Below are positions 1 to 64,000 of a DNA stretch of 64,000 nt, one piece after another; position 1 is the first letter of the stretch; the number at the start of each line of letters is the position of its first letter. The DNA is from Haliclystus octoradiatus (Eukaryota > Cnidaria > Staurozoa > Stauromedusae > Haliclystidae): positions 20,299,482 through 20,363,481 of the forward strand of contig OU744451.1 in NCBI GenBank assembly GCA_916610825.1. The letters are read 5' to 3'. Below the pieces are notes generated by a model. That model saw only the letters and a program-made list of their open reading frames with translations. It was not told where the DNA came from and did no database searches. The position numbers were made by a program, and so were the translations under genes.

Positions 1-149
1 GAACGATGAACCTTTTATGATCTGATGCTTTATGATCTTCAATACTTATTAATTGGATTACTTATTAAAAGATCAAGCAGATACGTCGATACACTCTGTA
101 CCATCAACCAGCTATACTATAAACCGTATTACATTTATTTATATCTTAT

Positions 150-496
150 AGACTTGATCTGGTCCATACAATTGTAGCATTTACAAGTCAATCTTTTGAT
201 CTGAAATTTAGTATGGACAAACTCGCAAAGAAGATTGCGGAAGATACGGTACGTCAACCATGCAATATCAGTCCTGTTTCCTACCATTGCCTTGCAGGAG
301 GATTAGTTCAGATGGCAGAGCAAACGAACTTCAGATAGACTGTGCTTTAAGTCCCCCTAACATCAACTCAGCCATGACTTTATTCAAAACAAAGTGTGTA
401 GCAGCTGAGATCGGTAAAGAGCGATTAAAATCATTGCTCTTAGCGAAAAGGGCTACTCCTCTAGAAATTGAGGAATGGTACGGGTGCCTTCAGTAG
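150..496 (+). other. Unrecognised open frames, possible exon or gene remnant
   Basis: Two overlapping + frames are open here. One runs from about 150 to a stop at 336-338 and includes MDKLAKKIAEDT; the other is an ATG-to-stop frame of 78 codons at 260-496 ending EIEEWYGCLQ. A 1-base shift near 330 would join them. I recognise no domain. The stretch lies upstream of the receptor 7TM exons on the same strand, so a piece of that gene's GAIN/ectodomain is possible (CNIS and a following Leu/Gly-rich helix recall the GAIN exon at 60321), but the resemblance is weak. It may be noncoding. Confidence 0.2.
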
Positions 497-1502
497 GGTT
501 ACACCGTTTACATTACTTTTACTTTATTTCCTTTCCATTTAACTCAAGTGTAATTCTAATTTATCTAACTATATTCATGTAATTTGTTATGGCAGGGTGT
601 TTTAGATACAAGTATCCAAAGTATCCAAGAGAAGCAGGTGAGCTAGTGATATTCATGCAAATAGCAAATATTTTGATAAGTGCAATCGGAAAATATCCTG
701 ACTGTTGCACATGCGATATGAAAGTGAATGCAGACTTCTCCAGGCATATTAACTTCATCAAAGTCCTCAGCATCCATGTCACTCAGGAAATTTTTTGAAC
801 TGAACAAATTATCGAAAATTTTACATATCGAACACATCGAACAAATTATCGAATCCAACCTCGTTTGACTGTGTAGGTGAACTACTCAACTTTGTTGATT
901 ATACCAAATCTACAAGAGTCGTACAAGAAAATAATGATCATTGTATGCCTTTAGTGCACAAATAGATAGATCATATATTTCAAACATATTTAAGGAATAT
1001 ACAAAATTACAAAAGATAGCATTGAGTGAAATATGACAGTTACTATACATAATATTTGTCTAGCTAATTACAGTGATGAGTATATATGTTTGGCGTGACT
1101 CCTGAAGCACGAGAGCTTGTTTGTTTGGAGTACGTGGTTAAGGCAATTTTATTACATAACGTTTTTTAATAAGAATAATTGGTTGAAAGTTAAAACTGTT
1201 TATAAATTGAATCGATTGGGTTTTTAACAATGATTAAGGTATTATACAAAACAATACAAAAAACAAAATAAAATATAAAGAGGTAGCAAAAATGGTAAAT
1301 CAAAAAAGTTTTAAAAGTATAAAATATTTTCAATTATATGTAAGCAAATTAATTACAGCATAATATAAAAAACTAAGATAACAGAAGAATGTTAACGGAT
1401 ACAGTAAAATAAAGGATAAAATTTGTAGAATTTATATTTAGTATTAGATATTATCTAATAGCAGTAAAACAGTGCTCAATGTCAGTTGACAGAGCTGTAA
1501 AT
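497..1502. other. AT-rich noncoding stretch
   Basis: No exon-like frame with splice sites and no clear repeat were seen. The small frames at 561-858 on both strands mirror each other and look like chance openings. A short repeat of TAGAATTTATATTTA occurs at about 1427 and again at about 1687, flanking the hairpin that follows; it may be a target-site duplication. Confidence 0.5.
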
Positions 1503-1687
1503 ATAATAAAGAAGTCAAAGACTACACATTTTGATACTGTTACTTAAAGTTTCACGCTTTATGCGATCCTCAGACAGTTAAAACCGTTTTAACAGAATTA
1601 AGACAGTTTTAACTGTCTGAGGATCGCATAAAGCGTGAAACTTTAAGTAACAGTATCAAAATGTGTAGTCTTTGACTTCTTTATTAT
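1503..1687. repeat. Near-perfect long inverted repeat (hairpin)
   Basis: Left arm 1503-1584 and right arm 1606-1687 are reverse complements with no mismatch that I can find over about 82 bases, separated by a 21-base spacer. The arms contain TTTCACGCTTTATGCGATCC and its complement. It has no coding content. The perfect match indicates a recent palindromic MITE or a recent inverted duplication. A transcript through it would fold into one long hairpin. Confidence 0.9.
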
Positions 1688-1689
1688 AG

Positions 1690-2185
1690 AATTTATATTT
1701 ATATTTATTTATGATGAGCACGCATAGCAATCATTCACAGTGCACACATTGTAATATATTTCAATGAAGCTATCTTTCAATTTAGAAAGAAGTAGTTTTC
1801 TTGAGCAATTGATACTGAAAGTCCAGTTGAAACTGTTCCGAATATAGGGCAAACTGTAGCATGGCAAATTTCGGAGATGGCTGGTCTTAGCAAAACTCAC
1901 GACAAAGAAGTTGTGATGCCGGTATCGCTCCACTATATAAGAGAACATGTCCTGTATGATAGGAGGGCACTTCCTATAAATTACCTTAAACATAATAGAG
2001 CATATACGAACTTTAAAAAGATCACCAATCTTCAAAAAACCTAATCTTTTGAAAATTGGTTCACTGTGAGCGTTGTATAGAGAGTTGAGGATGACAGGGA
2101 TACATATTTTTTGAAGTTTTCAAACTTTCGGCATGGCAGAACTATTACCCCAAATAGCAAGACAATATTGTGGATGTTGATTAAT
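1690..2185 (-). mobile_element. LINE 3' end fragment (CR1/L2/Jockey-like), 5'-truncated
   Basis: Read on the minus strand, the stretch encodes the C-terminal end typical of non-LTR retrotransposon ORF2 proteins: an AIWG-like motif, then NAHSEPIFKRLGFLKIGDL, then a helical segment including KVIYRKCPP, and an IRNSFNWT-like tail. Codons up to about 2035 are in one frame; the upstream part carries a stop. The 3' end abuts an A-rich (AAATAAATATAAATAT) tail at about 1690-1710, as expected for target-primed insertion on the minus strand. It is dead: no catalytic reverse transcriptase portion remains. Confidence 0.7.
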
Positions 2186-2305
2186 TACAGCTGGGTAAAT
2201 TTGCAGTTTGTGACGAGCAGTAAGGAAGGTTTTAGATGTATTGTCAGATCATATATCTTCAGATTTATGTTAGCAGGGGAATCCATTTTTGCCTCAAAAC
2301 AAAAC

Positions 2306-2588
2306 AATGTCTCGTAGAGGAAAAACCAGAGCAATCTATTTACAAGAGTTGGGACACGCTTTCATGTGCCACTATCGTCTCCAATTGGACAGATGCCAGT
2401 CACCAGATGGTTTTCGGACGCCATCTTTGTTCTTTCGGAAACAGTACAATATGGCTGAAAAAACACACAACATTCTCCTGCACATGCGCAATGTTAAAAC
2501 GTGCTCGAGTCCAGGCAAAATGAAACAAAAATGGCATGAGTGTCCCAACTCTTGTAAATGGATGGCTCTGGGAAAAACACGAGACATG
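2306..2588. mobile_element. MITE with ~45-60 bp terminal inverted repeats
   Basis: The ends are inverted copies: ATGTCTCGT...CCAGAGC.ATC.ATTTACAAGAG and GTTGGGACAC on the left (2306-2367), and the reverse complement on the right (2530-2588). The short open frames on both strands inside it (2289-2594, 2372-2587) are by-products of the inverted structure. The element sits directly upstream of the first 7TM exon, in what is probably an intron of the receptor gene. Confidence 0.75.
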
Positions 2589-2836
2589 ACGTGAGGTTAG
2601 GTTTCATTTATTATGCAGACAATTAAAATGAAATTCTGGTTTAGATTGCAAAGCAATTGATGTTTACATTGTTGAAAACTGCTAAAATATTTTCCAATAA
2701 TATTCTTTGATCGATTTTTGTTAGTTTGTTTGGTGAGCTCACCTTTATGCTGTCACAAAGTCCCAAAATTGTACAAAATGTTGACAGAAGTTTGTTGAAT
2801 CTATCAAGTGCTCAGTATTTTTTATTCTCCTTGTAG

Positions 2837-5800
2837 GAATACAGAGTGATCATACATAATCTGAAAGAAGATATTGATACTAGGAAAAAACTGCTTTTGG
2901 TAGAAGTTATTACATCTTCAATATCACTTGTAGCTGTTTGTTTCACGCTTCTTATCTTTGCTGTTCTACGGTAATCAACAATTTTTGTAACACCCTTTGC
3001 TAAATCGATATTGAATATTTGCACTCAGGACTGTATCAAGTTCTAGCAAGAAACAATCCTACTGTTATAATGTTGTTCATATTTTTCAAAACATAAGAAT
3101 GGATTAACAGTAAGTTAATATAGAATTGATAGAAGCTCCATTTAAATTTTCTTAATTTTTTTTTCATTGATATTATATAAACTGCGGTAATCCAAAAACT
3201 ACAATTTCTATATTCCACAATCCCTTTAATTCGATAACTTGCATTTTCCTTATCAACAATAAAGCAATTCATAGGAATCACAACATATACATATTTTTCA
3301 ATATTTCATTTTGTCAATTTTTCAGAATGCCTAATAGTACAAGGCTGCTTCTACATAAAAACCTTCTTGTTGCTTATGGAATGTTCTGTGCAATGCTGAT
3401 ATGTGGAGTTGCATCTACTGATGAACTAAGGACCATTCAGGTATGAGTTTACTTTGATAATGTCCCGTTTTTAGCTTGCACGGAAGGGGGGAATATTAAT
3501 CGACTATGACCGTATATATTAACATGAGATATGATATTTACAACGATGGAAGGCTTATTTCTCCACGGCTTCAGTGCTCAATGCTTCACATCTCACTTCA
3601 ATTGAGTCAATGCAGAATAAGGCAAAAATAACGAATCTACTTTCTGGGAAAAATTTTGGGAATTAGAAAATCCTCTTTTAAAATTCAATTGTTAATTATA
3701 ATTCAATAACTATCGGAAGTACATTACAACACAAAGGGAAATTCGAAAGCAAATCTGAAAAACTGCTTTTGTTTTTCAATTTCATTCCCTTTAAATTAGT
3801 TCTGCACTGAATTTTGCAGCTTAGGTTTCAGTGCAAATGGCGGTTATAAGACGATTTGAAGCCAAATGAGAAATTAGGGAATATCTATTTAACTACTGCT
3901 ATGGTATACTAGTGTCGCATGCTCCTGTACGACTGCTTTGTATACGGTAGTTACATATGTAGAGTAGCGAATTCGTAGACATTGTTGATAGGCTACTGCA
4001 AAGGAATATTCCTATATAAGAAAAATAAATGTATAGATGAAAAAGCTATATATACCTATCATTGCGAAAGTCTAAATTTGTGTACGTGTGTTTGCTGTGA
4101 TCTTTGGCGATTTCTTTGGACATTTACATACAAAATGAATCAAATAATAATTATCACATAGATAGTTACAAATAGTTACATCTAATGGGCTTTGTTTTTA
4201 CGAAGTTTTCCTTTCTTTTCGTATCGAAAGAAAATGTAATTTCACGCACTGATTTTGTTTTGCTATATTTTGAACCAACATGCCACGACACATGTCATTG
4301 CATAACGCTTCTATTATTTGAAATTATATTCACATGTTCCCAATTCTATTTCACGTCGAAGCTAACTAAATTCAGCCAAAATTAACACATCAACACGGAT
4401 AAGACATTGATAGTAATACTCTATATACGATTTGCATTTTAAATAATACAGATACAATTTAATTTTTTTTTGTATTTGTAGACTGCTTGCGTTGTGTATT
4501 TATCCTTCTTTCATTACTTCTTACTGGCAATATTCTCATGGATGTTACTAGAAGGAATTCATCTTCTTACCATTCTTGTATTGGTGTTTGAAATGAGGAA
4601 GAAAAGACATGCTCTCTATGTGATAGCTGGGTGGGGTCAGTATAATTGATATACGTAATCAAGATTTTTCCAAAACATATACATTTTTATTCTTGACTTT
4701 GTTCTTTTCAATTTAATTCAAATATATACGAATTTGTTGATTAATGATATATAGTGGTGCTCTCGAATGTTGGCTATAGAGTACGCTTAAAAGTTCAGAA
4801 AAATTATTTTCTTTGTTAACAATCATTAATTACTTCGTGATTAGAATAAGAAACATTACGAAAGCAATAATATGCTGCATGGAGTGTCAATTATCCCCTG
4901 CAATTATCTCAGCAATTATAGAAATCATGATAAACGAATGAAGAGGATAAGCAGTTCTGCCTTGGGGTGCATTCTCATTCAAATGCTTATTAACGGAGTA
5001 GTTTGAGTTGTGCCATGTGCCTCTTCTCCCATACTTAACATGCGATTTCATTTATATTGATAGGATTACCATTACTTATATTGGGTATTTTATGGGCTAT
5101 TGATTGGCAAGCATTTATCAACAGCAGAACGTAAGTAAAAGTATGCAGCTATCTTTGCGAATAACACGTTTAATGTTTGTCTATATTTAAATAATTAATG
5201 ATACAGTCGTAGGAAAGAAGGAGGATAGATTGATTGAAATACATTTGACATTTAAATATTTTTATGACAGTTGATATTTTCTACAAGAAAAAAAAGCATA
5301 AATTGGGTATATTCTGTAAATAATCATGAATGTTTTTGAGAAAATCTAAATATAAGACGTATAATGTAGCAAGTAATTTGTATTTATATTGTGTATAAAA
5401 CTTTCAGCTTACTGTATTTTCTTTTACAGGTGTTTGAACCTTGGCGAAAAAGTATGGCTGATAAGAATACCAGTTTTAACAATGATTATTGTGAGTGAAT
5501 GGATCATTGTGTCATCAGAGCTCGTTTAGATTTGCTACAATTCGTGAGAGAAACTCTCTTATGCTGATATCAGAGCTACAAAAATAGAAATAATTTTATA
5601 TTAGAATTACAAAGTTAATACTGTTAAAATTACTATTTTACAACTTGTCCTGTTTCATTTGATTTACATGAGATCCATGTAAATAAGCATTGTTTTCTTG
5701 CTGGGTTTTCATCAAACTGTGATGATGATGATGAGGATGATATATTCTTGAAATACTTCTCCTTGTGTGGGTGATCAAATTGTATTGCTATAGAAATGTT

Positions 5801-8592
5801 AGTTTACATCAAGGCCATGTTAATTTATGCAGAAGACTTTGAATAGAACAGTTTTTCATTCTTATGTAATATGTTTAGATAAATTTTGGTATTGGGGCAG
5901 CTGTGCTTGCTACAATTATGAAACAGCAGGTGAAAAAATCGATGGAGAAAATGGCAGTATCAAGGTACGCCCTCTTGTCTCACTCGCTCATCTTTAACTA
6001 TTACTCTATAACATTCAAATAATGTCACCTTTTACAGTCAATTATGAAATATTTTCCCAATTGTTTCATTATCTACAGTTTCGGCCAAGCTATACTGATC
6101 ACATAAAAAATAATTATATCTAGCAAGCACTCATGCACCTATCATGCTCCGAGCTCCACAAATCATGCATGTGCTCTGTCATTGAGCTACAGGTCACATT
6201 ATTAATATCATCAATGTAATATAGTGTAAAAATATTATTATTCATGTATTTTAAATATTCCAATCATCATGGATAACTTAGTGATTGGTCTGATACTCTC
6301 TATCCATCACATCAAACTTTCCTTGCCCGATGATGTGATTTACTTTATTTAAAATTTTTCAGATCAATGGCCAAAGCATTTTTGGTTCTGTCCCCTTTAC
6401 TTGGATTTTTCTGGATCTTCAGTATATTTGTTGATACTCACATTATTTTTGCTTACATATCATCATCATTGAATACCTTGACGGTAAGTGCCGATTCCAT
6501 AGTAGTATCGACAAACGATTTTCCAGCTGTAACGCATTCCAAGCAGGCACATTACAAATTATTATATACAATCCCGAATTTTATTTATTAAAATGCACCT
6601 GTTGCATGTATACTAATTACGTATCTGGGGTTGATATTATCGTAGTACAGAAACAGTTTATTCGTTAATTGAGAATATATTCTTTTCATATAGATTATCA
6701 TTAACTTACTCATGTTACGGTATACTCCAATTATTGAAAGCTATTTTTAGAGACAAAAAGATATTTTGGCATATACCTTCAATTAATCCCGCTCCGATGT
6801 CTTACTTACATAATGGACTCACATCATGTTGTTCTATATAGACTGTAAAAGTTATAGAATCATTTGAGAAAAGGCCATGCTCCATGCTCCATATATACCC
6901 GACACACGAATATGCTCAAAAGCTTAAAGGTAGTGACGTACACATAGACCAAAAGAACGTATATTATATTTTCTGGATTTACACTTGTACGGTTAATGTT
7001 CCCCTTCTAAATCGTAAACAGAATTCAAATTTTCAAATTTCAACTCGTGACTTGATTTACTAAACGAAATTTGCTAAAATAAAGACTAACGATCTTGTCA
7101 ACAAATAATAATATATTTTATTGAATAACAATATTTTGGATAACAATTTCTTTTCATTGAATTTATATATTTATAAGGCTATTTCAGACAAACTGTTTTT
7201 TTACAACACACAGGGTCTTTCGTTCTTCATCTTCCATTGTTTATTGGACAAACAGGTAGGTATTTGTACATGATTATGTTGTCAAAATATACTGGCAATA
7301 TATGTATTCTAAGATCATTTAGTATATAGCAGGTATAACATGTAAATTAATTCAGATGCAGTGACACTGGTTTTCTCTGCTACACCAAATAGATTCATCT
7401 GTTTCTGGCAAATTTTTTAGCATTTTTCTATTACGAAAAGTTTCGAAAATGCTACGTGAATTTTTTCTTTTATGTTGTGGTCTAGTTATGGGGTACAGAA
7501 ACTTTATCTGTTTTATTTCGTAGATGTCAAGAAGGATTTATTATATATCGATTTTAGTTGAAATACTTATTAATGGCACGCGAAAATTCTGAATTGTTCA
7601 GGAACACCTCTCAAAGACAACACCTATTGTAATGGTTATCAGAACGATGATACCAATGAGCCATAATCCACTGTTTTCCTTTCGCAAAATTATCATCATT
7701 TTACAACGTCAGTAAACATATAACTTTTTATTTTTGGACATTAATATTGAACCTACGGTTGAAGCTGGAATCAGAATAATAATTAATTTCGAATCCTAAA
7801 CGTCAGTAACTTTCGCTTGCGAAATTAGCCGATATGTTTGGCATATAAGCTGTTACTATTTTTTCCAGTTGAGGCTCATTCTTCTCTATAAGTTGAGGGT
7901 TCTTCAATTGTATATTAATCGTTTCTCAATTTTGTATCTTAGGTTCAAGCCAAAGCAAAATATAGTAGTATTAAATGTATTCGAATTCTTTCGCGTGATA
8001 CAACATCGACATCGCGATCACAGGTACGATAGTTGTTTGATACACTGGTATTTGCTAGATTGTGATTTGAAAAATGTGTAAGATTGATATTTTCAGCTTG
8101 ATAAAATAGTATGTGCATTATGATAAAGCCTCATCCCTCTTCATTTAATTTAGTCAATCAAATCGCTATTCACTATCCAGCCGATATTGCGCATGCGATA
8201 TGTATGAGTTGCCATTGACGCTTAAATTCGTTCCTTTTGTGGTTTTTCTTATTTGATCTGTGGAGACCTACAGCGTTGGAAAGGTTTGCGATGAGTCCCC
8301 ATGCAGTGGCAGAATACTTATCAGACCAAATTCATCATTACTGAATTGACACAGACATTTCCCTGACAATTGGAACTAGTTAATCTCTCCTGTGAATGGA
8401 AACTTCTCCTGTCATGTAACTTCTCCATAACCCTGGTAATGCAGGTTTAACACACCTTACTTAATTCTGTTTTCTATTCTTACATAGACTAATGAGCAAC
8501 ATATGCAACAAACTCCAGATACGTCGAGAAAGTCACACATTTCAGCCAAAAGTGCAAATTCAAAACAAATTAGTCAGTCGTCTCTCTGCTAG
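2837..8592 (+). CDS. Adhesion/secretin-family (class B) GPCR, 7TM domain and C-terminus
   Basis: Ten exons join in phase: 2837-2970, 3326-3440, 4482-4635, 5064-5130, 5430-5490, 5879-5964, 6363-6483, 7214-7255, 7943-8023, 8488-8592 (stop TAG). Together they give about 321 residues. Each intron has GT and AG ends. TM1 contains ITSSISLVAVCFTLLIFAVL; TM3 carries the family hallmark FSWMLLEGIHLL preceded by the conserved Cys (TACVV); a GWGLP turn precedes TM4; the ECL2 Cys is in SRTCLNLG; TM6 has LLGFFWIF; TM7 has GLSFFIFHCLLDKQ. The cytoplasmic tail is short, Ser/Gln-rich and ends SSLC. As a plasma-membrane receptor it should couple to G proteins. No GPS cleavage motif or ectodomain was found upstream in the window, so the N-terminal part is missing from view or lost. 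The closest neighbour is the second receptor gene from 26775. Confidence 0.9.
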
Positions 8593-10923
8593 AGACTGAC
8601 ATTGAATCTATGATTGTGGTCATTTTCATACTGGGTGTGAGCCTGACATTAAGGACAACTATCATGATATTCAGAATGCAATATAGACAAACCATTAATA
8701 TATCTCATGGCTATAGTAACAATATTCCCGCTTCAATATTTTTAATTGGATCGTTTATCAATTTGCTGCAGCAAATTTTTATTTAATATAATATATTTAA
8801 CATTTTAGGAATATAATCTGTAATTGTTTTTTTGAACTAATTATGCATTTATACATAGCTAGAATTAAATAATTGTATCTTCTGTGTATTCAATATATTT
8901 TATTGAACCTCCATTGTGGTTTCGCAATTGACTTTCATTAAGAATTATTCATAAATGTCCATTAATTCACCCAAATTTAGGATTATTGTATAGACGTGCG
9001 CACTATATAAGCACAGTCATAGTACACTAGAAATGTGGATGATTTTTTGGAGATATATCATGTCTAAATTAATGTGAACAACTCTCTGATCTTTTTGTTA
9101 CAATAGTGGAAAATTCGTTTCAGTGGACAACTACCTGAGTCTCAACAAACAGGAGAATTTTGATTTTACATAATTTGATGGCAAGTAGATACAAACAGGC
9201 AGTTAAATATAGCATCTGCCATTATTTTGATTGGATATAGGAATGACATTTACAATTGACCGTACTATCAGCTGTCATGCTAACAGGCATCTACAAACGA
9301 TAGCTGAAGTTTTGGATATTGGAGATTTGATGAAAAATATATTATTTTCAAAACCTCACTTTTAAACATCAGTTGTGACATCACCTCATCGGCTTTGTGT
9401 TTTCACAGCAGTAAAATCTGAAATCATCACGAGGAATATTTCGATGGCGATGAACTACATAAAGCATTTTCGTGATTTGGAAAATCGATAAAAAAGTTCC
9501 AAGTACAATGTGGAATACAGAATTTGGATGAAAAAATACAAATGAAGATAATTGTGTAGATTTGAACATTTTGACAAATCTATGAATCTTCCTTGACAGC
9601 GTCAAATCATTATCAATGGCGTATATTTTGTGTTTCAATTACACCACTTGATATTATTGAGCTTCAATCAAAACAACACAACATCGTATGTGGCTTCTGG
9701 TTGTTTTCTGGATATTTGGAATATAGGAGTTTCAACAGCAGAATCGATTCAAACTGTATTTATTCTGAATTTATGTTGAATTGGTAGTAACTATTTTGCT
9801 TAAATTTCTGTCTTTCACTTAGAATGTTGTTTAGGTCATGTGTAGTAGTATTTGAAGCCCTGATAATCACCATATTTATTTACATTATATTTATTCAATT
9901 CGAAGCTTGCTCATTTTTTTAGAGAAGCTTGTCAAAACGCTGTAATCACTTGTAAATGTGAACTTTATTTCTATGTGTAATTAACGTGATCACCCTATAT
10001 GTAATTCCAATTATATATGTGTAACGTGAAGGTGCGTAATGAGACATAGAAGATGTTTAGAAAATTTCATAAATTTCAATAGAAATACGCCAGGACAGTG
10101 ATTTTGGTCTCTATCATTGGTATCCAGGAAAAGTATTGGTATCACAGTAATTATCAAAAACTTTATAGTATTGCAGAGAATAGAATAAGAGCTGAAAATA
10201 TAGAAACTCCACGCTTTTTGATGATAGCTATGACAAGTTATAAATGCACTATTTCATGTTTCTTATAAATCAGGTATGGGATATGCAAAACAAAGAACTT
10301 CTCATAAAATAATTTGAAGCAACTCAGTATAACTAAAACAATTGTTATGTTGAGAAGATTTATGAGATTCAGGTGTAGAAGTAGATTATGTCATATATAT
10401 GTTTTCTTGCTTCTTATTGGTTAATTGAGCTTTAATTAATTAATTCCTAGTCTCTTCGATTGTGACGTATTAATCCAAGACAATAGAGTAGACCCCGAGA
10501 CAATTAGTTCGCGACAATGTCTCGAGAAAATTTCATCTCCAAGGTTTCAAGACTGATGTGATAGAAAAACTCTGATTTACAAATGTTTCACTTTTCAAAA
10601 TAAAGATTTACTACATTAACAGGACAGACAGGAGCAGAAGCTATTAATTTTATTAGATAAAAGAAAGATGCGAATAATTACAAAGAGGGCCATCGAAGGC
10701 AAAGATGTCTTCCAATTCTTCTAATCAAATCGATAATGTTAAAGTCTCTAAACTAAACGTTGTCCTCATGTTCAACGTATGTTAAATATCCAAAAAGGAA
10801 AACAATGCTTATTTATATGGCGTTCATTTACATAATATAAAACAGAGTAAAAATGAGGTGTCAGAAATGATTATTACTATCATGGTATTGAATTAATCAA
10901 TTAAATCAATTTAACATTTTTAA
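8593..10923. other. Intergenic, no gene seen
   Basis: This stretch follows the receptor stop codon. It is AT-rich with several short chance frames (9381-9638 minus, 9593-9787 plus) that lack recognisable domains or splice context. No tandem repeat or terminal repeat pair was evident. Confidence 0.5.
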
Positions 10924-10932
10924 TATTTTTAT

Positions 10933-11911
10933 TAGCCTGTTCGCAGACTCATTATCAAAATGTAAATTTGGTAAACAGTATAGTCTGCTAACTGGAGGAC
11001 AAAAGCTTGCCTTTGCTGATTCAGCACGGGGTGTGTAAAGGTGTAAAAACTATTGTCCTACAAGGGCTGTGATTCGACGCCAAGATTTTCTGGCGACGAA
11101 TCAGCGAAGAGTATTTCAAAGAGAGGCTTGGTAGGCTAGACTGCAATAACTCCCTTCCTTGTTATTTTTCAGAAAACTTCATTCCTTTCGAAATTGTTTG
11201 GAACATTTGCGATAAACTTCAATGCAAATAATTGAGAATTAATATAATTTCCAAGACGAGTTGGAACCATTAACTTTCGTAATTGCATCAATTATTTTTA
11301 GTTATATCTCTGATTAGTCTCATAAATGTATGGAATGTTTTGGACAGCGTTTTTATTCAAAAGCTATTATAATTATAAGTGGAGAGGCGCGACACGAAAA
11401 CAACATGGCAAGGAAATGAATTCAACAAACAACAAACACTTTAGTTCAGCCGCAGTATTTAATGGCTATAGAAAGGAAGCTATTGTTGAGCCATTGTTTT
11501 TCTTCGTCTTCTTATTTTCATTATGATTACTCTATATTTGCTTCTTTCTTTCGCCAAATAAGTCTATCACGCGGCTAATTTAAATTCGTAGCAGCTCGAG
11601 TTTAATTCCGATGAAGCATGAATTAATGCATTAGACTATTTGATTATTACTATTTGAAAACTAGATATCTTCCCTAAAATTAATTGTAAAATACTAACTG
11701 TAAATGAGTTTCAAGTAAATTAATAATAATATGGTTGGAATCGTTGGTCTTTTTCTGGGCTTGAATTTCATGGCCAAGCATTCTTAGCGAAAGCGAGGCA
11801 GAATATTTCATGCTCCGTGCTGATTTAGCAAAGGCAAGCTTTTGTCCTCGAGTTAGCAGACTCTGCTGTTTACCAAGTCTACATTTTGATAGTGAGTCAG
11901 CGGGCAGGCTA
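10933..11911. mobile_element. Non-autonomous TIR DNA transposon with 9-bp target duplication
   Basis: Terminal inverted repeats of about 105 bases begin TAGCCTG at 10933 and end CAGGCTA at 11911; both share blocks such as TATCAAAATGTA, GGTAAACAG and GAGGACAAAAGCTTGCCTTT. The direct repeat TATTTTTAT lies immediately outside on both sides (10924-10932 and 11912-11920). The interior has no transposase-like frame. A 9-bp duplication suits a Mutator-like group; if the true duplication is 8 bp, hAT would be the alternative. Confidence 0.8.
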
Positions 11912-12374
11912 TATTTTTATCTGCTCTGATATCGTAGTAGAGAGAGTTCCAATCACGAATTCCATTAAATCTAAACGACTAGCAAGTAGTGATTGTTGAA
12001 ATTTTTTGGATTTTGTGAAAGACACTTACATTCCCACTATAAAACTATGAATGAATCACACCATATATTTCAAGTAGTGAGAAGATGCAGCAATGAATTC
12101 CACTGTCTAGCACATGAAATGTTAATTATCCGTGAACCGACTGTCAACACTTGGAGTGACTCTATCCGTTCCCATCTCCTTTTGTAAAATACTCATAATA
12201 TTGCACATTGAAATTTAATAGGTTTCTCTTCTTTTTCATTATTTAATTTCTAGCAGATTAATAACAATTAGAATGTAGAAAAAATAGATTAGAATGTACT
12301 TAAAACCCTTAGCCTAATATTATTATAGGTTATAGATCAGTTTCAGTTCATTACAATTTAGTATAGCAAGTTAA

Positions 12375-12665
12375 CCAGTTGCAAATAACAATGAAAAATA
12401 CAGTAATAAATTTGCATTCTACTGAAGTACATTACAATAAAGCAAATTTGCCAGTTGCAAATACCAATGAAGGTTGCAGTTAAAGATTAGAATTCTACTT
12501 AAGTACATTACAATACAGCAATCAAGCCACTTGCAAATACCAATGAAGGTTACAATTTATAATTTGCATCTTATAATGAAGTACAGTACAATAAAGCAAA
12601 TAAGTTAGTTGCAAATATCAATGAAGACTACAGTCACTTATAAATTTGCATTCTACTGAAGGGCA
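12375..12665. repeat. Tandem repeat, ~78-bp unit, about 4 copies
   Basis: Four diverged units each contain GTTGCAAATAnCAATGAA followed by a TTTGCATTCTACT-like segment and GAAGTACATTACAATAnAGCAA. Unit length is about 78-80 bases. A further single fragment (TACTTGCAAATAACATTTAT) is present near 13208. Confidence 0.7.
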
Positions 12666-12812
12666 GTTAAAGATCATTCGTTTGCCATGGCATCCAGCAA
12701 AAGAACCATCTCGCATATAGCATCACCATTGAATCAAGACTTTCAATTTACAAGTAAATGGTAAAGAAACACATCTATTGGATAATAATCACTAGCTTTA
12801 ACTTATATTTAA

Positions 12813-13011
12813 AGGAGCAAAAATGACCGGCAGGCGCTACGCACTTAGGATCACGTGCACGCTTATTGTTATAACACCATGTTCATTGTTGACATGAATT
12901 TTATTACAAGTTAGGCCTGCGTATAACAATTGTTTCAAAGCGAGACGGTTGAATTAAGCTAAGCATAAATTCAACTTGTGCTCGCAGCGGTCGCCGGTCA
13001 ATTTTGCCCCT
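12813..13011. mobile_element. ~200-bp MITE with TTAA target site
   Basis: Inverted ends AGGAGCAAAAATGACCGGC (left) and the complement of AGGGGCAAAATTGACCGGC (right). TTAA stands on both sides (12809-12812 and 13012-13015), the target preference of piggyBac- and Kolobok-type transposases. It is more GC-rich than its surroundings and contains no coding frame. Confidence 0.7.
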
Positions 13012-13599
13012 TTAATTAACGTCATATTTAAATAACTATTGACTAAACTACTTCGATCTTTCCTATATAAACTATTACATTTGTGTTTCTTTATTTTGAT
13101 ATAAATTTAGTTTGAAAAGAAGTATATCAGTGCTCACCAGCTCCTGAAAAAGCATAACAAACAAGCAAACAAGCAAAGTACACTGTACACTAATCCAATT
13201 AAGATACTTGCAAATAACATTTATAATTACAGTACATAGGTCGTAGGTAGAGAAGTATATTTATTTCTCTGTTTATATATTATTCAAAGAGCACAAGCAA
13301 GAATAAAAATATTCCAGGTTGGATTTGAAATTAAACAAAAATCGAAAATTTGACTTGTTTTTTCGTGATCTAAATTCTATAATATCCGACTGAGTCAGTC
13401 GAAGCTTTAATAATTTTGCCTGCGTTACAAATTTAAGATATATACTGTTTCTTAGAAGCATTTTTAGTCTGCACTCAGGCTAACAATGAGCTAACAATAA
13501 AAAAGTCATTCTTGTTTTCAATAATATGCCCTAAATCTTATTAAAGTGACACGTATTGAAGTTTAAAGTAAAACTTAGACCATCCTCTTTCTTCGCCGA

Positions 13600-15050
13600 T
13601 GAATAACAACACGTCAGCTTTATTGTTGAAAATTTCACATATTTCCCAGCATTTTCCGACTCTTCTTTTTGTGAAGCAGCAAGGGAGTCAATAATGCGTC
13701 GCTGTATACCTTTTTTTCATGTATTGCTACTAACATCCACTTATTATGCAGAGAAAATCATTATTCACAGCAACGCATTATTCTCAGATTCGTGTTCACG
13801 GCAGTTGCTCGGCACAGATGCGTGTTCTTGCTGGCAAGCTCTTCTGCTCTGCAAGATATTACGCCACAGCATGTGTTTTACTCAGTCATGTATTACGTTA
13901 AAATTTCTGTTTTGCTCAGACGCGTATCCCCCAAGCCCCTCTAAAATTTTAGCCTCTCGAATTTAGTTATCAAGGTTGACCGATTTAGAGAAACTTCATT
14001 CTGCAGCTTCAAAAGATTATATGTAATGTCCTTTCATATTGAAACAATACCTGAATATCACTAAATAATATCATTGTTTTACAAGTATTGAGTTTAATTT
14101 AGCAGACTATACTAAAAATTTCTATTCTGGCATTAACAACAGCCTTCAAAATTGACCTATACGTGTTAGAGGGTTCTCGAGATTTTCAAAAAAGTCAGCA
14201 TTATACTACTATGGTATTGCACACTCTGCAATAGAATCATGTATATGTATCAAATAGTATGTCTTACTTCAAATAGCACATTAACAATATCGCTTTCAAG
14301 CCTTATTGTACCATAAATACATGATTATTAGCCTACTGCTAAAGTACTATATCGCAGAGTGTGAGTTGTGTTCGTAAGCGAGAGCCTAGAATATTCTCTG
14401 CATTTGCCAGTCAATTTTCCATTGACAAAGAGATATACATACATTATCTATAGTTCAATGTTGAAGGATGTTGCTGAAGATAGACTATATAAATTTGTCA
14501 GTTAGTCTTTGAAATTAAACTAAATACGTGTAAATCAATGATATCTAGTGATATTCATGTCTTGATTCAATATGAGAGACCTATATCCTGCTGAAGCTGC
14601 AGAATTAAGTTTCTCGAAATATCTCTTACGTCAACTTTGATAATCAAATTCGAAAGACAATAGAGGTTACAAATTTCTGAAGTAGGCTGGGGATACGTGT
14701 TTTAGAAAAGCAAATGTTGTGACGTGATACATAACAGGGTAGAACAGATTGCCAGCAAGAACACGCGTCTGAGCAAATGACTGCAGTGACGTAATAGATT
14801 TCCGAGCAGAACGGATTGTCAGGTGGAACTTCAGGCATCTGTGCAGAAGAAATGTTGCTACGTAATATAGATTGCCAAAATACTCGTCTGAGAATAATGC
14901 GTTGCTGTGAATAATGAATTGCTGTGCAGAATAGGCGGATGCTAGTGACAAGATAAGACAAACCATGACACAGGTCATCGATGCATTTTTGACCCGTTTG
15001 CTGCATTGGTGTTGTAATCAAGAGCATGATTGTCATTATCTTCATAAGAA
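13600..15050. mobile_element. Large foldback element, ~450-bp or longer arms
   Basis: The left arm (about 13670-14120) and right arm (about 14500-14995) are diverged inverted copies. Shared blocks include ATTATTCACAGCAACGCATT, GCGTGTTCTTGCTGGCAA, ACTTcATTCTGCAGCTTCA and GAATATCACTA. The spacer, about 14120-14500, is unique sequence. The open frames in both arms (13694-13966 plus, 14644-15045 minus) are copies of the same sequence and are not genes. Outer limits are approximate because similarity fades. Confidence 0.75.
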
Positions 15051-15224
15051 GCGTAGTCTTGCACCAGGGAACAATGTCGAATATGGGTGTGTTTCATGCA
15101 TACAAACAAGTGTAGTCAGCCTACGGCTTCGATGGATAACACGCGCCTCGGCCTGATAATTCTCAATGTCCTTCTCGATCTCGTTGGGTAATTGTTAATT
15201 GGCTGATTTAGCTGGCATGGATAG

Positions 15225-16259
15225 TGACGCTGAAGTGGCTTGTTTGTTGGCTTACCGGAGCAAAGTTCGATTAAGCTAAGAGTATTAAATGATGCCAAAG
15301 CAAATACATTCGTTATTAGAGCACACTTAATGGTTGGAGCTGAAAAGATTAAGAACATCTATGAGTCGTTTACTGCTGTTGGTAATCCTCAGCGTCCTTT
15401 TTTAAATAAGGATAATAGATGCAATGATAGCTGTATAAATTGAGGACATGATACAGATAAGTGTTGGTCGAGAGGAAATGGCAAGTCAACATGTTTTTGT
15501 TGCGACCATGTGGGATGCGTCACCATAGGTTGTAAAATTCCACGTATACCGGGAAATGACAAAGAGGCTGTAATGTATGTGGAGCCAATTACGACCCCGA
15601 AACAATGAATAGCTTGTAACCCGTGGTTGTCACTAATGCATGATGTCATGGCATTGTAGATGCGGGAAGTTCCTGCACCATAATTTCAGAAAAAGTAAAT
15701 GAAAACATTGGATCGGGTCGCACAATACAGAATCGTCACAATAGAATGATGATGAATAATTCTACAACTGATTGAATTATGGGCCTGCTTTGAAAAATAT
15801 TACTGTAAGTGGTGCTAAGAAAAATGTAAGTTGTAACATAGATGAAAAATTTGTTTGCAAATATTGATATTATCCTTGGTATGGATGCAGTCAACGCTTT
15901 TGGCGGTTTAATTATTGGGGCTAATAATCAGTTCAACTTCGGATTATGTTGTGATTCTATTTGTACGGTCTCGGCGACTGAAGTACCGCCATCTAAGGAC
16001 GGAAAATGGACTTTGAAACGGAAATTGCTAACACTCCTGAGTTTATGAATAATGTTGTTACTCATAATTATATGGAAGATAATGTAAAATAATGTTTTGT
16101 ATGCTGAAGGAATGGATTAAAAAAGGATCATTCCTTCCGTATGATGAAAACGCACTAGGTCAGCTAAAAGCACTAATACTATTACTTGCAGTTGTGCAGA
16201 AAAATAAAAGGAAAGTGAGATTGGTTGTTAGAGCACGCGTAATTGTTGAGGCTGAAAAG
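15225..16259 (+). pseudogene. Old LTR-retrotransposon remnant: gag, protease and start of RT
   Basis: In order, though with shifts and stops, the + strand shows: a gag C-terminal segment; a zinc-knuckle-like C-x3-C-x3-GH-x4-C pattern near 15420-15465 broken by one stop; a second knuckle in which the His is lost; a protease active-site relic VDAGSSCTII near 15655 (Asp-Ala-Gly instead of Asp-Thr-Gly); a flap-like ILGMDAV at about 15870; and an RT N-terminal segment at 16092-16220 (EWIKKGSFLPYDEN, then AVVQKNKRKVR). After 16225 the sequence switches to a second gag copy, which continues beyond the inserted younger element at 19814. All are inactive. Confidence 0.6.
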
Positions 16260-16556
16260 TGTAGTATTTTCAATATATGTGTTATATGTTGAATCTGCCA
16301 TGTCACGATGACGTAATTATTTCTCAAATGTAATGTAATGCTATCATGTTCGTTGACCTTCTGTTATTGTAAAATATGCTGAATCACAATGATGTATACA
16401 TATACCAGCTACGTAATTATATATCTAGATGATTCTGTAATATTAGTCAGCAAATTATAAACTTGTATATATATGTAGGATTTGAAATCAATAAACACTT
16501 TTCAGTTACAGCAGATTCAATGTCTCGTCTCTGACTTTATTCCTTGGGATATCACA
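16260..16556 (+). repeat. 5' LTR of the gypsy-like element
   Basis: Begins TGTAG and ends ATCACA, matching the TG...CA rule. It contains AATAAA in TTGAAATCAATAAACACTTT (candidate polyadenylation signal) and TATATATATG upstream of it. It is the same length as the 3' copy. Confidence 0.9.
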
Positions 16557-17497
16557 TTTTGGCGTCAGCGGGTGGGACTAAAGTAACTATGCAACATGAC
16601 ACTGGTGCATCATGCATAATTTGATCCTCTGTCTTGTGGCATGAGATCGGTTCGCCTGATCCTAAATTATCTGAAAGTAAATTAAGTAGTTCTGATAATC
16701 GTGGTCTCAATGTATTAGGTGAATATTTATTAACAATAGCTAGAGAGGGGGTACCCTTACCCATAAATGTACAAATAGTTGAATCTTCACGTAAATACGG
16801 TTTATTTGGAAGAGATATATTGAAACTTTCGCATGTTGGTTCTGTTGAAATCTCTACTGAGTATTTATCTGTTGTTAGGGGTATTTTGGCCACGATGAAG
16901 CTCAATACAACTGCCAAACCAAAATTTTGTAACGCGCGACCAGTTCCATTGCCGTTACAGGATTCTGCGACCAAAGAACTTGAACGTCTGCAAGCCATGG
17001 GCATTATCGTGCCTTTGAACACTGGCGGAGCAGACAATGCCTCTCCTATTGTTTTGGTAAAAAAGTCTAATGGTGACCTCCGTATGTGTGCTGATTTCAG
17101 TGTACACGTGAACGGTAAAATTCTTAGTGATTCTTATCCCACTCCATACATGGCAACAATTTTTGCAAATCTCAACGGTGTCAAATATTTCGCAAAAATC
17201 GATTTAAAATCTGCGTACGGCTGGCAAATAGCTATTGACGAAGAGGCACAAAATCTTTCAACATTGAATTCTCATAAAGGTTTGTTCAAGGTTACACGTC
17301 TTCAAATGGGCATGAAAAATAGTTCTTCCATTTTTCAACAAGCAATTGAACAAATTGTCACTGGTCTAAAAGACATCATCCCATATCAGGATGATATTTT
17401 GATATACGCGGCAAACGAAGATTCCTTAAACAAGCGCGAAAATGCAGTCATGGAAAGATTTGAACAGCGACGTTTGTCTATCAAAAAAGAAAAATGA
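16557..17497 (+). pseudogene. Protease relic and reverse transcriptase of the gypsy-like element
   Basis: Protease is reduced to an active-site stretch HDTGASCII close to the LTR, ended by a stop near 16620. A 287-codon open frame follows (16634-17497). Its N-terminal third is the protease/RT linker; the rest is RT with ASPIVLVKKSNGDLRMCADF, FAKIDLKSAYGWQIAI, a LFKVTRLQMGMKNS segment and the catalytic box PYQDDILIY. The usual residue before the two Asp is a hydrophobic one, here Gln. Frame ends by a stop at 17495-17497 before the RT thumb, so the polyprotein is broken. Confidence 0.85.
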
Positions 17498-18113
17498 CTT
17501 CAAAAAGTTGAAGATATTTCATTTTTCCAGACCCAAAATTAGTTGAAAAATTATCTCTATTGCTCCGCCCATCTCTCGTGATGAAGTAGCCTCGTTTGTG
17601 GGATTTGTCAATTTTTTTGGACGTTTCATTCACAATTTTGCAGACAAACTAAAACCGTTAAAAGATTTACGTAATTAAGACAGCGCTTTCAAATGGACTG
17701 ACGCTGCGCAACAAGCTTTTATCAATCTAAAACAAGAGCTTTCTTGAAAGCCACTTGTACAGCCATATTCTTTATCCAAAGATGTTACAATAACTACTGA
17801 TGCCTCGGGTAATGCAATCGCTGGCATTTTAACGCAAGACGACAAACCTGTTCTTTTCGTGTCTAAAACTCTGTCGAGTGATGAACGAAATTACTCCTCC
17901 ACAGAACGTGAGGCGCTTGCTATTGTTTGGTGTTGTGGACGTCTTCAGCATTTTATGTTAGGTCGCCGTTTCTCGATCATTACTGATCATCAAGTGCTAG
18001 TCTTTTTATTTGGCGAAAATAAAGCCTTTCCAAAAACTGCATCAACCCGAGTTTTTCGATGGGCAATTAAGCTAATGGCTTTTGATTTCGACTTAAAACA
18101 TTTCACATGCTGA
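17498..18113 (+). pseudogene. RT connection and RNase H relic
   Basis: After the stop the homology continues in shifted frames: a VGFVNFFGRFIHNF segment near 17600, then RNase H with TTDASGNAIAGILTQDD near 17795, YSSTEREALAIVW near 17900 and ITDHQVL near 17980. Internal stops occur near 17675 and 17745. The last part is open at 17859-18113. Confidence 0.75.
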
Positions 18114-18114
18114 T

Positions 18115-19375
18115 GTGTTATCGCGTTTATCCCAAACCACAGTTTCACGTGAAGACGTTGTCGCTAACATAAATGTTGCCACATCCTCTGCATTTTTTGC
18201 TCCTGTTCTTGACGTGGCCACTATCAAATCAGCCACTGATTGTGACCCTTTAGCAAAGGATGTTATCTCTTGTGTTGTTTCAGGCCGCTGGTTCAATCTT
18301 TCTTAAGCCGAACAGCCATTTGCAAAAGTGCGCGATAATTTGACTGTTTAAAATGGGATGTTAAACTTCAAATCATGCCCTTTCATCCCTTTAAAACTCC
18401 GCCCAATTGCATTTCAGAAGGCGCATTCCACTCACCAAGGTATAAATGCCACTACTCGTTTTCTATTGCAAGGTGCCTGGTGGCCAGGAATATTTCGTGA
18501 TGTAGACCGTTATGTGTCTGATTGTTCAAAGTATTCTGAAATACGTCCTCTGTGCGATCGTTCTGTCCATCGTTGGCCTGAAGCTGCCCCATGGGAACAT
18601 GTTCACATGGATTTTGCCCATATTACTGACATAGGGAACATTTAAATTGTCACCGACGCCGGTAGTGGCTGGATTGAGGCCTTTAAATGTGCCGATCGGG
18701 CAACGTCAACCGTCGTTCGCATTCTCGCGCAAATTTTTTCTCGTTTCGGAATTCCAAAAAGCTTTGTTTCAGATAATGCAAAGGAATTCATTAATGATGA
18801 TATCGTTCAATGGTTGGTCACTTCAGACTCCTCTAAAATTGAATCCCCTGTATATTTTCCCCGAGCTAATGGTCTTGCAGAACGTGCAGCTCAAACAGTC
18901 AAAAAATCCATGAAGGCTTGGAATACCGGTTTGCGTATCTCTTTCGACTTAATTTTATATCGTTTCTTACTGGTTCACCGTGCCACATCCCTAGCGAAGG
19001 GGAAGACTCCTGCAGAGATTTTTACAGGCCGCCAGCATTGAGTTCCTTTCGTTGCTGAATTTGCTATTGGATATACTGTTATGTATAAACCGGTTAGTAA
19101 CAAGGCTGCTCAGCCTGCAGAATATTGTAGCTAAAGGTAATAATACGGCGTGGTTATCCACTGACGGCAGAACTGTCTTAGCTTCTCGTTCTCAACTTGG
19201 ACGATCAGGTAGCGATAAAAATAATGTAAATACAGAGAGATCGTCGCCTGACGATGTAGCTAATCCTATTATACCTGGTACATCATCTGTGGATCGTTCT
19301 GTACGTGAAATAACGACAGCTGTTCGCCGTTCAAATCGTATATCTCAACCACCGGATAGATTAGGATATAATTAG
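18115..19375 (+). pseudogene. Integrase relic of the gypsy-like element
   Basis: Shows the zinc-binding N-terminal region (HSTHQGINATTRFL, then GAWWPG, YVSDCSKY with the second Cys apparently lost), followed by the catalytic core: HMDFAHITD, VTDAGSGWIEAFKC, FGIPKSFVSDNAKEF and GLAERAAQTVKKS. These supply the D, D and E positions. Stops at about 18645 and shifts at about 18860 and 19040 break the frame. The C-terminal extension ends with a stop at 19373-19375, before the 3' LTR. Confidence 0.8.
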
Positions 19376-19511
19376 ATTTAATGATATTATATTGATATTA
19401 AAATCTACTATATTCACACAAAGTAAAAATTATATTAAAATTATTATTCGGCTAATTGTATTAATTCTGTTTGATAATTATTTTCATATCATCGAACTAA
19501 ACGGGGGAATT

Positions 19512-19808
19512 TGTAGCATTTTCAATATATGGGTTATATGTTAAATCTGCCATGTCAGGATGACGTAATTATTCCTCAAATGTAATGTTATGCTATCATG
19601 TTCGTTGACCTACTGTTATTGTAAAATATTCTGAATCACAATGATGTATTCATAAACCAGCTACGTAGTTATATATCTAGATGATTCTGTAATATTAGTC
19701 AGCAAATTATAAACTTGTATATATATGTAGGATTTGAAATCAATAAACACTTCTCAGTTACAGCAGATTCAATGTCTCGTCTCTGACTGTAATCCTTGCG
19801 ATACCACA
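19512..19808 (+). repeat. 3' LTR of the gypsy-like element
   Basis: Begins TGTAGCATTTTC and ends ATACCACA. It has the same length as the 5' LTR with about 16 substitutions and no visible indel. Confidence 0.9.
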
Positions 19809-19813
19809 AAAAG

Positions 19814-19935
19814 AGAAAAATAATTATGAGTCGTTTACTGCTGTTGATATGCCTCAGCGTCGCTCTTTAAAAAAGGAAAATAAATAATGCGATAGCTGTA
19901 ACAAGTCAGGAGATGACCTATTGGATTTCAGAGAA
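19814..19935 (+). pseudogene. Continuation of the interrupted older gag copy
   Basis: The sequence GAGTCGTTTACTGCTGTTG occurs here and at 15363 in the older copy, followed in both by CTCAGCGTC and a knuckle-like C-x2-C (TGCGATAGCTGTAA). Together with 16225-16259 it shows that the younger element split a gag segment. Confidence 0.65.
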
Positions 19936-22900
19936 GTAGATCAAAGGATTGACTGATACACTGGTTCAAACGAAGGGTGTTTGCAGAACATAAATTTAGT
20001 AAACTAAAACTAAATAAAAATGAACGATAAAATAGATGTTTTATCCTTCACCTTTATTACAAAATTAATATGTAGAAACTTACTGAAAAAATTAAATAAA
20101 CTAAATAAATGTACTGTACATAAATTTGATAATACTAATAACGTATTGTTGAAGAGAGCGAATAGCTTGAACTTATCTAATGTTGAAATCGAAAGGTTAC
20201 AACTTGAACTCATGCAAAACAAATCCATCACTCAACTTAGTCCTTACTATACAACAATCATTGCGAAGATCACTTCCTCCAAAGTCTTCATACTAGAAGA
20301 ATAGTCAAGCTAGCCACAATAATCCTCAAAACACTCAAAACTGAAACCCAAAACTTAATATTCATCCTCTTCAATATATTTATTACCAAATATACATCAT
20401 CCGAACATCCAAAACACCTTACCTCACCTTGATGCCATACAGCCTCACTAAGATGGTCATTTGAGGCAGTTGGGACAAGGCTACGGCAAATTGTTAAAGG
20501 ACATCATTAGAATACATCACTGCTTTGGGATGGAAAAGGAGGTGCCATTTGATGAAAATTAGCAACCGTTCAAAGATACTAAAAATCATCTGCTTAACTT
20601 ACATATAAAATAAACTCAACCAACTAACATACCTAATTATTAACAAAGAAAAAATCTACATTACTATTATTGACATTATTATATTATTATTATACTTATT
20701 TTTATAATTTCCACTATAATATAATATCTTCATTTTTCTTCTTCGATGTTTTGATCAATATATTCACTATTGTTATTACTAATATTATTATAGTTTTCTG
20801 ATGTAAATATTATTACTTATTGATATTATTCTAATTTTATATTCGTATCAATGTAAAATGACCTACACATGCTCATTTTGGTAATATATTCAGATAAAAC
20901 ACACACACACACACAAAGCGAGATATATAAATTATAATAATTTAAATTCAAAATCCGTTAACACTTTTACAGAGCAGAAAACCACACCTTTGGATAATCT
21001 CTCGACATATTTGAATCACAGAGTTGCAGTAAAGGTTCTCACCAATAGACTTTTGAGTGCCACAATAGTATTTCTGAGATTGGTTATTTCATAGACATAA
21101 AAAATTATTCAAAAACACTGTACTGAGGTTAAATTATATCAAAGAATTGCTGGAAACTGTTTATAATAATAAACCGATACGAAAAATCGCTTCTTGTACA
21201 TTTTTATTGGGTATTATAACCAAGGCAATGGTCCAAAGTTCAAGAAAAACTAAATCCGACAACAGCAATTTATTTCAGAGGAACTTATTAATTTTATAGA
21301 AGAAACTTTGATAATCTGTCATAAGCACAATATAAGGCATACATTATAATGCATCACTTTTAGTTTTGTTCAATGTATCAGATTTTCGATATATCAGGTC
21401 CCGATATCATCTACAAAGCATAAATTCACAAATTCATTTTGATGCACAATCTTTCAGAATAGATTCTCATACAACAGAATTTTAAATGTCACAATTATAA
21501 TTCTGACATTTTTCAATTAATAGACAAAATTATTCAAAATCACTTCACTGAAAGTTTGTGATATTTTTTTAAATTTTGGAGCGTTATCCCCATTGAATTT
21601 TTGTATTAATTTAGAGGGGCGTTGAGCTCCCATTAACAAATAGTTTCCTGAAATCAATCAATGTAGTGGTCTTATGATGTGAAAATGTCGCAGAGAGAAA
21701 AAATGCAGTTCAAATGGTTTCGAACTTTTCTGATTTAACTCGAGCGCCAAATATAGCAAGCAAATGAAATAGCTAGCTATTTTGAGATAATTGGAGGAGA
21801 CTAGAATGTCTAGATTTGTTTCCCAAAATCAAAATAGAATATTTCGTCATTCACAAAGTATTCAAACTTTAAGATCTATTTTCATTACCGATTGATTTTA
21901 TACTTGATAAAGCCTTTTATTGTGATCAATGTGAGTGTGGACATTGGGAAGAACATTGATTTTGATTAATGATTTTCAGATAGTCCAAACAGATTCTGAA
22001 CTATTCATAATGAACGGAAAGCCGTGACCAATAAATGAAATTTCTTTTTAAAACTACTCCTAGTGACACTGTTCTCACAGAAGCCAATAAACTGCATAAA
22101 TGGTGCTATAAAATTCGAAATAATTCTCATTTGTTTGGAAATGACAAAAGTTTTTCACGCAACAATTGTCTCTCTGTTGGATATTTTTGACACAGTGAAA
22201 AATCTGGTTTTGGAGTAAAAACAATAGTATAGTGTATTGTTTGCAAAACAAGAAAGCAACAATGATCTTTTAAATTTTGTTTATAGACAGTCTCACGTTC
22301 AGCCCTACTCTACTGTCAGCATGGCTGCAATACAATAACTGGATTAAGATTCAATAGAAGCAATGTGCTGTATAACAATTGCTTTTCTCAGCGTACAGTA
22401 TTGTGATGGTCTCAAGCTTGTTGAAGAAATCCAGATGATCAGATGATTGAGGTCGCATATTTGGCGTAAGGAGTAGAAGGAATGTTCCCTTAGGAAGAAG
22501 TTTCCTGAGACCAGAAATGCCTGATGAAAGAATCTGTAATATCACAGCAAAGTTCTTACTATGAATTATAATATTCGCTTTCCCCAAAAAGAATTGATAC
22601 AGTGTCATTAATTACTCTAGAAGAAGCCATAATTTTCCTGTTCAATATTAAGACTAAATTCTTTGTCTTACATTTATAGATACACTGAACTCCTTCTTGA
22701 ACAAAAATCAGCGTACGGCATGACATCAATACAATATAGGTATGGAGTTTTTCAAATACAATAGGTCTGGAACTGTAAAAGCTCAAGCTTTCTTGCGGTT
22801 TCGAACCACAATACTTTATGTAGTAAAATGGACAATAGAAAGTCCTTTTTTAGTTATGAAAGTGCTCTAGAAGTTTGAGTTGAAACATTTCAAGTTGTGA

Positions 22901-24297
22901 AGAGACATCAGCAAAGAAGTAAACACAACATAATCCTATCAGATGTGGATGGTAAGAAATAATTTATGTTTCATTTGATTGAGATATGTTTGACATTTGC
23001 ATATTTATAGATTTAACTAAGAAATTCTCAGAGAATTTTCGAAAGTTAAATGTTTTTACTTATAGGCTGCACTTACGCGACAAGTGGATTAACAGAACCA
23101 GGTTTTTTTTCTGGATCCTCTTGCGTCTAGACGTAAAAAGGAAACTGTGAGATTATTATTCCGCTCAGTGCCTCTATCAGGATTCAAGTAAGGATAGGAA
23201 ACTCGGGCTTCTTAAGCCAGATTTTGCAAAACTGGAAACCTACTGTCATCTAAACAGAGATTTATATAAAACCCAGGACTACAAAAGTCCAATTTCCACT
23301 CGCAGCAATGCGGCTTATAAATATTGGCAATCACATGTCCCTGTTTTAAAATAAAATACTATAGTTTAGTAAACATTTAATGAATCGTTCTATACAAGAT
23401 AAAATCGTGAATGTCTAAACTGATTACTTATATATGCACTTTTTAGAAGTCGATTTTTGAAGAATTTTGAATACGCAGGTTTTTTCTCTCGTCTAAACGT
23501 AGCGTTAGATACCTCAGTCATGGATTATCAGAATTACTGATTCCCTGTTTTGATATGGTCGTGCTTCGATATATTTCTAATTCCTCTGTTTTGCATAGCG
23601 AAGAAAATATATATACTATTTGACGTGTATTGGTTTCATTGATATCCATTTTGAATATCAAATTGGATAAGAAGTTTCATTCAATTTAATCTAGTTGATC
23701 CATTTTTTATTGTTTACATCTGTTATTGTATGCGAATTATTTGTTGCTTTAACACTTATAGTTGAATTCTTCCGCTCGCTCTATGATTCAAGCAAAAGGA
23801 ATGGTTGATCAGATTGTCGGAGGTTTATATCTGAATGTTCTTTATCTTGCGATTCTTACTCAGTCACATTTGACCAACAGTCTGGGTCGGTATCGATGGA
23901 AACACTCTTTCCCACATTGCTATACTTATAAACTGTAACTTTGAAATTAAATTCCTTTACTCATGGGTTATTTATAGGTAAATGGTATGTTGCCTACATA
24001 GCTCGAATTAAATAAATATTGATTTCATGTCAGTTAACCAGTTCATGAACAGGTTTTCACAGTGAAAGGAATCTGTATGTAAATATTATTACTGTATAGG
24101 TTGAGTGAATATCTGCATGAATCATTGAGAGGTAAGAACAACAGGTGATTCAGAAATTTGATGCAGTAAATTGCATAAATGAAAGACTCAATTTTCAACC
24201 TTTTATTAACATTATCTATACTCTCACATAAAGGACACCATTCGAAACACTGTTGAACAACATTTCTTTACAAATTAAATTAATTTGAATTGAGAAA
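19936..24297. other. Intergenic, AT-rich, no gene recognised
   Basis: A 94-codon frame at 20020-20304 is Asn/Leu/Lys-rich, lacks any motif I know, and is mirrored by an opposing frame. At 20640-20850 the DNA is a run of TTATTATTA-like low complexity. A (CA)n tract of about 7 repeats lies near 20890-20915. The rest, including 22351-22786 with minus-strand frames, shows no domain and no splice context. Confidence 0.5.
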
Positions 24298-26164
24298 TAG
24301 GCAGGTCCACTAAAATTTAAGTATGTACTTTAAAGATATCCATACGAAGATCAAAGGATAAGTTTATTATCCCCGATTTTTTTTTTCAAAAATATCGACA
24401 AACCATCTAGATATCTGTCTTCAAATGACATTGCGTAACCATGGTTACGAAACGGCAAGTTTTCGTGGGTGAAGGAATGTGACGTCATAATCTGGACAAA
24501 GTGAGAAATCTACTATTATCATGACTTGATATCCGAAACCGTTCATCCATCAATTCGTCATATTTTATCCAAATTTTTTGTGAATAGTATAATCAGAACC
24601 GCTGTCTTTTAAACGAGACTAAAGGTAAAATTTTGTTTCTTTTTTCGGTTTGTCCTTTTTGTAGCGAAACAAAACAAATCTTTTCCATATCATTCTCTAG
24701 CGGTTCCCGACCGCAAACGAGTTTTCCCTATTCGATTTCTAAAAGCCCTATAAACGCCCAGGCTTTGCATCATTGACGCTGAAAACGTCATCACCAATCT
24801 ATTGTTTCTCTTCAGTTCTCAGCCAGGCCGATCTGCACGTGCACACGTGTGAACACACTGTTTTTATCAAAGATCTTCAAAGTGTTCGTTCACTTCAAAC
24901 GGTAAAGGTTCACTCGTCTTTACCAAAGTCTCACCGAAAAGCAGGCAGCATTCACATGGAAATACATATATACATTTGATATTTAGAGAAGAAACCTCAC
25001 TCATATATAAACGGCTTAGATCATCACTCGAGCATCAAAATAGTGTTATCTTTATTTATCAAATCTTCGTTCTCTTATTTCGTCTGTCATGCATCACCAA
25101 CTGTTGCTTGTGTTATTATTTTCATCAGATATAAGACGGTGAAATCGCATTCATTGAGCTTTTATTTGGATTAACAGACACTTTAAATGGACCAATCAAC
25201 GCTTTACCAATTCTAGATTTGGATTTATTCTAGTAAGTCAGAATTAAAATTAAATAAAGTTGCCGTTTAAATAAAATATTTTACGATCACGCATGCTACG
25301 ACAATTTACGACGAGGCGTGTAATTTTCTGGAAACCGAAAAGCAATTTATGATTCATTTCGCATTGATTAACAAATATTTACTTGGATCAATGATTAATC
25401 ATTAATAATGCCAGTTTTTGTGAAGGAAATAGACGATATTGATGTAGTAGCTATATTTAGCTATATATCTATGTTATCCCATTCATCAGCGAAAACAGCG
25501 AATGTTGTTTTTGTAGAATCATGGTAGAATCATAGCTACAATAAATTTGATCCTATAATAGGCCATATGATTCGCGAGAAAATAACGTGGATACTAGTTA
25601 ATAAATGGTAGATCATATAACTCCTTTAATTTATTATCCAACTTGTTTGAAATTTTATGTGTGTAAATTGAAATTCAAATAATTTGCTCAGCTAGGCTAC
25701 CATCCTTGCTTCTTCTCGCTTCGACACTCGAACCATGCTCGGAACGTAGACAAAAACAACGTAACTTGATATAAATATTTCAGAGCGATTTCCATTGACG
25801 AATATTTCAAGTCACCGTAATAAGTTTTTTGAAGTCAGTCTTCAATATTTTGAACAGGAACATCAATACTAATGGAAATGATTACACTCAAATTTGACTT
25901 TCAACGATACCAATAATCACAAAAAATGCTAAAGTCTCCATTGTTTAGCAGAGTGTGATTTTGTTCTGTCCGGAAAATGACGTCATAATAGCAAGCCAAT
26001 CACAAATCGTTTCGACGTTCTACGATATTTTTTGATTTAAAACTCAAAAATGAAGGGTTTTGGAAATTTTTTTCGAATTTTTATCAGTTTCATGAAATTC
26101 CGCGGGTATGATATATCCGAAACAGGAAGAAAATCAACTTTGAAATTTCTAGTGGACCTGCCTA
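24298..26164. mobile_element. TA-flanked TIR element, ~1.87 kb, non-autonomous
   Basis: Ends are inverted copies: TAGGCAGGTCCACTAAAATT at 24298 and the complement of TAGGCAGGTCCACTAGAAAT ending at 26164. A TA duplication is consistent with a Tc1/mariner-type target, though the TA may instead be part of the repeat. Sub-terminal sequences on both sides hold a TGACGTCATAAT block in inverted orientation. No transposase frame was found; the 68-codon frame at 24773 lacks known motifs. Confidence 0.65.
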
Positions 26165-26770
26165 TTGACAGTTTCACGACAAAAGAGCATTATTGGTAGG
26201 TCTATGTCTCATTGCATATGCAGCCAATTCATAACTCCAGTTTTGTATTTGTACAACTTACAACTGCTCGACGATTGAAAATTATCATACTAGTCCTCTG
26301 AATAGGTTTACTTGTTACGGGTCAAATCTTTGCGTGCAGTGAGGACAACAGAGCTGTTTGTATAGAGCGATGGCATTAATGTTTCAATAAAGAATTCACA
26401 AAAAGGTAACTATTACGGATGCGGTTACACATTTATCGTTTTTTTAATCGATTGGTTACTAACAAAGCAAGCTATCAGGAATAATAAAACTAAAAAGAAA
26501 ACCCAAGGTAAAGATTTCCACCAATGAAAGTTCTTTATGCCATCGACAGGGTAAAACCACGGAAAAAGTACTAGCGCAGACTCTGCATGAAGCATTCAAA
26601 CATCAAAGTTATAAAAAAACTGATCGATTATTGTTTCCTCTGTTTGTGAGCCTGAGAGGATCGTGGTATGCAACAGTATAGCCTTCCGTCACGAAACAAT
26701 GGTGGTTTGTAACCGACACGGTTTGCGTATATTACAAATAATTAAATACTTATGATTTGTAACCTAATTT

Positions 26771-26774
26771 TTAG
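26771..26774 (+). promoter_or_regulatory. Splice acceptor directly abutting the start codon
   Basis: The sequence TAATTTTTAG stands immediately before ATG of the second receptor gene. Either a 5' UTR exon is joined here, or this is a trans-splice acceptor that would receive a spliced leader; both are known in tunicates, cnidarians and some other animals. No promoter element upstream can be singled out. Confidence 0.4.
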
Positions 26775-26907
26775 ATGCGTACGGCTACACTTATCTTATT
26801 GGCTATTTTTGTCCTATGTATTGCAACATCCTTCTGTCATCAAGAAGAAGAGGATGATGATGACGTTGGGCTAGATAAGACAACTGCAGAGAACGATGCA
26901 ACAGAAG
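26775..26907 (+). CDS. Exon 1: signal peptide and acidic linker
   Basis: Starts with ATG right after a splice acceptor. MRTATLILLAIFVLCIATS is a signal peptide with a Leu/Ile/Val core. Then HQEEEDDDDVG is a strongly acidic stretch ending near TTAENDATE. It ends in phase 1 before GTATAC, which fits the next exon. Confidence 0.75.
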
Positions 26908-29900
26908 GTATACATTAATGCGCATTGTATTATAGTGAAAGTGACTCGATAAATCTGACTAACTTAGAGTTATAACAGCAAATCCTATTATCAAAATAAA
27001 ACAAATCTCGGTTCGAAAAATTTATTGATCTTAGAATTCGAACTTGACATGACGAATGAGAATTTACAATTAAACCAGAAATTTTCATAAACATTAACTT
27101 ATGAGCTGTAGAATATCAAGTAAATGTTCATAAATGATAGAGCAAATATGAATATAAAGTAATTGGCGTAGAGTTTCCGTTTATGAGTTCTTTTCTGAAG
27201 TTATTCGCGTGCGCCAAACATAAATAGCTCATAGGAAGCTGTTCACGAATTGCTAAGTTATCTGTCACTATTTAGATCACGTTTAACATTCTACAATGGA
27301 AAACATTTGATACTCAAGATATCAAATTCATAAAAATAGTTTGCTTTGTTCAAAGTTGAGCATTTTGCATATGAAAGTCATGCTTTGATGAAACATTAAT
27401 CTCTTTTATGCCCAAGTAGGAGTTGTCTATTTCTATAAACATCGTACAATTTTACCAATTTGCCATCGGTTTCGTTCAAATTTTAAATTTAATTCACAAT
27501 CTATTGATTCGTACAAGATCATTATATATCCTCAGCTCAAATAAAGCACAGATCCCCTGCTACAAAGAAAAACCAGGATTACATCGGTAAATGACAATAC
27601 TATGATAGAATCCATGTAGTGACACCGGAAAATCAGCTTGTAATTGCTATTATCAGTTTTCCAACTGGTTAATCAGGTGGATTGAATGGTTTGCGACCTC
27701 AACATGTAAAATAAACTATTCGATATCGATTAGGGATGCATGCAATAGCGCAACTAGTAATATCCATCGTTTGATTCACCAACTTCATTTCGCTGGAAAA
27801 GTTCCTTCTCAAATCAGACCTTAATCTTCGTTAGTTCTCTGTGCGCTCTTAAAATAAATGATTGGGCCAAAGACTTATTGTTGTCGGATTGTTTTTCGAG
27901 TAACATCATCAAAACTAGTTGTCGAAACAGCAAATGAAGTTGTCATAAATTCATAAATAAATTCTGTCCTCATCAAGTTGGTTTTGCTGTATGATCATGG
28001 CACGGAAGTAGCACATCATGCTGCTCACTCATACCTGCATAATATTATGCTTGCTTGCATGGACATAAATCATCTATATTGAAAATTTACTTCGAAAATG
28101 CTTTCAACCCTTTCGGAGAGAAATGCTGCTAGAAAATACTTTAGATAATTTTCTTGAGATTTTTATGTATATTGAATCGAGCTATGATATTCTTTCTAAA
28201 TTAATATATGGAAAATTCACAGTATGTTTATATAAAAAGGTTGTCAATGACCGATTGATCGGAATATCACAATGGGCCAGTATAGAGGCATTCCAACTTG
28301 AGCCAGGTAATTGTTCCCATTGGTTACTTATTAATGTATGACTTCTGGTATAGCTGTAGATTATTAATCATTCCACATTCAATAAGTAACAGCTCTTATA
28401 AGTGTCAAAGCAATGAGTGTCGAGCACTATAGGTCGATAACTGAGAGTCTATATAATTCTCAGTATAATGCTCACAATTGGAAACGTGGGGTTTGCATTG
28501 ATATGCCACAATAATGCGTCATCTGTTAACGAAGATGAAACAAGGAAACAAATTAAGGAGACAAATTCACAGTTTAGAGAATAGATTAGTCTATATTCAC
28601 CATATATCGGATTTGTAAAGCGATTTTTGGCAGACTGTTATAATTCAGATTATACGTGACAATAGGTAATCGTAATTTACAATTGAGTATGGAGATGTAA
28701 GTATTATTGGATCATTTTTGAGGAGTCTTAACTGGAATGACTGGTGTCTCACGATATGCATATCAAGTCCTCAACGGTTGAATATCGTTGATCCGATTGG
28801 ATCTTTCTATTTTCTGACCAATGCTGCTCTCACACGAGATGGTTTACCACGTTTATATTTTTTATTAAGAGGGACAGTTTTTGCCTCATGATGGATAACA
28901 TATCCCGTACAACTTAGACAAATAGCAACACCTAAACTGTGCTTATATATGAATTATAGCCTCTCCCATGCAGCCTGAAGAAGCATCACCATTCAAATTG
29001 TAAAGTGTTTTTCAAGATACTTCAAGTTTCAAATTTCCACCAAAAATCTTGGTTTCGGAATTTGAAATTCCCAACCCTACCAAAAGATAGTTTTCTAAAC
29101 GCTGGAATTTGGACACAGAAGAGCGAAACGTATAGCTATTGTATTGGTGTTACCCCCTCCAGGGATACATTTAAGGATTCTTGAAATTCGAAGTATATAA
29201 CGAAAGGACCATATAGTGGAAATCCATTCTTTTTCCAATACAAAATGCTTTAAAAATATAATTGGGAAGTAAAGTAGAACAGAGGGAGGCCATGGTTTCC
29301 GATGATACAGTAATTTAGCGTACTCATTTTAAGGCTGTTTTTGAAAGTTTGAAAGTCTTAAATGAATAGCTATATACTATATATATTATTCTCCGGAGTG
29401 TTGTTTCCAGAAAATTACTCTACAAGAATAGAAAACTGTAAATACATTGAAATGAATAAATTGATCTTACTGCGTTGTGCATGAATGCTATAGAGTAGCG
29501 TAATCTGCAGAAATGCATGTCAAAAATGTCATTCGTTTGGAATACCTTTATCTCAAATTTGTAAAGAATTGCTTGGCAGAAATTAAGTTACTAAACCAGT
29601 TTGCAGATAAGTTGAAACTTCACTTGTGCATATACCGCATGCAGGCGGGGTTACTCTGTATATACGAAGTCTATCGATTTCAAAACATCTTATAGGACTA
29701 AAGCCGACAACAATCTTCTTATATTACTTTCGAAAGAATTTCATGGTTTATTTTTATGAAGATATATATAAAGATATATATTTTTTGAAAATGAGGACAT
29801 TTTATTTGAAAGAAAACGAGACCTTCAGCGACCTATCGTTTTGCTGATGTAATATATAATCAACGAATAACTGTTTTATGTATCCTGTTTGTCAATATTT

Positions 29901-32900
29901 GATTCAACAGTCACAACAGTCCAAATATGGTAATGTAATACCAGTATCATGGACAGTTTCCAAGTAGTTTAATATTTAATAGACCAGCTAGTATTACTTT
30001 TAATATTACTTTTATCTATTCCTAATGAAGCGAATGTGTAGATTCCCGTATGTGCATTAGAATTTCTTTTTAAAAATTTCAATTAAGCTGTTTTTATGTT
30101 CAATTATTATCTCGAAGTATTATACATTTTAATCAAATCTTTTTCTGAAAATGAAGCACGTATAATTATATCAAATTTGCTTTCACGTACAGTTATAAGG
30201 AAAATTTTAACATACACAATATTTTATGTGACACGCCCATTTTTGTCGGGGAAATTTCGCTACACCAGCCCCCCTCCCATAGAAACCGAGAATTTACGGC
30301 CGTGCTTACATTGATCTCGATTCTTACGTTTGTTTGATCGCTCGTTCAATGCTCCGCATTGAAGGAATCACATCATTTGAGTTGATTATATAATTAAGCT
30401 TCCACTATATTTTTATTGATTCTATAAATGAAATCATTATGCCATTCAAGGAAATGCACTGCCATTAACACTTCAAAGCTTCTACAATGAATCACCCCTT
30501 GCATTTAATCAACTTCTATACAAGTAACTTCTTCCTCCTAATAATCTATTATTTTATGCAAAATTACTAAAAGTTACAAAATTCCCAAGCATTATAACGT
30601 TACGATTCAAAATTACATTTAAAATCCTTAGAAGAAGATCAAATGATTAAGACATGGCTTCAAATAGACAACACGTTTCATTTGTGGCATTACATTTACT
30701 TATAGGCTGATCAACTTGCTTCTAATAATGGCATTTAACCACTAGTACGTATACGCATGTAGCCTATAAGAATTTTACATTACTAGATTCAAGTTGCAAG
30801 AATCCTTTGAACCATGTTTCAACCTATTTCAAATTAACAATTCAGAATTATGATACTTATCCACCAAAAAAATATTAGTCTAGGAACTAAGGAAACTAAT
30901 GCTTAGATTACCTTCAGGGAGATTAGCTTCAGAGAGATTTTTCTTTTAAATTATATTTTGCGATTAGTTACAATCCTTGAACTAGCATATTCTTGTTATA
31001 TATTGAAATATTTCTACTTTTAGGTTGCACGTTGTTTGGAAAAACGTATTCCAATTCAGATAGTTTTTATCCAAGCCTTGGTATTAGGCCCAAATGCCTG
31101 AAATGCTACTGCCATAATGGAGAAATCGTTTGTGATGGTAGCTACAGTCGTAACAGATTTTATTTTCCTAAAAGATGTCAGGGTACAGAATGTGAATCTT
31201 TCGTAAGAAACTACAACCGAAATGGTAAATCATATAAGATCTGTTTTCTTCATAATGCCATGTGATTTCTTCTAAGCAATGCTTAATTACCATGAATGCA
31301 TAACGGTTATTTCCTCCAATAGTATGCTCTAGCAGGGCAAACAGAGATAGGAACAGTCATTGCAGAGCCACATCTTTTCAGGTGAGATTTGATCAAACTA
31401 GCACATCATTTTTTGAATTTCGTTCCAAAATTCTGTCTTCTAAGATATCGCTGTATTTTTGATAATGCAGACTAACGCTATACACGGATTTCTTGATACA
31501 GCTAGAAACTATCAAACTTTGTATATTTATCAAATCTTAAATTTCATATTCATCACTAATATTGCTCAATACTATACCGAAAAAATTACGCCATGATATC
31601 AATCTTTTTACTCCTATAATGCCTAATATGTTACCTATTCAAAAAACAGTATATTACATATTTCCTACACAGAGAATGCCACAATTCACAGTGAGGCATA
31701 TTTGAAAGAGGAACTTGTCGAATGTGTTACTAATGACATATCCGTATGGTGCTACACAATTTCTCTTTGCATTCTAATGAAGTATTATAAGGCTAGTAAA
31801 AAACGATGACAGAGGGCCTACCTGTGTACAAGCTTTGTCCTTAATGAAAATATAAAAAGGCTTCAACACTTGCCAGCCACAAGGCAATTTTGATTTTTGA
31901 GTGCAATGTTTGAAAATTTTCTCATCAATCCAAGTAAATGTCTAAGCCACATTTTTGGTTAAAAATCCAACACTTTCCTTTATGAACCAAGGAACCTTAA
32001 GGAATGTGGAAGATATATTTTAAAATTATAAAAAAATATCCGTTAATTAACCAAACCACAGTCTGAAAACAGGAATAATATAGTTCAGAATTTCTACTAT
32101 CATTTGAAAGTTTCATATATATCAAGGTTTTGAAAATCTACAATAAGATTTCCCCGAATTTGTTTAAAAATCATATTGGGAGGGGTGACATACCTTGAAT
32201 TGCAATATATCATTGATAAGAACAATAAATATATTATTGATAAGAAGATAGGAATTAACATCATCAATCCCCAACAAGCTCAATTAACTAATGACAATTT
32301 TGTTATGCAGCATAGTTCCTTTGAATATAAATTCAAGCAACTTTGTAACCATTAATTCACTGCAAGTTAACTTTGATGTTTAATTGAATACCGTTTTACT
32401 ATTTTAGAATGCGCAGACCCTTCTTATGCCGACTGCTATAATATTGATGTAAATAATATCACATGGTCTCAAAATGGCTGTCAGTACACTTGTGAGAGAG
32501 GTTCTCTGAAAACAGAGTTTATCAATCCTCCATGGTGCCAACGATGGATTAACCAACACAAATATTGCGCTACAGGCTGTCCAGGTATAATTATTATTGG
32601 AAGGTCCATAAGGACCCCATCGAGGAGGTAGCTTCCATTGCACTTCGATGGGGTTGTTCAAATGAGACTTTGACAGAGTTACCATAAAAATAATTCAAAT
32701 AATATAAAAGATACTCCAAATATGTTATTATGATGACAGATTCAACAAAAAACAAAGAAAACAAATAATTTTCTTAGGCAAAATTTGTTTCGCAAAATAA
32801 AGAAATGAAAGGCTACAAAAGGATACCTGTAAAAAATTAAAAAAAACAAAGCAACCCTAAACATTCTTTCTAGACTTTGAAAAAGGTACCCTTTAATATT

Positions 32901-35900
32901 CGAACGTCTCCGTATTCCGAATCCCCAGCAGGCACAACAACGTTGCGGCAACTTTGCTTTGGCGTCAGCTTAAAGTTGTCCCAACGTTGGTCTGACGTTG
33001 TTTTAACTTCCAAATGTCATCGGATCCAACCTACTATCAGACGTTGCAGCAACTTTGGAACAGAACTCTATAGCAGCCAAAACGCAACCCATCAGAACCT
33101 TACAATAACTTCTAAACAGCATGGCATCGCCAATGCATCTCTGACGCAGCTTTAAAATAGCTTCAAAAAACCGGGAGTCACCGAAGCAACGTTGAAATAA
33201 TTTCTAAACAATCGGTCGTCGCACTCCGCAACGTTGCTCTAACTTCTAAATTTGGGTTCTTGAGGGTTGTAACACGTTACAAAATGAACCCAGAACAACT
33301 GAAATCTAACCCCCTCACACCATCACGTAGGATTGTAATATAGAAAAGAATGTGTGGAATAAAATATCAAAAATCCTCATTTGAAAAGATTTATTGACAT
33401 ATACTTTATTCATAAGATTGACGGCCAACATTAAATGTCAGACTGTATTTGATTGCAGTAAAATTAGTAACATTAAGAAGCTTCTGATACAGTCCTACAA
33501 CAGTTCAAGCCTTTTATACATTACTGTATATTGGACTGGTAGGTATTAAATGTCCATGTGTAATATCTTTGTCTCCAATGTTTTGATTTGCGCAGCAAAT
33601 TATATAGTTCAAATTAGACCACATATCCCCACATCTGTTTCATTGATTTATGTGAAGTATAAGTAATTTCAAGTTTTCTATCAGCCCTTCAGTGTACAGT
33701 ATGTCAGTAAATTACATCTTCAGTGTACAAGCTACATATAAAGCCAAGCGGGTGTATTGTATCCAGCATTAGAAAACAAGCAAAGACACATATATTAATT
33801 TTGATATAATGGTAATAATATTTTATATCTGAAGATGTAATTTCTAATTTTAATGGTGAAATCTTTGAAGACTGAGACCTTATCAAATTAGATTAGGTAC
33901 CTTTTTGTCAACGAATTATTGTTGGTGGTGACTCAGACTTTCAATGTGTATTTCTTCATGATCGACGTTAGCCACTATCAGTTCATCAGCTGCATAGACT
34001 ACGGAGTCTCTACAAAAGAAAACATAAAACGTAAATTCGGAACAATGTTCATGTTTGTGGCAATTTGTGTTTGAATCATGCCATTACTAACCAAGTTTAG
34101 ACTGCTTTAATAGCGATAAAAATCCATTGAGCTTCGTATGGTGACGGAATTGTCAAGTTTCAATTTTATCTACAAACAATAAAATCGAAATACTATGAAC
34201 TAAACGAGCAAATATTAAGTTGAGGCGAAACAGCACATGAAGTACTTGGAGGTCAAAATTACCAAACGTCTTCGTCTTTGCAGGAAAATGTTATATGCGT
34301 TGATCTACAAACGTGAGACAAACAGAATCATGTTAAATTTTTAAATGCAGCCTTTTCTCGAGCTGCTTTTACTAACGAGGAAGAAAACATTTTGGCTTAC
34401 TTTTCTAGGTTGCGTGTTGTTAGCAAGCGTTTACATGAAACATAACATATGATAATGCTACTAGCTTCGCAAGTTGAATTTTGATACAAAGTTTGGTATG
34501 ATAAAATACTAACCTCAAGTACTGTCATCAATCTAGAATTGATTGAAATATATCAAATCTGTTGACATTTTTAGATTCATGCTTACGCTAAATATTTATA
34601 GTATGAAAATGAGCAGCCATTTTCAAGAGTTTAACTTTTTGCGGCTGCATTCTATTGCCGAGAGACCCTGTCACTCAAATGCCGAGCCAATGATATCTGT
34701 GGATTCAGAGAAGCGTAAACAAAGACGAATATTGACCCACATAGGCTATAATAATCTATACAAATGTTACTACGAAATAGGCCTGCATTGAATTTCCGCT
34801 GAGAAACAAGTCACAGGCTCGAGATAATCATGATACAAAGTTGTAATAATATAGGCATATTAAGACTGTTTTGATATTTGTTTTGATGTATGCTAATAGT
34901 TAGAATCAATATGTGTATCCATGTTCAAAACATTCTCTTCAGAAGAGATTAAGTTAATATTGCTTTATTAACCATCCCAGCAGGCACAGCAACGTTGCGG
35001 CAACGTTTTAATTGAGTTGCTATAGAAGGAGCAAAAACGTTGCATTCAGAGCCCGCATGTCATCGCGCCAAACGTTGTTCACTACGAAGTAGCAACGTCG
35101 TCATGTGACCGAAATACTCCTGGTATGCAACGTTCTGCAACCTGAATACAACCAGAATGCAGCCTATGTCGGAGTAAATATGTGGCTACAACATTGCTAA
35201 AACGTTGTATTTTGGTTGAGTTGCAGCACCGTCTTCGAGTGCAACCACAATATCAGTTAATTTACGTTGCAATAGCGATGCAAACAACGTTGTGACATCT
35301 TCAAAAAAGACAATTGTGATTATGATCATCCGTCTTATAATTATACTACAATATTCATAAATGTTGAGATACTTGAGAATCATTACACGCCGAGTATTTA
35401 CAAGTCAATATCGAAAAGTACATAAATAATACAGTAAGCAAGCACATATTTGTATAGAGTATTGTGAAGTGCGACAAGTATTTGAATACATATACGTTCA
35501 CAGAAACCAGCGAGCAAAGTTTTATACGCCTTTTGATGTCTTCTTCATGTAATTATTTCTTTTCTTATTATGTGTTTGATAACTGTATTGATGATAAGGC
35601 GCCGCAACAGGGCCTAAAAAGCAATGGGACAATGTGTTAACATGGATCAGACATGTTACCTGCCAAGAGGCAGATGCAATTTGAATATATTAGACACATA
35701 AGTTACCTTGATAGGAGGATCCATGCCAATGTCACACCAGTTGTATGGCATGTTTATAGTCCTTGCGATCAATTCGTCAAACATTAGTAGCAAATACATA
35801 TCTACAGAAAGAAAAAAATGTGATATTGTTATCCAAGAATGCTTACTAAATTTTGTTTAAAGATTTTCAATCACTTGAACAAACAGCAATAAATGTAGTT

Positions 35901-38900
35901 ATTCCTACCTGTCTGCACATGACATTTTTCGTTTCATTTGAAAGACCTACACGTGAAGGAAGATAAATATAAGGCATGTAACATTATAGCTTAACGTTAT
36001 CATTTTCAAGATCAAATTTTACAAATCTTGAGGACAGGAAGACGAAAATTCAAGGCTTACTTTTACCTAGTCTTTTAAACAGCAAGGCCTAACTGTGAAA
36101 TTCAATAAAAAGTAAACACACAAGAAAGAGTAAAAGCTGGCTAAGCTTGGAAATCACATTTGATATTTCGAAATATTTATTTTCCAAGTTAAACTTACCC
36201 AATTTTCCTATGGATTTCTGTCCAAACATTTCAATGGGAACAGCAGACATTCAACTGAAAATAAATTAAAAAACAAATTATTAATATAATGAGTAGGTAG
36301 GCATGAGGGATCAGAAAAACGTTTTGCTAAAAGTATCAGACGAGACAATAATTCAAGTTGACCCGTACATACCTTGTAACCGGCTCATAGGCAGTCAGAC
36401 TAATTGGGAAGAACTAGGTATTGTATGCTGGTTTTCATTGCCTAAATCATTTCTTTCTTGGTTGAATCATAAACTTTTAACACTAGCAAATGACATCGAA
36501 TATGAACCATCCTTTTCGGTGGAGGAATTATCTTCCTGTTGGATTTTTCAGAAGCCGTTTATTTTGCTTATTTTGGCGCTTCGACAGAAATACGAATGCA
36601 GAAAGGGTCTGGAGAGATTATATGAAAGCGAGGCTCTGTGAAGTACCTAGCCTTTATGAAGACTTAGTGTTGCGAATAGAAATGCTAACTTCAAATTAAG
36701 AAGGAAGTGAACTTTTTTCAAAATTTTAATCAGAATTTCAATTCTATTTGACATTTTATCCAATAGAATCAGAACCTAAAACAATTTTATTAGCTTTAAA
36801 GTACTTTTTGCGTCTTTGCCATTTTTTCAAACTTTCAAACATCTTCCAATGAAATCTGAAAACGAGGCTCTGCGTGTCCGCAGGCAGGTTCGTTCGATCG
36901 ATTTGTTATTGCCCACAAAAATTGTTTGCTGTAGGCCAAATGCCTACTACGCTCCCGGTGAAAATGAGCAAAAAAATATTTGGCGGAAAATTTCTTCAAA
37001 TTTCAATATTTTTACTAAAGAAAATACTGACAAGTGTATTTATATAAAAAAGACAACTCCTGTTAGTTTTATTCAAAATGTTGGTCAAATTCTTTTTTAA
37101 TTCCATCCACATGAGTTTGAAAATTTGAACACTTCCAAGTCTTGTAGATCATTGTGTAGATTATGTAAACCACCGTAGTGCCTTATTCAGAAAAATCATA
37201 GACATTCTTCTTTCTGCAAATTGAGGTTAAATGGTCATATTTTCAATAGTAAACACTCAGGAGTATGCAAGTATGTCTAACAAACAATCCCATAGTTGAT
37301 ATTTTATTTAAAGTGCTGTTAATTGTTGATTTAATTTAAACAATAAATTTTAAATACATGGATTATGTAGCCAAAAGATAAAAATATCTACTTCAAAATG
37401 AAATTTGGTATCCCTTCAATGCCTTGCATAGAAAACACTCAAGATAACATCGTTATATTAACAAATTATCCCAGTCAATTTCAGTTGAAAATCTTATCTA
37501 ATGCACATTCAATTAATCTCCAAAAAGTTTTTATATACAACTGGCATATTTACAAAAATGACACACATCTTAATTTGTTTGCGATTTTGTTAAATGTCGA
37601 GATTGAATATAAAAAATACTCAAGGTTATATATACATCTTTCATAAACCATGCAAATCAAGTTCAATTGAAGATAACACTGAAAACTTCATTTAATCTTC
37701 AAAACGTTTTTGTACACAAAAGGCATATTTACAAAAATTGCACATATTTTAATTAATCAGTATGTGATTTTGTCAAATATCAATATTATAATTTCATAAA
37801 AAAAATACTCAAAGTCATATAAACATCATTAATAAACCACACAAATAAATTTAATTTGAAAATTGGATCAATCATAATATTTAATCTACAAGTTTACAAA
37901 AATTTACAAAATTTACAAAATTGAACATATCTTAATAAATAAATATGTCATTTTATCAAATGCTGATATTTCAAATAAAAAATACAAAAGGTCATATATA
38001 CATCTTTAATAAATTTATGCAAATCAATTTCAGTTAAATATTACATTGGAATCATAATTGAATCATCAAAAAATTTTGTATACAAATGGCATATTTCCAA
38101 AAATTGTACACATCTTATGTACCATGCGATTTTGTCAAATGTCGATATTTCAGATAAAAATTACTCCACGTGGTATATACATCTTTAATAAACTATGCAG
38201 ATAAATTTCAGTGAAAGTTTTGATGAAAAACTTCATTTAATCTTCAAAAAGTTTTTGTACACAAATGGCATATTTCCAAAAATTGTACACATCTTATGTA
38301 CCATGCGATTTTGTCAAATGTCGATATTTCAGATAAAAATTACTCCATGTGGTATATACATCTTTATTAAACTATGCAGATAAATTTCAGCAAAAGTTTT
38401 GATCAAAAACTTCATTTAATCTTCAAAAAGTTTTTGTACACAAATGGCATATTTCCAAAAATTGTACACATCTTATGTACCATGCGATTTTGTCAAATGT
38501 CGATATTTCAGATAAAAATTACTCCATGTGGTATATACATCTTTAATAAACTATGCAGATAAAGTTCAGTGAAAGTTTTGATCAAAAACTTCATTTAATC
38601 TTCAAAAAGTTTTTGTACACAAATGGCATATTTCCAAAAATTGTACACATCTTATGTACCATGCGATTTTGTCAAATGTCGATATTTCAGATAAAAATTA
38701 CTCCATGTGGTATATACATCTTTATTAAACTATGCAGATAAATTTCAGCAAAAGTTTTGATCAAAAACTTCATTTAATCTTCAAAAAGTTTTTGTACACA
38801 AATGGCATATTTCCAAAAATTGTACACATCTTATGTACCATGCGATTTTGTCAAATGTCGATATTTCAGATAAAAATTACTCCATGTGGTATATACATCT

Positions 38901-41900
38901 TTAATAAACTATGCAGATAAAGTTCAGTGAAAGTTTTGATCAAAAACTTCATTTAATCTTCAAAAAGTTTTTGTACACAAATGGCATATTTCCAAAAATT
39001 GTACACATCTTATGTACCATGCGATTTTGTCAAATGTCGATATTTCAGATAAAAATTACTCCATGTGGTATATACATCTTTATTAAACTATGCAGATAAA
39101 TTTCAGTGAAAATTTTGATCAAAAACTTCATTTAATCTTCAAAAAGTTTTTGTACACAAATGGCATATTTCCAAAAATTGTACACATCTTATGTACCACG
39201 CGATTTTGTCAAATGTCGATATTTCAGATAAAAATTACTCCATGTGGTATATACATCTTTATTAAACTATGCAGATAAATTTCAGCAAAAGTTTTGATCA
39301 AAAACTTCATTTAATCTTCAAAAGGTTTTTGTACACAAATGGCATATTTCCAAAAATTGTACACATCTTATGTACCATGCGATTTTGTCAAATGTCGATA
39401 TTTCAGATAAAAATTACTCCATGTGGTATATACATCTTTAATAAACTATGCAGATAAATTTCAGTGAAAGTTTTGATCAAAAACTTCATTTAATCTTCAA
39501 AAAGTTTTTGTACACAAATGGCATATTTCCAAAAATTGTACACATCTTATGTACCATGCGATTTTGTCAAATGTCGATATTTCAGATAAAAATTACTCCA
39601 TGTGGTATATACATCTTTATTAAACTATGCAGATAAATTTCAGTGAAAATTTTGATCAAAAACTTCATTTAATCTTCAAAAAGTTTTTGTACACAAATGG
39701 CATATTTCCAAAAATTGTACACATCTTATGTACCACGCGATTTTGTCAAATGTCGATATTTCAGATAAAAATTACTCCATGTGGTATATACATCTTTATT
39801 AAACTATGCAGATAAATTTCAGCAAAAGTTTTGATCAAAAACTTCATTTAATCTTCAAAAGGTTTTTGTACACAAATGGCATATTTCCAAAAATTGTACA
39901 CATCTTATGTACCATGCGATTTTGTCAAATGTCGATATTTCAGATAAAAACTACTCCATGTGGTATATACATCTTTAATAAACTATGCAGATAAATTTCA
40001 GTGAAAGTTTTGATCAAAAACTTCATTTAGTCTTCAAAAAGTTTTTGTACACAAATGGCATATTTCCAAAAATTGTACACATCTTACGTACCATGCGATT
40101 TTGTCAAATGTCGATATTTCAGATAAAAATTACTCCATGTGATATATACATCTTTAATAAACTATGGAATTCAATTTCAATGAAAGTTTTGATCAAAAAC
40201 TTCATTTAGTCTTCAAAAAGTTTTTGTACACAAATGGCATATTTCCAAAAATTGTACACATCTTACGTACCATGCGATTTTGTCAAATGTCGATATTTCA
40301 GATAAAAATTACTCCATGTGATATATACATCTTTAATAAACTATGGAATTCAATTTCAATGAAAGTTTTGATCAAAAACTTCATTTAGTCTTCAAAAAGT
40401 TTTTGTACACAAATGGCATATTTCCAAAAATTGTACACATCTTACGTACCATGCGATTTTGTCAAATGTCGATATTTCAGATAAAAATTACTCCATGTGG
40501 TATATACATCTTTATTAAACTATGCAGATAAATTTCAGCAAAAGTTTTGATCAAAAACTTCATTTAATCTTCAAAAAGTTTTTGTACACAAATGGCATAT
40601 TTCCAAAAATTGTACACATCTTATGCACGTCTTATGTTCCATGCGATTTTGTCAAATGTCGATATTTCAGATAAAAATTACTCCATGTGGTATATACATC
40701 ATTAATAAACTATGCAGATAAATTTCAGTGAAAGTTTTGATCAAAAACTTCATTTAATCTTCAACAAGTTTTTGAACACAAATGGCATATTTCCAAAAAT
40801 TGTACACATCTTATGTAACATGCGATTTTGTCAAACGTCGATATTTCAGATAAAAATTACTCCATATGATAAATACATCTTAAATAAACTATGGAATTCA
40901 ATTTCAGCGAAAGTTTTGATCAAAAACTTCATTTAATCTTCAAAAAGTTTTTGAACACAAATGGCATATTTCCAAAAATTGTACACATCTTATGCACGTC
41001 TTATGTTCCATGCGATTTTGTCAAATGTCGATATTTCAGATAAAAATTACTCCATGTGATAAATACATCTTTAATAAACTATGGAATTCAATTTCAGCGA
41101 AAAATTTGATCAAAAACTTCATTTAATCTTCAAAAAGTTTTTGTACACAAATGGCATATTTCCAAAAATTGTACACATCTTATGCACATCTTATGTTCCA
41201 TGTGATTTTGTCAAATGTCGATATTTCAGATAAAAATGACTCCATGTGATAAATACATCTTTAATAAACTATGGAATTCAATTTCAGCGACAGTTTTGAT
41301 CAAAAACTTCATTTAATCTTCAAAAAGTTTTTGTACACAAATGGCATATTTCCAAAAATTGTACACATCTTACGTACCATGCGATTTTGTCAAATGTCAA
41401 TATTTTATATAAAAATGACTCCATGTGATAAATACATCTTTAATAAACTATGGAATTCAATTTCAGCGAAAGCTTTGATCTAAAACTTTATTTAATTTTA
41501 AAAAACTTTTTGTACACAAATGGCATATTTCCAAAATTGTACACATCTTATGTACCATGCGATTTTGTCAAATGTCGATATTTCAGATAAAAATTACTCC
41601 ATGTGATATATAAATCTTTAACAAATAATGGAATTCAATTTCAGCGAAAGTTTTGATCAAAAACTTCATTTAATCTTCAAAAAGTTTTTGAACACAAATG
41701 GCATATTTCCAAAAATTGTACACATCTTATGTACCATGCGATTTTGTCAAACGTCGATATTTGAGATAAAAATTACTCCATGTGATATATACATCTTTAA
41801 TAAACTATGGAAGTCAATTTCAATGAAAGTTTTGATCAAAACTTCATTTAGTCTTCAAAAAGTTTTTGTACGCAAATGGCATATTTCCAAAAATTGTACA

Positions 41901-44900
41901 CATCTTACGTACCATGCGATTTTGTCAAATGTCGATATTTCAGATAAAAATTACTCCATGTGGTATATACATCTTTATTAAACTATGCAAATAAATTTCA
42001 GTGAAAGTTTTGATCAAAAACTTCATTTAATCTTCAAAAAGTTTTTGAACACAAATGGCATATTTCCAAAAATTGTACACATCTTATGTACCATGCGATT
42101 TTGTCAAATGTCGATATTTCAGATAAAAATTACTCCATGTGGTATATACATCTTTAATAAACTATGCAGATAAATTTCAGTGAAAGTTTTGATCAAAAAC
42201 TTCATTTAATCTTCAACAAGTTTTTGAACACAAATGGTATATTTCCAAAAATTGTACACATCTTATGTAACATGGGATTTTGTCAAACGTCGATATTTCA
42301 GATAAAAATTACTCCATATGATAAATACATCTTAAATAAACTATGGAATTCAATTTCAGCGAAAGTTTTGATCAAAAACTTCATTTAATCTTCAAAAAGT
42401 TTTTGAACACAAATGGCATATTTCCAAAAATTGTACACATCTTATGTACCATGCGATTTTGTCAAACGTCGATATTTGAGATAAAAATTACTCCATGTGA
42501 TATATACATCTTTAATAAACTATGGAAGTCAATTTCAATGAAAGTTTTGATCAAAACTTCATTTAGTCTTCAAAAAGTTTTTGTACGCAAATGGCATATT
42601 TCCAAAAATTGTACACATCTTATGTACCATGCAATTTTGTCAAATGTCGATATTTCAGATAAAAATTACTCCATGTGGTATATACATCTTTATTAAACTA
42701 TGCAGATAAATTTCAGTGAAAATTTTGATCAAAAACTTCGTTTAATCTTCAAAAAGTTTTTGTACACAAATGGCATATTTCCAAAAATTGTACACATCTT
42801 ATGTACCATGCGATTTTGTCAAATGTCGATATTTCAGATAAAAATTACTCCATGTGGTATATACATCTTTATTAAACTATGCAGATAAATTTCAGCAAAA
42901 GTTTTGATCAAAAACTTCATTTAATCTTCAAAAAGTTTTTGTACGCAAATGGCATATTTCCAAAAATTGTACACATCTTATGTACCATGCAATTTTGTCA
43001 AATGTCGATATTTCAGATAAAAATTACTCCATGTGGTATATACATCTTTATTAAACTATGCAGATAAATTTCAGTGAAAATTTTGATCAAAAACTTCGTT
43101 TAATCTTCAAAAAGTTTTTGTACACAAATGGCATATTTCCAAAAATTGTACACATCTTATGTACCATGCGATTTTGTCAAATGTCGATATTTCAGATAAA
43201 AATTACTCCATGTGGTATATACATCTTTATTAAACTATGCAGATAAATTTCAGCAAAAGTTTTGATCAAAAACTTCATTTAATCTTCAAAAAGTTTTTGT
43301 ATACAAATGGCATATTTCCAAAAATTGTACACATCTTATGTACCATGCGATTTTGTCAAATGTCGATATTTCAGATAAAAATTACTCCATGTGGTATATA
43401 CATCTTTAATAAACTATGCAGATAAATTTCAGTGAAAGTTTTGATCAAAAACTTCATTCAATCTTCAAAAAGTTTTTGTACACAAATGGCATATTTCCAA
43501 AAATTGTACACATCTTATGTACCATGCGATTTTGTCAAATGTCGATATTTCAGATAAAAATTACTCCATGTGATATATAAATCTTTAACAAATAATGGAA
43601 TTCAATTTCAGTGAAAGTTTTGATCAAAAAATTCATTCAATTCTTCAAAAAGTTTTTGTACAAAAAAGGCATGTTTACAAAAACTGCATATGTCTGGATT
43701 GTTGGAGATTTTGTCAGTGATGAAGTTTCAGTCAAAAAATAATCAGTGTCAGGACCAAAATTAGTGTTTTATAGAAACTGCCGAAACAAAATTTTAGTTA
43801 AAATATTTGTCAAATGCAGACTCAATCTGCATAAATTGTTTCTAAGTATATGCCTCATTTGGCAATAATCTTCCAATTAAGTCTATACGATAATTATAGT
43901 GTCTAGGGTCAATGCTAAGGACAATGTAGGTATCTAGTACATCATCTTTTCAGCACAATTGCAGTAATTACGTATTACGATGATATATATATCTAATATA
44001 TTTCAAAAAATTACTCAAACTGATTTTTGTTGAATACCATATTTGCCGTCTATATCAATTTTAATAAATATCCAAATTCATGATCTCCACCATAAATAAG
44101 TTATAAATCTTTGTACTTCCACAATATTAGCTGTTGGTTGACAGTTACATGTAAGTGAACTGTAGTAGCAACTATAGTATATTTGTAAATGAACTGTAGT
44201 ACACTAGTAGCAACCATGGTATATTTTATAAAATTCCACTCTAGTATTGGTTCATTACTTCAATTTTCTGATCTTGTAAATGCCATTTGAAGTAATAGAC
44301 TACCGGTAATAGAATAAATTTCTAAGAAATGCTATTATTGATAGCATTAATAGGTAAAAGCAATCCAATGTTGGTGAATCAAGGCTCTACAAAGACAAAT
44401 ATTAGAACATTGATTATTAACTTATTAAAAATTATTGAAACTAGCTGAGCTGATGATTTATGAAAAATTGCTACTGGAAGTGAATAACATCAGTAGTGCT
44501 AGGCATCCTGCAGAGTAATATGTCTATATGAATATATCCTACATCGTACATTGGTTAAAAACAAGGTAAAAATGTTCATAGCACGTTCACAATCAATTTT
44601 CTTGTTTGAGTAACATAAATTACAAGTTATTCAAAATTTGAAGTTCCTCTGACATCGGGAAAGGGCTTTTAACGACTTTCTAAAGCAATCTGTTTGAAAC
44701 AATTGAAAAATGTGGAAGCTGTGAAAATAGTTGTTTAGACAAGCGTGTGACCGATTTAAATTAATTTATTCAATTCCAATACATATTTTTGTAACAGCCA
44801 CTTCAAATTAGAAACTAATCAAAATCAGCGAGAACAAATAACTGCTAAGTAGCAGTTCAGAATCTTCATTGATTGATAATTGATGTCTTGAAAAGCATTT

Positions 44901-47900
44901 AATTGTTTACGCATATGTTATGAATCACGATTGGCTATTACGTCGAAAAGTTTTATGTCGAAAAGTTTAACGTCGAAAATTTAACGTCGAAAAAAATAAA
45001 CCGCAAAAATGGATGTTTAATGTCGAAAAGCGGTTTTATTGCCATTTTATTTTTCTGCGTTTTTTTTCTGCGATTTTTTTAATTGTGCTGTTAAAGTGGG
45101 AATATACCCCCAGACTATCTTTACATATGTAGTAGAACTCGACGTGAAAAAAACAATGCCGTAATTTTTTTTTCGATCTGGAAATTATTTCTTGGTGAAA
45201 AATGCCTTCAAAGTGGTGTTTTGACCCAAATGTCGCTGAGAAAAAAAAGGGATTGGATCTAGCTTTATGACGACAAAGTCACAAGTCGTGCGGTTTTTCT
45301 AATAGTTAGATCGAATTAGTCACGCGATGTTGCGTTTGAGATGGCGTAGCTCTGTAACAGCAATCTATTTTTCTCTCTCACAAAACTGAGGTAAGGAAGA
45401 ACATATAAACTCAAGAGTAGCAAAATTCCAGATGATTTAATGATTTTGAAGTTTACGAATTTGAAGAAAATAAAAATCAGAAAATGTTTCATTCGTAGCA
45501 CGTGTTATACAGATTATATTTTAACATATCATTCTCACACATATTTAACACATATCAAAAGATTCTCTGGTGAGCACAATAGCTAGATAAGTAGAATTTA
45601 TTGTTGTAAGCATGAGTCTGAACTGATAATGGAGTATTCTTTTGAGGGTAAAAATCATAACGTATGGCGGGAAACGCTATAAGAACACCATAACCGTTAA
45701 TTTTATAGTCCTCTTTTCACAGAAACGAAATCTGCTCATCTGATTTATCGTCTCTGTAGAAAGGTATTTTTTGCAAAGTATAGCTTCTGCACTGTACATT
45801 ACCACATCCTATAAACTACAGATTGTGATATGAATGATGCTAACATGTTCTACTTTCTAGCCAAAGGAATGAATACTAGACTGGTAATACAATTTGGTGG
45901 CGTATGTATGATCAGGAACGAGAATTCACATTGCAAAACCCTAATTTTGTTAATCAGATAACGTTGGTAGAGAGGATAACAATTTATGCAATGAAGATAT
46001 AACGCAAAACCGAAAAATGATAGAATATGCATAACCGTAGTTCTGGTATACGGCTGTAAACTTGTATAAGAACGTCCAAGCCCTCATATCATTGTTGTAC
46101 TATTTTCCGATATTTTATAGAATTTTAGAGTGTAATGTACTGAAGAATTTTCGATGCTTTTATAATAATTGAATGCTTGGTGAATAAATGATGAACACTT
46201 TGTTAGACTATTGAGTATAATATATCTGTCTACAGTCGTATAAACTATACGATTACATGGTTAAAGAATTAATAGACAAACATCAATTTCAACTTAAACT
46301 TTGAAATGATAATTGAAAAATGTCTATTTAATAATTTAGTAATACTTAAAGAAATCCGAAAAAGTACAATTAATACTTTGCAGTACCAACTATTTCGAAA
46401 GAAAAGTCGTCTGTGCATGCCTGTGCAAATCGAGTCAGTTTACATTCACATTTAGATCAAGAAAAGGATATCTTGTAGAAATATTTACTCAAGAACAAAT
46501 TTCAGATAGAGTTAAAAATAGTTATAACTTATTTATATAGCGTAGGATAAAGCTATTTCGAAGGGCACGTGTCTAATTAAGATTTGAAGAAGTACTGCGG
46601 TCACACAGAATACGTAACTAATATGTATCACTAGACTAGTCACAAAGGAGCACTCGCACCGCCTGACATTTGTGTTTATCCGCAATCTATATCAGATTCT
46701 TGGTAAAGGTTTACTTGACATGAATTTCATGATGGTATATGCGATAAAAAACACACAATAATTGGCGCAACAGTTTCGATTTAATCTAAAATCATGTAAA
46801 AAGTAAATGTAATGTAATGTAAAAAGATTGACGTTCTTACTTAATTATGAAATCATTTACATCAAAAGATCCCTTATTATTAAATGCATTCAAAGTCTAT
46901 GTAAGACCTATTCTAGAGACTTGTTCCCCAGTTTGGAACCCTTGCTTAGCAAAAGATATCGTATTGCTAGAAAAAATTCAGCGATTTTTTACAAGATTCA
47001 TATGTAACGTTGCCAACCTCAAATTTATTGATTACTGTGATCGCCTAAAGCTCCTCAAGCTAGAATCATTAGAGTCGAGGAGGGTTAAAGCTGATTTAAT
47101 CATGATTTATAAAATCACGCATGACTTAGTTGATTTATCTCTTGATTCGATAAATTGTAAATATCTTGTAAACAAATATGCAATGCGTGGTCATCCTTAC
47201 AAACTATATTCAACGCAAATGTGTAGGACCAATATTACGAAATTTATGTTTAACAACAGAGTGATACCATGGTGGAACTCACTACCGGACTTTGCAGTTA
47301 ATTCTAAGAATGTCAAAGAGTTCAAGGCATCACTCGAAAAAGTAAACACGTTATCACATTGTAAAATTTTTGGCTATGGTTAATCAGTTAATCATTGCAA
47401 CAATATCTTTAAATTAATTACTTATATACAATCAATTTATCACACATTAATTATCTTCTTATTCATGTATTATATATATTACTTAGGCCACATGTTAGTG
47501 AGGGTGCAAACTCTCCTTTGTTCTTGCCTGTCATTTTTTGGCAAATAAATGAATGAATAGAGTTGAAAAATTACATGAATATTTATATAAAAATCTAATT
47601 AATTTGTCTATTGAATTTATCGGAACGGTATTATACTTTTTAACAATGGCAAACAATAATTACAGGAGAGATATTTTAGCATAAGATTACGAATATATAC
47701 GATACAAACACGGTGAAATAACAGTTACAATCAAAAATAGTTCAACAGCGGCAAAATGCTCTTTGGTATTATTCTTCCATTTTCTGTATTTCTTCCGGTC
47801 GTTGTTTAATATATTGCCGACCTGAGTGGTCGACATGACAGCATCGCGCATGTCACACAAGATAACAACAGTTAGATTTAGCGTAACTATGAATATGGAA

Positions 47901-50900
47901 TAGCAATAGTTTAGTACAAATTGACAAACAGAAAAACCAAGTACCGATATACTTTAAGACAGATACAATGAAATAATTATTACAACCAAAAACAAATAAT
48001 CCAAAATCCATTCATCAATGAAAAATATTCTATCAGATTGATTACCAACTTTCTGTATTTCCTCTGGTCGTTGTTGAAAAAATTGCCGACTTGATTGGCC
48101 GACATGACAGCATCGCGCATGTCACACAAGACAATAGACAAATTAATTAGATTTTTATATAAATATTCATGTAACTTTTTAACTCTCTCTTTTTACATTG
48201 CCTGAAGATGATTTTAGATTAAATCGAAACTGTTGCACCAATTATTGTGTTTTTTATCGCATATACCATCATATATATCAGATTCATCGCGCTTAATGAC
48301 GCTACGAGAAATTATTTCGACTGAGCGTTGCAATAGATTTTATTCTGCTCCTGTAATCACAAATTGCATCTTTTTACGTAATTCGGGAGTGTATATGTTT
48401 GTTCATGGCTCAGCCTTGTCAGAAATTTTTGTTGTGTGACCTCTCGGAGCTAGGTCACCTCAAAGATAGCGTCGCGTAATCAGCCAACTCTAAAGTCTGT
48501 TAGACAAACCGCACGACTTGTGACTTTATCCAATCCCTTTTTTTCTCAGCGAAAATGAATAACTTGATTAAAAAACCCTTTAAAATGAAAAGTATTGGAC
48601 ACTGTAGAAAGGTAACATATAGATACACCTTCTTATGTAGTTTTAACTATCAATTATAGTTATTTAAGTATAGTTTGTAATGAATCAAATTCATGTGTTA
48701 TTGTTAGTGATGAAAATCGCGTTGTGTCCCGATAGGTTTAATGTCGAAAATGAATAACTTGATTAAAAAACTCTTTAAAATGAAAAGTATTGGACACTGT
48801 GAAAAGATACCATATAGATACACCTTCTTATGTAGTTTTAACTATCAATTATAGTTATTTAAGTAGAGTTTGAAATGAATCAAATTCATGTGTTATTGTT
48901 AGTGATGAAAATCGCGTTATGTGAAAATCGCGTTGTGTCCCGATAGGTTTAATGTCGAAAATGAATAACTTGATTAAAAAACCCTTTAAAATGAAAAGTA
49001 TTGGACACTGTAGAAAGGTAACATATTGATACACCTTCTTATGTAGTTTTAGCTATCAATTATAGTTATTTAAGTATAGTTTGTAATGAATCAAATTCAT
49101 GTGTTATTGTTAGTGATGAGAATCGCGTTCTGCCCCGACAGGCTTAATGTCGAAAATGAATAACTTGATTAAAAAACCCTTTAAATTGAAAAGTATTGGA
49201 CACTGTAGAAAGGTAACGTATAGATACACCTTCTTATGTAGTTTTAACTATCAATTATAGTTATTTAAGTATAGTTTGTAATGAATCAAATTCATGTGTT
49301 ATTGTTTGTGATGAAAATCGCGTTGTGTCCCTATAGGTTTAATGTCGAAAATGAATAACTTGATTAAAAAACCCTTTAAAATGAAAAGTATTGGACACTG
49401 TAGAAAGGTAACGTATAGATACACCTTCTTATGTAGTTTTAACTATCAATTATAGTTATTTAAGTATAGTTTGTAATGAATCAAATTCATGTGTTATTGT
49501 TAGTGATGAAAATCGCGTTGTGTCCCGATAGGTTTAATGTCGAAAATGAATAACTTGATTAAAAAACCTTTTAAAATGAAAAGTATTGGACACTGTAAAA
49601 AGATACCATATAGATACACCTTCTTATGTAGTTTTAACTATCAATTATAGTTATTTAAGTAGAGTTTGAAATGAATCAAATTCATGTGTTATTGTTAGTG
49701 ATGAAAATCGCGTTATGTGAAAATCGCGTTGTGTCCCGATAGGTTTAATGTCGAAAATGAATAACTTGATTAAAAAACCCTTTAAAATGAAAAGTATTGG
49801 ACACTGTAGAAAGGTAACATATTGATACACCTTCTTATGTAGTTTTAACTATCAATTATAGTTATTTAAGTATAGTTTGTAATGAATCAAATTCACGTGT
49901 TATTGTTAGTGATGAGAATCGCGTTCTGCCCCGACAGGTTTAATGTCGAAAATGAATAACTTGATTAAAAAACCCTTTAAAATGAAAAGTATTGGACATT
50001 GTAGAAAGATACCATATAGATACACCTTCTTATGTAGTTTTAACTATCAATTATAGTTATTTAAGTATAGTTTGTAATGAATCAAATTCATGTGTTATTG
50101 TTTGTGATGAAAATCGCGTTGTGTCCCGATAGGTTTAATGTCGAAAATGAATAACTTGATTAAAAAACCCTTTAAAATGAAAAGTATTGGACACTGTAGA
50201 AAGGTAACGTATAGATACACCTTTTTATGTAGTTTTAACTATCAATTATAGTAATTTAAGTATAGTTTGTAATGAATCAAATTCATGTGTTATTGTTAGT
50301 GATGAAAATCGCGTTGTGTCCCGATAGGTTTAATGTCGAAAATGAATAACTTGATTAAAAAACCCTTTAAAATGAAAAGTATTGGACACTGTAGAAAGGT
50401 AGCATATAGATACACCTTCTTATGTAGTTTTAACTATCAATTATAGTTATTTAAGTATAGTTTGTAATGAATCAAATTCATGTGTTATTGTTAGTGATGA
50501 GAATCGCGTTCTGCCCCGACAGGTTTAATGTCGAAAATGAATAACTTGATTAAAAAACCCTTTAAAATGAAAAGTATTGGACACCGTAGAAAGGTAACAT
50601 ATAGATACACCTTCTTATGTAGTTTTAACTATCAATTATAGTTATTTAAGTATAGTTTGTAATGAATCAAATTCATGTGTTATTGTTAGTGATGAAATCG
50701 CGTTATGTGAAAATCGCGCTGTGTCCCGATAGGTTTAATGTCGAAAATGAATAACTTGATTAAAAAACCCTTTAAAATGAAAAGTATTGGACACTGTAGA
50801 AAGGTACCGTATAGATACACCTTCTTATGTAGTTTTATCTATCAATTATAGTTATTTAAGTATAGTTTGTAATGAATCAAATTCATGTGTTATTGTTAGT

Positions 50901-53900
50901 GATGAAAATCGCGTTGTGTCCCGATAGGTTTAATGTCGAAAATGAATAACTTGATTAAAAAACCCTTTAAAATGAAAAGTATTGGACACTGTAGAAAGGC
51001 AACGTATATATACACCTTCTTATGTAGTTTTAACTATCAATTATAGTTATTTAAGTATAGTTTGTAATGAATCAAATTCATGTGTTATTGTTTGTGATGA
51101 AAATCGCGTTGTGTCCCGATAGGTTTAATGTCGAAAATGAATAACTTGATTAAAAAACCCTTTAAAATGAAAAGTATTGGACACTGTAGAAAGGTAACGT
51201 ATAGATACACCTTCTTATGTAGTTTTAACTATCAATTATAGTAATTTAAGTATAGTTTGTAATGAATCAAATTCATGTGTTATTGTTAGTGATGAAAATC
51301 GCGTTGTGTCCCGATAGGTTTAATGTCGAAAATGAATAACTTGATTAAAAAACCTTTTAAAATGAAAAGTATTGGACACTGTAAAAAGATACCATATAGA
51401 TACACCTTCTTATGTAGTTTTAACTATCAATTATAGTTATTTAAGTAGAGTTTGAAATGAATCAAATTCATGTGTTATTGTTAGTGATGAAAATCGCGTT
51501 ATGTGAAAATCGCGTTGTGTCCCGATAGGTTTAATGTCGAAAATGAATAACTTGATTAAAAAACCCTTTAAAATGAAAAGTATTGGACACTGTAGAAAGG
51601 TAACATATTGATACACCTTCTTATGTAGTTTTAACTATCAATTATAGTTATTTAAGTATAGTTTGTAATGAATCAAATTCACGTGTTATTGTTAGTGATG
51701 AGAATCGCGTTCTGCCCCGACAGGTTTAATGTCGAAAATGAATAACTTGATTAAAAAACCCTTTAAAATGAAAAGTATTGGACATTGTAGAAAGATACCA
51801 TATAGATACACCTTCTTATGTAGTTTTAACTATCAATTATAGTTATTTAAGTATAGTTTGTAATGAATCAAATTCATGTGTTATTGTTTTGTTAGTGATG
51901 AAAATCGCGTTGTGTCCCGATAGGTTTAATGTCGAAAATGAATAACTTGATTAAAAAACCCTTTAAAATGAAAAGTATTGGACACTGTAGAAAGATACCA
52001 TATATATACACCTTCTTATGTAGTTTTAACTATCAATTATAATTATTTAAGTATAGTTTGTAATGAATCAAATTCATGTGTTATTGTTAGTGATGAAAAT
52101 CGCGTTGTGTCCCGATATGTTTCATGTCGAAAATCAATAGCTTGATGAAAAAGCCCTTCAAAATTAAAAGTATACGGAATGTCGCGTTGTTACTTGATAA
52201 GTTTAATTTCGAAAACTAAATTTGAGATTGATCAAAAGTTTCTTCGTGAAACATTTCAGAGTGAAAGATAGCAACAAAAAACTACAAATAGATTATTTAT
52301 TATACCATCGTCAGTTCAAAAGAATAAATTTTAATTTACAAATTATTTATAGGCTATAATGGATTTATAAACTTAACACATTGTAATTGTTATAATACTG
52401 CTAGAAATTAGACAATGAAAAAGGAAGGAACCTAGTCAATTACAAATGTGCTATATTTATGCAGTACTTTACAAAAGGAGTCGGGAACGGATAGAGTCAC
52501 TCTGAGTGCATTGTGAGGTTTTTTATCAAGGATAATTAACATTTCATGTACTACACAGTCGAATTTATTGCTACATTTTTCTCTACTGAAAATAAATGTT
52601 GTGATTCATCCATAGTTTTATTGTGGGAATGTAAATGTCTTCTGATAATATCTTCCGTGAATGTAAAATTGTAAATGTATTTGAACTGACGATGGTATAA
52701 TGAATAATACCCAAATTTTTTCAACATCACTTCTTGTAGTTTTTTGTTGCTTTGAAATAAATTTAAGATGGAATTGTAATAAAATAATACACCATCGTAT
52801 TAGGTTAATACTATAAGTTATTAGATATATATTTTTTTGGGGGGGGTGTAACACGGTAATTGGGGGGGCCAACGTGACAGAGGTGTAATTCCAGCCTCTT
52901 CAAAGAACAAAACTTGAAAATGCTCCTAAAAAGTTCCTAAAATCCAACAAAATACGGTAATTTTTTATTTTTCCAATTCAAAGTTGATTTCTCAAAACTC
53001 TCAACAAATTTGAAAAGGAGACTAAAATCTGAATTTTGCAATCCAATTGTTCTCATCGTAATCGTTTATCGGGGTGAACAATTTAATCCATCGTTTTATC
53101 ACGATTCTTTGTTTCACTATTACGTTTGACCATGGTTTGACTATTTCTCAAAAATGTAGTGTATTTCCGCAGTATCCTTTTGCCACCGGGATTGTGTCTG
53201 TTTAACAGTGGGGAATCTGTCATAACAAAGCGAACAAAGTTAGTGTACGTGTAAATAAGATAAATTCAAATGTAATATAGTTAAAAGTTGGCAAGTGCAC
53301 GCCCCTGCTATATAGGTGCACGTTGGTTTAATAGTCTTCATATTTAATTAAAATTTTGATTGCACCACCATGCGATAGGTACACGCCAGTAATATCCATA
53401 TGTAAAAAAGTTTTTTAAGTGCGCACCCTGCTATATGTGCACGCCGGTACTCTTCTATATATTTAGTTTTATATGCACGCCCTGCTATAGGTGCACGCCG
53501 GTAATAATCTTCATATTTAAATTCAAGTTTTAAATGCACGCCCTGCTATAGGTGCACGCTGGTAATATTCTTTATATTTAGTTTGATGTGCACGCCGGTA
53601 ACATTCTTCAGATTTAAATTTAAGTTTTAAGTGCACGCCCCCCTACAAGTTTCCCTGTATTTGCCTGTCACCATTGTTGACAAATAAAATACATACATAC
53701 AAATAGGTGCACGCCGGTAATATTCTTTATATTTAGTTTTATGTGCACGCCGGTAACATTCTTCAGATTTAAATTTAAGTTTTAAGTGCACGCCGGTAAT
53801 AGTCTTTATATTTAGTTTTATGTGCACGCCGGTAACATTCTTCAGATTTAAATTTAAGTTTTAAGTGCACGCCCTCCTATAGGTGCACGCCGGTAATATT

Positions 53901-56900
53901 CTTTATATTTAGTTTTATGTGCACGCCCTGCTATAGGTGCACGCCGGTAATAATCTTCATAGTTAAATTCAAGTTTTAAGTGCACGCCCTGCTATAGGTG
54001 CACGCTGGTAATATTCTTTATATTTAGTTTGATGTGCACGCCGGTAATATTCTTCAGATTTAAATTTAAGTTTTAAGTGCACGCCCTCCTATAGGTGCAC
54101 GCCGGTAATATTCTTTATATTTAGTTTTATGTGCACGCCCTGCTATAGGTGCACGCCGGTAATAATCTTCATATTTAAATTCAAGTTTTAAGTGCACGCC
54201 CTGCTATAGGTGCACGCCGGTAATATTCTTTATATTTAGTTTCATGTGCACGCCCCTGCTATAGGTGCACGCCGGTAATAATCTTCATATTTAAATTCAA
54301 GTTTTAAATGCACGCCCTCCTATACGTGCACGCTGGTACTATTCTTTATATTTAGACGATACGATAGGGTGCACGCCGGTAATATTCTTCATATTTAAAT
54401 TCAAATTATAAGTGCACGCTCATACGATAAGTGCACTCCGGTAATATTCTTATTTAGTTTTATGTGCACGCCCCTACTATAAGTACACGCCGGTGATATT
54501 CTTCATATTTAAATTCAAGTTATAAGTGCACGCCCATACGATAGATGCACGCCAGTAATATTATTCATATTTAAAAAAAAATAAAGGGCACGCCCATGAG
54601 ATAGGTGCACGCTCTTAACATTTAAAAACTTTTACGTCCACGCCTCTGTTTTAGGTGCACGCTGTCGATATTTTAGGTTTTCGTTTCGTGTAAAATTGCG
54701 GTAATTATTTTACTTCCGCGGCAAATCGTGCCGGCTCCTTCTTGTATCTACGTCATTTCGTGCAAAATTGCGGCGACAATTTTTGCCGCGCGGCAAAATA
54801 TCGTAGATGCACGTGGAAAAACGTACATTTTGGGATTTATGTCGAAAATTTAACGTCGAAAAAATTTTTTCGACGTTAAACTTTTCGACGTTATAGCGTA
54901 CAATCTTATGAATGTGTAAACTCTTTTTTTATAAAACATTCAACTACAGTGAAAACAAATACTTGGCATACTTTCTAAAGGTTGATTAAAATATATTTTA
55001 TCAGACGTACGTAAATATTGTGGTGACCTCAGTATTGTGACAAATTTCTATTGTAATATTGCACACGTTATGTTGCTGTTAAATTGAATGTTGTATCTAT
55101 TTTGTAATCACTCTCTTTTCTGTTGGTTTGAGGCCATGCTTTGAATCACGCTTATAAGTAATGATTGAAAGGTTAGCATATAGATATTGGACATACACAT
55201 ACCTCATTTGCTTTTCTTGGACATCTTGGTTTGATTATGACAATTGATTTGCATTTGAGTTTTAGTAAGTTAGTTGGCAACCAGGATTTTCTTACCTATT
55301 CATATTATAAGATTAACTCCCCAAAACATTTACAACAGCGTTACTATCTGCTTATTCCAAGAGGAAATTGCTAGGCGAAGCTAAACACTCTGGCGCTAAG
55401 CTAGATCAAACTAATTCCATCGAAGTAGTTGTATGCCAAGGCCATTGCCTTCAGTTTGGTTTTTTAATTTACCAACGTTTGAAAGGTGACACTCATAAAT
55501 CGAATAAAATAAAACAAATCAAAACCAGTAAAAATATAGAACAACAATAATAAAAGTTATCTTTGTGAACCACAACTATACCAATATAACCATCCAAACT
55601 TGCCAAATTGTTTTGACAAATCATACAAATTTATATCGAAGGAATAAAGCTAAAATGGACGCCAAGATGGAGAATCTGAAATAGCCTCTCTCCTGAATTC
55701 TATTTTGTGAAATTGAGATTTGCAAAACATATTGTTGGCTCTGCGCAAAAAAATTACAGAATTACTTGCTGAACATGAATAGGAAATATCATTGCTATAA
55801 GGCCAACTAAGTAATATGAAATATGAATATGATGCGCCGCTATTAGTAATAAGTCTAAGGTAATAACACAAGGTTTTGAAGATAAAATTCAAACTTGAAC
55901 ATTAACCTTAATCTAGCCTTTTTTGACTAGGTAGTATTAGATGATGCCACTAAACTATATTAAGACTATCCATATGTTGTCAGTTTGTCAATGTAATTGC
56001 ACGTGACATGCGGCAGAAGCATCTTAAGGCTTGGAAGAGCAACTGAGCAACCGGATCTTTAAATGCGTTGCGATATATGAAGCAAAAGTCGATGTTTAAA
56101 ATGTTTCAGCAACGTTGCTTCAGCGTTGCGACAGCGTTGCGAATGAGATCTATTCTCATTAAAATTATTACATTGCAGCAGCGTTGCAACTACGGACAAA
56201 GTAACGTCGGAAGAGCTACCTATTTTGCAACATCCGTGCAACGTTGTGAAAAGGTAGCATATGGTAGCAAAGACGTTGCACAACTTGCAACCTCAAAACA
56301 ACTATTGAACAACGTTGTTGCTACGTAGTGTGCCTGCTGGGATATTGTTCAAGTATTGATGGACGAGTGGTCCAAGGTCACTCAGGATTTCTAAAATAGC
56401 GCGCATTCATTAGGTATGAACCCCATGAGTGGTGGTTTTTATTTCAATTCTTTTTCCTTTGCTCTCAAATGCAATTCAATGACAATATAACCAAACTTGA
56501 TTGAAGATGTTGCACAGTAGTATTTATATTTAAAGGAACATTATCATTCTGCTTGCAAAGACCGCCGAATAAATGCAGGGGAAAACCGAAACAATTTGAA
56601 ATGACCATCGAAATGATTTCTTTCAACAGATACGTTTGATAACAAAATAGGAATATAATTATGTCAGGATTAGGGAAAAATAATAACAGAATCAATTATA
56701 TTTAAACTTTATAACAATAATAATATAACATAATTAATTTGATCAAGGGTTTATTTCAATTGAATGCGCATGCTGGGTAAATTTCCATGGCTTTATGCTG
56801 GTCCTACCTTAAAGTAGCATTGCATCAGCGTACACCGTGATTTACCAAAATTATCAGCTAAACCATTACCTCACAACAATGTTGCAGCAACGTTGGGTTG

Positions 56901-59900
56901 AAAACAGCGATTTACACAAATTTTCATTCAAACCATTACCTTAAAACAACGTTGCAGCAACATTGGGTGCAGTACCGTTTTTATTGCCCAATTATAGGTT
57001 AAACCATTACCTTAAAAAAACGTTGCAGCAGCGTTGCGTTGAACATAGAGATTTCTACTCAATTACTCAAAAACAACGTCGCAGCAACTGTTTTTCCGGG
57101 TTGCCGGTTGGTTGTACCGACGTTGTACAGCGTTGCGACCACCAAACAACCGATATGCAACGTTGCACCAGCGTTGTGTGCCTGCTGGGACTATGAAAAT
57201 TAAACCCCTCAGCCCTTTTGGAGATAAGGACGTTTCAGTAGATGAACCTGCACTAAAATTTATCTATATTCTTTACTCATTCAGACAAAGAAACTGCTCT
57301 GCAAACTTACGCGGGAGTATTTACATTATGCAAACGTAGAGAAGCTATAGTGTACAATTATGAGTTATGTGATGGTAGATATGACTGCGAAGACAAAACC
57401 GACGAAGATAACTGTTCTGCTAGTAAGTTTTCACGAACTAATTACCAACATTTATAAAATAGAATGATTGAATCTTTCATTTAAACCCTATAATGTTGAA
57501 GCCCTGTCGATAAATTGAAACACAAACACTCCTCACTTTGTGATTCGAAATGAAATTGAATGGTATGATTCGGCTATGATTAACGATAACCTGGTTGAAC
57601 AAGAGCATTTCTTCGATTCATAGTTTGACAATTCAAGATTTGCAAAGTGTCTAGTGACGACTTCCACTTTCCAGCATTTTCTGTGCAACTTCTACTAATA
57701 GAATAAAATAAAACATTTAAACAACCCCTCAATTCTTATGCTGCGTCAAAGATCATCAAATCTATACAATATTTTTTTTAATTATTAGATAATATCAACT
57801 TTCATATGCAGTGGTTAATGCTTTTGACAGTTGTCTGCAGGATCTTCAATCTCTGGCAGGAGCAATATTGTTTTGCCGTCAGGGAACGCATTTGTCTTCA
57901 GGATAAAACTCGAAGGCAAAAATTACGAGCCGAGGCGGCTGGAAATTTTCTGATGCCTTCTCGTTTCCTCCTTACGTGCCTCTCGTGGTGCTATCAGAGC
58001 ATAGTTTTCGGAAAGTATGAACAATTTGTTTAATAAAATATAACCCCTTTTCAAAAAATCCTTCCCCGTTGCGGTATGATTCCTTAATATGTTGAAAAAT
58101 TCTTGAATCGTCAAACCATGAATCGAAGCAATGCTCTTGTTCACCCAGGTTATCGTTAACTATCGTTAACTATTTGGTTTAGAACATAGCCAGCCCCGAT
58201 TTGTGACTGTTGGGGTCGTGGGACGTTTTTTCAGAGCATTTTCTGATCTTTACAATCCTTGATCAAGTATGTAATTCTCCTATTTTCGTGATGTCACGGG
58301 AAGAAAGCTGAGTCGAGAGCTGTACACTTGCTTGATTCACTTGCCTTATTTAAATCAACTAAAAGCTGCGAGGAAAAATTTATAACGAGAAATTTATATT
58401 TCTCTCGGATTTCTCTTCTTGCAATAAAAAGAATGGATGCTTAACATCGTTTTCTTACATAGTCATTGATTCTTATCTTTAAACAATATTTTCTATGGCT
58501 TGTGTGTATTATTCATTATGAAAAACTGACTGGAAAAACTTGAAAATGAAAGAAAATGTTTTTTGCCTATAATTTGAAGAATTTTGTAAAAAGCCGTGAA
58601 CGCGAAATAAGAAATGAAACAAACAAAGATTTATTGACTAAATGTTTGCTAATTACCTATTAAAAGGGCAGATTATTGAATTTATGATCACTTCTAGCTA
58701 ACTGATTATATAATGTTGCTAACTTTCATTTGGAGAAATGGATTAAATATTTGAAACTTTAGTGGTTGAATTTGTTTTGGCTTTGGTAGTTCATCGAAAG
58801 CTTTCCTTTCTATGACAGGAATTTAGTGCTTATACTTATAACTAGGAACTTTCAAAAATTGGCCATAAAAGGATGAGGGGATGAATAAATGAAATGAAGT
58901 TATGTTATGTTATGTTTTTACAATTATCAATACCGTAAAAGTTAAAAATTCGGCAAATTGTTTTTGAATTGTTAAATTGTTAAGATATTTCTATACACTT
59001 CAAACCTGTTTGTTTACTGGCCCAGATATTTCTCCTGCAAGCCATTTGATTTAATTTGAACAACTGAGAAACTGAGAAACTGCATGAAACAGTTACTCAA
59101 TAAAATTGTATATGACTCTACAAATATTCACTGTATTTACTTTTACTTTTTATTACTTGCCAGTTTATAATGCCATATATTTAAATAATTATCGGTTGTT
59201 TGGTATTTTCATAAATTTCTTGAAATCTACGGGGTCAAGCTCGGCTATGGTGAATGGCGTTATTGCCGTTAACCAATCAAATTGCAAGAATAAATCGTTG
59301 CAGATCCTTTATATGTTCTAATATTATCTAATTCTACGTTATAATATAATATAATTTGAGCTGATGACATGTATATGACGGTGTTCAATGCTTGTTAAGA
59401 GAGAGCGTAATATAGAACTTGCATTTTGTTACTAGGAGGTTCACTCATTTATTTTGCGATCATCAGACGGTTGATAATCTCAAAATAAGTTTGTGAAACT
59501 CCGACTAACGGAAAAGGCTTTGCCTCACCTTTGTGGCAATTCTATATATTTCTACTTTATAAATCTAGTATTAAACACCTTTTCGTGCAATTTTGATTAT
59601 ATAAGTAATCGAGCTGCAAATGAGCCACTCAAAAGGTTTTAATGATGAAATAATACGAACAACATGAATCTGTGTTTGATTTCTTCGGTGTCATGCATGT
59701 TATTAGAGCCATAAACTCGTCGGGCTTTCCATGTTACTTATTCTATGCTTATGGTGATGATGAGGATTTCTCTTCGTAGTTCGTTGTAAAATAGACCAAA
59801 CTAGCTTAAACATGCAAAACATCCTCTGGAAAAGAACAGAAATTGACAAGCTAGCTGTCGTAAAGTGCTCAGATTTCAACTCTAACTATACAGGTAAGAA

Positions 59901-60497
59901 TGATGTTGTTTATGTATCTATATTGTCAATATCTCTGGCTTCTTACGGGATAAAGATGATAATTTCTAGATTCGATAATTTAATACTTTGATGATCATCA
60001 ACATCGACATTCATTTTTATTGCAGGATATATACAACGTCGATGCCATGGAAATAACTCATCGAATATCAAAAGTTTATGGGGGGATGTTGACTATTGCA
60101 GCTGTAAACCAAAATACATATCCGAGTTTGAGATTGAGGTAGACTGCATGATATTGACATGCTGAAATTCTCGAAGTTATTTGATAACTAAGCATACTCC
60201 AGATAACTTTTCTGAATACATCTTTTGGTTTAGACACTTCCAACTTTCATGTCTATCTTGCTATCCTGTATTACAGCCATCGTATTAAAATTTATGTAAT
60301 TGATTACATATTTATTTTAGCTGAAAGCAGAGTCAACATTGCAAGATCTGACATTGGCCAGTCAAAGACTATGTAATATATCCATGAAGTCAATGTATTA
60401 TAAAAATTACCTGAAACAAGGAATTCTTCTTTTAAAGAGACTTAACCAAACGGGATGGAATTCAACACAATTTACAGACATTTCATCCATTATGAGC
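26775..60497 (+). CDS. Adhesion-GPCR-like gene, ectodomain exons (signal, VWC, Cys-rich, LDLa, HormR, GAIN)
   Basis: Seven exons join without a frame conflict: 26775-26907, 31024-31224, 32408-32584, 57285-57422, 59780-59893, 60026-60138, 60321-60497; the first five junctions are phase 1 and the sixth is phase 0, giving about 350 residues. The order is signal peptide, acidic linker, VWC-like domain, Cys-rich module, LDLa, HormR-like domain, GAIN start. HormR plus GAIN is the signature of adhesion GPCR ectodomains, so the missing GPS and 7TM exons should follow right of the window. As a cell-surface receptor its modules should bind extracellular ligands. Intron 3 is 24.7 kb of repeats; the others are 0.13-4.1 kb. 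Other exons inside the long introns cannot be excluded. The upstream gene at 2837-8592 is the likely paralogue. Confidence 0.75.
26908..31023 (+). other. Intron 1 of the second receptor gene
   Basis: 4.1 kb with no recognised element or domain. Short frames at 28123-28341, 29513-29847 and 30096-30314 are AT-rich and lack motifs. A small extra exon cannot be excluded. Confidence 0.5.
31024..31224 (+). CDS. Exon 2: von Willebrand factor C-like domain
   Basis: Flanked by TTTTAG and GTAAAT, phase 1 at both ends. It encodes GCTLFGKTYSNSDSFY, then CLKCYCHNGEIVC, then KRCQGTEC; this order of C, C-x2-C-x-C-x2-G-x2-C, C and C matches the VWC pattern. Such modules bind growth factors of the BMP type or mediate oligomerisation in other proteins; the ligand here is unknown. 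Confidence 0.75.
32408..32584 (+). CDS. Exon 3: unrecognised Cys-rich module
   Basis: Phase 1 at both ends (ATTTTAG before, GTATAA after). About 58 residues with eight Cys, including NGCQYTCERGS, PPWCQRW and KYCATGCPG. The pairing of Cys suggests a secreted disulphide-bonded module, but I do not recognise the family. It is the last exon before the 24.7-kb repeat-filled intron. Confidence 0.7.
32925..33290. mobile_element. Left end of a TIR element: CCCAGCAGGCAC plus CAACGTTGC-type repeats
   Basis: Starts CCCAGCAGGCACAACAACGTTGCGG. For about 350 bases it repeats AACGTTG or close variants (AACTTTG, GACGTTG, AACTTCTAA). No inverted partner occurs within this 350-bp block; the closest matching right ends are at 56341 and 57189. 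Confidence 0.65.
33916..36254 (-). other. Possible minus-strand spliced gene or gene remnant
   Basis: Four exon-like segments have good splice sites on the minus strand. First, 36199-36254: ATG at 36250, encoding MSAVPIEMFGQKSIGKL, phase 1. Second, 35909-35946: 38 bp, encoding GLSNETKNVMCRQ if used. Third, 35707-35801: encodes MYLLLMFDELIARTINM and PYNWCDIGMDPPIK, and joins in frame to the first exon only if the second is skipped. Last, 33916-34009: open to a stop (DSVVYAADELIVANVD...SHHQQ), needing phase 2 while the third exon ends in phase 0, so an exon is missing or decayed. I do not recognise the protein. A transposon end (34976) lies within the gap before the last exon. Confidence 0.3.
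34976..35300. mobile_element. Second left end: CCCAGCAGGCAC plus CAACGTTGC-type repeats
   Basis: Starts CCCAGCAGGCACAGCAACGTTGCGG, nearly the same as the end at 32925 over the first 25 bases, then keeps only the repeated AACGTTG word (about ten instances including variants). Same orientation as 32925. Confidence 0.65.
36255..37464. other. Unrecognised interval with two open frames
   Basis: A 112-codon + frame at 36303-36641 (MRDQKNVLLKVSDET...) and a 94-codon frame at 36816-37100 have ordinary amino-acid composition but no motif I recognise, and no intact splice links to the neighbours. They might be relics of a transposon-borne gene. Otherwise AT-rich. Confidence 0.3.
37465..43735 (+). repeat. 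Satellite array, 179-bp unit, about 35 copies
   Basis: Units repeat every 179 bases with high identity from about 38040 to 43600; the first three or four (37465-38040) and the last are diverged. Each unit contains AATGGCATATTTCCAAAAAT, TGTACACATCTTATGTACCA and GATTTTGTCAAATGTCGATA. Each carries a 62-codon ATG-to-stop frame that overlaps the next by 10 bases (ctATGcagaTAA). As 179 is not a multiple of three, every unit is in a new frame, so this is not a coding repeat. Higher-order copies are present: dimers at 38374-39090 and 42700-43415, a trimer at 39090-39626 copied at 39627-40163, and a tetramer period (41628-41984 matches 42343-42699). A few units carry an 11-base local duplication (TTATGCACGTC). 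Confidence 0.95.
43736..44933. other. Spacer between the satellite and the composite element
   Basis: No gene seen. A short duplication (CTGTAGTAGCAACTATAGTATATTT and a second diverged copy) occurs at about 44158-44225. Otherwise AT-rich unique sequence. Confidence 0.5.
44934..45035. repeat. Left terminal repeat with five GTCGAAAA words
   Basis: ACGTCGAAAAG, ATGTCGAAAAG, ACGTCGAAAAT, ACGTCGAAAAAA and ATGTCGAAAAG occur within about 85 bases. The inverted counterpart is at 54838-54897. Confidence 0.75.
46727..48275. repeat. Inner foldback arms B/B' with direct repeats in the loop
   Basis: 46727-46795 plus 47562-47620 on the left pairs with 48128-48275 on the right: GATGGTATATGCGATAAAAA, AACAGTTTCGATTTAATCTA and TTACATGAATATTTATATAA are shared in inverted order. 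The loop (47621-48127) holds two direct copies of about 200 bases, each ending GACATGACAGCATCGCGCAT. The left arm is split by a LINE. Confidence 0.8.
46829..47561 (+). mobile_element. 5'-truncated LINE (CR1/Jockey-like) inserted in arm B
   Basis: A 178-codon frame (46847-47383) is the C-terminal end of a non-LTR ORF2: VRPILETCSPVWNPC, then RRVKADLIMIYKITHDLVDL, then VIPWWNSLPDFAVNS. A 3' UTR and a tail CAAATAAATGAATGAAT close it. Comparison with the unbroken opposite arm (48128-48230) places the junctions next to GTAAAAAG and AGAGTTGA. The frame is intact to its stop, so the copy is fairly young, but it lacks the catalytic domain. Confidence 0.85.
48545..52160. repeat. Satellite array, 195-bp unit (212-bp variant), about 18 copies
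   Basis: Each unit reads TTTAATGTCGAAAATGAATA, then GTATTGGACACTGTAGAAAG, then a palindrome AACTATCAATTATAGTT, then GATGAAAATCGCGTTGTGTC. The 212-bp variant has an extra 16-17 bases (a repeated TGAAAATCGCGTT). A variant series recurs, for example a GGACATT variant at 49994 and again at 51780, showing a 1.79-kb (about 9-unit) higher-order copy. The first unit fuses directly to arm A' and the last fades after 52130. Confidence 0.95.
52265..52760. repeat. Small foldback next to the 195-bp satellite
   Basis: GCAACAAAAAACTACAA and TATACCATCGTCAGTTCAAA on the left (52270-52325) recur inverted at 52672-52755. The spacer is about 350 bases and noncoding. Confidence 0.75.
52839..52868 (+). other. Two G-runs (G8 and G7)
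   Basis: GGGGGGGG at 52839-52846 and GGGGGGG at 52862-52868 in otherwise AT-rich DNA. Two runs only, so a G-quadruplex within one strand would need each run to be split. Confidence 0.6.
53290..54665. repeat. GTGCACGCC minisatellite with two alternating spacers
   Basis: The word GTGCACGCC (or a one-base variant) occurs about 40 times. It is separated by a short CCTGCTATAG spacer and by long spacers of two kinds: GGTAATATTCTTTATATTTA-GTTTTAT and GGTAATAATCTTCATATTTA-AATTCAAGTTTTAA. Combined period is about 60 or about 100 bases. Copies at the right end (54350-54665) are more diverged. The minus-strand frames here simply follow the repeat. Confidence 0.9.
53644..53703 (+). mobile_element. 60-bp LINE 3' tail inserted in the minisatellite
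   Basis: The segment CAAGTTTCCCTGTATTTGCC, then TGTCACCATTGTTGACAAAT and AAAATACATACATACAAAT interrupts a CCTATAG spacer. It shares TTGCCTGTCA and the CAAATAAA tail with the LINE end at 47527-47560. It is an extremely 5'-truncated insertion. Confidence 0.7.
54690..54897. repeat. Right sub-terminal repeat and right terminal repeat
   Basis: Two copies of a GC-rich block TTCGTGyAAAATTGCGG...CGCGGCAAA lie at about 54690-54735 and 54755-54805. Then ATGTCGAAAATTTAACGTCG and a perfect palindrome CGTCGAAAAAATTTTTTCGACG lead to the end. Confidence 0.75.
54898..56049. other. AT-rich interval, no gene seen
   Basis: Short chance frames at 55368-55550 and 55650-55892 with no motif. No repeat pair seen. 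Confidence 0.5.
56050..56341. mobile_element. Right end of a TIR element (CAACGTTGC repeats, GTGCCTGCTGGG)
   Basis: About 290 bases dense in CAACGTTGC and GCGTTGCGA words end in GTGTGCCTGCTGGG at 56341, the inverted form of the ends at 32925 and 34976. It has no left partner nearby. Confidence 0.65.
56875..57189. mobile_element. Second right end (CAACGTTGC repeats, GTGCCTGCTGGG)
   Basis: About 315 bases include three diverged tandem copies (AACAACGTTGCAGCAACGTTGGGT and similar, near 56880, 56945 and 57015) and end in GTGTGCCTGCTGGG at 57189, 95 bases before the LDLa exon. Same orientation as the end at 56341. Confidence 0.65.
57285..57422 (+). CDS. Exon 4: LDL-receptor class A domain
   Basis: Phase 1 at both ends. 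The C-terminal half is the calcium-binding core ELCDGRYDCEDKTDEDNCS, preceded by FTLCKRREAIVYNY. The first Cys of the canonical six is absent or shifted (only five to six Cys can be counted depending on the limit chosen), so the fold may be incomplete at its N-terminus. The preceding intron ends only 95 bases after a transposon end at 57189. Confidence 0.85.
57577..58165. mobile_element. MITE, ~590 bp, with ~70-bp inverted ends
   Basis: Left GATTAACGATAACCTGG, then GAACAAGAGCATTTCTTCGA, then TTCAAGA (57577-57645) recurs inverted at 58095-58160. It lies in intron 4 of the second receptor gene. Frames inside (57806-58033 plus, 57923-58144 minus) show no known motif. Confidence 0.7.
58166..59779. 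other. Rest of intron 4
   Basis: Mostly AT-rich unique sequence. At about 58870-58915 a tail GGATGAATAAATGAAATGAA and (GTTAT)n suggest another LINE 3' end reduced to its tail. No exon seen. Confidence 0.45.
59780..59893 (+). CDS. Exon 5: first half of HormR-like domain
   Basis: Phase 1 at both ends. Encodes RCKIDQTSLNMQNILWKRTE followed by VVKCSDFNSNYTG. The spacing Cys...Trp...Val-x2-Cys-Pro/Ser is that of the hormone-receptor (HRM) domain found in class B receptor ectodomains. NYTG is a potential N-glycosylation site. Confidence 0.7.
60026..60138 (+). CDS. Exon 6: second half of HormR-like domain
   Basis: Enters in phase 1 and leaves in phase 0. Encodes GYIQRRCHGNNSSN, then SLWGDVDYCSCKPKY. 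The R-x-C...LW-x-D-x-x-x-C signature completes the HRM domain begun in the previous exon. The intron between the two is only 132 bases. Confidence 0.75.
60321..60497 (+). CDS. Exon 7: probable start of GAIN domain
   Basis: Phase 0 at both ends, 59 codons. The segment is helical and Leu-rich (TLQDLTLASQRL, CNISMKSMYY, KQGILLLKRLNQ), as in the helical subdomain A of GAIN, which in this family directly follows HormR. Two potential N-glycosylation sites (NISM, NQTG). The downstream part of GAIN and the GPS are not visible before the window edge. Confidence 0.65.
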
Positions 60498-62165
60498 GTA
60501 TGTACATCAATGTAACTTATCAGGATTCAATCTGCGGCTTCAAGGCTAAATATCTGCTTGATGAAAGCTCAAATTCATGCGCTTTTCAAAGTTATCGTGT
60601 GTGGGGAATACCCACCAGAGGTTGATCCAGCCTAAAATCTGACTGGTGCTGGAAGGGGAGGGTAAAGGGGCCCCGTCCTCTAGGAGGGATCCGGAGCAAT
60701 GCCACACAAAAGGGTATGTTTGGTATTCAAAAGCTATTGAAGTGCTGTGACACCATTTCGTAACTCAATCAGAAATGTATTTTATTAAAAGTAGGAACAC
60801 CTCGTGAGGACATATTAGTAGTACTGAATATTATGAATCTTCCGATGTTTGCAATTGTATTACATCTGTTTGTAAAAAATATTGAATATGCATGTAGACA
60901 ATTGACTTATAGAGGCAATATATTAGCATGAACAGTGGTTCTAGAAAATTGTATGGAAAGCATATGTGTATTCCTGGTCACCAAACATCGGCAAGCGACA
61001 GTGGTGCAAATGGAAGGATATGCAGCCAATCATTAATTATTCAGGCAGGAATGATTTGAGTTTGTTATTGTCAGATCATTTAAAGTCGTATGCTTGAACT
61101 AAATGGACCGGATAATACAATAATTTAATAGGACTGTAGAAGTAGGCCTATTTATCATTTGCAAATGAGCAGGGGGCCCATTACCAAAAAATGTAAATAC
61201 AGATCTCAAACATAAACCCGGGTACAATAAAATGTTGAAAACAGTGAATATGAAGCAAAATAAAGCACATTGAATTATTTACTTACCTCTTGGGACAATG
61301 CGATCAATATCGCTTCCATTTTTGGATAGGAAAGTGAGTTCGTCCTGTGATTCAGTAAATTTTATTTACATTTATATTTTGTGCTACATATTTCTCGAGC
61401 TTGTTCTGATTTATACATTGAAAGGGTTGATAATCAGTCTTGAATCAGCTAGAATTAGTCGACAAAATTTTTCTTCTCTAAGTATCATGTCAAGGTAGAC
61501 TGAATTTTGAACATTGAACAGGTTCTGCACTAATGCAGCAAGTTAGTGTTTGGCTTTCCTAGACGCCATGCTTGCGAAAGTGGAAGACATAACAACTTGA
61601 CATGAAAAGTTGACATGAGCTTAGAACAACTCAGCCGGACTTTTATTACATGATTACATAACATCATTCTAATTATTACACTTAAATGCAACTGATGGCC
61701 GTGCTTACTGATGCTCAATTTCCTGAGATTCCTAATTTAAAGGATATTTATATGATTGGTTGAAAGGCTTGTAAAAAAGAGAGAATGGAATGTTGATTGC
61801 TCTGACTGGTGGTAAAAGACTACAGGTGATTGGCTTTTAGATTCTCAAGGGGGCTCATCCCTTGTTGCTGATTGGAGGATAGCTTTGAATCATTTCTCCA
61901 GTGAAGCCGCGCACTGAGAGAGTCTGGAACTGCTAACAGCAGCAAAATATAAAAAAGCAAAATAGCTGAAATTTCACTTCTATCGTAATATCAAATTACT
62001 TCATTTTGGCAGCATCAGAGCTTTGAATATCTGACTGGTGCTCCCCCTCTCTTATCCGCGCCTGATGCCTACTAGTGATGTGCATTTTAATCTTCTTCGA
62101 TACTCATATCTGTGATGTGGAGAAAGCAATTATCTGTGTAGAGAGGCTTTTTTATTAAGTAAATT
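60498..62165. other. Intron after the GAIN exon, first part
   Basis: No further exon of the receptor was found. The word TCTGACTGGTGCT appears at about 60638 and about 62031 in the same orientation; it could mark a repeat or be chance. A GC-richer patch (GGAGGGTAAAGGGGCCCCGT) is at about 60658. Short frames carry no motif. Confidence 0.4.
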
Positions 62166-62169
62166 GAAA

Positions 62170-64000
62170 ATGATAGATGTACTAAGTATTTTTATTTTAT
62201 CTTATTTTATTTTATTTTGTTTCTATTTCATTTTATTTTACTTATTTATTAAAGTTGAAGTACCGACAGCTGATTGACATAAACCAATAATTGAACTTCC
62301 ATTCAAGGGACAATAGATATGCGATAGCTGATTCTTTAAATTCTGGGAAGCTGATTCTAATAATTCTGGGAAAAAGTTCCAGGCTCTGGTACCAACTGCC
62401 ACAAAAGACCATTTTATCAGGGTCGTTCGACATACTGCGTAGATCAATTTTTATGTCGTTTAGAACATGCATATTTTGTGTTGGAAATGGTGAAAAGAGG
62501 GTGTATGAGCTTCGGAGTTTCCGTTGACAATGTCTTGTGAATAAGGATTGATTATTTTACAATTCTTCTGATGTGTAGACTTGGGTGATGGTGCTCAGTT
62601 TCAGTATTACGTCATGTTAGATGATTTAGATTTTTCTTCTGAATTCTTTCTAGTTTTAATCTATCAGTTAGAGTGATTCCAAGTAAAAGAAGACTACAAT
62701 GTTCAAGTTGAGGACGGATGTTTGTGGCGTATAAAGTGATGTTGCCAAGTTAGGATTTAATGATATTTTGACTTGTCTAATTTGATATAATGAGAGATTG
62801 ACTTTTCTGATACAATTTTGGAGATTGCATCTCATATTTATTTTATTGTTAATATGAACACCTACAATCTTTATTCGTTCTAGCCAAGGTAAGTTGATAT
62901 CGTCAATTGTGATTTTTTCATTATTTGTTCCACTAGTGCTGATTTGGTTGACGTCTGTGTTGGCTATGTGGATGCTGGGTTTTGAAAAGTGTGTAATCAT
63001 AAGACATTGTGTTTTTGATGGGTTCAGCTTTAGATAATTTGTTTCGAACCACTGATGTATCTTTAGCATATCTTGATTCAGGTACTGAACAGCTGTAGGT
63101 TTTTCTTTCGAGGAATAGTGTAAGGTGGTACCGTCTGCGTATCGTATGAGAGAGGATTTTATCTGAAGAATTGACAGGTCAGCTACGTAGATATTGAACA
63201 ATAGTGGTGACAGTATTGAACCGTGTGGGACTCCTCAAGAGCATGGGAAAGGAGTTGACATTTGATTGTCGATTTTTATTGAATGTGATCTTCCATTTAG
63301 GTAGCTTTTGATGAAATTGCAGCTTGCTAAATTGATTCCATAAGCTTACAATTTCTGCAGCAGAAGTTTATGATTCACCATGTCAAATTCTTCCGAGAGA
63401 TCGAGAGAGAGAACTGCAGTATAATTCTTGCTGTTGATGGAATCTTCAGTACGCATCAAGAGGGCCATTTCGGCACTGTGACCGTGTATAAATCCAAACA
63501 TATCGGGTGGAAAGATTGGAGTAAAGTGATGTTGGAGTTGAGTTGATAAGATTCCTTCGAATTCCTTAGAAATATGAGCGAGAATAGTAATAGGGCGATA
63601 GTTTTCCTTGTTTGATGTATCTTGGTTTTTGAATATTGGTGAGACTATTCCATCTTTCCAATCGTTTGGTACTTCATTAATAGTTATTAAATGCTTGAAG
63701 AGATCGGTGACGATGGGAAGTAAAGCTAGGTAGAATTGTTTTAAGGAAGTTTGAAGAAATATTATCAGCTCCAGTGGCTTTGTTACTATTGAAGTTTTTG
63801 ATGATGTTGTATACTTCATCATCTGACGTGTACTCAAAACAGAAGGATGTGCAAGAAAGATTCGTGATATTGTTAATGCTTGGCTGATTGTTGAGGTATT
63901 TGTCAGTCCAAACTGGAGAAGGTGGGATAAATTTTTCGAATTAGCTTTCAATTAGTTGTGCTTTCTCTTTAGCAGAGGTGATTAGGCAATTGTTTTCTTG
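62170..64000 (-). mobile_element. Degenerate LINE (CR1/Jockey-like), minus strand, runs off the window
   Basis: On the minus strand the RT of a non-LTR element is readable in pieces. 63346-63951: the first RT blocks with NEVPNDWKDGIVSPIFKNQD, NYRPITILAHISKEFE, FGFIHGHSAEMALL and LSLDLSEEFDMVNH. 62668-63201: the catalytic box RYADGTTLHY in place of YADD, then LKLNPSKTQCLM and the thumb. 62238-62472: C-terminal end with GTRAWNFFPELL. Frame shifts and stops separate the pieces. A T-rich run at 62180-62250 is the A-rich 3' tail. The altered YADD box and the breaks make it inactive. It sits in the last visible intron of the second receptor gene, opposite to it. Confidence 0.85.

What the first reader, a model, noticed from the sequence alone, without database searches (positions are those of the whole stretch)
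44934..54897. A 10-kb TIR-bounded composite whose terminal motif is the seed of its internal satellite
The word TTAAyGTCGAAAA occurs four to five times at the left end, at the right end in inverted form, and once in every unit of the 195-bp satellite inside (about 18 more). Transposon ends and satellite unit thus share sequence, as if the array arose by amplification of end sequence, or as if the motif is a binding site multiplied within the element. The combination of outer TIRs, nested foldbacks and two unlike tandem arrays in one bounded block does not match any transposon class I know.
Basis: partly seen in the sequence, partly recalled or inferred. Interest (0 to 1): 0.8.

Follow-up and report, generated by a model that had tools for sequence, protein, structure and literature searches.

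The report
Foldback transposon carrying an expanding satellite
The 10-kb block is one copy of a young family of jumping DNA elements that carry a growing tandem-repeat array around the genome; it is a large example of a kind of transposon (foldback elements) already known to breed satellite DNA.

Summary
The element is window 44926-54905 (8 bp longer on each side than stated), flanked by the 8-bp duplication TTATGAAT. Exact outer ends occur 69 times in this 262-Mb genome; 48 of them form 24 facing pairs, each one left type and one right type. I read 21 pairs (window included): 19 have an 8-9 bp target duplication; lengths run from 239 bp to 30.9 kb. None holds a transposase. In 10 of 18 long copies the left arm carries the same two repeats as the right arm, inverted: a Foldback-type transposon with very long, unequal, internally repetitive arms; the window copy has lost its left-arm repeats. 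The nested foldback is a separate TTAA-target element. The 195-bp array (0-122 full units) grows by block duplication inside copies and, as far as sampled, is nearly confined to the family. Each unit shares 15 bp with the left end and otherwise no word over 9 bp. Drosophila Tetris has a very similar arrangement in print; Tm1 of Meloidogyne (Phantom/Mutator-like) has the same kind of ends. The autonomous partner was not found; a Mutator link is only suggestive and the P-type search did not complete.

The parts
44918..44925 (.). left copy of the 8-bp target-site duplication TTATGAAT
44926..44933 (+). left tip CACGATTG, outside the inverted repeat; the first three bases differ in some copies (CGC in E06 and L053, TGT in L063)
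44934..45029 (+). left-end motif array: GTCGAAAA at element positions 17, 32, 47, 61, 97
45091..48552 (.). remains of a nested foldback element inserted at TTAA (45091-45094; TIR AGTGGGAATA...). Its right TIR end and the left-arm repeats behind it are deleted in this copy; older copies keep both TIRs, and five fetched single left ends show the unoccupied sequence
46796..47565 (+). insertion (borders approximate) present in 10 of 18 long copies at the same site, ending AAATAAATGAATGAATAG, with a 183-aa ORF (46832-47383); read as a LINE 3' end by recall only, no Pfam match over cut-off and no PDB match
46729..48272 (.). inner inverted repeats (46729-46795 / 48208-48272 and 47559-47613 / 48132-48186)
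48550..52173 (+). 195-bp satellite array of the right arm, 18.2 copies by TRF, 17 full units by profile, one shared motif per unit
52174..53280 (+). right-arm region between the two arrays; about 52227-52645 of it also matches at least 12 places elsewhere (77-87%) and has its own inverted repeat 52292-52320 / 52680-52708, so it probably holds another small repeat
53290..54665 (+). GTGCACGCC tandem array of the right arm (borders approximate)
54836..54897 (.). right-end motif cluster: two inward-pointing GTCGAAAA at positions 17 and 32 from the tip, two outward-pointing ones at 44 and 58
54898..54905 (+). right tip GTACAATC, outside the inverted repeat
54906..54913 (.). right copy of the target-site duplication TTATGAAT

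Best explanation
The block is one copy of a young, non-autonomous Foldback-type DNA transposon family. Shown by comparison of copies: ends with 8 non-inverted terminal bases and then phased GTCGAAAA repeats; 8-bp target duplications; in older copies two arms built of the same two repeats in opposite orientation; a right-arm 195-bp array that lengthens by duplication of multi-unit blocks and is carried along, so arrays are scattered over at least seven contigs. Inferred: a transposase supplied in trans, probably of the Mutator (MULE/Phantom-like) kind, binds the phased GTCGAAAA repeats and cuts at the tips; [quoted passage not shown] array growth comes from unequal exchange or gap repair.
For: 69 exact ends, 36 forward and 33 reverse against 0 and 1 for the reversed pattern; all 24 exact pairs join a left type (GCTATTACG) and a right type (GCTATAACG) facing each other, 21 ends have no exact partner. 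TSD of 8-9 bp in 19 of 21 copies read. Copies of 239 and 432 bp keep tips and TSD. A second motif at position 32 in 33 of 36 left ends and 19 of 21 right ends of the paired copies (position 17 is fixed by the search pattern). Left arms of 10 of 18 long copies hold two 195-bp units and 1-3 GTGCACGCC units inverted, and four single left ends hold inverted 195-bp units. Same LINE-like insertion in 10 of 18 long copies. Sisters E03 and E16 differ by 0.1% in a scaffold segment but have 57 and 22 full units, with repeated multi-unit blocks. Satellite hits bounded by ends: 87 of 87 and 31 of 34. Tm1 has asymmetric tips, 13-15 bp tandem repeats and 8-10 bp TSDs with a Phantom-like transposase (passages); Galileo tandem repeats bind its transposase domain (passages).
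Against: No ORF of 150 aa or more in 21 copies except the 183-aa LINE-like one. None of 85 MULE hits lies between paired ends. The Mutator link rests on end structure plus one post hoc co-location. Motif conservation is mixed: few variants among distinct units (11 of 194 windows as low; a 32-bp block picked after the fact 4 of 194) but no deficit of singletons (90 of 194). Units within one element are hardly more alike than between elements (0.025-0.051 against a mean of 0.038), so arrays were not freshly amplified from one unit in each copy. E04 and E14 lack a TSD. Two satellite hits stay unexplained (C1:30107266, C6:22807460).
Confidence: 0.8

Rival explanations
1. Foldback-like element of the P superfamily (Galileo-type) or another superfamily with 8-bp duplications (hAT, Merlin), not Mutator.
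For: 8-bp TSDs also fit P and hAT (recalled); Galileo is a P-type transposon with the same kind of arms, tandem repeats and binding sites (passages).
Against: The tips are not inverted copies of each other and only the left one starts with CA, unlike P and hAT as recalled; short non-inverted ends outside sub-terminal repeats are described for Mutator-like elements (passage). The P-family genome search did not complete and hAT and Merlin were not searched, so this is untested.
Confidence: 0.25
2. The motif in the satellite is only a passenger: a 15-bp end-derived piece was trapped when the unit formed, the array expands neutrally, and the motif has no role.
For: Only 15 bp shared; singletons not depleted in the motif; copies without any 195-bp unit (E08, E09, E17) have clean TSDs.
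Against: The motif is among the less variable windows of the unit (10 of 182 as low, 11 of 194); of 7 diverged left-arm stretches, 5 keep the exact GTCGAAAA and 2 differ by one base.
Confidence: 0.45
3. A satellite block that happens to be flanked by unrelated inverted repeats (chance composite, not a mobile unit).
For: The block is nested and chimeric.
Against: 21 copies read have the same ends, 18 of them share the scaffold, and 19 have a target duplication.
Confidence: 0.01

Closest known systems
Tetris (Drosophila virilis foldback element; PMC4079207, passages seen)
   Same: Foldback arms with ~220-bp internal tandem repeats; the repeat shares a 37-bp stretch (~80%) with the outer arm domain; 8-10 bp TSDs; non-autonomous; repeats feed satellite arrays; its authors already propose origin from the end and extra binding sites
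   Different: Tetris arrays were amplified mainly in beta-heterochromatin and only three complete copies were found; here long arrays (up to ~24 kb) sit inside complete, TSD-flanked copies on several contigs, the arms are very unequal and only 15 bp are shared
Tm1 (Meloidogyne Mutator/Foldback; PMC3169594, passages seen)
   Same: Asymmetric non-inverted tips (7 bp there, 8 bp here), TIRs of 13-15 bp tandem repeats in variable number, 8-10 bp TSDs, short MITE-like derivatives
   Different: The passages show elements of about 0.4-2.6 kb without a satellite array and one copy with a Phantom-like transposase; motif sequences differ
Galileo (Drosophila; PMC3573991 and PMC3688188, passages seen)
   Same: Long internally repetitive arms, tandem repeat number changing independently in the two arms, transposase sites in the tandem repeats, chimeric copies with mismatched TSDs
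   Different: P-superfamily transposase, 7-bp TSD, TIRs of 18-1250 bp and at most a few repeat units
Cg_HINE Helentrons of oyster (PMC7492417, abstract and outline seen)
   Same: Non-autonomous elements that carry and spread satellite-like arrays
   Different: Helentron type; the present ends are inverted and make an 8-bp TSD

Membership tests
Foldback-type (long internally repetitive TIR) transposon | Long inverted arms built of internal direct repeats | tested here: met
   10 of 18 long copies have both repeat types in the left arm, inverted to those in the right arm; the window copy itself has lost the left-arm repeats
Foldback-type (long internally repetitive TIR) transposon | Target-site duplication and dispersed copies with the same ends | tested here: met
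   19 of 21 copies read
Foldback-type (long internally repetitive TIR) transposon | Repeat number varies between copies and between arms | tested here: met
   0-122 full units per copy; two inverted units in left arms against 7-122 full units in right arms
Mutator / Phantom superfamily | MULE-domain transposase inside the same ends | tested here: inconclusive
   85 MULE hits, none between paired ends; a decayed MULE with two copies lies near family remnants at both its places
Mutator / Phantom superfamily | TSD of about 8-11 bp (range recalled) and, in some members, short non-inverted tips outside sub-terminal inverted repeats | tested here: met
   the non-inverted tips are described in the passage; neither feature is exclusive to Mutator
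P superfamily (Galileo) | P-type transposase with these ends | not tested
   PF21787 search did not complete in 24 tries (call numbers in Tried and rejected)
Helitron / Helentron | No TSD and no inverted ends (recalled) | tested here: not met
   8-bp TSDs and inverted ends
piggyBac / Kolobok (outer element) | TTAA target duplication | tested here: not met
   Outer TSDs are 8 bp and varied; TTAA fits only the nested element

The most novel reading that the evidence does not exclude
The array is a working part: each unit is a spare transposase-binding site, transposase activity on the array provokes the breaks by which it expands, and the family thereby sows self-growing, transposase-binding satellites across the chromosomes, comparable to a CENP-B-box-bearing satellite (recalled) caught while still inside its transposon.
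Probability: 0.12. Interest if true: 0.7.

Novelty: new member of a known kind. Interest (0 to 1): 0.42.

Why it matters
Here the growth of satellite DNA can be followed copy by copy: near-identical, TSD-flanked copies with 0 to 122 full units show that arrays grow by block duplication inside mobile elements and are carried to new places. That makes the proposed route 'transposon arm to satellite' (Tetris) testable in a contiguous assembly, and gives a clear test of whether a transposase-site-like motif is kept in a satellite by use or by descent.

Tried and rejected
Chance composite: rejected. Helitron and TTAA types for the outer element: rejected by the TSDs. Coding content: 11 of the 20 ORFs of 60 aa or more inside the block were scanned and gave only sub-cut-off Pfam matches; the 183-aa ORF gave no PDB match; the window gave no Rfam match at gathering threshold. 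Neighbouring 179-bp satellite (37508-43683): no bounding inverted repeat among the 25 longest shown. Fresh amplification from one unit in each copy: rejected. Autonomous copy at single ends: only two single ends were read to 10 kb (L020, same place as L050, and L025, same place as L051); L025 is an ordinary copy with no ORF of 100 aa, L020 an old copy with inverted left-arm units, a few direct GTGCACGCC units, no direct 195-bp array and no right end, beside what looks (recalled) like a host exon; Pfam silent at 0.01. MULE link: stretches at C6:22810280 and C11:7599080 are 93% identical and the only two copies found (2 of 2 candidates scored); the first is 2.8 kb from a lone satellite hit, the second 12.7 kb inward of a left end; a third MULE hit (C11:7625099) is 13.3 kb outside that same end. 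Chance that both copies of a pair fall within 15 kb of a feature is about 6.5e-5, about 0.006 over 85 hits, computed after the fact. No arm sequence was listed next to either, but those searches scored only 40 of 402 and 40 of 70 candidates. Host organism not identified. Sea-urchin TU elements (recalled as foldback with 15-bp repeats and 8-bp duplications) could not be read: the search found no paper; the Tetris paper names the sea urchin among hosts of foldback elements (passage).
Full report
WHAT IS THERE. The window lies at G000:C7:20299482-20363481 of an unnamed 261.9-Mb assembly in 33 contigs. The motif GTCGAAAA occurs 27 times in the window against a shuffle mean of 2.39, and all 27 are in the block (0 in the remaining 54,021 bases). 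The boundaries need a small correction. Comparison with other copies shows 8 conserved bases outside each inverted repeat, CACGATTG on the left and GTACAATC on the right; outside those is the 8-bp duplication TTATGAAT. The element is 44926-54905, 9980 bp.

A FAMILY. An exact search for GCTATWACGTCGAAAAG gave 69 places (36 forward, 33 reverse; reversed control 0 and 1). 48 of them form 24 pairs, each with one left end (GCTATTACG) and one right end (GCTATAACG) facing each other; 21 have no exact partner. I name the 20 E01-E20 in contig order: C1 starts 4745802, 5500435, 8110357, 10521534, 23822963, 31654426; C2 2224794, 3490162, 38167311; C4 774166, 7211748, 8481618, 9042547, 18047764, 18215181, 23381211; C7 5237624, 22556960; C8 4001192, 5224064. 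Of the 21 copies, 19 carry an 8-bp duplication (9 bp in E08) and 2 (E04, E14) carry none. Lengths run from 239 bp (E17) to 30.9 kb (E06). A search with the last 146 bp gave 40 places, whole or partial, at 77-100% identity, with 40 of 43 candidates scored, so there are older members too. Young copies are nearly identical: window and E01 differ by 0.1% over 1.4 kb.

FOLDBACK ARCHITECTURE. In 10 of 18 long copies (E08, E09 and E17 left out as short) the left arm carries two 195-bp units and one to three GTGCACGCC units in inverted orientation, in the same order from the tip as on the right. The window copy and 6 others (E01, E04, E07, E11, E12, E13) have none of these left-arm repeats, and in E14 the middle is flipped. 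Of 20 single-end stretches read, four left ends (L050, L051, L059, L062) also show inverted 195-bp units. The whole is therefore a transposon with very long, internally repetitive and unequal arms. At the ends, the motif at position 17 from the tip is fixed by the search pattern and is no evidence; the next one, at position 32, is found in 33 of 36 left ends, in 19 of 21 right ends of the paired copies and in 1 of 6 right ends among the single stretches. Of 123 spacings between left-end motifs, 90 are 14 or 15 bp and 27 are 36 bp; left ends hold 1 to 6 motifs. Such phasing is what one expects of transposase sites (inference).

NESTED PARTS. In older copies a piece bounded by AGTGGGAATAAACCC... 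inverted repeats sits in the left arm between two TTAA copies, while L050, L055, L059, L062 and L068 show the unoccupied sequence. In 10 of 18 long copies it holds the same further insertion with a 183-aa ORF (the ORF is unbroken at 150 aa or more in 7 of the 21 copies). I read it as a LINE 3' end by its look and tail; Pfam gives only sub-cut-off matches and PDB none. Part of the region between the two arrays (about 52227-52645) also occurs at 12 or more places elsewhere at 77-87%, so a further small repeat probably sits there. Shared nested insertions show that the composite has spread as a unit.

THE SATELLITE. I counted 485 full units in 17 of 21 copies, 7 to 122 per copy. The 28-mer core occurs 581 times in the genome, 451 of them in my 21 copies; the other 130 were not placed, since the list stops at 100. 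All 87 hits of a variant 34-mer and 31 of 34 array-border hits lie between 26 paired ends (2 of the pairs with mismatched ends) or within 15 kb inward of a single end; the 34-mer was chosen from fetched copies, which favours this result. Of the 3 exceptions, C8:300605 lies by an old copy with a right end 7.5 kb away; C1:30107266 and C6:22807460 remain unexplained. Arrays contain repeated multi-unit blocks. E03 and E16, 0.1% apart in a 1.4-kb scaffold segment, have 57 and 22 full units; E04 and E07, also 0.1% apart, have 54 and 23. Units are about as different within a copy (0.025-0.051) as between copies (mean 0.038), so arrays are inherited as arrays and then lengthen by block duplication.

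THE SHARED MOTIF. The unit and the left end share GTTTAATGTCGAAAA, 15 bp; 0 of 2000 shuffles reach 15, though the finding was chosen because of it. With it masked the longest shared word is 9 bp. GTCGAAAA is exact in 478 of 485 units. The motif lies in a low-variation part of the unit (10 of 182 windows as low; 11 of 194 on distinct units), yet singleton variants are not depleted there (90 of 194 windows as low), so selection is not shown. Both 'secondary binding site' and 'passenger' remain open.

MECHANISM AND SUPERFAMILY. No copy holds a recognisable transposase, so mobility must be supplied in trans (inference). Asymmetric tips outside sub-terminal repeats, a 14-15 bp tandem motif and 8-9 bp duplications match Tm1, whose transposase resembles the Phantom subclass of Mutator (PMC3169594, passages). 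The genome has 85 MULE hits over cut-off (the model also rings in 3 of 14 control genomes), several in long open frames; none lies inside the 26 paired intervals, since only 3 lie within 20 kb of any of 86 family features and those 3 are outside pairs. One decayed MULE with just two copies lies near family remnants in both places, a post hoc coincidence of about 0.006, with no arm sequence listed beside it in two capped searches. The P-type search did not complete, and hAT, Merlin and KDZ were not searched.

COMPARISON. Tetris (PMC4079207, passages) has ~220-bp repeats in its arms, a 37-bp stretch shared between repeat and outer domain, 8-10 bp duplications, and satellite arrays derived from it; its authors already propose origin from the end and extra binding sites. 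Galileo's arm repeats bind its transposase domain (PMC3688188, passages), and its arms vary in repeat number independently, with chimeric copies lacking matching TSDs (PMC3573991, passages). Oyster Helentrons spread satellite-like arrays by another route (PMC7492417, abstract). The present family is therefore a new member of a known kind, notable for array length inside complete copies and for the copy-by-copy record.

Noticed in passing
window 37508-43683: A second, different satellite: 179-bp unit, 34 copies, just upstream of the element; no bounding inverted repeat among those shown.
   Followed up: partly
window 56839-57065: 70-bp tandem repeat, about three copies, with GTTGCAGCAACGTTG palindromes.
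   Followed up: no
E14 = G000:C4:18047756-18060485: Interior inverted; about 780 bp of extra sequence lies at both breakpoints, and an insert of about that size sits at one of these points in E07 and E11, as if recombination between inverted copies had flipped it.
   Followed up: partly
window 52227-52645: A stretch of the right arm that also occurs at 12 or more unrelated-looking places at 77-87% identity, probably a separate small repeat.
   Followed up: no
L061 (C7:611400-612400): An old left end about 0.8 kb upstream of what looks (from recall) like the start of a NUDC-like gene.
   Followed up: no
   Followed up: no
window 62668-63951 and 16625-19041: Retroelement-like reverse transcriptase and integrase ORFs, by eye.
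   Followed up: no
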